From the NCBI RefSeq assembly GCF_029227915.1, contig NC_079877.1, positions 30,653,851-30,717,850 on the forward strand: a stretch of 64,000 nucleotides of DNA, read 5' to 3'. This document shows, one piece after another, positions 1 to 64,000 of the stretch. Position 1 is the first letter of the stretch, and each line of letters starts with the position of its first letter. The notes under the pieces were generated by a model. It was not told the DNA's origin. It ran no database searches and saw only the letters and a list, made by a program, of their open reading frames with translations. The position numbers and the translations under genes were made by a program. Source of the stretch: Hydractinia symbiolongicarpus. Taxonomy: Eukaryota; Cnidaria; Hydrozoa; Anthoathecata; Hydractiniidae.

Positions 1-1
1 A

Positions 2-971
2 AATAATGAAGGTAGACGCATATCCAGTGAACTTTCTAAAACATCCACCGATCCAAAATCTTCCAAATGTAAAAATAGCACGCTGAAACCAACTATTAAA
101 AAGGTAGTTATAAATTTTTTTTACAAGGCGTTATCAAAGTATATGTTGACAACATTATTAATTGATGTACCAAGTTGTTTTAAATCCTAAAAGTACATAT
201 TTTTATCCTATGTGGAATTGATTTCCGTGAAAACTTCGTAACGCATGTTTTGCTGTTTTAGGTTCCGTTGTTTCCTTACCCTTGCTTTAAATTATTTTTA
301 GGTTATCTCTCATCATTTGTTCGCTGCTGAGGAGCCTATACCAGACTCTGAAAGCGATTTGACGATTATATCAAATAGTGACAATTCCTCACCAAATAAT
401 CACGACAAACCAAACATGAATGAACTACAGGCAAGTGACGTAACAGAGGAAAAACCAGTACTTGAACATCATAAGGATAGAACTGCAAGAAATAGTGAAG
501 GGAAGAATATGTCACATATTGAAGAACCAGACATAGAAGCAGAAGCAGAAGTAAACATGTCAACAATGTTAGGTAAATTTGTTCAAGCATATTTGCTCTA
601 TTTAACGTTTTGAGAAGAATAGTTCCTTTTTTGTTTTGCGTTTAGATGTGTCTTCTTCAGAAGAAGAATTCGAATCAGATGAAATATTAAGAGAATTACG
701 AAACCGTCGAAATATTAACAAATCAAAATTAAGGTATATTTTATGAAATTACTTTATTTCTTACAAAATGCTTTACAATATCGTAAAATTGAATTTTAGT
801 CACAAATTGATTTTTTTCCAATGTGGTCAACAAAAAGGGGATCCGATACGAAAATAGGCAGTTCTTTTTTCATTGATTGTTTTTCTGTAAGGAAAATAAA
901 ACTGTATTTTAAAGTACCGTAATGTGGATTTTCAATTCCAGTTTCTCAATTTCAGGCATAAGTTAGAATAA
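2..971 (+). CDS. 3' end of an unrecognised acidic, serine-rich protein gene (partial)
   Basis: I read four exons: up to 103, 302-572, 646-733 and a tiny terminal exon 956-971. Each is bounded by GT/AG and the phases join without a stop. The last exon adds only R-H-K-L-E and a TAA that overlaps an AATAAA poly(A) signal. The peptide is hydrophilic and low-complexity, with many Ser, Glu, Asp and Asn, an acidic patch (SSSEEEFESDE) followed by a basic helix-like end (ILRELRNRR). I see no enzyme motif, membrane segment or signal peptide and do not recognise the family. The 5' part lies outside the window. Exons 302-572 and 646-733 are well supported by reading frame; the final micro-exon is the weakest part, and the gene could instead continue to an exon I did not find. 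Confidence 0.5.
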
Positions 972-2490
972 AATGACTTCGGAAATAATAAATATTAACT
1001 GCCCCTTAAAGTAAACAGCAGATTTTAAACGAGGCCAACTTTGCGTATCTTTAACCCGCGCTAGTACACCGCGCTATCACAAACATCACATTATCTCACA
1101 TTTGTATTTGCTTCCTTTTTTCCAGAAAATTTTGTTAAAGTACGTGTTAATTTTTGAGTCGTTGCATGTTTCTAATTTTTTTATTCCAAAAGAAAAGAAA
1201 GCTGTACTTATAGACTTCATGAAATCGGTGGAAATTAAGCTACAGGATTCAGTTTAAATAATTTCTTTCTTTCGTTATGTCGAAATTTTCTCCAGATTAC
1301 TGGCTGGTCCATGACATCGGAAGTGTACACGTCCATTAATTAATAACCTCACGCAATAAGGACGACAGAATTCTGCAAGGGCACTCGCGAGTGGGAATCA
1401 CGTGAGAAATTATATGCCATGTGTCAACTAACTTACATCTTTTATTTTTAACTTTGAAAGTTATTACTGTAAAAATCGGTAAGATAACTTGATCTCTTTC
1501 TACGTGGATACTTATAAGTATGGTCGTGAATAGGTTCAGGTCTTTGTGTTTTACCCATGGCCGTCTAATTCCATTGAATTTTTATATCGAAATTTAGCCT
1601 TTTTTTTAGATAATTATTGAAGTTCTCATTTCATTGAAATTTTCTGGAAGTTCATTATATAGCATCTTGTTTGCTCTTAAAACGTTTTTTCTCTATGATT
1701 AAGAATGTCCGTTTGGTCCTCTGGATCATCGAAAACATCTTTTTTTTTACTAAGATGTAAGGTGTGGCATGGACACTGACATCATAGGTAGGGAGAAAAT
1801 TAGTATGCAACACTTTTTTTGACATATTACTGATGTTTTACAATTAATGTTTTACATTTTGTTAATCTACAATAAATTGTCCAAGGGGTAAAGTCTTTCG
1901 TTATTCGCTATGCGCTTCTCTCTCTCATCAAACTCAACCGTCAATCCGAATATGTACTCTTTTCTTGCTTTTTAGATGGAAATTCGTTACGGTCAAATAA
2001 ATTGATCAATTCTACTTGTAAAAGATTGCGTTTGTTTTGTATTTTAAAAAAAAACTGAAAATATGATCTCACAGTGATAATGTTTGAATGAATCTAATTT
2101 TCTTGAGGACCGATACCTATTATTTGAAGCTCTACAAATGCCACACTGTAGTGAAAGTGGACGTCTTCTTAAACTCTTCTCTTTTTCGTGACGTTACATT
2201 GAGATGATACCTAGACTCAGAAGACCTGTGATGGAGATACGCATGGTTTTCTCTTCATCGCAGTGATTTTACTAGTGATTTAAACTGTCTTTAATTTTCC
2301 ATTATTTTGAGTGTATGGGCGCTCTATAAACAACCTCACAACTCTACAACGCTGCTTGTCACGTCGGCACCGTGCTTGCATAACAGCGGTGCAACTGTGT
2401 CGTGAGAATTCGTCTTCACTGTTGCGTAGATTCATCATTTTTCGTTTCCTTACGCAAAATTAGTCACGTAGGTTGTACCTAGTAATTTCA

Positions 2491-2507
2491 CCCCCCCCCC
2501 CCCCCCC
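2491..2507 (+). repeat. 17-base poly-C homopolymer
   Basis: Seventeen consecutive C bases lie in a strongly AT-rich context. The minus strand is a G17 tract able to form a G-quadruplex and the plus strand could form an i-motif. No gene is adjacent, so it may simply be slippage-generated. Confidence 0.9.
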
Positions 2508-3345
2508 GCATTGTTTTTTTTTACTTTTATTACCTTAACAGGATTCATGCAATCCTATATAACATCCCCGCAACCCTATTCAAAGAAAATTCATACTTAT
2601 TTTTTAGAATATTCCTGCCAATGTCCACGCAAACCCTCAACAAATATTGCAGCAGTTATATCAATGCACACTTGTACTCGTTATGATTGTTTTGAAGCTT
2701 TTTGCAGGTCTCAATTCTAAAAAAAATTTCTTACTTGAATAATTATTTAGGGGGACAGTAACATAAGCGGGGAGGGAAGGAAAATACTGTAAATATTCAC
2801 AATTTTCTGTTGTCCCGACCCTACCATTACAATACCAAAGATACATCAGTCTATTACACTCTACCTTTGAATAACTTCACCCGCACACCCAGCACCCCCT
2901 CCCCACACAATTAAAACCAGATTCATCCCTGACGCAGAAGTTATATGCGTGTCGAGTTACTGAGTGAACAAATTTAGCTTATATCAGTAACATTTGAGAA
3001 TATTTTTTCTAAGGCGGGGAAGTACAGCATCCCCTTCTCCATATGAATGCAATTGATTCTTACTTTTATCCTTTTTAACTACCTTACTGGAAGAAATCTG
3101 CGCGAGAAATTTTGTGCTTTTCGCGGAATGTTTTAATTTCCACTGTTACTATTCGAAAATTATATTAAATTATATTCTCGCGAAATTATTGAATTTCCGC
3201 GCCCGAAGGTGTAGGAAATTCTTTAAAACCGTCGTTTTTTCTTTTGGAGCATTTTTTGAGAAAAAATCGACCCTGGGATTACACGTTCCACTCGTCACAG
3301 ATGTAAACTTCGTACCCAAGCTCCCTAACTACTGGGAACTCATCT

Positions 3346-3605
3346 AAATGACGTTTCAGGACAAAATTTGTTTTCGACAAAATTTGGCACAGTTAACAAA
3401 AAAAGTATGCTGAACATAATGGTGACATAATAATTTTGATTTTTTGCCACCTTAAATGTCATTTTAGGACAAAATTGGTCCAAAAATTAAAACTACTTCA
3501 TTTTCAACAAAAATTGGCACAGTTAATAAAAAAAAGTATGTTGAAAATGATGGTCACAGCAAAATTTTGATTTTTTGTCAACTAAATGCCGTTTAAGAGC
3601 ATAAA
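3346..3605 (+). repeat. Tandem repeat, two units plus a partial third
   Basis: Two diverged copies, 3346-3452 and 3453-3583, share the blocks AAATGnCnTTTnAGGACAAA, TTGGCACAGTTAA and TTTTGATTTTTTG in the same order. A third copy begins at 3584 and is cut short. The unit has no long open frame. Confidence 0.75.
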
Positions 3606-4335
3606 CGTTTCAATCGCAAGACTTTCAACCATGAATGATAGGCTGTATTTTTTGTTAGCAATTTATTTTAAAATTTGAGTTTATTATGACACGTTTTGTT
3701 TTGTTTGCGTTTGTTGTAAGATATAATGTCACTTGTGTGCTTTATCTTCAGAGGTTCATGCACCAAACCTCCTCGAATGTTTGGCACAATAACACAACGA
3801 ATTAGCAGGTTTTCTTTAAATATTTTGGTAGCGAGCGGAAATTCTTAGAGCCCCCAGGGCTTCTTGTTTTTTTTCAAACCTTGTTTTTAGTAAAATTAAA
3901 TTTTTTTCAACCCGTCTGGAAGTTTGAAAATTAATTCTCACAAAAAAATATTCGATTTGGTATTATCATTATTTCCTATTTATTTTTTAACTATTTTTTA
4001 TTTATTTTATTTTCACCAATTTTTATTTAGATCTGTGGAAGACGCGCTGAAGAAATTTATTGTAGTAAAATAATGTTTGAAAAATAAATAATTTATTTTG
4101 ATGTTCAACAACTTTTGTTTTGTTTAGTGGACACTTGTATATAAAACGAAACCAGCAAATTTAACAAGATAAGTAAGCGAACGTAAATGTAAAATTGATT
4201 TTGTTTGCATGTTTAAAAAAATTTACTCCATCGCAAAGGTTAAATAAATTTGTTTTTAAAACTTCTTGAGTACTTTTTGCTCCAACTTCCATGTGAAATG
4301 GCCGAAGATTCAATAACATATTGTAGCAATTCTGA

Positions 4336-4530
4336 CTTCATTACAACTTGTTTCCCCTTTTATCCGCCATTATGTTTCTTACCAACTATCCGCGCTAATG
4401 AAGAAAAAGTTAAGAAACTTTAGGTCCGCTTGTGATTATGTTATGTTTTTGTAAGCAACCAATGAGATTGAAGAACTCTAGCGTAAATATTCCGCCTAAA
4501 TTAAAATTACCCGAATGGAAAAATAGAACT
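4336..4530 (+). repeat. Dispersed repeat, copy 1 (copy 2 at 6797-6950)
   Basis: This segment and 6797-6950 share AACTTGTTTCCC, a TGTGATTAnGTnATGTTTTT block, AAGCAACCAATGA and a GAAATGGAAAATAGAA-like block in the same order and orientation. The similarity is too diverged to define ends. No coding capacity is visible. This is probably an old non-autonomous element. Confidence 0.6.
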
Positions 4531-6796
4531 GATTTTCGCGAAGTTGGCAAGTCGTAGAATTTCGCCTTGTCTTGAGTTATATTATTTTTCAACGGTTTGA
4601 GATATAAAATAACGACTGGTGAAGTTGAAATTCTCAATTAAGTTATGTAGTTTCGATTAAATCAGAAGGAAAAAATTGTGTAAATTCTTTTTTAGCAGGA
4701 GTTAATTTTCGCGTGTATAGCGAATAGAGAGTTTCCAAAACTTCCGCAGGAACTAATTTTTGCAACAACAACACGCGAAACTAGCAAAAATTAAATCCCT
4801 GAAATTTTCTTCCTCTTCCAAGCCGCACATGTACTTGCGGTACTTAATTTGCACTTTTGGGTCTATTTACAAATGCAAGTTCCACCAAATATAAAATTCG
4901 CAAAAGTAGGCGTAAAATTTGAGTGATTATTTTCGATGAACAGGGTAGCGCCAACTGTTGCTGGTGTTTTTATTTAAACCGGAGTTGCGATAGAGGTCAC
5001 CATCGTTCCTAGGGTTTTTTGGCTTCTTAGTATGAGAAATGACGTCGTCTTCTCTTATATCAAAAGACAAAAAACCCTGGGGACGAGGGTGCGATAAAGA
5101 CTGACATGGGGCGCATTGTTGTAAGCATTTCACACAGATGTAATATACAGTATCTGTGGGTGTCTGTAGTAAACGCTCAGTCCGGTGTCACCATTAAAAA
5201 GGAAACTATTTGGCAAAATAAAAAACTCTGACCGACTGTATTTGCTAACGGGGGTAACAACACGTTGTACCCGTGTTTTCTTTCAGCTGAAGTTGCGGGA
5301 AAGTTAAAAATATATTACACCCGAAACGGTTCAATGGATTTGCGACATACCGTATACCTACAGCGCGTGCCACGAAGTGTGATACGGTTATGGGCACAAC
5401 CAGACGTTCACAATACTGGAAAGATTTTTTGCTGCGTTCCACTTTAGCGCTTACAGCAATAAAGCCTTCCCTGTGGTAAAAGCCTCCAATTTGAATATGC
5501 AACATGGTCTACCTGCGCTCAACCTTGCATTCAATGGTGGCTTAGAACCATCGTTTTGACATCAGGTCTCCCGGTTAGTTTTGAATAACAGAAAGGGACC
5601 AAAATTTGTTGGAAATAGCGGTTGTTTATTCGAGTAAAACTGGCCATCGTTGTGGAAGCATCGTCTATCACCGAAGAACAGAAAATGCGAGAACTGAACA
5701 TTTACGGCCTTGTATGCAACAAGAACACAAAAACTCAATTTCTTTAGGTAAATATTCGTTTCATACAAACTATACTACAGCAGGGTAAATATATAACAAC
5801 TGTACATCAGTCTTGATCGCTCACTTCTAACCGCTTCAGTCTTCAAACACTCGATACGATCGCAATAACAGCTGTAACAGCTCTGAAAACCGACCCATTG
5901 TATATTAGATTGGGTAGAAATTTATAAAATATAATTTTTTCTTGGCTTGAAATAGACAAAGATGTACACGATCACTGAAACCATTTCCACATTTCGACGA
6001 AATTTAATTTTTTTTGGATCGCCTTTTGCACACATTTTTTACAAAATCAGTTCTGTTTCTGAACAAAAGAATATTTCCGCGAACTACTGACACGCACGAA
6101 TGCACAAAAATTAGTAAAAGTACAATATTTCGCGTGATTAATTTTCGCGCCATTCTGTTCCATGCAATGAACTATACGAACTATTATATACGCAACTATT
6201 CGAACACAAGGTTGATTCCCATTCGCGTAATTTTAAGGCAGGCGAAATATTCACGGTTGGAAATTTGGGAAAATTTTAATCGAAAACAAAAAACATGGCG
6301 GATATTAACAAATTACTTTACTGAAAAATAAATAAATTTTGGTTTGTTTCTTTATAAGAGTCTATAGAATATAGAATGAATAAATAGTGACCTTTAGTAC
6401 AAAAAAAAAATTAACATTGATTTTTTTAAAAAATACTGTATCAATACACGTTTCCCAAATTACATGTTTTTTAAAATTTTGGAATTTTGATGTTTTGACC
6501 TTAACATCATTTTCAGCATCAGTAAATTGGTTTATGTATAAATTTTCAACTTAATCCGACATTGGAAAGTGCTGTTTTTCGACTTGTACTAAAAAGCCTT
6601 ATTTTCAAGCAAAGGTTAATTAGTACAAAATTAAAAAAAACTGTTGTAGCAGGTCGTTGATGTATGAATATGAAAATTTCACGATTTATCACTTTTTGAT
6701 GCGAGGATTTCGAAAATTACATAGATTTTCTTTAAAAAAATCGAGAAAGTGCTGCGGCACATCAAAGAAAATAAATTCGGGAAAGGTGTATTCCGA

Positions 6797-6950
6797 CTTT
6801 ATTAGAACTTGTTTCCCTAGCTCTTATTAAATATTCGTTCCCGTCAATTCCAGTTGTGATTACGTAATGTTTTTTAAAGCAACCAATGATGTTGAAGGGA
6901 ATAAATAGTCCGCCAACCTCAAAATTAGGCGAAATGGAAAATAGAAAACA
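6797..6950 (+). repeat. Dispersed repeat, copy 2
   Basis: Second copy of the element at 4336-4530, with the same block order. It is about 40 bp shorter because of a deletion in the first half. Confidence 0.6.
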
Positions 6951-9395
6951 TATCTATTCCAAATCTATATGCGAAATTATTAAGGCACAACCCCTCCAAC
7001 TATGGATTTGAAATAACTGGAAACATTTAAGGGTCAAGCACTTACTTTTCATAGCACTTAAGCACAATAATGTGAAGCATATGTATTAGCTAGATGTTTG
7101 GAGTGGCAGAATGAAAAACCAATCAATTTGCCAACATACATTTTATAATCTCTGAAGACAAAGAAAACAGGCGTTTTTGTTTACTTTAGTAAAAAAAATT
7201 CCACCGATTAACATCCTGTATAACGCAGAGAAGCATGTAAACATTCTTTTGCTAAATGTGTTCTTTTGAACCTGTTTTTAGTGGGAATTTTGCACACCAG
7301 AAATCCATTAAATACAATATTAACCGGACACAGTTTCCTAATTAAAAATAAATGACAAAGGTTCAAGTTATTCCTGATGACTGGAATTTGATAAAATTTG
7401 CTGAGTCAGCATTCACCAATAATAAAAAACTCCAAGGAACTAATTCACTTCCCTCATCTTTCTTTTCCTTGATGCAGAAGAAGACGATTTTATTGGTTAC
7501 TGTAAAGGAAAAAACTCACTTGATGAGTAGTCTCAGAAAAACCCTTATAATTTATCAATACTTTTATATTTTATGTTCTTTTGTTTCTGAATGCTTGATG
7601 AAAGACTTTTTTGATGGTGTTATTTTCGTGAGATGGTAATTTTTCAAAAAGAAAATATAATGAAATAAACACGCCAATTTTTTTTTAAAATGGCTTTTTT
7701 TTCCGAACGCGTGGTCGCAGACTTTTCGTTTTCGCACCATTATATTTAGCATAAATTAAATTAAAAAAGGTTCCCGGTTTTTTTTTCTAATAACGTCGTT
7801 ATGAAATTATTTGTAATTATATATAATCATTCAAAAAAATGCATATCTTTTTCTTTCTGTCGTCATAATTCGCTAATCTGTAATTTATACAAAAAATCCG
7901 GGAACCTTTTGTGCATAATTTATTCAGCTTTTCATTACCGAAAATTTCAATGAGCCAATAGGAAGCTTTCAGAAAAAGAGATCACAAACGTAAAGGCATG
8001 TATGCGAAAATTTAATGATGGAAGTGTGAACTTTTTCTTTATGCTGAATATGCGTGCATGCGTTCAGAATTATTAATAGACAGAAAGTTAGGTTTACAAG
8101 AGACAGCTCATATGCATATTCCTTAACTTTGATTTTTTTTTAATTCGATAGTGAAAGTAAACTATCTAAAAAATATTATGATGCATATTTTTATATGGGA
8201 GTTCCATATTATGCACAATGTTTACAAAAAATATGCTCAACTCATTTTACACATATTTTTTTTAAAGGTGTGAAGGATATAACACCTCTAAAAAGGCTTT
8301 TTCTAGAAAAAAGGGATGTTCCAAATATTTTCATAGAATATAAATATGTCATTGGAAAGAAATTTTTTTTTCTGCATGTCTTGAATTTTTTGCAAAAAAA
8401 CTAAAAAAAAAAATTGTTTCCTTTACAGTAACCTTAATTTGAAAACCTTTGTACAATAAAAAAAACCTGTATAAAAACGAAAATAAAAAATTAAAATAAA
8501 ACCTCACACTTTTAAACGCTCCCTACAACCCCCATCCTTTCCTCCTTAAAAACTGAAAAATCAAACAAATATCCTAACTGTTTATTTTTTTTACTATTAT
8601 CTCACAATGTTGTTGAAGAAAATTTTTTCAAACATAAACTTTTACGAAAAAAAGCTAAACCTTGCAACGCTTCAATAGAAATCCATATACTTTCTTCGTT
8701 TAAATAACTGAGAATTTTTTGCAATAGGTATTAATACTCACCAATCGGTCTGTTGCATTACCACTTCTGTATCGATGTAAGGGAAGTAAAAAATAGACAT
8801 TCCATGAAAACCCAAATCTCCAAAAAAAGCAAGATTTGGTCGTGATGTACTTACTTCATCACATTGTTAGAAAAAGGTCACTAAAAATGAAAACCTTCTT
8901 AAAACTTGTAAAATGCAATGAAGTTTTAAGTAAACCAATTAAGGGGACTTATGAGGATAAATATTCTGCTGCATGTTTCTACTGAGTCGGTCTTCAGATA
9001 GCACATCCACATGGGACCTGTGTATTTAAATACATACAAATATCAATACAAAGACACTCTGCTACAACATACAGTAGCCCTTGTAAGGTTTTTATATTTG
9101 TTTTAAAAAAGCTACACAAAAAGATATTATCTACAGCACTTTTGATAAAAATGTTTGGGTGACCAAAAAGACTTCATTTGACAAACCCAATTTTGTTCAA
9201 AAATGATCGAATCTCTCCAATTAACAAAGCAAAACTTTAAACGAAAATTGTCCTGTTCTTTCTCCAAAGATTAAAATGCAGCTCGAATGTAATGTATGAA
9301 CAATATTTGTTAAGCGCTGAAAAATAAAAAGCAAGAAGTGCAAAAAAAACAAAACAAAAGCAAACATCACGATAGAGAAATTAATTTACATACCT

Positions 9396-10513
9396 CTAGT
9401 ATGGTGCATATCTGCCACGTCCATAAGCACCACCTCTTCCTCCTCTCCCTTGACCTTGTGGCTGGCCATAGCCTCCACCATATCCTCCATAGTAATCATA
9501 GTTATAACCATAGCCGTCCCAATCTCCATACCCATATGCTGGAGCACCACCATAACCACCATAACCCCCATAACCACCTTGTTGGCCGCCGCCTCTTTGC
9601 CCACCTGCTCCACGACCACCACCCCGTCCTCCACGACTGCCACCACCTATGTTAAAAAAGCTTTATTAAATCTAAATTCATATCTATATTTTATAGCTGT
9701 GCTATCGTGATTTTCTCGGGTTTTACTATCACCTACATTAGTATTTTATACTATCCGATGGTCTCCCCTTAGGTATTTATTTATTGTAAAATATACAGTT
9801 ATCTCACATAAAATAAATACTACTACTACTGCCCTTGTTTAGGGTAAAAAAAAGATCAAACCTTCAGTTGTAGGAACAGATTTTTTTAATTCAATTCTTC
9901 TTCCTCCGTAATCGAAAGTAGCATGTTGAATAGCCATTTTATCAGCCATATCTGTACTTGACACCATTATAAACCCATAACCCTTGTTTTCCTCTAATTT
10001 GTTGCCTTGCTCATCTTTCTTTTTTATCAGTTGTATTGATTCTATTGTACCATACTTTGGATCATGGCGTGCATCGAAATACTTCTTTAATTCTTCTTCA
10101 GTACAATTAAATTTTGGCAAGTTTGCAATAAAGAGTTTTTTGGTTTTTTCATGAGCACCTGGCGATGTGTTATTCCTTGGAACTGCTCTATTGACATCCA
10201 GCACACGATTATCAAATTTTAACTCTTCTCTTTTAAGCAAGACCTCATCAACCATCTGTGATGTTTCAAAAGTAATGAAACCAAAATGACTCTTTTTCTC
10301 TGTGTCTTTTCTGATAATAACATGGTCACTGACCTTGCCATCACACATTGATTCAAAAAACGCCTTAAGTTCCTCATCTTTAGACTCTGGTGATATACCT
10401 CCAACAAACATTTTCCTCATCTCTTCTGTATCCAATATGGGTTCATGAATGTAACCTGTCTCTTGGCCCTCGACTATTTGCTCAGGTGGCACACCATTGT
10501 CTGTCTCTGCCAT
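9396..10513 (-). CDS. Two-RRM heterogeneous nuclear ribonucleoprotein (Squid / hnRNP A/B/D type)
   Basis: Two coding exons, 10513-9862 and 9646-9396, join in phase to give 300 residues. RRM1 covers about residues 35-110, with RNP2 MFVGGI and RNP1 SHFGFITF. RRM2 covers about 117-211, with RNP2 LFIANL and RNP1 KGYGFIMV. The second exon is an RGG- and GGY-rich tail ending in RYAPY, the usual layout of Squid and hnRNP A/B or D proteins, which bind single-stranded RNA and act in splicing, mRNA export and stability. I chose the ATG at 10513 because it follows a splice acceptor (TTTCAG at 10524-10529) by only 10 bases and precedes the acidic leader typical of the family. The acceptor implies a 5' UTR intron or spliced-leader addition. 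A strong splice donor (GTATGT) begins two bases after the stop codon. The exact paralogue (A/B versus D) is not resolvable here. Confidence 0.9.
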
Positions 10514-10721
10514 TTTTGATAATCTGAAATTTACAAAATATGTTATTGGTAATTTTATATGCATGTGTTCTCTCACGTTTCAAATTTTCATTGGATTAAA
10601 CTAAAAATGTCTGTGTTAAAGTTGTACTACACGACATTATAAATGTAAATACACAGCAACATTCAGGCCTGACAGTAAAAGAAAACCTACTGATTCTGGT
10701 AAATTTAGGCTTATGTTTGCA

Positions 10722-10760
10722 GTAATAATCTCCCAGACCAAGTGTCTGGGAGATTATTAC
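10722..10760. repeat. Perfect 17-bp inverted repeat with 5-base loop
   Basis: GTAATAATCTCCCAGAC at 10722-10738 is perfectly complementary to 10744-10760, separated by CAAGT. It lies about 200 bp upstream of the hnRNP coding exon, so it is in that gene's 5' intron, outron or promoter. The stem is too short for a usual pre-miRNA but would fold stably in RNA. Confidence 0.9.
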
Positions 10761-10895
10761 AGTCAGGAAAAACTGCTAACTTAACGGAATTAGCAAATTA
10801 GTAAAAGCTCCACAAAACATAATTATTGATTAAACCAAGATAAAGGCATAAATGCTGAGTCATCCATTAATTTCTAAAATTTTGCCGGAGCCAAC

Positions 10896-12854
10896 TTAAA
10901 GGGATCCTGAGGTACTTTTACAAGTTCGACTTACCTGAAAGATTTTCATAAGAAATTCCCAATCACATATTCACTTTTTGTTAAAAGTTTATGTAACCCC
11001 AGATATCGTTTTTAAATACTTGTTTTTTTTGCTGCCTTGATGGCCGCTTCAATCTTCTTGTTCGTTAAAAATTTCAGACTAGCTCCAGTTCGTTTTAGTG
11101 GCACGTGACCCTATTACGTAGTATCTCAGTAGCGCTCACAAATTAATGACTTTCACTCGCTATTATTAATGACTTTCATAGTCAAAAACAATTAATATAC
11201 TGTCGCAACAAAGTTAAAAAAAATCAACGTACTTCTCACATCGATCTCTGTACAAATGATTTGTTTTTTTTTTTAAAAAAATAATTGTACATGATATACT
11301 AGCCGTCTAAGCAAGAAAACAAAAAAATAATATATTAGCAGCAGGTGTGTGCATGAATTCTTTTATTTTAAGTTACTCAGTAGATGGATATATTTTTTAT
11401 TAAAAAACTAGTTGTTAGCCCGTGGAAAAATCCACGGGTTCGCCCGTTCTTTTTTATACTGCATTGCGTGCGTCTTGCTACTTGCGCATCTAAGCTACCA
11501 TTACCCGTATGACATATGTATACGGGTATTTTAATACAAATATTAAAAAATCAACAGAAAAGAAAACTACTTTAATTCCTCCCACGATACAGAAGGAGAC
11601 AGAATTTACAGACTAATAATGTTTGTTTTCATGATATTCTTCCCATATGTAGCGCAAACATCAACGTAGTCTAGTAAACTGAACTCATCATTTTTCCCTT
11701 TTGTGATAGCGCGCTAAAATAAGCAGGGTTACAAAAGCAGGACAGACATCGAAGCGCAAAAGCAAAAAAGAGAGACAGGTATCCTGTCTAACTTGTGGCA
11801 TGGTTCCAAATGGTCTTCCGTTCGAGTCTCAGTGTAATACACCAGCCAAGCATCAGAGTATCAGCATAAAGGAAAGGGGCCCGCGACTTAAATGTTCTCT
11901 ATACCTTACGTTCTTCATAATAACACCGACCATTTTTAATTTTGGCATTCATAAGCTTTTTGATTTTGGTGACGCTTTGGTTCAGCCTAATGGCCTAACT
12001 TACTGAAAATCGAATTTAATTATTTTGTAGTCGCATTGAGTAAAAGAAGCTCAAACAAAACCAAAATTATTGTTATTTAAAAATTTCACAACAAAATTAC
12101 GTCAGCAATTTTCTTGCCGACTTAACAGCGGTATCTTCGTATTTTACGTCAGCAATTACGTCGGCAGTGCCGAATGCAGACGCTAATTTTAAGGGCTGTT
12201 TCATAACTTTTTATGGGCCTATAGTCACACCTCCATATTTTATTTGCCTTATAAAATATATCCTTTTGAAGTAAAAACCATACACAAATGTGTGACATGT
12301 TGAATAATCAGTAACTTTCACAACCTGAGTCTCAAATAAAAGTCTTTTGAAATAAAAATCATACACAACTTGCGTCTCAAATAAAAAGTATGTTAAAATA
12401 AAAATCATGCACATTTTATTTTTCGTTTTATTTGCTTGGCTATATGAGAACATATGCAGAATTATTTCTATTTTTTTTAAAAAAATAATCGTTTGTAAAG
12501 AACTTTATGCAGAATTATTTTAATTTTTTTTAAAAAAATTGTTCGTAAAGAGCTTTCGTTTCACTTTGCCGCGCAAAGGTACATGTTTTGGCTATGCAGT
12601 TAGTAATAATTAAAGCGCTACTGAAATAATACGTAACAAGGTCACATGCCACTAAAAAAGACTGGAGCTAGAATGAAAATTTTTGACGAGGAAGGTCAAA
12701 GATAACCAAGATGGTGGTCGAGCGACGAAAAAATAAATATTTAAAAAGCTATATCTGGAGTTACATGAAATTTTAACAAAAAGTAAATATATCATTTCTC
12801 ATGCAAATCTTTCAGATGAGTCCAATTTGTAAAAGTACGTTGGTATCCCTTTAA
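10896..12854. mobile_element. Non-autonomous foldback DNA transposon with ~250-bp TIRs and TTAA target duplication
   Basis: The left end (10900 to about 11155) and the right end (about 12590 to 12850) are long imperfect inverted repeats. Matching blocks in the same order include AGGGATCC versus AGGGATACC at the tips, GTACTTTTACAA, CTGAAAGATTT, CTTTTTGTTAAAA, CCAGATAT, CTAGCTCCAGT and TTTTAGTGGCA. TTAA flanks both tips (10896-10899 and 12851-12854), the target duplication used by piggyBac and Kolobok superfamilies. The interior has no transposase frame. It contains a tRNA-promoter-like GTTCGAGTCTC near 11820 and short tandem repeats at 12257-12545. It was probably mobilised in trans; the superfamily is not determined. 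Confidence 0.8.
12257..12545 (+). repeat. Two short tandem repeats inside the foldback element
   Basis: At 12257-12415 a roughly 55-bp unit recurs about three times (TTTTGAAnTAAAAAnCATACACAA and CTCAAATAAAA blocks). At 12454-12545 a second unit recurs twice, beginning ATGCAGAATTATTT and ending GTAAAGAnCTTT. Both are AT-rich and non-coding. Confidence 0.7.
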
Positions 12855-13733
12855 GTAAACAACTATTGACTCTAACACCAGATATGTGACGTCCACCTAA
12901 AAGAAATCTGATTTCGTAAATTTCATCATTCTTTTAATGTCATCTTTAAAATTTACGATGCTTAAACAGCCGAAAGCTCAAGTGATTTTTTTCAAAATTC
13001 AGAGCTCAAAATAACAACCACACAATCTGCCATTAATTGTGGATACCCTAAGAAGATCGATATCGATTAAAAGTATGGTAATTTAAGCAAATACATGTTG
13101 CGTTTTTAATAATCCTGTATCAGCTATAACTATTCTGTAGCAGGCCAGCTATCAGTTCCCACACTGACTGTTACAAGATAGGGTAAACTGGTAACGTCTG
13201 CCTTGGGTAATACTTTATTATGCTGACTTGAAGTGTATTGTACAGTAAAACAGAAATACAAGTATCGTTTCCTTACCAAAATTGATGTGGAGCGTGTGTA
13301 GTAGGTGAATGCAGTCAGAGCGCAAACAAAAGAGAGATGGATGTTCGAAATTGCTCGAGCATGATCTGTGGCGTGGTGACTAGCGCTCTTAGGTCTTGCT
13401 TACTCAAAATTAATTTTGTGTGTTTACAAGCATCTTCACAAAATTCAGCGAGTTGTCACGTGATTGAACTTACGGCTCTTCTTCTTTGGTATTATAATTC
13501 ACGCGCATTGTTAAAATTATTTAACCAAATGTGAATTTTTTAAATTACAATAAAAATAAGTATTGCTATAAAATAATAAGCAGTCAGGAGGAGTGGCATT
13601 TATTTATCTCGATAACCTGTACCGAAACAAATATTTTTTCGTTATTTTCTCGGAATTATGTTTCGTCGCAACAAAACAAAAAAAAAGGGAAACTGCGCAG
13701 GACCAGCGGCGACCTTTTAAAGGGAAGAAGAAT

Positions 13734-16700
13734 ATGGGGAAAGGTAGAGGTCGAGGACGTGGTCGTGGTAAAGGTACAAAATTTCACTTACATATATATG
13801 GCTGACGAATTATTTAACAGATTTTTGTATTGGCTAAATGTCTCAAAATTCGTAGCTAAATGTCCAGAAATTTTCCTTTAACGGTAGCAGGTATTTAGAT
13901 AGATAGCTAGATGTGCATAGTTTACATGGCTAGCCTCACAAATATCGAGGGATATACCCTGTCTATTATTTCCTGGAGGGGCCATGGCTTAGATGGAGAG
14001 TCCTAGAGTATTTAATGCTTTTTTTGAGCTACTCATACCCAATTAGAGCCTGCGCTCCGTACAACATAACACTTCTTACACAGGCCTCATACAACCTACC
14101 TTTTACCTCAATTGACAGGACTCCTGCTAGTCAACAAAGGAAGTAACTCTCTGAACTTTTTCCAAGCAGAACCTATCCTGCAAGTAACACTTCTACCAAT
14201 ACCCCATTCACTGCCCAACATATCACCTAAGTAACAGAAGTTCTCAACTATATAAAGATCAGAAAGGTCAAGATTTTTATCCTAACGATTGAGATGTATA
14301 AACGTTCAGGAAAGTAGGATAGACCATCCTGACAGCAACATTATTGGTACCCATTGCACGTAATGAACAGTCCACACTTTTAGGCGTCCTAAGTCCAGCG
14401 TAGCAGTGGAGAGTGTTACAACAAGTTTATTCTGCCTTTTCTTGAGGTTGTAAAACAAGAAGACAAAACTAGCTGCTTCTTTCCGTACTTCGCATAGCCT
14501 TTTATATTTCTTTCTCAGTTTTAAACTTTAATTTAAAAATTATTTTTGTCAAAACAATGCTTAAAAATCACACATGATCAGTTATCAACTGAAATCTTTC
14601 AATGAAACGTTTAAAAACTCCTTTACAAGGAAGAATTATTTCAATGACTGTCTTTGATTGACTTCTTTGCACGTTCAAAACCTATTTTTTCTTTTGACTC
14701 AGTTCTATGGTAGAGAGTTTTGTTTGTGCAATGGCAGGCATTTGTCTCACCAGCAAGATTACTAAAAACAAAACTACCCAACTTGTCACTTAGTGGTGAT
14801 CAGAGATAGCTATGTATACGACGGAACAAAAGTCAAGCAGTTTGAATAAACATTAATAAAACAAATTAGAACAGAAATCAGGCCCATTGTCAGACATCAT
14901 AAGTAAACCTGGATTTGACGTTATATTGGAACATAACAAATTGTGTATGTCTGTAACATAAGTCACATTCACATTCGTATTTTGTTTCCTTTTCTTGGTC
15001 CTGTTTTTGGGAGTGATTTACATACACTTGAACTTGTGTATAATAGTTATAAAATATTCTGTTGATTGTTTTAGTTCATAAGGTACAGAAGATTTATGTC
15101 TCAAAAACAACTTTAACCTTTGCCTCAAAATTCTGTGATGTACTGATTTTATAAAATGTAAAAATTTATATATTTTCTTATTAACTTAGTATAATTTTTT
15201 AAATTGACTTTTTACAAATTCGAACTTTTTATTAAGAACTACATTTCTCAATAGGAAATCTGCAACAGCAACAACAAAGACAGCAACAGCAGCAACAACC
15301 ACAACAACCACAGAAACAGCAACAGCAACATGTGTCATCTGCTACTAAAAAGGGAATTGATGAAGAGAAAGAAGCACAGTTTCAAGACATTGTGTTACAA
15401 AATAATCCTTCTCAAATTTCTGAAGAACCTAAGCCTACGGAAGAAGCCTTACCAACTGCACCTAAATCTTGTCCAATCAAACCTGAATCATCACCTATTG
15501 AACCTAAGAAAAATGTTAAGCCTGGAGCAGAAACAGTTAAAATTGATAAGGAAAATGACCCACACAAATCTAAAAGTAAGACAGTGGGTCGTGGGAGAGG
15601 ATGCAATGCATCTACAGGTAAACCTCAAAATCTCTTATTTTAATCTTTGAATCATTGTTCTCTCATTTTGCTTTCTTTGGTTTATTGTAGGATTCTCACC
15701 TGGGCAAACAATAGTAATAGGGTCCTCCATCTCACCGACATCAAATTCAAATAGAAAAGGTTTGTTTTTGTATCATGTAATTACAAGTTGATAAGGCCCA
15801 TGGAAAAATCCACTAAGCCAAAAGAACAATAGAAAAAATAGGCAGTTTTAGTTGTTTTGCTGACGTCAACAGTGCATATACAAAAAAATTATCAAAATTT
15901 GTTTATCCGCTTGAAACGCTGATGAAAAAAATGCATTGCACCATGTGCTCACCACGGATGAGAGAATAACTTTATAAGAAAATTCTAAACCCATTGCTTT
16001 TATGGTAATGATCTTAAAATGCTGATCGAACTTTTGACAAATGGTTACAGAAATATTGTGTTTTAAAAGTTTTTTCCTGACATCAACCCAAGGCTTACCT
16101 AATTTGGTCCCAGATGTCCCTAATTTGGTCCCAGATGTCCCTAATTACCTGCGCATTGAAAAATAACTGATGTCACAACTTCGTTTCCAATTTATTTAGC
16201 CTCAAATTTATATGTGCATTGGAATGGTTTCATTAGAGTAATTTTAAGCTATTAAGTAAAATTCATGTTTTCGACGTTGTGACGTTTAATTCACCAATTA
16301 ACATTTAAGACGAACGCAGTCTTCATTATTGCTATATACATAATTATTATTTGGGAAGTGGATATTAGTGTATTAAAAATTCCACCCTAATTTTTCCTGG
16401 GCTTCTATATTTCAAAATATATCGTTTTTTAAAGGCATTTTATTTTGTTATAGATTTTCCAATTCCAAAGAGACCAGATTTTGGAACAGCAGGTCGTAAA
16501 ATTATGTTAACAGCAAATTTTTTTGCCATTAAATTTCCTGACACCGACATCCATCATTATGATGTGACAATTACGGAAGGAAGTTCTGTTGACAAAACTC
16601 CAAAAGAAATGAATCGTCGTTTAATTGAACAAATGGCTTATTCAAATCGGAAACTATTTGGTGTAAGACCAGTGTTTGATGGAAAGAAGAATTTGTATTC

Positions 16701-19700
16701 AAAAAACCCTTTACCATTTCAGGGTCAAGTGAGTTTAATATTAGTAGAATCTTATTTTTTTTTATTATTATTATATCAATTTTTTTTATCTTAAAGTAAT
16801 CTTTTTGAAATCAAATTTATGATGGGAAGAAAAATATGTATTATGCCTGTTTTTATTGACAAATATTTAGAAAGATTTTATTGTCGAAGAAACTGAGAAC
16901 GAGAGAACGCGAACATTTAAGGTAAAGCAGATTTATTATGACATTTTGTATAAAATAAAAATAGAAAATCAGTCAGAAAATAGACATTACTAAATATTCA
17001 TGTCTTTAAATTAAAATTTAAAAATGTGTAAAAGAAGATCAATTGTAAATAGTATATCTTATTCATTCACCTTATTTTTCCTTATATGTTTCCTACCAGT
17101 GACATCAAAATTTTTTGGGGCAGAAATAACTGTACATATGGCATTATTTTTGTATTACTATTACACTTTAACATAATTTAGATATCATTAAAATGGGCTG
17201 GTCAGGTCAACTTACTGTCGTTGAAAAAGGCTGTTGATGCTAAAGGTGAAGTAACTCAAGATGCGATTCAAGCACTGGATTTGGTTCTTCGACATGCTGC
17301 AACATTAAGGTTTATGTTGTTATATTTTTTCTTCCATAAGTATGCCTATCAATAAGACAAAAGCACGCATTGATAAATTCGTTTGCACAAGCAATCTAAA
17401 AATATAAAAGTTACGAAGAAAAATTCAAGTGAAGTAACAAATTTCCTCTGCTGTGTACAGCGGCACTAGAGAAATACACTGCCTAAAGCTTATGAAAATT
17501 TCTGCAACAAATCATGTTGGTAGATAGAATTAAAAAAACATAACCTTTTTATGTGTTGTTTATTTGTAGGTACATACCTATCGGATCAAAATTTTTTACA
17601 GACACTGGTGCTGTAAATATTGGGCTTGGTCGAGAAGTATGGCATGGATACCATCAAAGTGTTCGACCATCGAGATGGAAATTATTGATTAATATGGATA
17701 CTTCAGCTACAACCTTCTATCGCGAGGTTCAAGTTATTGAGTTCTTGTATGATATTACAGAATATGATTGTACTCAAAGCATGCAAGATCTAAGAGATGC
17801 AGATAGAAAGAAGTTCAGTAAAGAAATTAAGGGTTAGTTATCTTTTACACTTAATACAATTAACCTTTATTTACTCCATAAAAATAAGAAATAAACTTTT
17901 TTAGTAGCACTAGATTGTGCATTGCCGTAATATTACAATTTCCTCTACATGATTTTGGAGAAAGCGTAACTTTGCCATAAATTGCAGTTATTGTTGTTTG
18001 TTACATACAAAAGTTAAACTGAAAAAATGACACTTCAATCTTCATATATTATACTAGTGGATAAAGCCTGTGGAAAAAAAGCGTCAAAAGAAATTTGATG
18101 ACGTCAGCAACCCATCTGAAAAAAAAAATTAGAACCTTGTTTTTACGTTGCCTCTATTGTGCGGAGTTTAAAGCGCTGATCAAGAATATGTATGTTATCA
18201 CGTGCTTTTGATGAATGGTTAATGAGATATAAGGGTTTAAAAATTTTGCTGACGTCAGCAGTCCCTAATAAAAGTACAAAAAATGTTTCTTTTGAAATTT
18301 GTATACCTGTTGCCTTCATCTTATAGATCTTGAAACGCTGATCAAGAAAATGTATAGCATCATGTACTTTTGACAAACGATTACGGAAATATTGTAGTTT
18401 AAAGTTTTTTTGATGACGTGATAAACCTGTGCATTCCGGAACGGATTTGGGGACCTAGGTTTGAAAAATTTACCCAAATTGGTCCCAGGTGGTCCCTAGT
18501 TACACACGTGGTGAAAAAACATTGACATCACCACCTTGTTTTCAAGTTATTTGGCCTCAAAGTTTTAATTGCACTGTAATGGCTTCATCAATTTATTATG
18601 GGATATTGTTGTTAAAGTAGTGTTATTTACGTCGTGCCATAACGTCAGAAAAATTAACATATTAGACATGCATTTTTCGGCAACATCAAAGGAAAATGAA
18701 CACATCCACTTTGCCTGTTACAGAGACACAGAACTGGCGTATTATTATATAGACAAGTCGATAAGGCCCGTGGAGAAATCCACTTAGGCCGAGGGACAAT
18801 GGTAAAATAGGTTGTTTTGGATTTTTTGATGACGTCAGCAGTGCAGATACAAAAAATAATATTTGGAGAAGTTTAGTTTTCGTTGACTGTAATGTGTAGA
18901 GTTTGAAACGCTGATCAAAATAATGTATAGGATCATATATTTTTCAAGGAACACCCAAGGAGAAATAAGGGTTTAAAAAGTTTGCTGACGACAGCATTGG
19001 CTCGTCAAAACTCAAATTTTTTTTTAAGAAATTTGTACACCTGTTGCCTTCATCATATAGATCTTAAAACGCCGATTAAGAAAATGTATAGGATCATGTA
19101 TCTTTGACAAACGGTTGCAAAGATATTGGGATTTAAAGGTTTTTGATGACGTCATCAACCCGTCTATTCCGAAACGGATTCGGGGAAGCAGGTTTAAAAA
19201 CTTACCCAAATTGGTCCCAGGTGGTCCCTAGTTACCCACGCGGTGAAAAATCATTGACGTCACCACCTTGTTTCCAAGTTATTTGGCCTCAAAGTTTTAA
19301 GTGCACTGTAATGGCCTCCTTAACTTAATATAGGATATTGACGTTAAAGTAGTGTTATTGACGTCGCGCCGTAACGTCAGAAAATTTAACATATTAGACA
19401 TGCATTTTTCGGTTACTTCAAAGGAAATTTCGGTAACATCAAAGGAAAATGAACACATCAACTTTGCCTGTCACAGAGACACGGAACTGGCGTATTATTA
19501 TATAGATGTGATACATTGCACCGTAGAAAACCAGATAACTATTGATACTAAAACCATAAAATAATTAAGAAACCTAGACTAGCCCTTTGTTTAATATTTT
19601 TATTAAAAAATATATAAATTGAAGGGGATTAAATGCAGCTACAAAATGAAACTAACTTTGTTTTAATTGCAGGGTTGAAGATTGAAATTACATACATGGG

Positions 19701-22700
19701 TAAACAGAAACGAAAGTATCGGGTTAATAGTTTGACTAGGTTTTCAGCTAGTAAGCAAACCTTCCCATGTGAAAAAAATGGAAAGCAAGTCCAGGTTTCT
19801 GTTAAAGACTATTTCCAGACTGAAAAAGCTGTTACTTTGAAGTAAGAACATGTTTTTGTTGTTAATTACATTGTGTGGTTTCACAAAAAAAGGTGTTGCA
19901 GTAGGTGTTTCTTTATTGTCATCAATTTTATAACCTTTTCTTGGTAGCATAATTAATTGTTTTATTTAAAATTAACTTATATTCCCTTTAATGGACCTTT
20001 TGTTTTGTGATTTTTAAACTCTGACTTCTGTTTTTTTTTAGATATCCTTCACTTCCCTGCCTCCATGTTGGTGATCCAAAGAAAAATATCTACATCCCAA
20101 TGGAATGTTGCAAAATTGTGAAGGGACAACAATGTAAAAAGAAGCTCAATGAAGATTTAGTAGCAAAGATGATTAAAATCACTGCAAAGAGACCTCATGA
20201 AAGAAAGAATACAATAATGCAAAAGGTTCATATAACGTTGTTGAGTTATAAAGAACAAATCCTCTTATAAGCATCCTCTTTTTAAAGGCTTCTTTTTATA
20301 ACTGCCTTGCTCCAATAAGAATCCTGAGTTAAAAAAATTAAGTGTCTTCCTTTTTTATTCACATCCCTTGCAGATTTTGACAAGCATGTCTTTTGCATAG
20401 TGGGAAATGCAGATGCAACTATCAAACTTTGTCAAGTGTAGGGAATTTATACTGTACAAAGGATGAAAAAAATATTATCTTAATGTATGATTTTCTTGAA
20501 GCCCTTTTGGTAGATAAATTATTCGCATAAAGTTACTAAAATATGGTCACACTTAAGTTGCGTTTAAATACACTATGAGTTATTCAATATATTATTCCTC
20601 TCTGTTGAGTTTGTTATGTCCAAGCTTCAGTCATCACCCATTCTATTTAAAAGTGAAACTTTACTGCATGATAATTATGTACAAGTTTAATTTTCACACT
20701 TAATAGAGGATTTTCTGGGGCATAAATGTATAGAAGTGATTCACAAAATTAACAACTGTCCTTCCTAGGTCAATGATGCTAACTTTCAGAATGATCCTTA
20801 TTTGAAAGGGTTTGGCATATCTGTTAATCCGGAAATGGAAAAGGTTGAAGCAAGAGTACTACCAACACCTGGCATTGTTTACGACAATGTAAGTAAAAGC
20901 ATCAACACCTTGCTTGGACCATGTTGCGAGAGGTGTGCGATATAAAAACTTTTGTCTTTTGTCGTCTTTTGGTAAATAAAACTAAAAAAAATAAATATAA
21001 TCATTGGCAAAAACGGAATATTATTTTAAGTACTGATATTCATGACCCATTGTCAGCGTTGTTTGCTTTTTAATGTCAAATATCGTTATCAGCAGCCCTT
21101 CAACTTTTTATAATATAATTTGCTTTAAATATTATGTCTTATATGAAATGGGCTGCTTGCTTAATATTTGTCAGAAAACTATAGAAATTTATTTTCTATA
21201 AGTTCTTTATGCTGGATAAATCACACATTTTACAAATGCACCCCAAATTAATATAATATATAATGATGTGATGATAATAACTCATATTCTAGCGGGAGTT
21301 AAAAATTGGATTTTTAGTAGCTACGGCATCTTCTTATATTTTCAGAATAAAAAGATGGTGCCATCTGGAGGTATGTATGTTTTTTAAGAAATAAAATGTC
21401 TAAGTTTCAAATTTTTTGTTGTATTTAGTCATTGTAAACCTTAGCACAAGTAATTGCAACTTTTTGATGCTAGGAATGCTAATTGTTTGACAACATTTAA
21501 CATTTTTTAAACATTATAGGAGCATGGAATATGAAAGGTATTAGATTGTATCGTGGAGCTAAAATAAATTGTTGGGGTCTTGTAGTTTACAGTTTCGGAA
21601 GACCTATGCAAGAAAATGCTATATTAAAGTTTCAAGATGAGTTAATACGAACAGCGTAAGTATAATAAAAATCAGATAAAAACTTTCATGACTTTTAATT
21701 TTGCACTTTAATCTTAAGGAATCATAAATAAAACAAGATAAGTATAATTGTAAAGATATAATGTTATTTTAAAGTCAATGTTCTTTTAAAGTGAACAAGA
21801 CGTATGATATACGTAAACAACCTCGCGAATAAAGTTTACAAAAAGCTGTCAATCAGATTGTGATTTCTGTTACGAAGTTAGACACGACATATTATGCTAT
21901 TCAGATAGGCTATAATATTTGTTACGCACTATGCAGTTATTTTTTCAAAATTGATATGTGATATCTTTTTGAACGGAAAACACTTCGAAGGTGAATCCCA
22001 GAAGAACAATGCAGAAAGCTGATGGTTGATAAGTCTTCGTTTCTCTCTTACTTAATGTCGTGGAAATTTTGCAAACTACTTTCCAGGCATTTGGGAGACC
22101 TTAAGTCTGCCTACATTCACTTTTGTAAACTTTGGTAGAGACACTTTTACTTTACCAGTTAGTTAAAAAATGATTTTGAACACTTATCTTATATAACAGC
22201 AAAAAAAAAAATAAAAATAATTACCAAGATGAGATTCGAACACACGACTACTCCTGTTTCGGTGCTCAGAGAGGCAAAAATTTCCATTCTTGTGGGACAC
22301 ATTTGCGTTTTAATACAAGCTCACAAGCTTGTAACTAACAGAGTATTTTTATTTCTTTGTTAATGTTTGTTTTTTTATTTTATTCTTTCAGACTTTAAAT
22401 TTTTTCTCTCACGAGCAAAAAAATGCTGTATGTAAACCAAAATATAAATATAAGCCTTATGTAAACCAAAAATAACTAAGGAACTGACTTTCAGACAGAA
22501 AATTCTGGACACCCATTCACCATCATGTATTACATAATAATTATAAAAAATTTGTAGTTCATCTATGGGTTTGACTATTGGGAAGCCATCATATCAACGA
22601 ATGGCAGATACTCGAGATTTGCCTGAAGTTATTGTGACAGAAGCTTTTCAAAAAGACAACAATATGGAGTTACTAGTGGTTATTCTACCTGGAAAAACAC

Positions 22701-25700
22701 CTTTTTATGGTAAAGAATTCATTTTATAATGATTGGAATATGTTAAACAAACAATTATTTGAATGGTGGTATTAAAACTAGCTTTTGGGCATGGTGATTT
22801 TTTTCACAATTATTTAATTAAAATTACTTCGTCATATTGTTATTGGAAGACATTTGCTTATGAAATGATGTAATACAATGTTTTAATCAAGTTATGATGT
22901 TTAGCTGAGAAGGTTATATCCTCTAAGGGTGTATACCTCTGTTACATTTTATGGTGTCAGCCAGCTAGTATAGTAGATAAAATGCTTTCTGCAGATTGAT
23001 GTAGTTGTAAAATGTATCATGTAGCAATTCTAGGTTCAGAAAAAAGCCCATCACTAAATGTACTCATGAAATTTTTTTATGAATCTTCCTTCCATGATAG
23101 GTGATTTGAAAAGAATTTGTGAAACAGAAAATGGTCATACCAGTATAAAAGTTGATAGCATTAAAAAACGCTTAGAAGAAAAAGGCTTATGTACACAGTG
23201 CATTCAAGTGAAAAATGCATTAAAATGCAATCCAATGACATTGGCACAGTTGTGTTTAAAAATAAATGCTAAGATGGGTGGAGTAAATAATGCGATTGAT
23301 GTTCAAAACAAACTGACGAGGTATGAAAAATATAAATTTAAATATATATCATACAGCTGACTGCAGTTTGATTTTTTGTATTTATTAAGTATTACTTAAA
23401 TTTTGGATTTTCCAGGCCTGTCAAAGTTTTTTGTGAACCAGTTATATTTCTTGGTGCTGATGTTACCCATCCTGCAGCTGGAGATAAAGAAAGTCCATCA
23501 ATTGCTGCTGTAAGCTATTTTAAAGTTCTGTACTAAATCTTGCTGCTTTTAAGCATAGGTTTAAGTTGATTTTGTCAACAGGATGTGTTTTCTACCAACA
23601 CTATTACACTTATATAGCTCTAGAGCTAAGATTTTTTTGTCATTTTTTTGTGATATAGTGTCCTACTCATTGTTGTCTCTCTTGAAATTTATGGCGGACA
23701 CCATCAATAGCAAACCCTCATTTCTTTACAAATCCATCTATGTAACCTGTCTCCATTATTTGATTAGTTTTTCAAGTTCTACATGATAAAAAGAACATGT
23801 TTAAATTTTTTTTTTAAGCATAAAGTCATCAAAACTACAAAACCTCATTATTATTTCCTTTGATTACCTACATAAATGGATTCTTCCACAAGGCTTATTA
23901 GCTAATATTTGTGATGATGAATAAATTCTAGCAATGAAGGATGAAGCCACATTAATTTTTTTCTATATTTCTACTTATATTTATACTCTAGGTTGTTGGA
24001 AGTGTGGATTTATTTCCAATAAGATATGCTGTCTCTGTTCGCATACAAAAGCATCGCGTAGTAAGTTCTTGTTTTTAAAGCTTAAAGTAGTTATTTTTAT
24101 TTATGGATTGTGTATATTGCAATATTCTATTTCTAGGAAGTTATCGAAGATTTAGAGAACATAACAAAAGAGTTATTGGTGCAATTTTATCGAGCTTGTA
24201 AGGCAAAACCTGCAAAAATTATAATGTTCAGAGATGGAGTATCGGAAGGACAGTTTCAACAGGTACAAATTCTAAAATGCAATGCTACTTTAAACTTTAA
24301 AAGGAAATTGTGGTGCTTTAGTTGTATTAAATGATATCACCGGATGTATTACATCAGATTTAAAGTTTTGAAACCTTTTGAAAATTTTACAAGTTGATCT
24401 TTTTTGATTTCAGACATTTCCTTGTTAAGGTAAATAAGTTGAAATCACGCCACAAAAATTCCCCATATTGTACACAATTGCTAAACAAATAAGGGGGCGA
24501 ATAAATAGTGGAAAATTAAAACATTTACTCTGCAAAAAATTGTTCAAATAACAAAAAAATCCCAATATATTTTAAAACATTTACAAATCTAACTTACATT
24601 GGCACTACTTTAGAATTTCAGATTAAATAGTCATCAAATAAATATTGTTCTAATCTTAACACTTTTAGCTCGTTTTGAATTATTTTGGAATAACAATTCG
24701 CTCCGTATGTTTTTACCAAACATTTTTTGGGTCTTTTTCTCTAAGGAACTTTAGCTACTTAGGCAAAAATCTTTGGACTAAATGCATAAATTCAATTGTT
24801 TATAAAAAGTTCATAACATGTATATTTGTAATTTTTAACAGGTCATGTTGAATGTTTATTGCTTGCACTTTTAGGTGTTGATGTACGAGATGACAGCAAT
24901 ACAAAAAGCTTGTATTTCTCTCGAAAAGGGGTACAAACCTGCAATCACTTTTATCATTGTTCAAAAAAGACACCATGCTCGGTTTTTTGTTGAAAATCCT
25001 AAAGATGCCGTAAGTAATTTACCATGACTACGTTAAGGAATTTGTGCGATAAGAAATTTTTGCGGAAATTAACCTTAAGAAATTTTTCAATAGTTCCCAA
25101 ATTTCTTCCGCAAAATAAATTAAAATTCCCATTTGTGAATGTAAATTCTACAAAAATTTTTCTAAAGTAATTATTTTAATTAAACTAAAATAGCTTTCTG
25201 ACCTATTTTTTAAAACTCGAAAAGTTAAAGACTGAATATATATATTAAAAAAATTCAAAAATGTCCACATTTTCTATGTGCCTTTCAGTTTCAACTCGTG
25301 AAATTCACAATTTTTGGACACCACTTTAATTTGTGCATCATGTTAATTTACAGTTTTTTTAGTTTTTTAGGTGTCTGTTATCGAAACTGGGAATATAGGG
25401 TTTAAATTAGCAAACCAATATGTCAGCATTGTTTTTTAAGAGGAAAATTGTTTAATTTGTAAATTTGCTATTTTTCTTCTTTTCTTTTTTTTACCCGAGT
25501 GCTTCTATTATAAACTGGAACAGTCTTACAATTATATTTTATTTGCAAAGTAAACTCCTGTTTAAGTACGAATTAAAAAAGAAATCTAGAAACCACTGTT
25601 GAAATAGCGTAAAGTTTTTACTTGTACTACCCTCTCTATGTTTTACAACACAGAAAGCAAAAGTGAAAGGGAAAGCTATACTTTGTATTTAGGATCGTAG

Positions 25701-27147
25701 TGGCAACTGCCCTCCTGGTACCACAATCGACAAGAATGTTTGTCATCCATCTGAATTTGATTACTATCAGTATAGTCATTCTGGAATACAGGTGCGTTTA
25801 TAATACCAGGGTGTTTCTTCAGATGCTTAGATTCATCCAAAAATTGTAGAAATTCTATTAAATTTTTGTATTTATTTGAGTCTTTGTGAATTCCTATTAA
25901 GATGAGTCTATAGAGGAGTACTAAATTATTATAAGCGACTAAGTTATGAATTAATGCAACCTATGGCTTTGTAGTAACATTAAGGAAAGTAGAAGTTATT
26001 TTGTCTCCATCTGTTTTTGATGTAATGAAATCTTCTTTCTTTGTTCTTGTTTGCATGCAGGGTACAAGTCGTCCAACTCACTATCACGTTCTTTGGGATG
26101 ATAATGACTTTACTGCTGATGAACTACAAGCATTGTCATTCATGTTGTGTCATTTGTATGTTAGATGTACTAGAAGTGTTTCTATTCCTGCTCCAGCTTA
26201 TTACGCACATCATGTGGCTTTTCGAGCTAGATATCACTTGCAAAGGGAGCTCGGAAGGTTTGATATCAATTTGCTTTATATTTTACATTTACTAAAATTT
26301 GAAAATGCACCCTTGACACGTCCAAAATTACTGGTTATTACTGAAAGAAAGGTGGCATTACAAATTTTGCAGCATAAATAGACTTTTTTCCATATACTGC
26401 ATTTTCCGTTATAGCGTAAAAAGCTCTCAAGTATTTTTGTTGTATAGGCAATTGGATAAAATCTCAAATTTTATTAAAGTTGGCATGCACTAACAGAAAG
26501 TCTTGTAAAATGGAAACAAGCCTTAAGTTTTTAAATGCGAATATTTTGAGAACAAAAGAGCGTTTTAAAGGATTTAAGTAAGATTTAAGTGAGCGGATGT
26601 CATTCCAGTTACAATAAACAACGCCTGTGTCACAAAAATGTTTCTTAAACTGAATGTTTTTTGTTAAACAGGAAAGTTCCATTATTCTATCTGGCTGTTT
26701 TTAGTATTGTATTTCCATTCCGCAATATCAAAATGATTCAGGAACTAATAGCTGTTGACAAGTAGGTCAACCCCACTTGGTATGATAACTGTGCATCAAC
26801 AAGGATCTGGTTTTAATAGAGCCACAAAAGAATTGCTTGTTAAATATTAAATACAGTGCATAAATGCCTTTACATGAATGTGTGTTTAAAACTTCGCTGT
26901 CACATGAAATGAATTTTTTGTTTCATGTTTTAAAAATTGACTAGCAGGTAGCTTTTCGTCCTATTGAAGTAAAGGAATTTGTGATTGTACTTAAATTATA
27001 ATATAAATCCATGCAACTGTATTTTATTATAGTGCTTCATCTGACAGCAGTGATTCTGGAGACGTAGTAGATAAAACGAAACTTTTGAACATCAAGGAAA
27101 TTGTCAAGCCGCATCGTAGATTATTAAGCATGATGTACTTTGTGTAG
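13734..27147 (+). CDS. Argonaute (AGO-clade), complete, catalytic tetrad intact
   Basis: Exons: 13734-13773, 15255-15617, 15691-15759, 16454-16728, 16871-16921, 17182-17309, 17570-17832, 19673-19841, 20042-20225, 20769-20888, 21346-21370, 21520-21655, 22558-22709, 23101-23320, 23416-23509, 23992-24060, 24137-24262, 24875-25009, 25693-25791, 26061-26257, 27033-27147. All join in phase to about 1009 residues. The N-terminus is an RG repeat, then a polyglutamine stretch, then a disordered Pro/Lys-rich segment. N, L1, PAZ, L2, MID and PIWI follow in standard order. The DEDH slicer residues are present: Asp in GADVTHP (23459-23461), Glu in KELL (24170-24172), Asp in FRDGV (24233-24235), His in YYAHH (26208-26210), at about residues 747, 798, 819 and 956. 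The protein ends in MMYFV, near the usual YFA. It should bind small RNAs and cleave matched targets. The first in-frame ATG was taken as the start. Confidence 0.93.
13970..14300 (-). mobile_element. LINE reverse-transcriptase C-terminal fragment joined to a SINE-like 3' body (intron 1 of AGO)
   Basis: Read on the minus strand, roughly 14300-14060 encodes a degenerate non-LTR retrotransposon segment with the recognisable pieces [18 protein letters not shown] and a VMLYGAQA-like motif, interrupted by stops. From about 14060 to 13970 the sequence matches the 3' body of the SINE at 48.0 kb (CATCTAAGCCATGG and ACTCTAGGACTCTCC blocks). This is an inactive fragment in an intron, opposite to AGO transcription. 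Confidence 0.65.
15255..15350 (+). repeat. CAG/CAA polyglutamine-coding tract in AGO
   Basis: The 5' end of the second AGO coding exon is a run of CAA and CAG codons broken by a few Arg, Pro and Lys codons, giving about 20 Gln. Mixed codons make it less slippage-prone than pure CAG. Gln- and Arg/Gly-rich N-termini are common in animal and plant Argonautes and are usually disordered. Confidence 0.85.
15790..16330 (+). repeat. Dispersed ~700-bp repeat family, copy A (intron of AGO)
   Basis: The copy starts with a GATAAGGCCCnTGGAnAAATCCACT block and continues with GCTGACGTCA, GAAACGCTGAT, a duplicated TTGGTCCCAGATGTCCCTAA and TTATTTnGCCTCAAA. It matches the order of the two copies in the later AGO intron (18059-18752 and 18757-19505). 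No open frame. Confidence 0.75.
18059..19505 (+). repeat. Two tandem copies of the ~700-bp repeat family (copies B and C)
   Basis: Copy B, about 18059-18752, and copy C, about 18757-19505, run head to tail inside the 1.8-kb AGO intron. Both open with GATAAnGCCnGTGGA and close with GAACTGGCGTATTATTATATAG. Each contains several GACGTCA or TGACGTCA motifs. Copy C has a small internal duplication around TTTCGGTTACTTCAAAGG. A short related fragment (GCCCGTGGAAAAATCCACGG) occurs at 11417-11436. The superfamily is not clear because neither tRNA boxes nor clear TIRs are seen. Confidence 0.8.
22225..22300 (-). repeat. Possible tRNA-derived SINE head in an AGO intron
   Basis: On the minus strand the segment contains GTTCGAATCTC, a good RNA polymerase III B-box, preceded by a region that could be tRNA-like. 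The A-box is not clear and no tail was defined, so this is a tentative call. Confidence 0.35.
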
Positions 27148-29385
27148 GGGTGATCTGTTACATTTATTTTGTCTTACTTTCAATGGGCAATTTTAAATGT
27201 AACTATAATTAAAGCTTAGATTTATAATGCTTGATTTCCATATCAAATTATTTTACTGGCATTTTTGTCCTAAATAACTTTATCTTTGAGTTGCATGTTC
27301 AATGAATGTTTTATGGGTTTTTACTTCTCAAAAATTAAAAAATATATACTGAATATTGCCTATTTCTAATTATGACAAATAAAATCAATTTATTTTACAG
27401 AGTATATATTATTTTATTAAATTTTAATATTATGAATTATCTTTTTCTTTTATATGTAAATATATATTTTAAATGATAATTTTCCATGTTTATTATTGCT
27501 GAGCATGTTCTCCTGTGTGGTGTGTGTGTAACCTGTATCTTATACCTTAAAGAAAGTTATTTTTTTGTTTGTGTATTTATGGAAAAAAAAACACACTTTT
27601 TATAGTAACATAAAATAAGACTTTGCACTCAAAATTAATTTTTGTGAAAACTAATTCTTACAGGTCAGAAGGTCTTCATGCAGAAATGACTTTTTCTTCT
27701 ATTTGGGAATCAGAATTTAATGTTTCAAAATCATTCTGTAAGCTAACCAATCAATAATGGCTGTACTGAAGTAATTTGACACATTTTTAATTTTGATACT
27801 GTCATTTATTCGTAATGAATACTCAATTAGTTGGGATATAGAAATAGTCATAGAACAGAAGTCTTTTTTTTATTTTTCTTGTCCTATTCATTTTCGTCTT
27901 GCATAGTTTATATACTCATAATAAGATGTCCAATTGTTATTATTCAAGCATAGCAAAGCATACCTGAAAGTTGAACAGAAATCAGAAATAAAGTGAAGAA
28001 TTTATAAATAGTTAGATTAAACATTAAGAGATTTATTTTTTAAAAACAAAAAAACTATTATTAAATTGAGGGAAACCAAAGTTTTTGCTCTGCTTTTAGA
28101 AAAAGTGGTTATGTGTAATAACTTCTGGTTGGTGTAAATATAGCCTAAAGTAGTTAAAGGGTAGGTTAATACTTAATTGGTGTGTTTCTTTTAAAGGTTT
28201 TATTGTGCCCTGGTTTTTTTCATTGTGTGTTTTTAAGAAAAGCTGTATCATCTGGTTTAGCTCTGTTTTTCCAAAAGCTTTCTTATCATGGTCTAGTTTC
28301 ACTTTGTGTCTTTTCTGAAAGCTGTTGCACCATGAAACAGTTATTACCAGTTTGTGTGTATTGACTTTCTTTAGTTTGTTTCTATTAGTGCAGTTTTCTC
28401 TGAAGTTGCTTTACTACCTGGTTTCTATGTGTGTGTTTTTAAGTTGAATAATAACGGATTTCAGAGAAAAAGTTTGCATTTTTTAAGTGAAACATGTTTC
28501 AACGTATGCCATCATCAGTCTACATAAAGGTTGGTCAAATAACACATTAACAATACATTTGTAATTACAAAATGTTTATTGTATTTTTAATAATTTATTT
28601 TACGACCATCTTTCATGTAGTAAAATTTAAAAATCATGAAATAAGATATTGGGAAACATGTATTACTAAAAAAAGTTTTTTTTTACTTAAAATTATTATT
28701 CAACATGTGCTGTTTTAATCATTTAAATAACAATTAGTTCTACCAAGCAACATGAAAAACACAGTTGCTATACAATCTGATTTGCTTTTTTCTGTTCTGT
28801 ATTTTATCGTTTAGTGTTCTATTCACGTGTTTGGAATGTTTAATTTGTTGGCTTTTCAATTATCTTTTGTTTACCTTTCATAAAAGGATGTTATCTGTCT
28901 TTTGTGGTTTATAAATTATTTAAGATTTTTTAATGTCTTTCATATCATTGGCTATGAAAACAATTATGTTTTTGGTGCCATTGTTTTGGATGTTTCATGC
29001 TTTCAGGTTTGTCATCTTGGGTAGTAGTTGGTAATCTGATGAAAAAAATGGCGCTTTTAATTTCAACGATAATGTTTAACGATGGGAATATATACTGTCG
29101 TGTTTTGAATGGGTTTTGGATGTAATACAATGTCAAGATTTTGTTCATATAAAAACAGTGTTCCATTAGATCAAAGAAAGCTAGAAAAAATGTGAATGAA
29201 AGAAATGAAAGAAAGTAAAAGAGAGAAACAGTAGAGTTCAGTTTTTCTAGAAAACACCAGGGAAAACACCAGTTTTATGTGGTATATATGTATATATTTT
29301 TTGGTATTTAAATCTTTATATTCTCATGTTGATGTTTAATGTGTTTTTTTAGAAATAAATTTAAAACAACAACCACAGTCAGATA
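27148..29385 (+). other. Spacer between the two Argonaute genes, with AGO 3' UTR
   Basis: An AATAAA at about 27378 is a plausible AGO poly(A) signal. The rest is AT-rich with no exon I can support. It must hold the promoter and any 5' UTR exon of the second Argonaute gene. An acceptor-like TTTTTTTTAG ends at 29352, 33 bases before that gene's ATG. Confidence 0.55.
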
Positions 29386-30858
29386 ATGACAGAAAAAGTT
29401 CATGAGTATGCATGCAAATTAACGTGTTATTGTGTGACAGCCACTTATGCTGTGCAAGAAGTTATTCGATGTTTGTCCAAGCAATGTGACGTATATAAAA
29501 ACCTCACAGATGTTGATCCTGAAAGGGCATTTTCATCAGTAATATCAGCATGTAAGGAATCTTTGGGTTATGTTAAATCAATCAAATACAGTAATAACAA
29601 GGATAAGTTATATGCATCAAAAGGTGTTGTTAAAGAGGAAGTCAATGTAAATGCTTTTGATATAACTGCACTCATAGACTTTCTAGAAAATTTACCAGCT
29701 TTTCCTTTGTGTAAAATAAAGTATATTGCGGCGGATGTAACACATGTGAAACACGGTGATGTAAGCTGCGGAGATGTTAAAAAGGTATGTTGTGCAATAT
29801 GTTTACATTGCACAAAATGTAAAAAAGATTGTAAATTTATAGAATTATGTTCAAAGTTAAGGATTATTCAAACTCTACGGAATTATTATTCTCATAAAAC
29901 TTATGAAAATTATGCAGAAATTGAAGCAGAATTAAAGAATGAGCCACCAGGTCCACTAGCAACAGAATGGAAGAAGAACCTGAAGTCTTGGGAAGAAGCA
30001 ATAAAATGGTTATTAGGTTTTTTAAAGAAACATTCCCATATAACAGAAGAAACTTATGGAACTAAGGTATTCGAAGTTGACATAGTAAAAAGGTCGAAAA
30101 AAGAAGTTTATTGGAATTATTTCAACAAAGCACCCGAGCTAAAGCTTCTTGTAAATAATATTCCTAATAAGCGATTAGAGTTTAGTGTTGAATGTGATTC
30201 AACATCGCCCAATTTAAAGAAGGTTAAAGATTTGAACTCCCAACCTTCCAAGATTTTTCAAAGCATTGTCGAAATGAAGGCCTCAGACTTGTTGGAAAAA
30301 CAATTATGTTTAGAAAACTCGTCAGAAAAATATCGTATTGATATGGATACCATGAAGTTTACTAATAATGGCCAACAGGAAAATCTTATGTGTGTTTGTG
30401 CCACATTTCATGTTAATGGTAACATACCTGATAGCTTTAATAAAATGACATCGAAAGAACCTGAAAAATTAAGGCTTGATCTTACTAATTTATTCCAATC
30501 AGAGCTTTGTAAAATATTTCAAGCAGTTGTTAAAGTGACTTGCGTAGGGTGGGAGTTTCATTCAATTCACGTCCATTTTGAGATAAATTTCATGAATTCG
30601 GAAATCCAAGCCTTAAAATCTGTCATCCAAAACGCACTTTCAGATATAATTAAAATTTCACAAGTGGGAAGCATTTTGAAAAATTATGATTTAGAGAATT
30701 GTGATGTTGATATTTCATTTAAAGAATTTGAAAGTTGTGTGTATAGTCAAAGGCTTACTGTTGGATTCACCATAACTATCTATGATGATGGTCTCATTGA
30801 TACAGTTGAAAAAATATTACCAAGCATTGAAACAGAACTACACAGTGAAATTAGCAAG
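29386..30858 (+). other. HEPN-bearing first coding exon of the HEPN-Argonaute gene
   Basis: One 1473-nt exon in phase 0 encodes residues 1-491. FDITALIDFLENL (residues 91-103) matches the signature preceding the catalytic helix in DZIP3-like HEPN domains. RNYYSH at residues 165-170 (29878-29895) is the HEPN R-N-x3-H ribonuclease motif. A Trp-containing helix follows (about 190-215), also typical of the family. Between the two HEPN signatures lies a cysteine-rich insertion. Residues about 340-491 contain two stretches with alternating amphipathic strands and helices. The exon has no recognisable Argonaute sequence itself. A GTATGT donor at 30859 joins it to 31449 in frame. Confidence 0.82.
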
Positions 30859-33800
30859 GTATGTAACCATTCAGCATTTTTTTTAAATTATATCTTCGTA
30901 TTTTTTATATGGCCTCTTTTTGTGTTTTTAAAAGTACAAATTGCCTCATCTTACCTATATTATTAAGGTTGCCATTTTTGATAAATGCAACCACAAACTT
31001 TGCGTTGAATATCCACCTACTAGTGTTTTTTTTGTTTTGTTTTTTACAGTAACCACATTATTTGATCATTATTCTCAAATCTTTGTGATATTTCGTGCTA
31101 TGACTTTTTACTTTTGTAAGAGATTACTGCTTCCTTAAAACAAAACAGGCTATATAACATCTTTTATACTTGGCACAATCTAAAACCTTATATTTGGGTA
31201 GCAATGTTGAGCTACAAATAGTGCAATTCTCATCCATTCACCACAACATTTAGACACCAGTCAATTCCATGGTGACAGGTGACAGGTTTACTATTTCAAG
31301 GATAACTACTTTGCTAGTATCTTTATTTAATAATTTTTCATCTACCCATGTCCTTTCTGTTTGTGTTTTATGGATGCTGATATTTGCGACATTTACCAGT
31401 GTTTGAAAAATGGTATGACTTTTAAAGCTTCTTTTTATTTTTATTTAGAAAATTGCCAAATCATCCTATACTCAGACGGAAGAGAAATTTGAAGAGTACA
31501 TTATTACAGAAAAACCATCACAAAGTGTTTTTAGCCATTGCAAACTAGGAAAAGGTATGTTCTTAAAAAATTTATACTTTAATAAACTTTTGGAAGAGAA
31601 AAAAAAGTAATTGTGCTTTGTTAGCATTTTATGCTGAAGTAAACATTCAAACAAATTTTATGCACACCTCAAATTGCGGTTCATGCAATTATGATGATAC
31701 TGGTGATTCATACTGGAAAAATTAATTATAAAATAAAATCTTTCTCTGTAAAAACTTTCTCCTTTAAAATAGACAAGCCTCATTTCTGACATTCTTATTT
31801 AGGTACTATTTTGTCCTCAGTCGTTGAAGAGAAATATAATATACAGCCAACAATTAAAAATAGAAAAGCCATCCTAAATGAAGATATTTACAGTTACGAT
31901 GTCGATATTGACGACATTTACAGAAGCAAGTCAAACAATATTGTAGCTGCAAAATTAGCTCTTCAATATCCAATGGAATTTCCAAGTGAACCTGTCTGTG
32001 ATGGGGATTTTTTATATACAAAGCATCCGATTTCATCTTCAAAGGTAAAGTTCGTTTTCTAATTTTTAGTACCATAAAGAAAGAAACTTTTGTAAGTCAA
32101 AAACATGGTGAAATGAACAGAAATAACTTTCACAAATGGCCTACTTTAAAATTTTTCACAATAAATAACTGTCCCAAATGATCATTTCAATGATGCTCTG
32201 CGAGAATTAACTTTCATGATAATGTGTAGGTGTTAATTAGTATTTGTTAAAACAGGTTTGAAAAGGTACAACAATTAAAAAACACAATTTTTAATCGATT
32301 CAAAGAACAATTATTACATGAAACATTGAACATTAAGGATCCCTCCAAAAATTAGGAGAGTAAACAAGAACCCATGGGAATTAACTTTCGGAAATAGCAA
32401 ATCTTGAGATGTTTTCAGGGCATAAACTTTCACGATTAGGCGTCTGATACGTGTACTAACTTAAATTCTTTGTTCTTTTAGATTGTGCTTTCGGTTACTG
32501 ATGAAGATGGAACACTGCACCAGGTGTGTTTTCATTAGAGTTATTTAAGGACTACAAAAAAAAGTGACTAAATAATGTAAAGACCAAAAATGTATAAAGT
32601 GATGAAATATTTTTAAGTAATGCGTATTTTTTCCAATGCAAATTTTTGTCTGACTTAGAAAGAAAATAACACAAGTAAAAAAGCAGACACATGTTGTGAG
32701 ATTAATGTGTTTAAACAAAAGATAAAATACAGTTTCTTTGTTTTTTAAAAAAGTACATAATTAGTAATTGCAATTGCTCATCTGTTACATGATTTCGAAA
32801 ATGAGGTTACATTATCACCAAATTTTATTCCATAGAAATGTCTTTTTGTGAATCTTTTTTTCCTTAAAATGGCATGTTATCAAAAGGTTCACAAAGCCAT
32901 TTTGGTACAAAGAAGGTATGCATTTAGCAATGTTTTATAATTTAGGTTGTAATAAAATTACGTGGAAAAGTTAACCTTGTAGATCTGAAAAAGGCTGCTT
33001 CGTCGATGGTGAAGGAGCCTGGAATCAAAGGTGTTTTAAATCAAGCAAGAAAGTTATGGTGCGAAATTATTTTGTTTCACATAGCTGTATTAAAAATTGC
33101 TTCTTTATTTTCTTTTAAGTTCTTACTGTATGTTGCTGACTATTTCTATGAGATATTTGTACTTCATAAGGTGACCTTCCGTTTAATACAAATTTTAAAA
33201 GTAATTTTTGTTAGTATTGCTTGCTGAGAAGGACAGCCATAAAAGTGTCAAACTTAAGTTATTTTTTAGCTGCTTTAACATTTTTTATTTAGCTTGTAGT
33301 TCAAATAGGAAAATTAAACAGAAATAATAAAATTGTATGGATTTAAGTTCTATACCTTTTTACAATTTAAAAGTAGTTTCTGTGATGTTGTGTATTATGT
33401 ACCGCCATTATCAATCTTAAGTGTAATACTACTGAAAAGCATTACCTCTGTTTTTTCATGTTATTTTACATTGCATTTTTTAGTTACAATCCCATCTCCA
33501 TGACCTACGTAACACATTCGGGTGCTGTTAATGTCAGTATGATATGGAGTCCGTGGTCTGACTTTTCGTCAACTGCCTTCATTAAACACTGGGAAATGAA
33601 TTTTTTGTCAAGAGAAGTGTTCCACAAAAGTGTATCTGTGATTGAATATTTGCATGAATTAACAGGATTTGATGCAACAAAATCTCCAAGAAAGTTAACA
33701 GAAAAAGAGCGAAAACTTCTGTTGAATCATATAAAAGGTTAGCATCTAAAGTTGTTAAGTGGTGTGATATTCTTTTAAAATACTATTTGTTGTTATCTTT

Positions 33801-36800
33801 CGTTCAACAAAATTTAATTGTCAACCTTGTTGCTTTATCTTTAGACTTTGAAGTAAAGCTTACCTATGATGGAACACAATTTTATGTCAATGATGTTATG
33901 ACGAAGGGACCAAAAGAACTGACATTTGAAAAGAAGCAGCCTGATGGAATAAAAAGGAAATATACCATTGAAGAATACTTTAAACATGAAAAACAAACCA
34001 CTTTAAAGTAAAAATTATTATAATAAAAATCCGCAGATCAGTTTAGCCACTTTGTTTTCACATTCTCCTTCTATACCTTAAATCTTAAAGAACTGTTATA
34101 GGCAATCTAGTTCAGGGCGTCTATCGGACTTTAAAAACTTTAAATATAAAAATTATAACATCTGTCTGATTAGGGGACATTGTCTTGTAGCAACTTTTTC
34201 TGATTGCATCTTTTCGAATATTCCTCTTCAGGACCATGGAATTAGTAAAAAGATTACAAACAAGTTAGCGTGTGCACACGTTTTTGTGTTTTTAGATATC
34301 CTGATCTCCCATGTCTGCACGTTGGAAGTGTTCACAGGAACATATACATTCCCATGGAATTATGTAACCTCATGAGTACAGAAAAAAGATTAATAGTTCC
34401 GTACAAATGTTTGGAAAGAACAGATGATGTATGTGTAACTATGATTTATAATATTTAACTATTCAACTTGTAAAAGTATCTGTTGTTCAGTATTACAATA
34501 AAAGACATTTTCGTTCTATCTTCTAATAACTCTTTAAACTCTTTTTTTGTGTCAATTATTTAAACCTGTTTTGCATTATGTGGTTAAAAAAGGCTTTATG
34601 TTAAAAACAGATATTTTAATTTTCAGAATTTCAAACATCAAGTGAATGGTAAGTGAATTTGTCGGTAATGTGAAAAAAAAAGTTATGGATTATAATAAAC
34701 TAAAATAAATAAATGTTTCTCACTTTAGAGATGCTACAGGACCTTGAACAAAACGCTACTGTGAGTTCATGGGGGTTGGTGTTTCATAACATAGAAGCAC
34801 CCATACCTGAAGAAGACGTGGAGAAATTTCAAACAGAGCTAATAAAATCTAGGTACGGATGAAACGTAAATGTTGTTTATAAAAAGTATAGCCGAATCAT
34901 TCAAAATAGTTTTATGTCACCATCTACAAATAATACTAATGCAACATATTTCTTCGACTTGCTCTTGACAGGTTTTTAATTTTTAATTATTAATTGCAGA
35001 ATTAAAATTTTGACTGAGATTTTTATGCTTTTTAGCGCATCTGTTGGGTTAAAAATCGGGCCACCATTGTTTTGTGAGAAATTTAGCGAAAATGATACAG
35101 CAGAGAGAGTTGTTTGTGAAGCATTTGAAAGAGATAGGAAGATTGAGTTCCTTCTGGTGGTATTAAATGGGAGATCAAAATTTTATGGTGAGTACAGACA
35201 TCACACTTAACAATAGTATGATGTTAAGCATTTATTTATATAATTACAGAGGATCGAAATTCATAAGAATTAACCAATCAGGAACAAGTGGAGACCACCA
35301 TTTTACTTTGATGGAAGAAGTATCTCCCAAAACATTGCGTATTAAACTATCATGTTTAAGAAATGATAAACGTTCATCAATAATATAAATACTGTACAGA
35401 CAAACTGAAAAATATCATCAAATATAAATAGCGTCAAATATTTAGTTTTTGTTTTGTGGTAAAACATTTTAAAACAGCAAGTTTTTCACTATCTCTGTCT
35501 GTGAAGACAATCAGGCTGCCTTTGCCCTGTACGCAATGTTATCAAAACTGATTTTTTTTGTCCTCTGAATTTTTGAGTGGTCAGAATAACCATGTTGTCG
35601 TTGGTGTGTCTAGAAGGTTAGTTTACCAATTTATTCCTTTAGGGAACTTGAAAAACATATGCGAGAGTGAGCTTGGATATAACGTTATTGTTGATGGCGA
35701 GATCAAGTCTGTATTTAAAGAACGGGGTCTGGTTACCCAGGGTGTTACACTTCAGAATTTTCAAAAACACAATAAAGAGTTGGTTGATAATTTGTCCATT
35801 CAGTTGCGCGAAAAGATAGGTGCTGTTTTGACTGAAATTGTTGCAGAAAAACCTGAGAGGTGGGCTGACATTCTGGATAATGTGGACTAGATAATACACA
35901 AATTTTTAATAATAATTGTATCTTCCTTTTTTGTGATAAAGGACGATATTTACAACGATTTACCTTCTATATGCCAAGAAGGAATAAATGAAAGTCTGAA
36001 TTTTCCATAGACTAACAGCTTGTTTTTATTATTTGATTTTTTATTTTTTTTACCTTTCGCAAGCTGTTAAATGTCTCGTAAGTGAGTACTGAATACAATT
36101 TTTTTCAAATTTCACTTTCACTTATTGTTTGTTTATGTTTTTTTAGACCATTACACTTATTCAAGGAACCTGTTATTTTCATTGGTGCTAGTCTAACTTT
36201 TCAGGCTTCAGGAGAATGTTTTGCAGCAGTAAGTTAACAACAACAAGATAGAGTGTCAACAGTAAAGTGTACATTTTCGAATACACAGTTTAATTTTTAT
36301 TAAATGAATGACTGCTTTAAAAAACCCTTCCAGTGCAACTTCTAAAAAGTGAATACTCCATAATTTTTTCTTGCATGAACATTACTTTATAAAATAAAAT
36401 CGACCTTCATAAAGTAAATACAAGTTGACATTCTTTTATTATCTCAATTTGCTCTAAAAATTTTTTACAACAATAAATATCCGTTTTTATATGGCTACTT
36501 ATACATATATATACGATAGTATCTTGTTTTTAATAGCGAAAGTATCTTGTTTTTGTTAATTTTTTAAGTGGGTAGTCATTTTACATCTTTATTTTTCAGG
36601 TTGTTGGTAGTGTGGATCACCTTCCAATGCGATATGAAGCAAGTGTATTTCTGCAAACCAATGAAAAAGTAAGTTCTTTTTTTGTAAATGAAACACAATG
36701 TTAAAAATTTTTGCTGTACAATATTTTAACCTCGTAAACTGTCGATTGCAACGTATTATCAGATATGTTACGTATCATAAATTTACAGAAAAATTTAAGT

Positions 36801-39800
36801 GTCCTCTAGTTCTAAATATTTTTGCATTTGCTTCACAGTAGCAATGTTAGTATACTGCAAATATTCTACATTTTTGTTGTTAAATATTTTTTTATTTTAA
36901 TCGAAACTTGTCATAAGATGTAGACGCTGCATAAACTATCTATTACAAACGCACCACTATGAAATATCGGAAATAGTGAAACACACAATTCTGCAACTTC
37001 TGCTAAGCATATTCAATCTAGCATGGAAAGTGGAAAGCCATGCTAATGAAAATGTTGATGTTGATCTGTTTTTTGTGTTCTGCTCTAATTGGACATCGGA
37101 ATTTTTTGAGGAAAATATTTATTAAAAAAATTTAGAGTACCCAAAACCGATAAACCATATCCAGCCCCTCATTCACTGTGGAAAGTCACCTATCGAAAAA
37201 AATATATTTGGTTCGTTGTTTTTGTGACCTGCTGTTGTTGAACATAATGTTATGTAGAAATAACTATAAAAATTAACAACTTGTCAGAAGGCATGTTTTG
37301 CTTAATGGGCAACTTTGCAATATCATCCAGAAAAGTCAATTGAGGAATTTAAGGAGCGATTAATAACACATAATAAGAATATCTATACTTGTTAGTAACA
37401 TAGCTGTAATTAAGTCTATATCAAATGTTTTTTTTTCTGCCTATCAAGTTGTTAAATTTTTTGCTAAGCAAATGCAATCTATCATTGAAAGTGGAAATCT
37501 ACTCTAATAAAAATGTTGATGTTGATCCGTGTTCTGCTCTTTTTTTTGATGAAAATATTTATTAATAAAGAAATTTAAGGCACAAGACCGATTGTTTTTT
37601 TTTTAATAATTTTTAAGGAAATAATTTCTGATAACGAGAAATACAAAAATACAGAAGTATATATTGATTTGTTGTTTTTGTAACTAATAACTTCGCAATA
37701 TTAACCAGAAAAGTCAATTATATCTATACAATAAAAATGCGAGATATTTTCTTGGTTTTAAGTATAAAAATATCAAGGGGAATAAATACATTTAAAGAAG
37801 TTATTAAAAAAATTAGGCTCAAAAGACCGCAATGTGTTAAGAAAATCTTAAAAAAAAATTAAGAAAATTACCAGGTACAAATGTCGACTTAGTCAGTTTT
37901 TTTTGTTAATCTGGTCTTTTTTTTTGTTAATCTGGTCTAAACACAACTCAGTTCTACAACTTGATATTACCTTGTTCTTTATGTGGGCCTCATAAAATAA
38001 GTTAAGAGATTCTGGCTAAATTTAAGAAGATTAGGGCTGAGGTAAAAAGTAGCTTTCCTATAAAAAAGTACATGTGATAACTTACAATGTCCCAATAACA
38101 GTTATAACAGAAGAAAATAGCAGTGTGTTTTAGATACGAGATAAGTTTTTGTGTTAATTCAAGTAAACCGAGGATGAGAAAAAAATAGGTTTATTTTCTT
38201 ATATGAAAAGGGGCGCATAATATCTTAGAGAACCCCAATAAAAGTTATGAGAGAAGAAATCACACAGTCGCGTTGAAAACAATATTGGAACGACATTTTC
38301 CATGTCAATTTATTTAATATTATTACGTGTAGTGTAGCGATATCCGTAACTTGCTTTTTAGTTTTAACATAAACTTCTTCCAAACGATATAAGCTGGTTT
38401 TTTATGCCTGCTGATATTACCAAATTTTGCTAAAGGCAGTGGCACTGGCGAACCACTAGTCCAAAACCTATGAAGCAGAATCACGGCCATAATTCAACTG
38501 AAAGTCCTCAAATTAATTTTTAGATTCAATGTTCAACCCCGTAATTGGGCGCTCTTTCAAACCATTACAATATTTAGTAAAAGACGTATTTTCTATTTAT
38601 TTTCAAAATACATTTGCTTTTTTTTGGTCATACTGTATAGCAAACTATCAGTGGTTGGTTTCAACAGAAAAATTTTTGCATGTTGACGGGGGCGAAATGT
38701 GTTTATAAGCAATACTTGTTTATCAAACAAGAACGTAGAAATAGCATTTATTTTATGTAAGATATGCAAAACCACAACTATGTGCAATACTACTAGCTTC
38801 CGTTATAAAATTTATTTGTACCTTCAGTACAAAAATTGTAAAATATTTAAACGATATGGTTAAAGTTTAAAGTAATGAATGTTTATTTGTTGAATGTTAT
38901 CTTTGATGTACAAATTTCTGTTCCTCTTTTTGTTTCTGCGAGAGATTCTCATTTAGCATGGTTAGAAAAAGGCGATAATAAAAATAAAAATAAGCAACTT
39001 TTCGCGCCTTAGATGCTGGACGTTTTAAATTGACTTAATTCCACTGGTGTGTTAAGCAAGTTTTCGAAACAGTATGACTGTTAAAGCTTTCTTGTTATTG
39101 TTATTTTAGGCTGTTATCCTCGATCTTTTAAAAGCAACAAAAAACTGCTTGTTAAGTTTTTGGAGAAACCTAGGAGTAAAGCCATCAAAACTTATATATT
39201 ATCGCCTTCGTGTGCACGACAGAGAAATACCAACGGTAGCAATGTTCAGGTTTTTTTTTAAATTCATCTCAATAAATTTACCTTCTGCGAAATAACAAGT
39301 TGGTTGGTGATATATGTTTTTACCCATTGAATTTCACATGAATATTAATACTTACTTATCATGATCATTATTCATACCAGCAGTCGTTTCTTAGCATCTA
39401 ATTTATGATGTCATAGTTAGGCTTAATTACCTAAATATTGGATATGATTCTTTAAACCTTTATAAGAAACCAACTTGTTTTTTTGTGGTAGGTAAGCTTA
39501 AAACAATGTCCTTCAAAATCAATGTTTTCAAGACCAAAAATTTTCCCACTTTTATATTGTGTCCAACTTGAAGATTTAAGGCCAAGGTTGGACCAAGTAT
39601 TATTCTGTAAAGGCGCTGTCTCTATTCAGCAGCCTCAATGGAAAAGTGTGGATGAAATAAGAGAGAAAAGTGAAAGTTTGAGAGAGGAGAATGGAAAATA
39701 GTAATGAAACAGTCACCTAAAAGATTTGGTCGTTGTCGCGGAATTTAGTTCAGAAAATTGGTTAGAAAATATGAGAAAAACCAAACGAAAAATTAAAAAG

Positions 39801-42729
39801 TAAACTGGTTGAAACGAGTGTACATTCTAGGGGGTTTGTATGAAGAGGGTTACGTTTCCGTAAGATATCCTTGGTCACACCTTCGTACCCTGAATAGAAC
39901 ATGTAAACTCGTTGCCATAGAGATAGAAATAGAGCTCCATGCACTAACTAAACATACACCAATGGATTTGTTACTTTGAGAAGTGCGAATTAGCGATCTT
40001 CTTGAAATGTTGAGAAGACTAAAGGAAATTGTTATCAAAACTATTCAGACAGGCATGATGTTATATATAACTGTCGTGGCCATGGAGAAATTTGTTTTAC
40101 AAGAATACCCTGTTTCACATTCGTATAAAGAAATAAAACGTTGAATATCTTTAGTAGTGTATTGATTGGAAGTGTCCAGGACGAATATAAGTGCGACAGA
40201 AGTTAAATGCTGCAGCACTGAGCAAGGCTATCAACAGGCTTTTTGGTGTAAAAAACACCACACAGATATTTTAAGACAGTTCAAATATGTGGTTTGTTGT
40301 TTAAACAAAGAAAAGAGGTTGTATGTAGTAAGGGTTTTGTTACAACTTTAATCAAAAGTTAGGATCTACTCGATAAAGAATAGATGGATTGTTGTTTGGC
40401 GTTTGTTATACGATGTGTTTGTTACCATCATTGCTATAACGAGAGTGTTTTAGTGGAGTCAGATTCTGACTCCAACATACCTAACATCTGCTGCGTGTCT
40501 TCGTAAATAATTTTATGTTTTATCTTGTTATTGCTTTTTTTTTGTAAAGACATAATATCGAGAAAATTGTTTAACTACCCGAAGTATAACTTTTTAAATG
40601 CTATTATTTTATTGTCATGTTTTCTTTTTTTCCAGGTTTTAAACGCAGAGTTGTATGCGCTTCAAAAGGCATGCACTGGCCTACATCCAGACTATCAACC
40701 AGGGATTACGTTCATATCAGTTAAAAGAAAACCATTTCTTGTTGACGAGGTATGAAAGACTTACTGTGTTTTACACATTGTTGTGATCTCAAATCAGACA
40801 TAACATTTCGTTAGTAGGAATTAAATTATTTCTAACTAACAGCTAACGTTATGGTTGAAAAATGATTTGGATGTTTTTGCTGATTTGCAGCAGAAATCTT
40901 GAAATTAGTTTGTGTAAGATTTATACTAAAAAAAGTAAAGGAATATTTACTTAAAGTTCCAAAAATAAAAGATAAAGTAAAGAAATAATGGTAGTTTGTG
41001 TTGCCATTAAAACGCTCAGTGTTTTTGTTTTCGTTTTAGTTTACTGTTACTTTAAAAATTAAAAAAAGACCTGTTAACCAACTTTTTAAGCTGGATAATA
41101 GAAGCCCAACATCATTTTATACCTTGGTTTTCCTTTAAATATCATATTGGGGATCCAAATATAACTAGAAATAACAAAAAAGTCCCCTACATATTTTGGA
41201 AAATTATGATTTTTTCGATATAAGCACTTACCTTGGTTTCAACTCAAGTTTTCTGATAAAATAAAATTTCTTTTTCAACTAGCTAGCTAGCTTTTTAAAA
41301 TTTTGCATACAGACAGACCGGTTTATTGTACATAAAACCCAATTATTAAACCGGGTATTAAATACCTTCTTAATGCTAGTAACATAGCATTTTTTTTAAC
41401 AAATACATCTCCTCGTGTTGTCTCTGTTTCCTCGTCAAAACAATCTGTCGATTTACTGATATTTAATGCATCCAATGAACGTAGCTTATTTTTCCCGCCA
41501 AAAAGAATACTAAAGGAAAATTTTTCATTTTTTAGAAAATAAAAAAAAAAGTAGCAAATTCATGATAAAAAATTTATTATTCATAAACAGGTTGTCTACA
41601 CGTCTATGTTGTTCTAAAGTGTATATAATTTCTTGCATCTTGACCTTTTAAGTGGTTTGTTTATTACACGCCATTCTTTAAAAATTGCGGAGATTGAGCT
41701 TATTGAATCGTTTCGTATTTAAAGATGCTTTTTTAAATCTTTTTAGAAGAAAATTCTGAACGTACCTGGATATTGTCACGCTGGATTCAAGGTACCTAAG
41801 ATCTTTATAGTAATTTATAGAGACTTTCCTGTCATAAAAGTGTTTCAGAAAGTTCTGTCTCGTTGTTTTGAACATAAGTGAAGATGTATGAAATATTTGT
41901 ATCAATATTATCAGAATAAAAATAATTTTATATTCGTTGATTCACAAAGGCACTGGTAAATAAGCTAATCAGCTTTATTTCCTGGTAAAATTTTACATTC
42001 TGCAGTCGGTGCATAGGAAATACAAGTGATGCCTATAATTTGTTAGGTTTTGACTGAAAGTATTATTTTAGGAAAGCCGACCATTCATTTACCACATTTT
42101 ATGGGACGACAGTGGTTTCGCAATTGAAGATTTGAAAAAGTTATCTATTTTTCTCTGTCATGCTTCTCCATGCTATTATTATGCTCATCTGGTCAGCGAA
42201 AGAATGAAGTATTTCATTACGACAAAGAGGTAAAATTGTTATAACAAATTATTGCTTTTATAACATGTATTGCGAAACATCTGTGGCGTTTTTTAACGTT
42301 TCATACCGTGAATACTGTAATAAACACCCTTCCCCCTAAAAATCTTAAACATTAAAAAACGTTCAAGCATTTAAAAGAGCATTTAGCTACGGTATACTCT
42401 AAAATGTTAATTACTAAAATAAAAACAGACAAATTCTATGATTAGCATAAACTCTTGTTCATCTTTTTAACTGGCGGAGAAAGGGCTCTGTGAAGGAGAT
42501 TTCTGACCTTCCCCACTGTACATTTTGTTATTTCAGAAAAAATAAACCATCTGAGGGTACACGGGGCAGTGGAAAAATGTCGTATGACATCACAGAGCGT
42601 ATGAAACAACACCCAGCGTTAGGGAACAAATTTTTGTATACGAGAAAGAATGAAGACGGGGATTCATGCAGCATTGTCACCAAATCGTTGAATGCAACAA
42701 AATCGAAGGACTCAGCTGGAATATTTTAA
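29386..42729 (+). CDS. HEPN-Argonaute fusion protein with a degenerate (slicer-dead) PIWI domain
   Basis: Exons: 29386-30858, 31449-31554, 31803-32044, 32482-32523, 32946-33058, 33484-33737, 33845-34007, 34296-34428, 34627-34648, 34729-34852, 35036-35187, 35643-35859, 36147-36228, 36600-36668, 39110-39235, 40636-40749, 42072-42229, 42537-42729. All phases agree, giving about 1260 residues. Residues 1-215 are a DZIP3-type HEPN domain, about 215-520 an alpha/beta region of unknown fold, and the rest is N, L1, PAZ, a shortened L2, MID and PIWI. PIWI catalytic positions read Ser (GASLTF), Asn, Leu and His. MID keeps the Tyr, Lys and Gln that hold the guide 5' phosphate. Exon lengths match the upstream AGO (152, 69 and 126 nt are identical). 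The ATG is the first after an in-frame stop at 29362-29364. A role as an RNA-guided HEPN ribonuclease is inference. Confidence 0.85.
29788..29832 (+). other. Cysteine cluster inserted in the HEPN domain
   Basis: Residues 135-149 read CCAICLHCTKCKKDC: six Cys and one His in 15 residues, between the FDI helix and the catalytic RNYYSH helix. The spacing (CxxC-x2-C-x2-C-x3-C) could hold a zinc ion. I do not know it from other DZIP3-type HEPN domains. Confidence 0.7.
36147..42229 (+). other. Degenerate PIWI domain of the HEPN-Argonaute
   Basis: Five exons (36147-36228, 36600-36668, 39110-39235, 40636-40749, 42072-42229) align to the PIWI exons of the neighbouring AGO. The first Asp is replaced by Ser (36190-36192), the Glu finger by Asn (39143-39145), the second Asp by Leu (39206-39208); only His remains (42186-42188). 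The exon equivalent to AGO 25693-25791 is absent, as is the [13 protein letters not shown] segment before the final catalytic His. Strand-forming hydrophobics (EPVIFIGA, SKLIYYR, GITFISV, YHILWDD) are kept, so the RNase H fold may survive without slicing. Confidence 0.8.
37004..37720 (+). repeat. Direct duplication within the large HEPN-Argonaute intron
   Basis: Segments 37004-37330 and 37457-37720 share TGCTAAGCAnAT, GAAAGTGGAAA, AAAATGTTGATGTTGATC, GTGTTCTGCTCT, GAAAATATTTATTAA and CCAGAAAAGTCAATT in the same order. The copies are diverged by indels. They lie in the 2.4-kb intron between 36668 and 39110, which also holds other AT-rich low-complexity DNA. Confidence 0.75.
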
Positions 42730-45161
42730 ATTAGCACAAAATATGTTTCACATGGTTGCTTAACGAAACAAAATTTATGTTAGAATTTTAGATTAGATTT
42801 TAGCAAATAAGCAAGAGCCACATCTCCATTACTTATTTGTTTGAAGCATTTTGAGTTTGAGTAAAAAGTGCTAATCACTTGACATGGAAATATTGATGTA
42901 GTTCTGTTCTTGTTTTGAAGGAAATGCGGTTTTTGTTATTTAGAAAAAGTAAACGAAATAATATACATTATACAGTTATATTGGATTATATTGCGTTTAA
43001 CTTTTCGCTCGTCGCGAGCTAAGATTGTTCTGCAAGTAAAGTTTTTCAAACTTTTCGTTATTCCTCCAGCGACGAAGATTTTGTTTTGTTGATTATCTTG
43101 CAATTCGCAACTATTCACTGAAACAAAATTCTTGTGGCTGGCGTGAAACGGGACGCTTGAAACAACGTCACTCGCCCAAAAACTCGCCAGCGACAATCGA
43201 AAACCGTAAGTAAATAATCAAGTCAAGTTATTCTTTATGTGATGGTAACGCGCTAACCTGTCTTGTTAAACGGCGGGTAAAATGGATGTGAACCAAAAAC
43301 TCGAGCGTCATGTACGAAACGACACATCTACACGTATTTTTTTTTAAAATTATAGAATTACACTGACTTTTAAAACGTTACATTTAATTTTAGTTGAGCT
43401 TTTTTTTTTTTCTGTATTGCGCCAAATTATTTCTTTCATTGACCAACAGTACTCACTGTAATAAGGTATAATTGGAAAATATTCTGGAATCTAATTTTTA
43501 TTTTACGGCAGTTTTATATTTAGAATTATGCTTGACGATCTCTAATTTTATTCTCCGATTGATGTCATTTCTAATTTCTCTTTATTCCGCCAATGGCAGG
43601 GAATCGCCCGTGTGCTTAAATTTTTGTCTCGCTGAGTAGTTGGAAAATTCGAACTATTAAGCGAGACAAAATCTCTGCCCTTGGCCACAGGACGTGATCT
43701 TCGGAACTTTTATTATATAAGATTTGTATATGGTAAAGGCTCGTTTCCATTTGACGGCATTTTGCGTCATAGCGCGAAAGCTCACGAGTTTTTTTTGTTA
43801 TCGCATGCGCACAACAACAAAAATTAGAGATTTTGTCCAAGTGCGCATGTACTAACAAAAAAGCTCGTGAGCTTTATGCGCTGTGGCGGAAAATTCAGTC
43901 AAATGGAAACGAGCCTTTACTAATACATAAGCTTCAGAATTTTATCATTTATATTTTGTATTTTGTATTCCACTCATAGAGAGATGAAGATTTGTATGTA
44001 ATACACTCACTCCTCAACTTTATTTCTTTTAATTTTTTCCAATCTTACATTTTTGTTAAAAAAAAAAAACGTGTATCGCCGGCACTATCGATCCTGATTT
44101 TTGGGCAACTTATCCAACCTTTTCTTAATAATCAGTTGAACATTGAAAGATCATGCTTGACGCAAACACATAAAACAAACGTATTTAAATTTTAAAAGGT
44201 AATTTTCTTCCTTTTTGAGGTCCTAAGTACCTACCATAAGGGAAGAAAAGTATACGCAACATTGCGAATTCATGGTCAAAAAAATCGTAAATTGCGGAAC
44301 TAAAGATTGCGCATCTGATATTTTGTAAAGAATTGCGGAATTTATTGCAAATTGAAGCAAAAATCCATGAATTTTTCCACAAAATCGCTTGATAAATTTT
44401 TCATCTCTGTGCTATTTTAATCTCATACAAACCTGGAGAATTTGTTTCATTGTCTCACATTTCGTGATGGGGAGACGCTATTATACCAGGTTCTTTTAAA
44501 TTCTATGCATGAAACATGTATGAACTGTAAAATCGAGCAACCCTACAAAAGCTTGTACTGGAAATACCATTGTATTGCATGATTAAAGTGTCTGACTTTT
44601 TCTTTTTATATGTAATTTTTTATCGTTAATTTTTAAACATTACATGCAAATTTCGAACTACTTTACAATATTGCCTAAATTTACTTTTTTCATCTTGGTC
44701 ATTAAGATTTGTTTCTTTGAAAATTTCTTTCGATGCAAATAATTAAGGATTTTTTCCTGTAAACCTTTATATAGAAAAACAACGACAGAAATAACTCGTC
44801 TTTTTTTTGGAAAAATTCAGGTTTCTACCTAAGCAAAATTGATCAAATCCATTCATGTCGATTGATTGCAAAAGTAGGATGACCTTCTACTTTTTCATTA
44901 GGCGATCAATTTGACCATTTTCGTTTGAGTCGAAACCCGAAGCAAGCAAAACTGTTGTCTTTACAATTCCCTTTACACTAGTGGTAAAGGCGATATCAAC
45001 TTCCATAATAAATCTCACATGGATGTCTAACGATACAAAATGTTTTTTTTTTGTTAAAGCATTAAAACACGTGTATAACGCCCACAATAAACACGCGACA
45101 AAATGACGATCGGAAAAGAAGATGATATGCAGCTCTCCATGGATGTTTGATTAGGTGATTG
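42730..45161. other. Spacer between HEPN-Argonaute and TMEM218
   Basis: It contains a palindromic MITE at 43733-43920 and otherwise AT-rich sequence with no exon I can support. Convergent transcription means both 3' UTRs fall here. Confidence 0.6.
43733..43920. mobile_element. 188-bp palindromic MITE
   Basis: The ends are perfect 23-bp inverted repeats (GTAAAGGCTCGTTTCCATTTGAC and its complement), and most of the interior is also self-complementary: GAAAGCTCACGAG pairs with the CTCGTGAGCTTT block and CATGCGCAC with GTGCGCATG. The whole element would fold into one long hairpin. No coding capacity. The target duplication is unclear. Confidence 0.85.
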
Positions 45162-46002
45162 TTAAAATGTGTATGTTTTTTTCACTTTCGCAGCAGCAGC
45201 TATATTCGGCATCAGCACGTGATCAAGCATATATGCAACCAAAGCAATCAATAAAAACAATGTGATAAAAACTGCGTAGAGAATTCTTGGGATGGCAAAC
45301 GTATCCACACTCTGAAAAAGATAATAAAATTAACATTAAAACGAATTCTTAAATACAAAAAAAAGCAATAGAATTGTAATCCAGACCAAAGTGTACAGAG
45401 GGAACTAAAAAACAACTGGTTAGCTGAAATACATGCTGACAGTAACAGCCGGTTCATGAAAAATTATACTCGAAAAAATTTACCTGTAATGTGTAAAACG
45501 TAAGGGCGGACATACTTAACAACTACAATGTATGTTATTTCTTGTAGCCCAGTAATTCTCAGTTTGTTTAAGAAAAAACATACTTGAATGGGACTTGGGG
45601 CAAAAAACTTACGCAAATTCCCACGTCTGTCTCAGTCGAAAATGTAATAAGATATTCATTCACCTCTTCGTTCTGATCTATATCCACTTCGCCAACTTCT
45701 TTTCGTGGATAAAACACCATGACCAGTGTTAACAAGACAAGCAAGAAACCGATACCGAATACTCCAGCTCTACAAAAACAAATCTTATTCAAAACAAATT
45801 TATCTAAAGATTCATTTCTACTATATTTATGTCTGCATTTTACAGTTGCTGAAACAAGTGCCTATTTGAGTGAGAAGAATTTGAACAAGAAGGTAACTTA
45901 CTGCTTTCCAGATCTAGATAACAACAAGCATACAAAAATTCCAACAATCCAAATAATCCCAAGTGAAAATAACCCAGTTCCAATTCCAAACACCAAACCC
46001 AT
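45162..46002 (-). CDS. TMEM218: TMEM218, ciliary transition-zone membrane protein
   Basis: Three exons, 46002-45902, 45769-45613 and 45311-45162, join in phase to 135 residues. The first exon gives MGLVFGIGTGLFSLGIIW and then CLLLSRSG, matching the start of vertebrate TMEM218 (a glycine-rich first helix ending in LLSR). The second supplies a second helix ending in FYPR, and the third a third helix followed by HVLMPNIA, parallel to the family's HYVLEPIY end. So there are three predicted membrane helices with an acidic luminal or cytosolic loop between helices 2 and 3 (EVGEVDIDQNEEVNEY). Vertebrate TMEM218 is about 115 residues; the extra length is in this loop. TMEM218 acts with the Meckel/Joubert membrane module at the ciliary transition zone. 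Recognition is from pattern, not a database search. Confidence 0.78.
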
Positions 46003-46699
46003 GATATGGCTTCTGGGTTATATCATCAGCCAGAATATATTCACTGTCTGTTCAAATTTCATATTTTTAATTACTGAAAATCACAATAAAAATATTTTTA
46101 CAATTTATATACAACAACATGCTGCATGTTTTTGTATATAAATTCGAAAACGGCTCAGATATGCTTATGTTATAAGTAACTGTCAAAAGAGCTTATTGCT
46201 GAAAATGTAAGCAGAGAGATCCAACTATTTAAACAACGCAATAGGTTTACAACAACAATATTCCACGCCTTGTTTTGCCGAAATTTGATTATTTGAATCC
46301 CTTTAAAAATATTTTCAAAAATGAATACAAATTTTAAATAATCATTTAATAATCAGCGTTTGAAGCGCTTTAAATCAATGTTCACAATGTCATTCCCTTT
46401 CTAAGGTTTCTTTTTGCATTTAGGCTTAAATGCTCATAAATGTCTGAAGCTTATGCTGGAATTATAATGTACTTTGTTTAATTTTTGGAATTTCCCATGC
46501 TTGCTATGCTTATATAAAGAGTTCTATTATAAGGATACTATTCGTAAGTAAATAGTAAGGAATAACATAAACGTAAAGTGTTTATGTCTATAATATTATA
46601 CATAAATACCAATAATACATAAATATTAAAAAAAGAAAGAGAAGTTTTACATAAAAATATGACTTAACACTTATCTATGCATTATATTATCAAAACTAC
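46003..46699. other. Upstream region of TMEM218
   Basis: AT-rich, no supported exon. It should contain the TMEM218 promoter and 5' UTR on the minus strand. Confidence 0.5.
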
Positions 46700-46757
46700 A
46701 CAAAACACCTTCACCTACAACAAAATATAACATGCATAAAACATCTTCATATGCACA

Positions 46758-47785
46758 CTACAAAAGCACAAACGACCCATCCATGGTATCTGATTTACCT
46801 GTCAATTTTCCCGGAGTAGATTTCTCTTTAAGTTTGTGTCTATCAACAACTTTATTCTTCACAGCAACTGGAGTACTTTGGAAACCATCAATGACAACTA
46901 AGCTGGTATCTGCACTCCCACTAGTCAACACATCTGACATATCATCGACAACAACACCACTATCACTACTGCTGGTAAATTGGTGCTTTCCAAAACGTGG
47001 AATGACAGTAAAAAGAAAATAGTTTGTCAGTGGTTTTCAGTAGGTTTGCTGCTTTTTATCATTTCTTCCTTCCTGAGTGCTTCTGCTAAGGAATTGTCTT
47101 TCAAGAAATCAATAACTTTTCCTGTATGAAGGTTTTCTTTTGCAACATGCTCTTGCTGTTTTACAAATACTTCATACTCAGGAATTAGAAGCAACATTGC
47201 ATCAATATTTTGTTTAATTTTCTCAATAGCTTGGGAGATTTCGTTGTAATATTCGGACTCTATAATAGCTGAAAGTATTTCTAAACATGCATCATAGCAA
47301 TCTTCAACAAATTTCACATCACCTATATCATTCTTTGAATCATCATCATAAAGAAGTCCTTTCTGAATTATATTGAATAGCAAAAAACCTGTAATATCAT
47401 CAAGCACATCCTCATACAGGTTCATCTATGAAGCATACTCTTTCCGGTGCCAACGCAAATTTTTTAACAACCACTTCATATCATGCCTTTCTTTGCATTC
47501 TTCTGGGTTCCCAAATATTTTACGCTGAGAAGTATTCCAGCTTGTTTTAGCTTTAAAGCCACTTAAAAAAAAGTGTTTTTGCTTTGTCTTGGGCTGTTGT
47601 TTATATGTAAATACTACAGTGTGGTGGAGAGCAACAGCAGTTTCTTGTAAGCAATAACGGATGAACTGTAAGAGTGTTGAATGAAATGGATCTCTTATGA
47701 ATGATGTCCTGCCAGTTTCTTTGAAAATTTCTGGTGATTGACCAAGCAAATTTACCAAATCTGAATTGAGTGTTGAGTAACTCAT
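46758..47785 (-). pseudogene. Unrecognised coding region interrupted by an in-frame amber codon and a frame change
   Basis: After an acceptor-like T-tract and AG at about 47792, an ATG at 47785 opens 119 codons (starting MSYSTLNSDLVNLLGQ). A TAG at 47428-47426 is followed at once by ATG in the same frame and 132 more codons (MNLYEDVLDDITGFLLF and onward). Both halves look like one helical, soluble, HEAT- or armadillo-like protein. Downstream, in another frame, about 47000-46809 encodes a Ser/Asp-rich segment (SSDSGVVVDD ... STPGKLT) with a good donor GTAAAT. The parts could be exons of one gene with a misread stop, a recent pseudogene, or alternative splicing around the TAG. I do not recognise the family, and I have no upstream exon. 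Confidence 0.45.
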
Positions 47786-47897
47786 GTTAACACTAAAAAA
47801 AAAAAGCTAGTAAGATAACAGATATGCAGGTACATACTCCAAGATACTCCTCTGTCTGTGGTTCATTTTGTGGTTTGGCTGCAAAATTTATGTTAAA

Positions 47898-48027
47898 GAT
47901 GGATGGATGGATGGATGGATGGATCGATGGATAGATGGATGGATGGATGGATGGATGGATGGATGGATGGATGGATGGATGGATGGATGGATGGATGGAT
48001 GGATGGATAGATAGATAGATAGGTAGA
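47898..48027. repeat. (GATG)n/(GATA)n microsatellite
   Basis: About 130 bases of tetranucleotide GATG grading into GATA. It abuts the 3' end of a SINE and may be its expanded tail. The apparent reading frame on the minus strand (repeated Ile-His-Pro-Ser) is a translation of this repeat and not a gene. Confidence 0.95.
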
Positions 48028-48306
48028 TTCCAGGAGGGGTCATGGCTTAGATGGAGAGTCCTAGAGTATATAATGCTCATTTTGAGCTACGCAGACCCAA
48101 TTAGGGCCCGCACTCTACTAGACAACTCCCGGCAACATCCAACAGCCAACACATTGTGCCATCTCCCCAATTTCCCTCACCTAGCTTGGGTTAACCCGGG
48201 GCTATGGTAACATTCACTTGCCCATGTGGAATCACCGTCAAGAGGAATCAAACCCCGGTCTCCTGCACAGAGTACGAGAGCTATAACCACTAATCTACGC
48301 GCCACA
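48028..48306 (-). mobile_element. tRNA-derived SINE
   Basis: On the minus strand the element begins near 48306 with a tRNA-like head: A-box TAGATTAGTGG (48298-48288) and B-box GGTTTGATTCC (48254-48244), spaced as in tRNA genes. The body follows and ends at a GATA/GATG tetranucleotide tail. The 3' body (CATCTAAGCCATGACCCCTC) recurs at about 13990 joined to a LINE fragment. SINEs of this kind are transcribed by RNA polymerase III and mobilised by a partner LINE. Confidence 0.8.
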
Positions 48307-48454
48307 TAAATAATGACCATTTAATGGACCTTGTTTAATAGGCTCAACATGAAAAAAATGTATTTTAGATTACGAACAGTTTAGATAGAACAAATACAAA
48401 AATCTAGCTATGGATTTATTTCATCACAGTGTGTATGCATGATCAGTCAATCCC

Positions 48455-48715
48455 AAACCTTATTATAGAGAGGAGGATAATTGGGTAAGAAAGTGTAGAG
48501 ACTTGATAGTTCCTGGGGCAAAGCCCAGAGGCAGACCGAGAAAGACTTGGCAGGAGGTTATAAGGACAGACTTGATACAGAGGAAGTTGAGTTTAGATCT
48601 AACACAGTCTAGATCAGATTGGAAGAGGGTCATTAATATACCCCGTTCAACCCATGCTAGCATGGAAAACGGACGTTAAGCCGAGAATGATGATGATGAT
48701 GATGATCTTGAAAAT
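48455..48715 (+). mobile_element. 3' end of a non-LTR retrotransposon (RT C-terminus), CR1/L2-like
   Basis: One plus-strand frame reads EEDNWVRKCRDL, GRPRKTWQEVIRTDLIQ and SDWKRVINIPR before a TAA at about 48677-48679, the typical tail of CR1/L2-type reverse transcriptase proteins (WV-KC, RGRP+KTW, W+++I). A (GAT)n tail follows at about 48691-48707, as expected at the 3' end. It is strongly 5'-truncated and therefore dead. Confidence 0.8.
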
Positions 48716-48745
48716 ATAATTTACATTTGGTTGGTCAGTGAATCT

Positions 48746-49483
48746 GTTCTGCCCAATCTTTGGACATAAAAATGCCCAGTCTTAAGACTGGCCGGCTAGT
48801 CTTAAGACTGGGCAAGGCGTCACAAGATTGGGCAGGAGACCATGCTAGGCTCATCTTTAGACGCCTTTTAAATTTTAAAGATGGGATGTGCCACACAAGC
48901 TCTGTTGTTTGCGAGACCCAACAACCATTCTCAGGCACATTAAAACATCATATTTTGGGGTATATGGTAAACAAAAAACGAACAACAAAAAACTGTTAAA
49001 TTGACCAGGCCAGTTTTTTGGCATAGTGAAAATCGTAGATAGCTAGCACGTTTTATACATTTGACATTTATACATAGCTCGTAGTGACCAAATTTTTTTT
49101 TAACAAAGGTTTATATATAAAGAATCAGATAAATCGTGAGCTGTTAACTTCATTTTGAATGACAAGTTTAGCTAGCTAGCTAGCTAGCGATAGTCAGCCA
49201 TATATGGTTGAATAGTTTCAATTTTTTTATACACATATTTATATAAATTATATAATTTTTTCGCCTTTTGATTTACCAAGAAAAGTTTCAATTTAAAGTT
49301 CCTTTTAAGAGGTACAGTCTAAAATCATCACTGTTCTCTTTGTTTTCCACAATTGTTCTAAGATTGGACATGTATTTCTATAGATTGGGCAGTCCAGTCT
49401 TAAAACTGGCTACCCATTTGTCACTGTCAGAAGATTGGCCTGGCCAGTCTTAAGACGGTCCATGTTCCAAAATTGGGCAGAAC
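48746..49483. mobile_element. ~740-bp DNA element with terminal inverted repeats and internal AGTCTTAAGACT palindromes
   Basis: The left tip GTTCTGCCCAATCTTTGGAC and the complement of the right tip, GTTCTGCCCAATTTTGGAAC, match with few differences. Just inside both ends lie copies of the palindrome AGTCTTAAGACT or its variants: two inverted copies at 48774-48813, further copies near 49397 and 49447. A GCTA tetranucleotide run sits at about 49168-49187. No transposase frame was seen. Best read as a non-autonomous TIR transposon. Confidence 0.65.
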
Positions 49484-50380
49484 AAATCAATCTACTAATC
49501 CCAGCCAAAGTTTTTAAACTATAATTTAATTTTATTCACCTAAAGTCTAGCTACATTTTATTGCCTGTTGATTTTCCTGATTTTTCACACATACACATAA
49601 ACTTTGACATTCTTCAATAAAGCTGAACAAATAGGTTTATCCTACGTAACAACAGGGAACAAGGTAGCTTGCCATTTAAGTAAAATTGGATACAAAAATT
49701 CCATCTTTTTGTTGTAGATTGAAAAATATTCTCAAAAAATACTCAAACTTAACATTTTTGAGTTGCATGTAAGCAATACAACATATAAATAAACAAAGAG
49801 CTTTTCTTGAAACATATTTGCCTGACATTTGATTTTATTAAAAATATATGAATTCCCTGTTTTCCCTGATCTGGCAGTGCAGTCACCATATGATGCAACA
49901 TACAAAACAAAGAGAATCTTTTTTAAAATAACATTTAGCAAAAATTATCTAGTTAGCTACTAGCTAGACCTAGAGACTTGCTGTCCATAACATAAGTGTT
50001 CCAAATGTTACAGCTAAATAGAATTAAGTAATAGTTTCAACAAAGGCAGACCAGACACTTTTAGATTTTTACAGTTGGGAAATAACAAATACACTCTAAT
50101 TTGGCTCCGTGGGAACAACTGTTTTTGAATCAGATAGTTGTCAGTACCGTTCACCATATACAGAGCTGATATTGAAATTACGAATTACGTTATTATTGTT
50201 GTTTCATGAATAATAAGAAACAGAAAATGCATTTTCTACCACCAGCTAGAGTACAAAGTTACAAAGTTTCTTTCTGTATCAAAAAGAACGCTGATCTGGC
50301 TTATCCAGGCCCCCTGCCTCTACACCCTGGAGCACTTCGCAGACGAAAGTATGGAGCGGGAGAGGCGGGTCAACAACCCT

Positions 50381-50472
50381 GAACCAAGGGCCTGTAGCGT
50401 TTTTTGATATGGAGAGAATGGAAACGCGTACGTTTCATCCTCGTATCAAAAAACGCTACAGGACCAGGGTTC
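50381..50472. repeat. 92-nt imperfect hairpin
   Basis: A perfect 19-bp stem (CCTGTAGCGTTTTTTGATA at 50391-50409, complement at 50444-50462) encloses a second arm pair around GAAACG-CGTA-CGTTTC with small internal loops. A further GAACC/GGTTC pair lies outside. The size and bulged shape resemble a pre-miRNA or a very small palindromic MITE. Confidence 0.8.
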
Positions 50473-51032
50473 GAAGTTAGCGAGTCAATAATGCGTAGTC
50501 CAATTTTGTTTTAATTTATTGCGCGACCACTATTTTTGAAAATCGTAATCCAAATCAAACAATGTTAAACTCAGCAGCATCAAGCTAGCCAGATATGATG
50601 CTGAGTTTGACTAGGTTAAGATACAGAGTCAATAATATGATTAAACTTATACTTAAATGCAACAAACTGTTTATTATTTCTAAAGAAATTCGTGTTACTG
50701 AAAAAAAATTAGAGGACCATGAGAAAAGTAGATCCATAATGAGTGCTACCGGTAAGAAATATTCAACTTAAATTTCATTATCGAAGGCAGTATAGAGTCT
50801 CTGGCATTCTTTCTCTCTGGCATATTGATGGACATCGGTAAATCATTTTGTGAGTATGAGTGAAATTTTCATTTTTTATTGTTTAAACAACACCCAACAA
50901 CTGAATATTTTTGCCGATTAATGGTATTTTTTTTCGACTCTTGTTTTCAATTATTGACGGAAGGAACAGGAAAATAATTTTCTTGGAATGCAATACAAAC
51001 AACAAATCAAAAAAGGTTGTTATTTTTAACAG

Positions 51033-51378
51033 CCGTGCGAAAGTACGACCTGTTGTCGAGAGTCAGAGGTGACATTGGGCTTAAGAATGTTGATGTACCT
51101 TGGTACATGTACACTCATTCCAAAACAGGTCCCAGTCGAGGAAGATTTTTCTCATGAAAAACTGTGCAAACCCATTCATTGAACATTTGTGGGTTGATGT
51201 ATATCTTGGTGTTATCCACATTTACTATCATTTGTTTGTAAACTTAGAAAATTTGAATAGGAACATTTTAAATATAGATGATGAAGTGCATATGATTGCG
51301 CTACACAACTCTAAGGTGCTGAATACCCCTTATTTTATTTGGAAATCTTACGGACCTCTTTATAAGAGCACTATTGGG
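51033..51378 (+). pseudogene. Frameshifted relic of a transposon-type integrase-core protein
   Basis: One frame gives AVRKYDLLSRVRGDIGLKNV and GPSRGRFF (to a stop at 51155-51157). A second frame, from about 51153, gives FIEHLWVDVYLGVIHIYYHLF and IDDEVHMIALH. Together these follow the order of an animal integrase-core family in which R-V-R-x-D-x-G-x-E-N is followed by RGxF, a (Q)RIERLW-DV motif and an acidic IDDEVH segment. At least one frameshift separates them, and both ends are missing. Domesticated or mobile members of this family are common in cnidarians and fishes; this copy is broken. Confidence 0.6.
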
Positions 51379-51382
51379 TGAT

Positions 51383-51427
51383 TTAAGCATACTGTCGTTG
51401 ACTTTATGTCAACAACAGTATGCTTAA
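51383..51427. repeat. 20-bp inverted repeat with 5-base loop
   Basis: TTAAGCATACTGTCGTTGAC at 51383-51402 pairs with 51408-51427 with a single mismatch, loop TTTAT. It begins 5 bases after the integrase-core relic ends, so it may mark that element's boundary. Confidence 0.85.
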
Positions 51428-52304
51428 TGATAATTTAACATTTCCCTAATATCCACTTCCAAATAGCAATCAGTTGCAAATGTTGACAGTTTATGTCTGC
51501 AAATTCTTCCTTCAAATATTTCGCATTCGTTAATAGATTTATGCCGCGCCTTTTCTCCAATATTCTGAATATGAAGTAAAAACCTTTCTGTCTCAAATGA
51601 GGCAGCATTACAAGTGGCCATATTATACAGCATGACTTTTTTCTTTGTCGTTGAATGGATACATGGTTTCTTTGATCACATTAATGACGTTGTGACTCAG
51701 ATTTTATTGTTTTTCTTTAGATTTCTTTAAATAATATGAAATATCATCGTTCTTTCTTATTCCTAGTCGGTCGAGAACAATGGCGATAATTGTCGTACAC
51801 ACAAATGAGATTCTGTCCATTTTTGCCTAGTTGATATTGAGTTGTTCATTGCACTGATACCGATCCTTTGACTTGCCTCTTCAGCATTGATAGTTTGCTC
51901 TAACGTTAAATCAATAGGTGTAGTAGAAAAGGTTTTCTTGTTTGTGTTATACCAAGCCAGTCTTTTCTGAAATTATTACAAACTTCTGGTTGTGATTTAC
52001 GAAGCGTATTACTAGAATCACCTTATGAACAGTTAATTTGATTCATCGCGTAAAAATCAATTCTTACTTTTCACACTTCCATTAAAACTGTCGTATATTT
52101 GCAAACCCACGTAATTTAACCAAAATACAGAAGTTTTTTCCACGATTTCCCTTCTTAGTTTTAATGCAATAACTTGCATATTTGTGACAAATATCTTCTA
52201 TTCCTTTTGATAATTTGAGCTCAGTTTTATGTAATTCATCTCAATCTCACAAATCTACCTGACCTGCTTATAATCACACATGTAGTCATTGTCAACGTCT
52301 TTAT

Positions 52305-52344
52305 TATTTTGATTATGTTTGCAGAAACAAACATAATCAAAATA
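52305..52344. repeat. Perfect 17-bp inverted repeat with 6-base loop
   Basis: TATTTTGATTATGTTTG at 52305-52321 is perfectly complementary to 52328-52344. Intergenic, between the integrase-core relic and the gypsy fragment. No tail of U residues or gene is associated. Confidence 0.85.
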
Positions 52345-52779
52345 TCTGAAAAAGAACGGAAAGCTGAGACGAGGCGTCGACTTTCAGGTTTTCAACTAAC
52401 ACGATTCTAGAGAGAGACTCATCATACTCAGTCCACTTTCATTACGTTCGATCTGTACAACATCACACAAAGGAAACAGTGTCAGACGTCTGGGACGGCC
52501 ACCACAGTGTTTCACTGCGCAAAGAAGACCAGGTTTGTACTACTTGCATTAATCACTCCATAGGGTTGTTATAGAAATTTCACCTTGTATCACGGATACA
52601 TTGCCTATGGGAACGGTTATTCACAACGATTTGATGCTTTAGTATCTGACTTCTCGAACAAAATCAAGGTAACCGATAATTTTCTTTTTTCTCAGCTGCT
52701 GCTATCGCGAAATAAGGTGTACGCATTTTCGACAGGCCAAGGCTCACATGTATAGCCATCGATTGGCCAAAAACAAGTG

Positions 52780-53145
52780 TCGGATTCTGGTTATTTCAGA
52801 AGCATTCTTTGTGGGCAGGGAAAACTCTGTTCTGTTGCCATACTGGTCGGAACGCTGCTCTTGATGATAGTCGATTCGTCCATCCGACCGAAATAAGGTA
52901 TGCATCAATTGAAGACCAAGCATTGGCTGTTTCTCATGCTTTGGCGTTTCGCCTTAGGTTGTCAGGATCTTACCATTACAGTAGACCAAAAGCTGTCTAT
53001 TGCACTCTTTATGAATAGATCTCTCTACAGCATTCCTAACAACCGCCTACGGAATTTAGAACAGCTCATTGACGGTACCGTCCCTTGTTTAAAAAAAAAC
53101 GAGTTTCTGATGCACTACCACAGCATCTTGCTGGGGTCCTAAACT
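52780..53145 (+). mobile_element. Degenerate Ty3/gypsy pol fragment (RNase H region)
   Basis: Frame 1 gives HPTEIRYASIEDQALAVSHA and frame 2 gives DLTITVDQ and SIPNNRLRNL, in the order seen in gypsy RNase H (RYxxIExExLAV, LTI-x-VDHK, IPNxRLRNL). A frameshift lies near 52950 and the histidine of VDHK is lost. Flanks from about 52480 to 53290 look like decayed pol. The segment 53624-53947 might be a remnant of the same element's 3' end, but that is weak. Inactive. Confidence 0.65.
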
Positions 53146-54726
53146 AGAACGGCTAGTGTGTTATCTAATGACGTATCATATGATGCTGCATCGACTGCAT
53201 TGGATTCTCTGAAGTTGAGGAATTTTACGTCATTTCGTGTTTCTCTAGTAATGACTGGTGGGACAACTATTGACAAAAACTATTGAGATTGACATAAACT
53301 GTTATATCCTTTGTGTATTAACATACTAATATGCATATTTGATAACTATATTATAGCACAAGATTCCTCAATCACGTTAAAAATTGCGGAAGAACAAATG
53401 TCTGTATCACAAGATCTCTAGCCTAATTATTTTTCTAACTAAACACCAAACGGAAATAAACCTGTTAATGAACTCCCAGAATTGCATGAGCCATTGGTCA
53501 ATTGCAATTTTGGTGAATGAGATAAATCTTTAAACTATGAAGCAAAATCACTGGAGACCAAAAGAAATGATAATTAGCATTATTTTGGCTAATCAAATCA
53601 GTAAATATCCTTACTTATAAGACGTGTCACGGCATAACGCACGTCCTAAACTTCTCACACCACACAAGTTGTCCACCTACAAGGGTGAGCACAATTGTTT
53701 GAGAAATAGCAGTTTTTTGGCCACTGCTCAAAATAGCAAAACAACATCGTCTGTCGAATGCTCCGCAGCCAGGAGGTTACAGAAGTTCTGCTTTGGGAGA
53801 TGTGTAGGGTGGGTAAGGAGCGTACAGTTTCTGCGATGTCTGCATTATGAAAGAAGTAACATACAGCCCGCGAAAGTCCAGGAGAAAATAGGCCATACTG
53901 ACGTCCGCAAAAATAGTGTTTTTGAGAATTTAAATCTAACGAAATAACTTGAGATGCGGAGAAATTATATGTTGTACATTGGGGAGGAAAAACACATTTT
54001 TATAAAAGAAGATTTTATATTATAAGACTATTTTCAAATTGTGAGTGATATATACATTTTACCTCGTGAAAACATTATAACGGAAATTAATAACAAATTC
54101 ACGATATTGAAAACAAGAATAATTTTTTATTGAGAGGTCAAATAAAAACATGGGTTAAAATCTGAACACATACACAAGAAAGTAAGCGGAAAGTTCTATG
54201 AACTATTTGAACATATTTGTAAAATGTAAAAACATAAACACATAAAATAAATATTTTCGCAGCTAGAGAACCGCGCTTTAAAAACGGAATCAATTCAATC
54301 AGTCTGGGAGTTATTGAACCACAGAAAAGAGGTTCAATTTGGCGCGAAAATCCACGCGTAACATCTCATTTGCAATCTCTGAAAATAGATAAGTAAAAAT
54401 GGCGGTAAGAACAATAAATTTTGATAAATTTAATAACATGAACAAAAATCGAATATTCTGAACATTCTAAACATGTGCACGAAAAATAATGAATGCTAAA
54501 AATTACTTGAATAAGAATAAAACTACAAATACTTTTTTTCTCAAAAAGAAGGTTGAAAAATCCTCGCTGTTTTTCTCTACACAAGGCTTTCTTAATCAAT
54601 GACAAAGTAGCAAAAATAGAAATATTTCACAAGACTTATTTAAATTAAATATTTGCTTTATAAATTTTAAATTTTAACAAAATTAATTTCTGTTTTAAAT
54701 TTGTTCTCCTCCGCAGATATAAAAAA
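53146..54726. other. Non-coding stretch with retroelement decay and the 3' UTR of the RhoGAP gene
   Basis: 53624-53947 is open on the plus strand and could be the last remnant of a gypsy element. From about 54000 to 54726 the sequence is AT-rich and should contain the minus-strand 3' UTR of the RhoGAP gene. I see nothing else. Confidence 0.5.
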
Positions 54727-57700
54727 TTACAACATCTCGTAGTGAATACTATTAACATTATCATAATAAGACTTGCGATCATTATCATACAACGATGAAG
54801 GTCTTGCAGTTTGCTTTACATTTACACGACTATTTCGCTCGCTTCCACTTTTTAATGTTAAAGGAAAACTACCAATCTGTTTATTTTCACCAAGATAATG
54901 ATCCGAAGATGATTTGTGAACGGAATTCAACAAGTGCGGGTGAGATCTAGCCGACGCAAGTGACGTTGCTGAAACATGATGAGGACGGGGGTTCCGAGAC
55001 ATAAACTGATGAGTACGATGATCATTGGATGCAGCATCACGATAGTCACCCGATCTAAAATGTGGATGAAAATCGTCTGATGCATGATGGGAACGATAAT
55101 CTGTAGAAGTAATAGCTGAGAAGTCCATTGATATCGGTCTCGGCACTTCGGTCCTACTACTCCGATTAGGCGAGTGTGTATTTCGTCTCCGATCAATTCT
55201 TATGTTACCATGACTACCGTCTACATTATCTGTAAAGTCTTTCAGTGGTTCTTTATTATAATCCCTATGTGGTAGTTTCGGGTCATTACTTCTAGTTTTA
55301 GTCGACATTACTAGCCTATCATTAGCAGGGTGGTCCAGGCTACTTTCCATATGCGAGTTTAACTTTGGAACAGAAGAAACATTCAATCGTGGTACAGATG
55401 CAGAAGAAACATTCAATCTTGGTACGGACACGGCGTGCAGGCGACTATTTATATATTTACTATCTTCACGTGAACTACTTAACAATTCGTCGGAGTCAAA
55501 TCTCCTTGCAATATAACTAGAATGTCGATTTGTTGTATTAATATAATTTTGTGTGGTGTTCTTGTTAGAAGTTTTAGAGTTTCTTGTGACAACATTGTGT
55601 ATCTTTGGTTGTTGTTCTGTTCGCATGTATAAATTTGGATGAGATTTAGTTCTTTCATGTTGACACGGTGTTGTTCTCGACAAATCAGGCTGAGAAAATT
55701 GTGAGTCTTTTGATGTTACATTCAAGTCTTTGTTAACACTGCCAAACAGGGAGACTCGTTCCTTCACAGAACGAGACCTCGGTCTTATCTCGTCAACAGT
55801 TTTCGGTGTGTCAATTTCGTCCATGTTAATATATCTTGATAAAACTATTTCATGTGATTTATTGGAATCAACATGCTTACGATCATGTGACCTGTCACGT
55901 GATTGAACACGCTGGCTACCATTTTCTTTTTGAAGTTCTTCCGTTGAAAGTGACACCGCTTGTTGTTTTTTTAGTATAAAACTTTTAGTTTTCGGTGACT
56001 CATTGCCGTTGAAAGTTGGACTAAATCGCTCTTGTGTAGATTTTACCAGAGCTCCCGCCTTTGCACTTTCGAAACTATTTTGTCCGTCATTATAATCCTT
56101 TCTTGGAATCCCGCCATATTTAATGTGGTGTTCAGTCCTTTTTACTAACAAATCAAGCAGCTGTTCATCGTTGTCTTTCGGTGCACGGCTTTTTGGATCA
56201 AGCGCATCCTCAATCGACACATACACATGTTTTGGGTTTGATACCGGTGACATATCAACAACACGATTCTCTTTAGTGTCAGCTCGCTCGTTTGAATCCG
56301 ATGTAAATTTAGCTTCGATGTGCGCCTTATTCAACGGTGTGCCATTGTTAATAGTTGGCGTTTTGGATAACGTTTGTGAAACAATGGAATCTGAATTTGT
56401 GTTTACATAATTATGTGACGATTTTGTAGGCGTATCAAGTTCTATATGTGAAAAACTTTTATGTTTGACATGTATATTACTATTCGAAGATTTAACGTTA
56501 CTTTCCGTCTTATTAATTTGTGGTTGTACATCCCTTGATAAATCAGTCATACTTCTTGTTAAAAACCTATTTTGGATGTCATTAGAATGAGAGGATTGTG
56601 AACTTGGCCGCGGTTCAGTATAAATATGTGTAGTTATTTTACTTTCTATGTGATAGTTCTCTGGTGATAATGAACGAATTTTCTTTTGAGGAACATTTTC
56701 ATCGATGTCTCGCAAAACGTTTGATCCGGAACGTTGGTGTTTTCTTTCAGGTGAAGTAATTTGAGTCGAGCTCGCCTCAATTTGTTTTGATAGTACTTCA
56801 GAATTAACCGTTGTATTGGTTTGCGACAAATAGCCAGAATCGTGACTATCTGAAGGAGCGTGCTTACCTTTAAAAGGCAGCTGCGAGGGAGTGCGACTCT
56901 CACTTATAGGTAACTTCAAATCAGAGTTTAAACCTTGTTCGATTACATCACAAGTAAAATCACTTTTTACAATACCATTTTTAGAAGGTACGACATGAAT
57001 TTCAGTGTCTTCCAAACGTCGGAAATCAGTCGGTTCACCGATGGTGAAAGATTTTCGACTGCCTTTTTTACGAATTTCATCGATCGGTTTCGTCGTACTA
57101 GTCTTACGTAACACTTCTGGCGGATTTGACGTACTATTTTTACGCACATCCTTAGCGTTGATGTATTTTGCCGTGACCGAAACAACGGCTGACATTAAAG
57201 AGGTATTATCATCATCACTGTCTTTGAAGTTATAATTAAGACTTTCAACAGAAATAGCAGAACAATGTTTTTCAGTTGGTTGCACATCGAAACTACTAAC
57301 ACGTGGAATATGCCCACTGTCTGTCTGTTGTTTAGGAAGGTCTTGTAGGCGATATTCGCTTTGTGAACGTGTAGGCGTCCCAATGTGATGGATGTTCTTC
57401 ATGCTTGTTTTCTTGCGATAAGCGGAGGTTACGTTTGACTTCAGAATACTATCATCCTCAGATACACCGTCAGACTTCATTTTGGAAAAAAGACCAAACC
57501 ACTTCTTACTTCGTTTTGGAGAGTTCATATTATTTCTGATTTGCATCAAGTCTGCAGATCCGCGCCGGGTTGGATTAAATTTCAGTTTCGTACGTGCTTG
57601 TGCTTCTTCGATGGATAGTAAGGTGGGTAAAGGAGAAATTGGTGAAGCTGCAACTTTTGGTGGAATACTTGAAGAACGTAACTTGTGACGCGGACTGTTT

Positions 57701-60700
57701 GAAGCTAAAAATATTTAAGAATGGTCAAATGGAATGAAGGTAAGCTTGACAATCCTCATCTTCAGTCTCACAATAACATTAAAAATACGTAACAGGAAAA
57801 AACGTAGTAAACAAATCCCGTGGGACCACAATATATAGTTTTCCACATTTGTTGCAAAAATTTCAAGTTATGAAAAACCGAGATACAGATCGCGCATATA
57901 TGGATGTTCAACTTACAACTTCCTTCCAGAGACAAACTTTCTGAAATTTTCCTGTGTGGGAATATTCTCTGCCGCGCTTCTTCCAGTGAGATTAGTTTTG
58001 GTCCAGCACTAATAGTTGCTGATCGAGCGATTGTAGCTGAGTCTATACAAACAAAAAGGGAAGAATTATTCAGCATCACTATCAGCATATTCTTCCTTCG
58101 GAAGAGGATACTTCCGTCATACGACATTTTTAAAGTACAAAAAGAAAGTAACAGATAAATAGGTGAAAACAAATAACAAACAAAATATTAGAAGTGAAGT
58201 GGTGCATGGTCACACTAAAAAGTTAGTTGAAAGTCACATACAAAATAATTGGTTATAAGGACGCTATAACGTCAGCAACATCAGCAGTGACAACACTTAA
58301 CCAACAAAACGCGAATCAGTCAAAACTCAACTTCAAGTTAAGGTAAGTTACCTTCGGTTTCTTGTACTTCAGGGTAATATGCTATCGCTGCAGAAGCTAG
58401 ATTTTTATCAAAGAACACATCCACATTTCGAATCATGTATTCGACTATGATGGCCTGAGTACGAAATTCAGTCAATGCAGAAATTGAGTCGTCCGATGGG
58501 GGTCTAAAACACGAAAAAAAGAGTTTAGTGTAACTAGGGTAATAAAAATGACACAGTGACAAGAATAGCAGTACCGGTGTCGATTGCAAAGATGATGATG
58601 AATTAATTTCGTTAATTCTCGCGCAAATTAATTACTGCTTGATTTATTTTCGCGTCCTTAGCAGGCTAAGTTTTATGACCAACACTTATATTCGCGCAGA
58701 ATTCACTTAGCGCATCTAGGATTGATGTGACACCTTGTTAAGGTTACAAGATACTTGTTCCCCAAAATCTTCCGATTTATCACCGCCATCCTTAGCGTAT
58801 TTAATTTTCTCTTTATGTTTCGGCGTGGAATATTTTTGATATCGCGCACTTTTAATTTTTGTGCAATAGATATTTACATAGCCTTTTTTGTGCGAAAATA
58901 TTAACAGAAAAAATTTCAAGACATCACTTGTACTCTGCAATCATGTAACAAATCTTGTCGTTAAAAAATAAATTAATAAATATTCTAAAAATAACTTTAC
59001 GAACATACTACATACCGTAATAAATTGGGTGCCCAAACAATTGCAAGGTTTTTCGCAGTCATATTCGTTTCAGCAGCTTTTGAAGCGCAAAAATTTAAAT
59101 GCCGTAGAAGATAATTCATAGTCCTATAACAATGAAATTAACCGGTAATAATTCATGGTTGACACTCCCATTAAAATAGGAGATAGAAGACACAACATAC
59201 CTGTAATGTGGAGGAGGGAGTCTTTGTATCACGTGATGAAAAGCTACAGTTTTTTCGGTGTCGTCATCTTTACCAATAGCAAGCTAAAACAAAAGAAGGA
59301 CGCGTTTTAGTGAATATGTTCTTTCTTTTCACCAAGCATCAATAAAAAGCAATGTTCTTGTAGCAATGTTCTTATGATGTCTTGGTACAACTACTATTTT
59401 AACCATCGTCCCACTCAAAAATATATATCGAAAATAATAAATAAAAATAAATCTTGGGCGAATTAAAAAATGATGTTATAAATAAAAGACTTGTAAGGCT
59501 ATAGCCAATATTACGGTAAACGAAAGAAAATTACAGAGCTTATCTATACATGTAATTATATATAAAAATTAAACAAACAAAAAAATACACTTAAAAAAAT
59601 AAAAGCTTACCACAAACTTGTCATACAGTTCGTAGGTGAAAAGTGGGTTCGGTAATTCTCTGAAATAAAAGGTTGATATATTAAATCTTGTCGTGAATCA
59701 CGTCCTAAGGATAGACACAAATGTATGTTTGATGAAAGTTAAGCAAAAATTTACCTGAAGTATGTTTTAAGTAAAGAAGAGATACAGTGAATGTCATGTA
59801 GATATCTTGTGTCTTTTAAATTTGGTGGCTCGTCATCGTTATCAAACGAAACTCTACAATATAGTAAACTTCATTATCAGCAATATAGTTTTCATTATGA
59901 CACAGGTATGCATCAAAAAATTGACAGGTATTTCTGTTGAAGAAAATAAACCAGAAAAGTTTCATGACTTGAAGAAGTTTTGAGGTGGCTAGCATACAGA
60001 TTTGATAAGGATTATAGGGATGTAAAGATTTCTTTAAAAGCAAGTTTATTTAGAGAGTTTTTAAAATGGTTCTCAATTTGAAAAAGGGTCAAATTGCAAC
60101 CCTGAAAAAAAACTTTTTTAGTCATAGCAATAATGACGTTTTCGAATGAAAGTTGACAGGGTAGTGGTACCTTAATCGTTGCAAGTTCGACATGATACCA
60201 GACAGTCGATAAATACCATCAACAACACCATGTTCTTCAATCACTTCAGCACATAGCTGAAGCACAAGTGGAATATCCCGTCCAATATGAGCTAATCTTT
60301 CGCCCAAATCACAACCGAACACACGTTCACGCAGAATACCATGCTGCATCAACTCGTCCTTACTCGGTCTGGATTTAAAGAAGAATCGCAAAAAATTGAT
60401 AAACTTTCCTCTTCGCTTTGAAATTGGTCTTGATTGAAGATGAGCGAGAATTTGATCATTGATTTCTTTTTCGCGAAGAATTTCAACACAATGCGACGGG
60501 AAAAAGCCAACCTGAAAAACAAAAAAAAAAGTCTGAAAATAAACCAAAAAAAATATCTATAAGATATTTGAAATATGTATAAAAGTGATGAGTAATGAAC
60601 CTCAATTTATCAAAGAAAACTACGAAGGTAGACATCTGTTTACCTCAAATCCTTTCTTCCCTCTCCACCATATAGTCTCCTCCACAGGTGGGATGTCAAT

Positions 60701-61213
60701 GACGGATATAAAATCACCAACTTCAAGCGTCATCTCATCTGGTGCTTGTGCTTGGTAACGCTTTATAACACGCCCTGCAGCAACGGCCGGTACATTTATT
60801 GCTGAATCATCAGCTTCCATGACGACCAGGTGGTTGCCGTGGTTATCAAGCTAAACAAACAGAAATATACATACTATATGTAAAACCAAATGGCGGATCA
60901 CTGTAGTTCGATTTCATAACGAGAAAGGAGTTATTAGAAAATCCTCAAAAATGAATATGGCTTTAAAAGTTCATAAAAAGAAAATATAAGGGGAGCACGT
61001 TTTCGAGTTAGAACTAGAGTAATTCAAACAAGAGTCGTAACGTTTGCAGAAAACAGTTCAACATGCCATATAAACAAGTATGGCGGATGTAGCAATTATT
61101 TACACAGCTTTAAAACGTACCTCTAGCCAGTTCAATATGGGTCCACAATTCACATTGTTGCCAGCAACTTCGGAGAATCGTGATAAGTATAATTGTAATT
61201 GCTGCACCATACT
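54727..61213 (-). CDS. PX/SH3/RhoGAP protein of ARHGAP32/ARHGAP33 type (5' end outside window)
   Basis: Exons on the minus strand: 61213-61121, 60850-60644, 60511-60171, 59853-59755, 59659-59611, 59283-59201, 59123-59016, 58503-58352, 58042-57920, 57704-54727, all in phase, about 1410 residues. The first gives the end of the PX domain (LSRFSEVAGNNVNCGPILNW). SH3 follows (VIKRYQAQAPDE to VGFFPSHCVEIL), then RhoGAP with the arginine finger in GIYRLSG (Arg codon 60208-60206), the DIHCISSLLKTYFRELPNP block and NLAIVWAPNLLR. The last exon alone encodes 992 low-complexity residues rich in Ser, Arg, His and Asn, as in ARHGAP32/33 tails. These proteins stimulate GTP hydrolysis by Rho, Rac or Cdc42 at membranes and synapses. 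The PX start should lie to the right of 61213 or beyond 64000. The acceptor of the first exon listed (61213 or 61211) is uncertain. Confidence 0.9.
55375..55435 (-). repeat. In-frame short tandem repeat in the RhoGAP tail
   Basis: The tail contains consecutive copies of a nine- or ten-residue unit, SVPRLNVSSA / SVPRLNVSS / VPKLN. The DNA copies are nearly identical, suggesting a recent unit duplication in a disordered region. Confidence 0.8.
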
Positions 61214-64000
61214 CTAAAGAAACATGGTACATTGTTAGCAGAACTTGTACATTGTGACGAGGTCATGAAATGTAAGACACATCTCTGAATCCACACACAG
61301 CAAAACACACAGTGCAGACAACGATAAAAAAAATGTTACTCAATTCCAACAATGAACACTAGCGCTCGATTTCGTTCATAATAAAAACCACTTCATTTTT
61401 TTTAACTTTTATATCCCAAAAATATCTTACTTAATGCTAAATTTAAGCGAATTAAAAGCTTGACAAGAGATTTTCATAACTGTGTTACAAGAGTGTGAAC
61501 AAGAAATAATTTATGAGGATTTAAGAAGTAAACACGTTTTCTGTTACTTGATGACATTCACAGTCGAATTGTGATGAGAAACTTTTTTAATATTTTTTCA
61601 TTCAAGCACGAAGACAAACTTTAACATGATCACGTGTCATCTAGCTACTTGCATTGTAAAATCATACTTTCATTTAACACATATGTAATACGAAACATTT
61701 TTTTAAAAAAAAAAACGCAGAGAGAAAATCTGTATATGCGTTTGTGTTTCGTCAAAACCATTTCTACGTGTACTAACTCTAAAGTTAAAAATATAAGTAT
61801 TAGAAAAGACTTTATCGTACTGCTTAAAATATTATTTCTTTTTTACTTCTACAAGCAAAACATCTCTTCACACAAGAGCATAGATAACACAATAATAGCT
61901 TTGCTCATTAACCTTTAACAGCTCTCATTAGGTAACAAACAAACACTTATAAAGTGAAATTCTTTTTATCAATGTACACGATGCAGATATTTGTTCTGAG
62001 CAAGGTTTATTTGCACAAGTTAGTTGGTAGAGTTTGAAGTGCAAAATGACAAAAAAACATCAACAGATAAACGAAAAAAAACACATGTATATATGTAACA
62101 ACCTCCCGCTTTTAGAAAATCTAAATTGAACTCAGTAATTAAAAAGTAAATTGTCACATATTATCAAAATTTTTGCAACTTCTGAAGTACGTCTTTTCTT
62201 CTAAAAGTTGCACAAATAAAACAAGCCTAAAAATTAACTGCATGTCTTGGGAAGAGTATAAATTCTGAGATGAGACATTAAAAAATTAAAATGCCTTATT
62301 AAAATGTTAAGCAATCAACCAACAAGTGTTGGCTAAAATAATCTACAAAATAAGCAAGAAGAAAGAGAGAAGGAGAGCAACGAAGAAGAGCAACGGATTA
62401 TTCAAAGTAGCATTTTAGACAGACCATAGAAGCTACGTCATAAAAAAATCAAATAGAAAAAAATAATTTCTGCAAATTTCATACCATAACAAACGTTCTT
62501 TATAACTCGTGCACTGAAATACTTCTGAGATGACGATATTGTATATCTGTTGTACAGACAGTGGTTATTTAGATGGGAGAAGAACATAAATACTGAGATT
62601 ATTGCTTCTATCTAAACTGTTACTAGAGAATCTATATACTGCTGCTGTCGTCTGTTTCTCGTCTATCCTTAAACACAATCGTTAGCTCGTCAAAAATACA
62701 TAGAAACTGATTTATTCTGCGGGGTATAGTAGGCAAATCGCTAACAATATACCGCATTTGTTATTTAATACGTATATATTTTATGCATCCTCAAGCATGA
62801 ATTTGGATCTGAGACAAAATACGACTATTATTATAGAGGCAAGTCATTTGTTTTCCCGGCCAAAAATATTCTGTATATTTTCAACATGAAATCAGCCGGT
62901 GTGACAGACGTTCACGTCATTTCACTAGAATAAATTACAAGTGAAGTTTTCTATCCTAGCCATCAGTAAATATTGCATACAAGAATTTATTAACACATTG
63001 GACATTTTAAGTACAATTTTGAAAGATTTGCAGAAAACAGAAAATTGCTGTATCTTAATTACATAATTCTCTTACTGATGAAATTACAACACTATAAAAT
63101 ATTTTTCTGTGCAACATGCAGTCAGCTAATCTGCATTATATCCACAGGAGAATTTAAACAACCTTATGTCAAAAACAACTTTTTAAACAGATTAATTTTA
63201 TGCACTCTCATTCGAAAATATTTTTCTACAGTATCCATTTCATCGCTAAACACGAGGAACAATGTCTGTAATGTAAACAGTCATTGAAACCAGCACGAGT
63301 CACAATAAAATATGTGTTTATGTTCATAGTTATGAAAAAATATCAACAATAAAATGAACAGACAAGTTATTATTCTTGCAACTGAAACTTCATAAAATTT
63401 TATTTACATCATAATTCATCCAATGCTCAAAGAAAAAATTAAACAAACAAACAATTACATAAATTAAACAAACAAACAAACAAACAAAACAATAATAATA
63501 AATGTAGACACACTAAACAATCAGTTTCACAAGACTTTGTTCCAACTACATGCAATATCTTTAAAATCAACAAATCAACAACTCTTACTAATTAGATTAG
63601 GAAATAATTAATATTTATATAACATGAAATTTTTTCCTGTTATGTATTCATTTAAAACATACCAGAATCGGTTTGCAGTCATTCTTTAGTAAATAAAATG
63701 TTTCCAACACGTTGTACAGATGCTAATTGTAAACTTTTAGGGTAAAACAATTTCTTTTTTTTTTTAATTTCGATGACTAACTGAGTAATTAATATAGTTA
63801 ATTGTTTTTATAATTTGAGATTAACGCTGTGAATCTTTTAAGAAACCAGTTAATTTTACAAATGACACATTGTGGCTTATCATGGCAAGACAAGAGCCAA
63901 AGAACAGGAATTAACTATAAAAGAAACACTATAAATGTTGTTCCTTTTCCCTGGCAAACAAATGTGAGTTGATGATGAAGCCATTTACCACGTTCCCAAC
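61214..64000. other. Non-coding stretch, probably a long intron of the RhoGAP gene
   Basis: The RhoGAP open frame enters from the right side, so this 2.8 kb should be intron leading to PX-domain exons beyond the window, unless a short PX exon was missed. It is AT-rich, with an (AAAC)n run near 63440-63490. I see no exon with family similarity on either strand. Confidence 0.55.

Follow-up and report, generated by a model that had tools for sequence, protein, structure and literature searches.

A gene of the hydrozoan Hydractinia symbiolongicarpus, a colonial hydroid, is predicted to join an N-terminal module of HEPN type to an Argonaute that has lost its slicer residues. It lies at positions 29386-42729 on the forward strand of the window, the whole stretch of 64,000 nucleotides analysed here, and its 19 exons join in frame to give 1275 residues, open throughout. 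The joined protein reads as a 491-residue module, a linker, and an Argonaute with PAZ and PIWI. The usual view of animal Argonautes is that they either slice or serve silencing complexes as a platform; the presence of a slicer-dead Argonaute and a HEPN-like module in one animal gene suggests an alarm that is guided by RNA and sets off a separate RNase. The favoured reading, which falls slightly short of probable, is a single gene whose HEPN-type module and slicer-dead Argonaute would work together as a small-RNA-guided sensor that activates an RNase. No animal HEPN-Argonaute was found in the literature searched.

Gene structure and the case for a single gene

Exon 1 (29386-30858, + strand) comprises 491 codons, begins with an ATG, ends on a phase-0 donor (AAG/gtatgt) and carries the FDITALIDFL and RNYYSH motifs, as the preliminary description of this DNA had stated. 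It is followed by a 35-residue linker, encoded by exon 2 (31449-31554), which is entered in phase 0 and left in phase 1, and by exon 3 (31803-32044), in which the Argonaute N domain starts. Exons 4-5 (32482-32523 and 32946-33058; together 32482-33058) continue the N domain and add linker L1. The junctions that had been claimed for exons 2 and 3 are present with consistent phases, and the frame stays open for 1275 codons. Phases are consistent throughout the gene; all 18 acceptors (exons 2-19) are AG and all 18 donors (exons 1-18) are GT. The last exon (exon 19, 42537-42729) encodes a C-terminal tail and ends with a TAA stop.

A predicted H. symbiolongicarpus protein, LOC130636751 isoform X2 (1233 aa), is identical letter for letter to the 19-exon model minus exon 15, and makes the same join through exon 2. 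It is an independent gene prediction from a separate pipeline. Together with GT-AG introns throughout, this agrees with the earlier claim of one gene with an N-terminal module and an Argonaute, and module and Argonaute are taken, on the genomic evidence, to be a single intact gene.

Alternatively, a HEPN-type gene and a neighbouring Argonaute duplicate may have been joined by gene prediction only, with the true transcripts being separate. The model does rest on genomic sequence and gene prediction rather than cDNA, the Argonaute exons resemble those of a tandem AGO copy, which would once have had a 5' end of its own, and intron 2 holds two AATAAA signals. However, the open frame runs through exon 1 to a consensus donor, intron 1 was found to contain neither AATAAA nor ATTAAA, the frames of exons 2 and 3, followed back to the preceding stop, contain no ATG, and the independent pipeline arrived at the same join. 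A phase-0 GT also lies within one codon of the exon 1 donor place in four of the seven members of the module family described below, three of these four being weak donors as judged by eye. From the splice sites, the independent prediction, the family donor position and the checks of intron 1 and of upstream ATGs, separate genes are judged very improbable. A search of the paralogs for a linker exon resembling exon 2 gave nothing convincing.

The Argonaute half and its tandem neighbour

A canonical AGO gene, with GADVTHP, FRDG and YYAH motifs intact, is the upstream neighbour of the fusion gene (15236-27144, + strand; limits set by eye). Its intron phases match those of the fusion gene's exons 3-18. 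When its best splice sites were chosen blind to phase, the phase agreed at 29 of 32 ends (15/16 acceptors and 14/16 donors), the three exceptions being the exon 9 donor, the exon 13 acceptor and the exon 16 donor. By this comparison, the Argonaute half of the fusion is a tandem duplicate of the upstream gene.

The joined protein matches Pfam Piwi (96.4 bits) and PAZ (62.8 bits), both above cutoff, and MID with 16.6 bits, under its cutoff of 27.5. Similarity to AGO2 structures is strong (E 8.3e-61; 2.6e-4 for Piwi-like protein 2). The Argonaute part of the earlier claim is supported by homology to AGO2 and by two of these profiles, MID staying below threshold. Closest relatives are AGO and not PIWI proteins, which places the protein in the eukaryotic AGO clade as judged from match E-values and the intron phases of the tandem AGO, not from a tree. 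Short prokaryotic Argonautes lack a PAZ domain.

The PAZ region is encoded by exons 6-8 (33484-33737, 33845-34007 and 34296-34428; together 33484-34428). Exons 9-11 (34627-34648, 34729-34852 and 35036-35187; together 34627-35187) encode a shortened linker L2 and the start of MID, which continues in exon 12 (35643-35859). PIWI extends over exon 13 (36147-36228), exon 14 (36600-36668), exon 15 (39110-39235), exon 16 (40636-40749) and exons 17-18 (41747-41791 and 42072-42229; together 41747-42229).

In human AGO2, the catalytic residues are D597, E637, D669 and H807. The corresponding positions here read S, A, L and H; the DEDH tetrad is absent and three of its four residues are lost, which bears out the earlier description of a dead PIWI. 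In exon 13, the slicer motif GADVTH reads GASLTF, with loss of the catalytic Asp. The Ala at the Glu position is the first residue of exon 15, and the second Asp position, also in this exon, is Leu (YYRLRVHD); isoform X2 skips this exon. The catalytic His is kept in exons 17-18. For the 5'-phosphate of the guide, contacts in human AGO2 are made by Y529, K533, Q545, K566, K570 and R812. Among these MID and PIWI positions, five of six are kept, including the equivalents of Q545 and K570 in exon 12 and of R812 in exons 17-18; the equivalent of K566 is Q. Linker L2 is shorter than in the tandem AGO and stretches of PIWI are also missing, which could impair guide or target handling.

Such losses raise the question of decay, that is, whether the fusion arose by accident in the duplication and yields a protein with no selected function. 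The three lost catalytic residues, the stretches missing from L2 and PIWI, and the absence of a PIWI exon from one predicted isoform would all fit. Yet all 19 exons, 1275 codons in total, are free of stops and frameshifts and have intact splice sites, the 5'-phosphate contacts are mostly kept, and so is the RNxxxH motif of the module; decay is considered improbable.

The origin of the fusion may be pictured in three steps. The canonical AGO gene would have been duplicated in tandem; the 5' exons of the duplicate would then have been replaced by a module exon that is also found before NACHT and ankyrin exons in the same genome; and the catalytic residues of PIWI would have been lost. The fused structure is seen in the sequence, and the order of these events we infer.

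The N-terminal module and its paralogs

Two parts can be distinguished in the product of exon 1. Residues ~1-225 form a putative, divergent HEPN-like domain with FDIT at 91-94, a Cys-rich insert at ~135-149 and the motif R165-N-Y-Y-S-H170. Residues ~225-491 constitute a further module common to the family, perhaps of alpha/beta type according to a low-confidence model. Structure models computed from single sequences reached mean pLDDT values of 41.2 for exon 1 and 40.3 for a 226-residue piece of it, too poor to judge whether the domain has the alpha-helical HEPN fold.

The preliminary description had called the module a DZIP3-type HEPN and proposed an HMM search of the first exon against the Pfam HEPN profile. 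That search was negative: neither exon 1 nor its pieces gave a HEPN match in Pfam (PF18738, HEPN_DZIP3; cutoff 27 bits), and direct detection through Pfam, NCBIfam and a PDB sequence search returned nothing credible. Across the genome PF18738 has at least 108 matches, none of which is exon 1. An MTPAP-like Pfam match of 13-16 bits was dismissed as under the cutoff of 27.

A search of the H. symbiolongicarpus genome located six other loci of the exon 1 module; a second search of the genome, with member L041 as query, added no further loci. R-N-x3-H is present in six of the seven members, including the copy in the window, which keeps R, N and H, and the seventh, L040, reads K-D-x3-H. Mean column identity is 35%, and the only invariant columns are D92, H170 and L307. 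Chance was rejected as the source of RNYYSH: five of the six paralogs also have R-N-x3-H, and all six have the His.

It is through this family that a possible relationship to HEPN becomes visible. L041 matches PF18738 with E 1.1e-4 (22.4 bits, below the curated cutoff of 27); the other five paralogs gave no HEPN match in Pfam. For comparison within the genome, 20 HEPN_DZIP3 loci were fetched and 15 used, L014, L019, L022, L026 and L027 being left out by a motif filter for want of a usable frame. Against the profile of these HEPNs, L041 scores E 5.9e-5. The family profile made without L041 scores 33.2 (100 shuffles, at most 20.3), and hhalign of the family against the 15 HEPNs gives P 5.5e-5 with L041 and 8.1e-4 without it. 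The family HMM run against the same 15 sequences has a best value of 0.045, the best decoy being 0.15. Taken alone, the exon in the window gives P 0.094 in hhalign and E 1.4 against the same-genome profile, among decoys; it is matched at 2.9e-5 once L041 is added to the HEPN profile, a result that is circular. The module is therefore supported as HEPN-type indirectly, by way of its paralogs: the L041 match, the profile scores above shuffles and the shared motif favour the earlier assignment, which no direct Pfam match backs. RNYYSH fits the HEPN motif R-x4-6-H, in which R is followed by a polar residue, as described in PMC3710099, where HEPN domains with this motif are predicted to be RNases.

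Such a domain may also have no RNase activity. The module could be a HEPN-derived or HEPN-like device for oligomerisation or binding, and the dead Argonaute a regulator that keeps miRNAs or siRNAs away from the AGOs that slice, or uses recruitment to repress targets. The motif has drifted in L040, the domain in the window is very divergent, HEPN domains without the motif exist (PMC3710099), and bilaterians are known to have slicer-dead AGOs (PMC7713132). On the other hand, R, N and H are retained in the copy in the window and in six of seven members despite a mean column identity of 35%, and H170 is one of the three invariant columns. This reading is rather doubtful, if a serious contender.

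Behind the module, three of the six paralogs have exons for NACHT (75.4 bits) or ankyrin (97.3 and 69.6 bits); their position suggests that the paralog exons are spliced to them. No domain was recognised downstream of L040, L041 and L043. These downstream regions were read by eye, except for one frame in L056, which was scanned with Pfam. Because NACHT or ankyrin exons stand behind the module in half of the paralogs, the Argonaute would occupy the place of the sensor.

Searches of a protein database for an ortholog of the fusion in other species found none; the search is insensitive, since it needs shared 5-residue words. The matches were the gene's own prediction and, with alignment, two more Argonautes (E 1.5e-5, Avena sativa, and 2.9e-3). 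Exon 1 alone found nothing among 5745 candidates.

Proposed function and known systems

In the favoured reading of an RNA-guided sensor, the Argonaute half would load a small RNA, and pairing with a target RNA would change the fold or gather several copies of the protein. The HEPN domains would then dimerise and cut RNA with R165, N166 and H170, with little sequence specificity. The outcome would be an antiviral or anti-transposon alarm, in which the Argonaute would replace the NACHT of a HEPN-NLR as sensor. More specifically, and tentatively, the protein may be an RNA-guided, target-activated animal HEPN RNase assembled from an NLR-type effector module and a slicer-dead Argonaute, through which small RNAs would lead to cell death or a general decay of RNA, and not to simple slicing.

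If this is true, animals, like prokaryotes, have made a guide-binding scaffold into an alarm by giving a dead Argonaute an effector of its own. In function, the gene would be an animal equivalent of Cas13 and also of those inactive prokaryotic Argonautes that have HEPN effectors, and would bear on cnidarian defence against RNA viruses. In Hydractinia, which is well suited to laboratory work, injection of shRNA and mRNA is in use (PMC11811051) and CRISPR knock-in has been reported (PMC6122657); the alarm idea is therefore directly testable there.

Among animal AGOs, slicer-dead ones included (PMC7713132), the fusion shares PAZ-MID-PIWI and its similarity to AGO2, and differs by the N-terminal 491-residue module and by the loss of three catalytic residues in a cnidarian. 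That loss contrasts with the statement in PMC7713132 that the cnidarian AGO duplication came without catalytic loss; both Nematostella AGOs are reported there with intact catalytic sites.

HEPN-NACHT fusions are described as common in cnidarians (PMC8260672). These receptors likewise carry a DZIP3-type, HEPN-like module before the sensor, which is NACHT in their case and would be Argonaute in the fusion gene. In this genome, at least 108 places match PF18738, and one member of the module family is followed by NACHT. In the fusion, the HEPN-like domain represents a divergent subfamily; most members have a Cys-rich insert, and the C-terminal part is long.

Cas13 (PMC5303251) would, if the proposal holds, share the RNA guide and target-induced RNA cutting by HEPN; its guide-binding part is a different one, its guides are CRISPR-derived, and it has two HEPN domains per chain. 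In SPARTA-type short prokaryotic Argonautes (PMC11156904), the Argonaute is the sensor, as proposed for the fusion, and a separate activity, a TIR NADase, the effector; the effector type and the domain order differ from the fusion. The convergence with short prokaryotic Argonautes that had been suggested does have a prokaryotic parallel, but the closest one found is with catalytically inactive long-B Argonautes, which have a downstream HEPN, TIR, TM or PD-(D/E)XK effector (PMC10954474). In these, a HEPN effector accompanies a dead PIWI, as would be the case in the fusion; they are prokaryotic and outside the eukaryotic AGO clade, and their effector is encoded by a separate adjoining gene, fused to an alpha-helical domain. 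The authors of PMC10954474 suggest that the long-B Argonaute regulates its effector.

Gene model of the fusion

The preliminary description had placed the 491-codon module exon in frame with a series of Argonaute exons, and this reading holds up. Each exon was delimited by its open frame, by splice sites that fit the consensus, and by phase; the assembly searched comprises 480.9 Mb in 76 contigs, with the window on contig C3 (30653851–30717850). The modelled fusion gene has 19 exons (29386–42729, + strand). Its first exon (29386–30858) begins with ATG, the joined frame ends in TAA after 1275 codons, and all 18 acceptors (exons 2–19) are AG and all 18 donors (exons 1–18) GT. The sole protein match of a database search, the gene prediction P0001 (Hydractinia symbiolongicarpus LOC130636751 isoform X2; 1233 aa), contains the same join. 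It is 100% identical over the queried residues 1–900, and is letter-for-letter the same as the exon model minus the 42 residues of exon 15 (39110–39235). The predicted isoform drops exactly this exon, which spans a stretch of the PIWI core and two of the positions where catalytic residues are lost; its in-frame loss would be odd if the PIWI fold works.

Alternatively, exon 1 might end in its own poly(A) site, or the Argonaute exons might start from a separate promoter. Intron 2 contains two copies of AATAAA. A scan of intron 1 for AATAAA and ATTAAA gave neither, and ATG is absent from the open frames running into exons 2 and 3; a separate end or start is therefore unlikely. A second hint for one joined gene is the recurrent position of the donor at the module end: in four of the seven family members (the window exon and paralogous loci L038, L040 and L041) a GT in phase 0 is found no more than one codon away from the donor position of the window exon, those of the three paralogs being weak as judged by eye. 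The corresponding GT lies three codons further on in L042 and at another place in L043, and is unplaced in L044.

Close to the start codon (29340–29386), tgtgtttttttag resembles a strong splice acceptor. It ends at 29352, 33 bases 5′ of the ATG, and would mean either that a non-coding 5′ exon lies further upstream or that a spliced leader is accepted there. Elsewhere in the window, a 246-codon frame (9842–10579, minus strand) has a two-RRM hnRNP-type look by eye. A 995-codon open frame and a stretch further along the strand, RhoGAP-like by eye (54730–60556, minus strand), are perhaps one gene.

The Argonaute half and its tandem neighbour

In the joined protein, Pfam recognises PAZ (62.8 bits) and Piwi (96.4 bits), with MID under the cutoff, and 33 distinct solved-structure sequences match the Argonaute half at E ≤0.001. 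The top match is Protein argonaute-2 (E 8.3e-61), split in two stretches; the linker L2 region between them is about 60 residues shorter than in AGO2. Two stretches close to the PIWI end are also absent relative to AGO2, and exon 9 has only 22 bases, its counterpart in the tandem AGO being a long exon.

The catalytic residues of human AGO2, which we take to be D597, E637, D669 and H807, align with S, A, L and H in the fusion protein. The two chains compared have Ala at the third position, where AGO2 presumably has Asp; the tandem AGO has Asp there (FRDGVSE). The 5′-phosphate contacts, assumed to be Y529, K533, Q545, K566, K570 and R812, are Y, K, Q, Q, K and R in the fusion protein; the 5′ pocket is mostly kept. 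On these readings the protein very probably can no longer slice and could plausibly bind a guide, in line with the earlier view of a dead PIWI: three of the four catalytic positions are changed and the His is kept.

The canonical tandem AGO (about 15236–27144), immediately 5′ of the fusion and on its strand, retains GADVTHP, FRDG and YYAH. Sites of the expected phase are present in it for exons 3–18, in a search limited to such sites and hence a weak test. With the best splice sites chosen phase-blind, the fusion's exon phase recurs at 15 of the 16 acceptors and 14 of the 16 donors; because this test agrees, the probable origin of the Argonaute half by tandem duplication of the upstream AGO is upheld. 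Apart from C3 (fusion and tandem neighbour), C12 was the one contig with Argonaute-type matches in a genome search with P0001, so that the fusion appears to be single-copy.

The C12 gene is a second AGO with GADVTH and FYRDG intact. Most of its coding sequence (L045, G000:C12:23352290–23354309) lies in one 944-codon open frame, compared with many exons in the window AGO; it is perhaps an old retrocopy or a product of intron loss. Two genes on C13 and C15 are PIWI-type by eye (DVYHD motif). A Piwi family genome search did not detect the fusion's PIWI exons individually; detection needed the joined protein.

The module family and its probable HEPN ancestry

A genome search with exon 1 gave nine matches, namely itself and eight stretches at six other loci, on C6, C4, C15, C2, C13 and C12 (E 1e-45 to 4e-4, one minor stretch 0.66); a search from L041, on C15, gave no further module locus. 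All seven aligned members share an FDIT-like stretch, six share a long C-terminal half (little of it in L044), and R-N-x3-H is kept in six, including the window exon, with K-D-x3-H in L040. Just three columns, D92, H170 and L307, do not vary across the alignment. Six members carry a Cys-rich insert. L041 (G000:C15:9792390–9793721), the insert-free member, is the bridge to HEPN_DZIP3; the insert may for this reason be a later gain, and is perhaps a zinc-binding switch.

The claim that the 491-codon exon carries a HEPN domain has support by way of its paralogs, but not from a direct match. Exon 1 gave no credible HEPN match in Pfam, NCBIfam or PDB sequences, the proposed Pfam search thus being negative, and is not among the 108 PF18738 (HEPN_DZIP3) matches listed genome-wide. 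For L041 the match to HEPN_DZIP3 has E 1.1e-4 (22.4 bits, under the cutoff of 27) and that to DUF4145 0.043; none of the other five paralogs matches a HEPN family. With a profile of 15 same-genome HEPN_DZIP3 proteins, L041 reached E 5.9e-5, above all 309 decoys (best 0.29), and the window exon 1.4, within the decoy range. Adding L041 to the profile brought the window exon to 2.9e-5, but this is circular. The family HMM gave a best value of 0.045 against the 15 proteins (best decoy 0.15). In profile–profile comparison with the HEPNs, the family scored 34.1 (50 shuffles ≤20.3), 41.4 with L041 as master, and 33.2 after L041 and its gap columns were taken out (100 column shuffles ≤20.3); the window sequence alone gave 17.9, which is not significant. 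HEPN ancestry of the module is quite probable, and retained RNase activity slightly favoured over its loss.

Partner domains were sought within 10 kb downstream, on the module's strand. A NACHT exon follows L042 (C2; 75.4 bits), and ankyrin exons follow L038 (C6; 97.3 bits) and L044 (C12; 69.6 bits), the latter also with a P-loop frame under the cutoff; nothing was recognised downstream of L040, L041 and L043. These exons, to which we infer the module is joined, fit the published picture. In several cnidarians, including Clytia hemisphaerica, DZIP3-like HEPN is described as the commonest non-LRR partner of NACHT (PMC8260672), and a table of animal HEPN fusions lists NACHT, ankyrin, CARD, DEATH and LRR for this family (PMC3710099). 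HEPN_DZIP3 matches number at least 108 in this one hydroid genome; at two of the eight loci whose longest frames were inspected (L001, L008), the HEPN frame runs on into a P-loop GGVGKT.

A possible alarm mechanism and its parallels

HEPN RNases with R-x4-6-H are described as cutting RNA without metal to leave a 2′,3′-cyclic end, the His being required and the Arg in some cases (PMC3710099). In the NLR-like copies, the sensor would presumably oligomerise the effector. In the fusion, a guide-loaded Argonaute would take the sensor's place; no longer destroying its target, it could remain bound and signal. Such an alarm is plausible; for it to work, the fusion would have to be expressed as a single protein, be loaded, pair with a target, dimerise through HEPN and cut RNA, perhaps in defence.

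The preliminary description knew of no animal Argonaute with a HEPN effector, and full-text searches found none; these cover open-access papers, in which absence is not proof. For HEPN, Argonaute and cnidarians together they gave a 2013 HEPN survey, whose Argonaute passage concerns RNAi in general. Among the open-access titles listed on HEPN with Argonaute fusion (30 of 48), Hydractinia Argonautes, inactive or fused Argonautes and cnidarian Argonaute duplication, none showed an animal HEPN-Argonaute, the text of a cnidarian small-RNA review mentions neither HEPN nor fusion, and the name LOC130636751 was not found in open-access literature.

Judged from its sequence, the gene is real, intact and unusual; its architecture is new and its building blocks are known. 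Inactive long-B prokaryotic Argonautes are described as having a conserved downstream gene, which can encode a HEPN protein and which, the authors suggest, the Argonaute regulates (PMC10954474).
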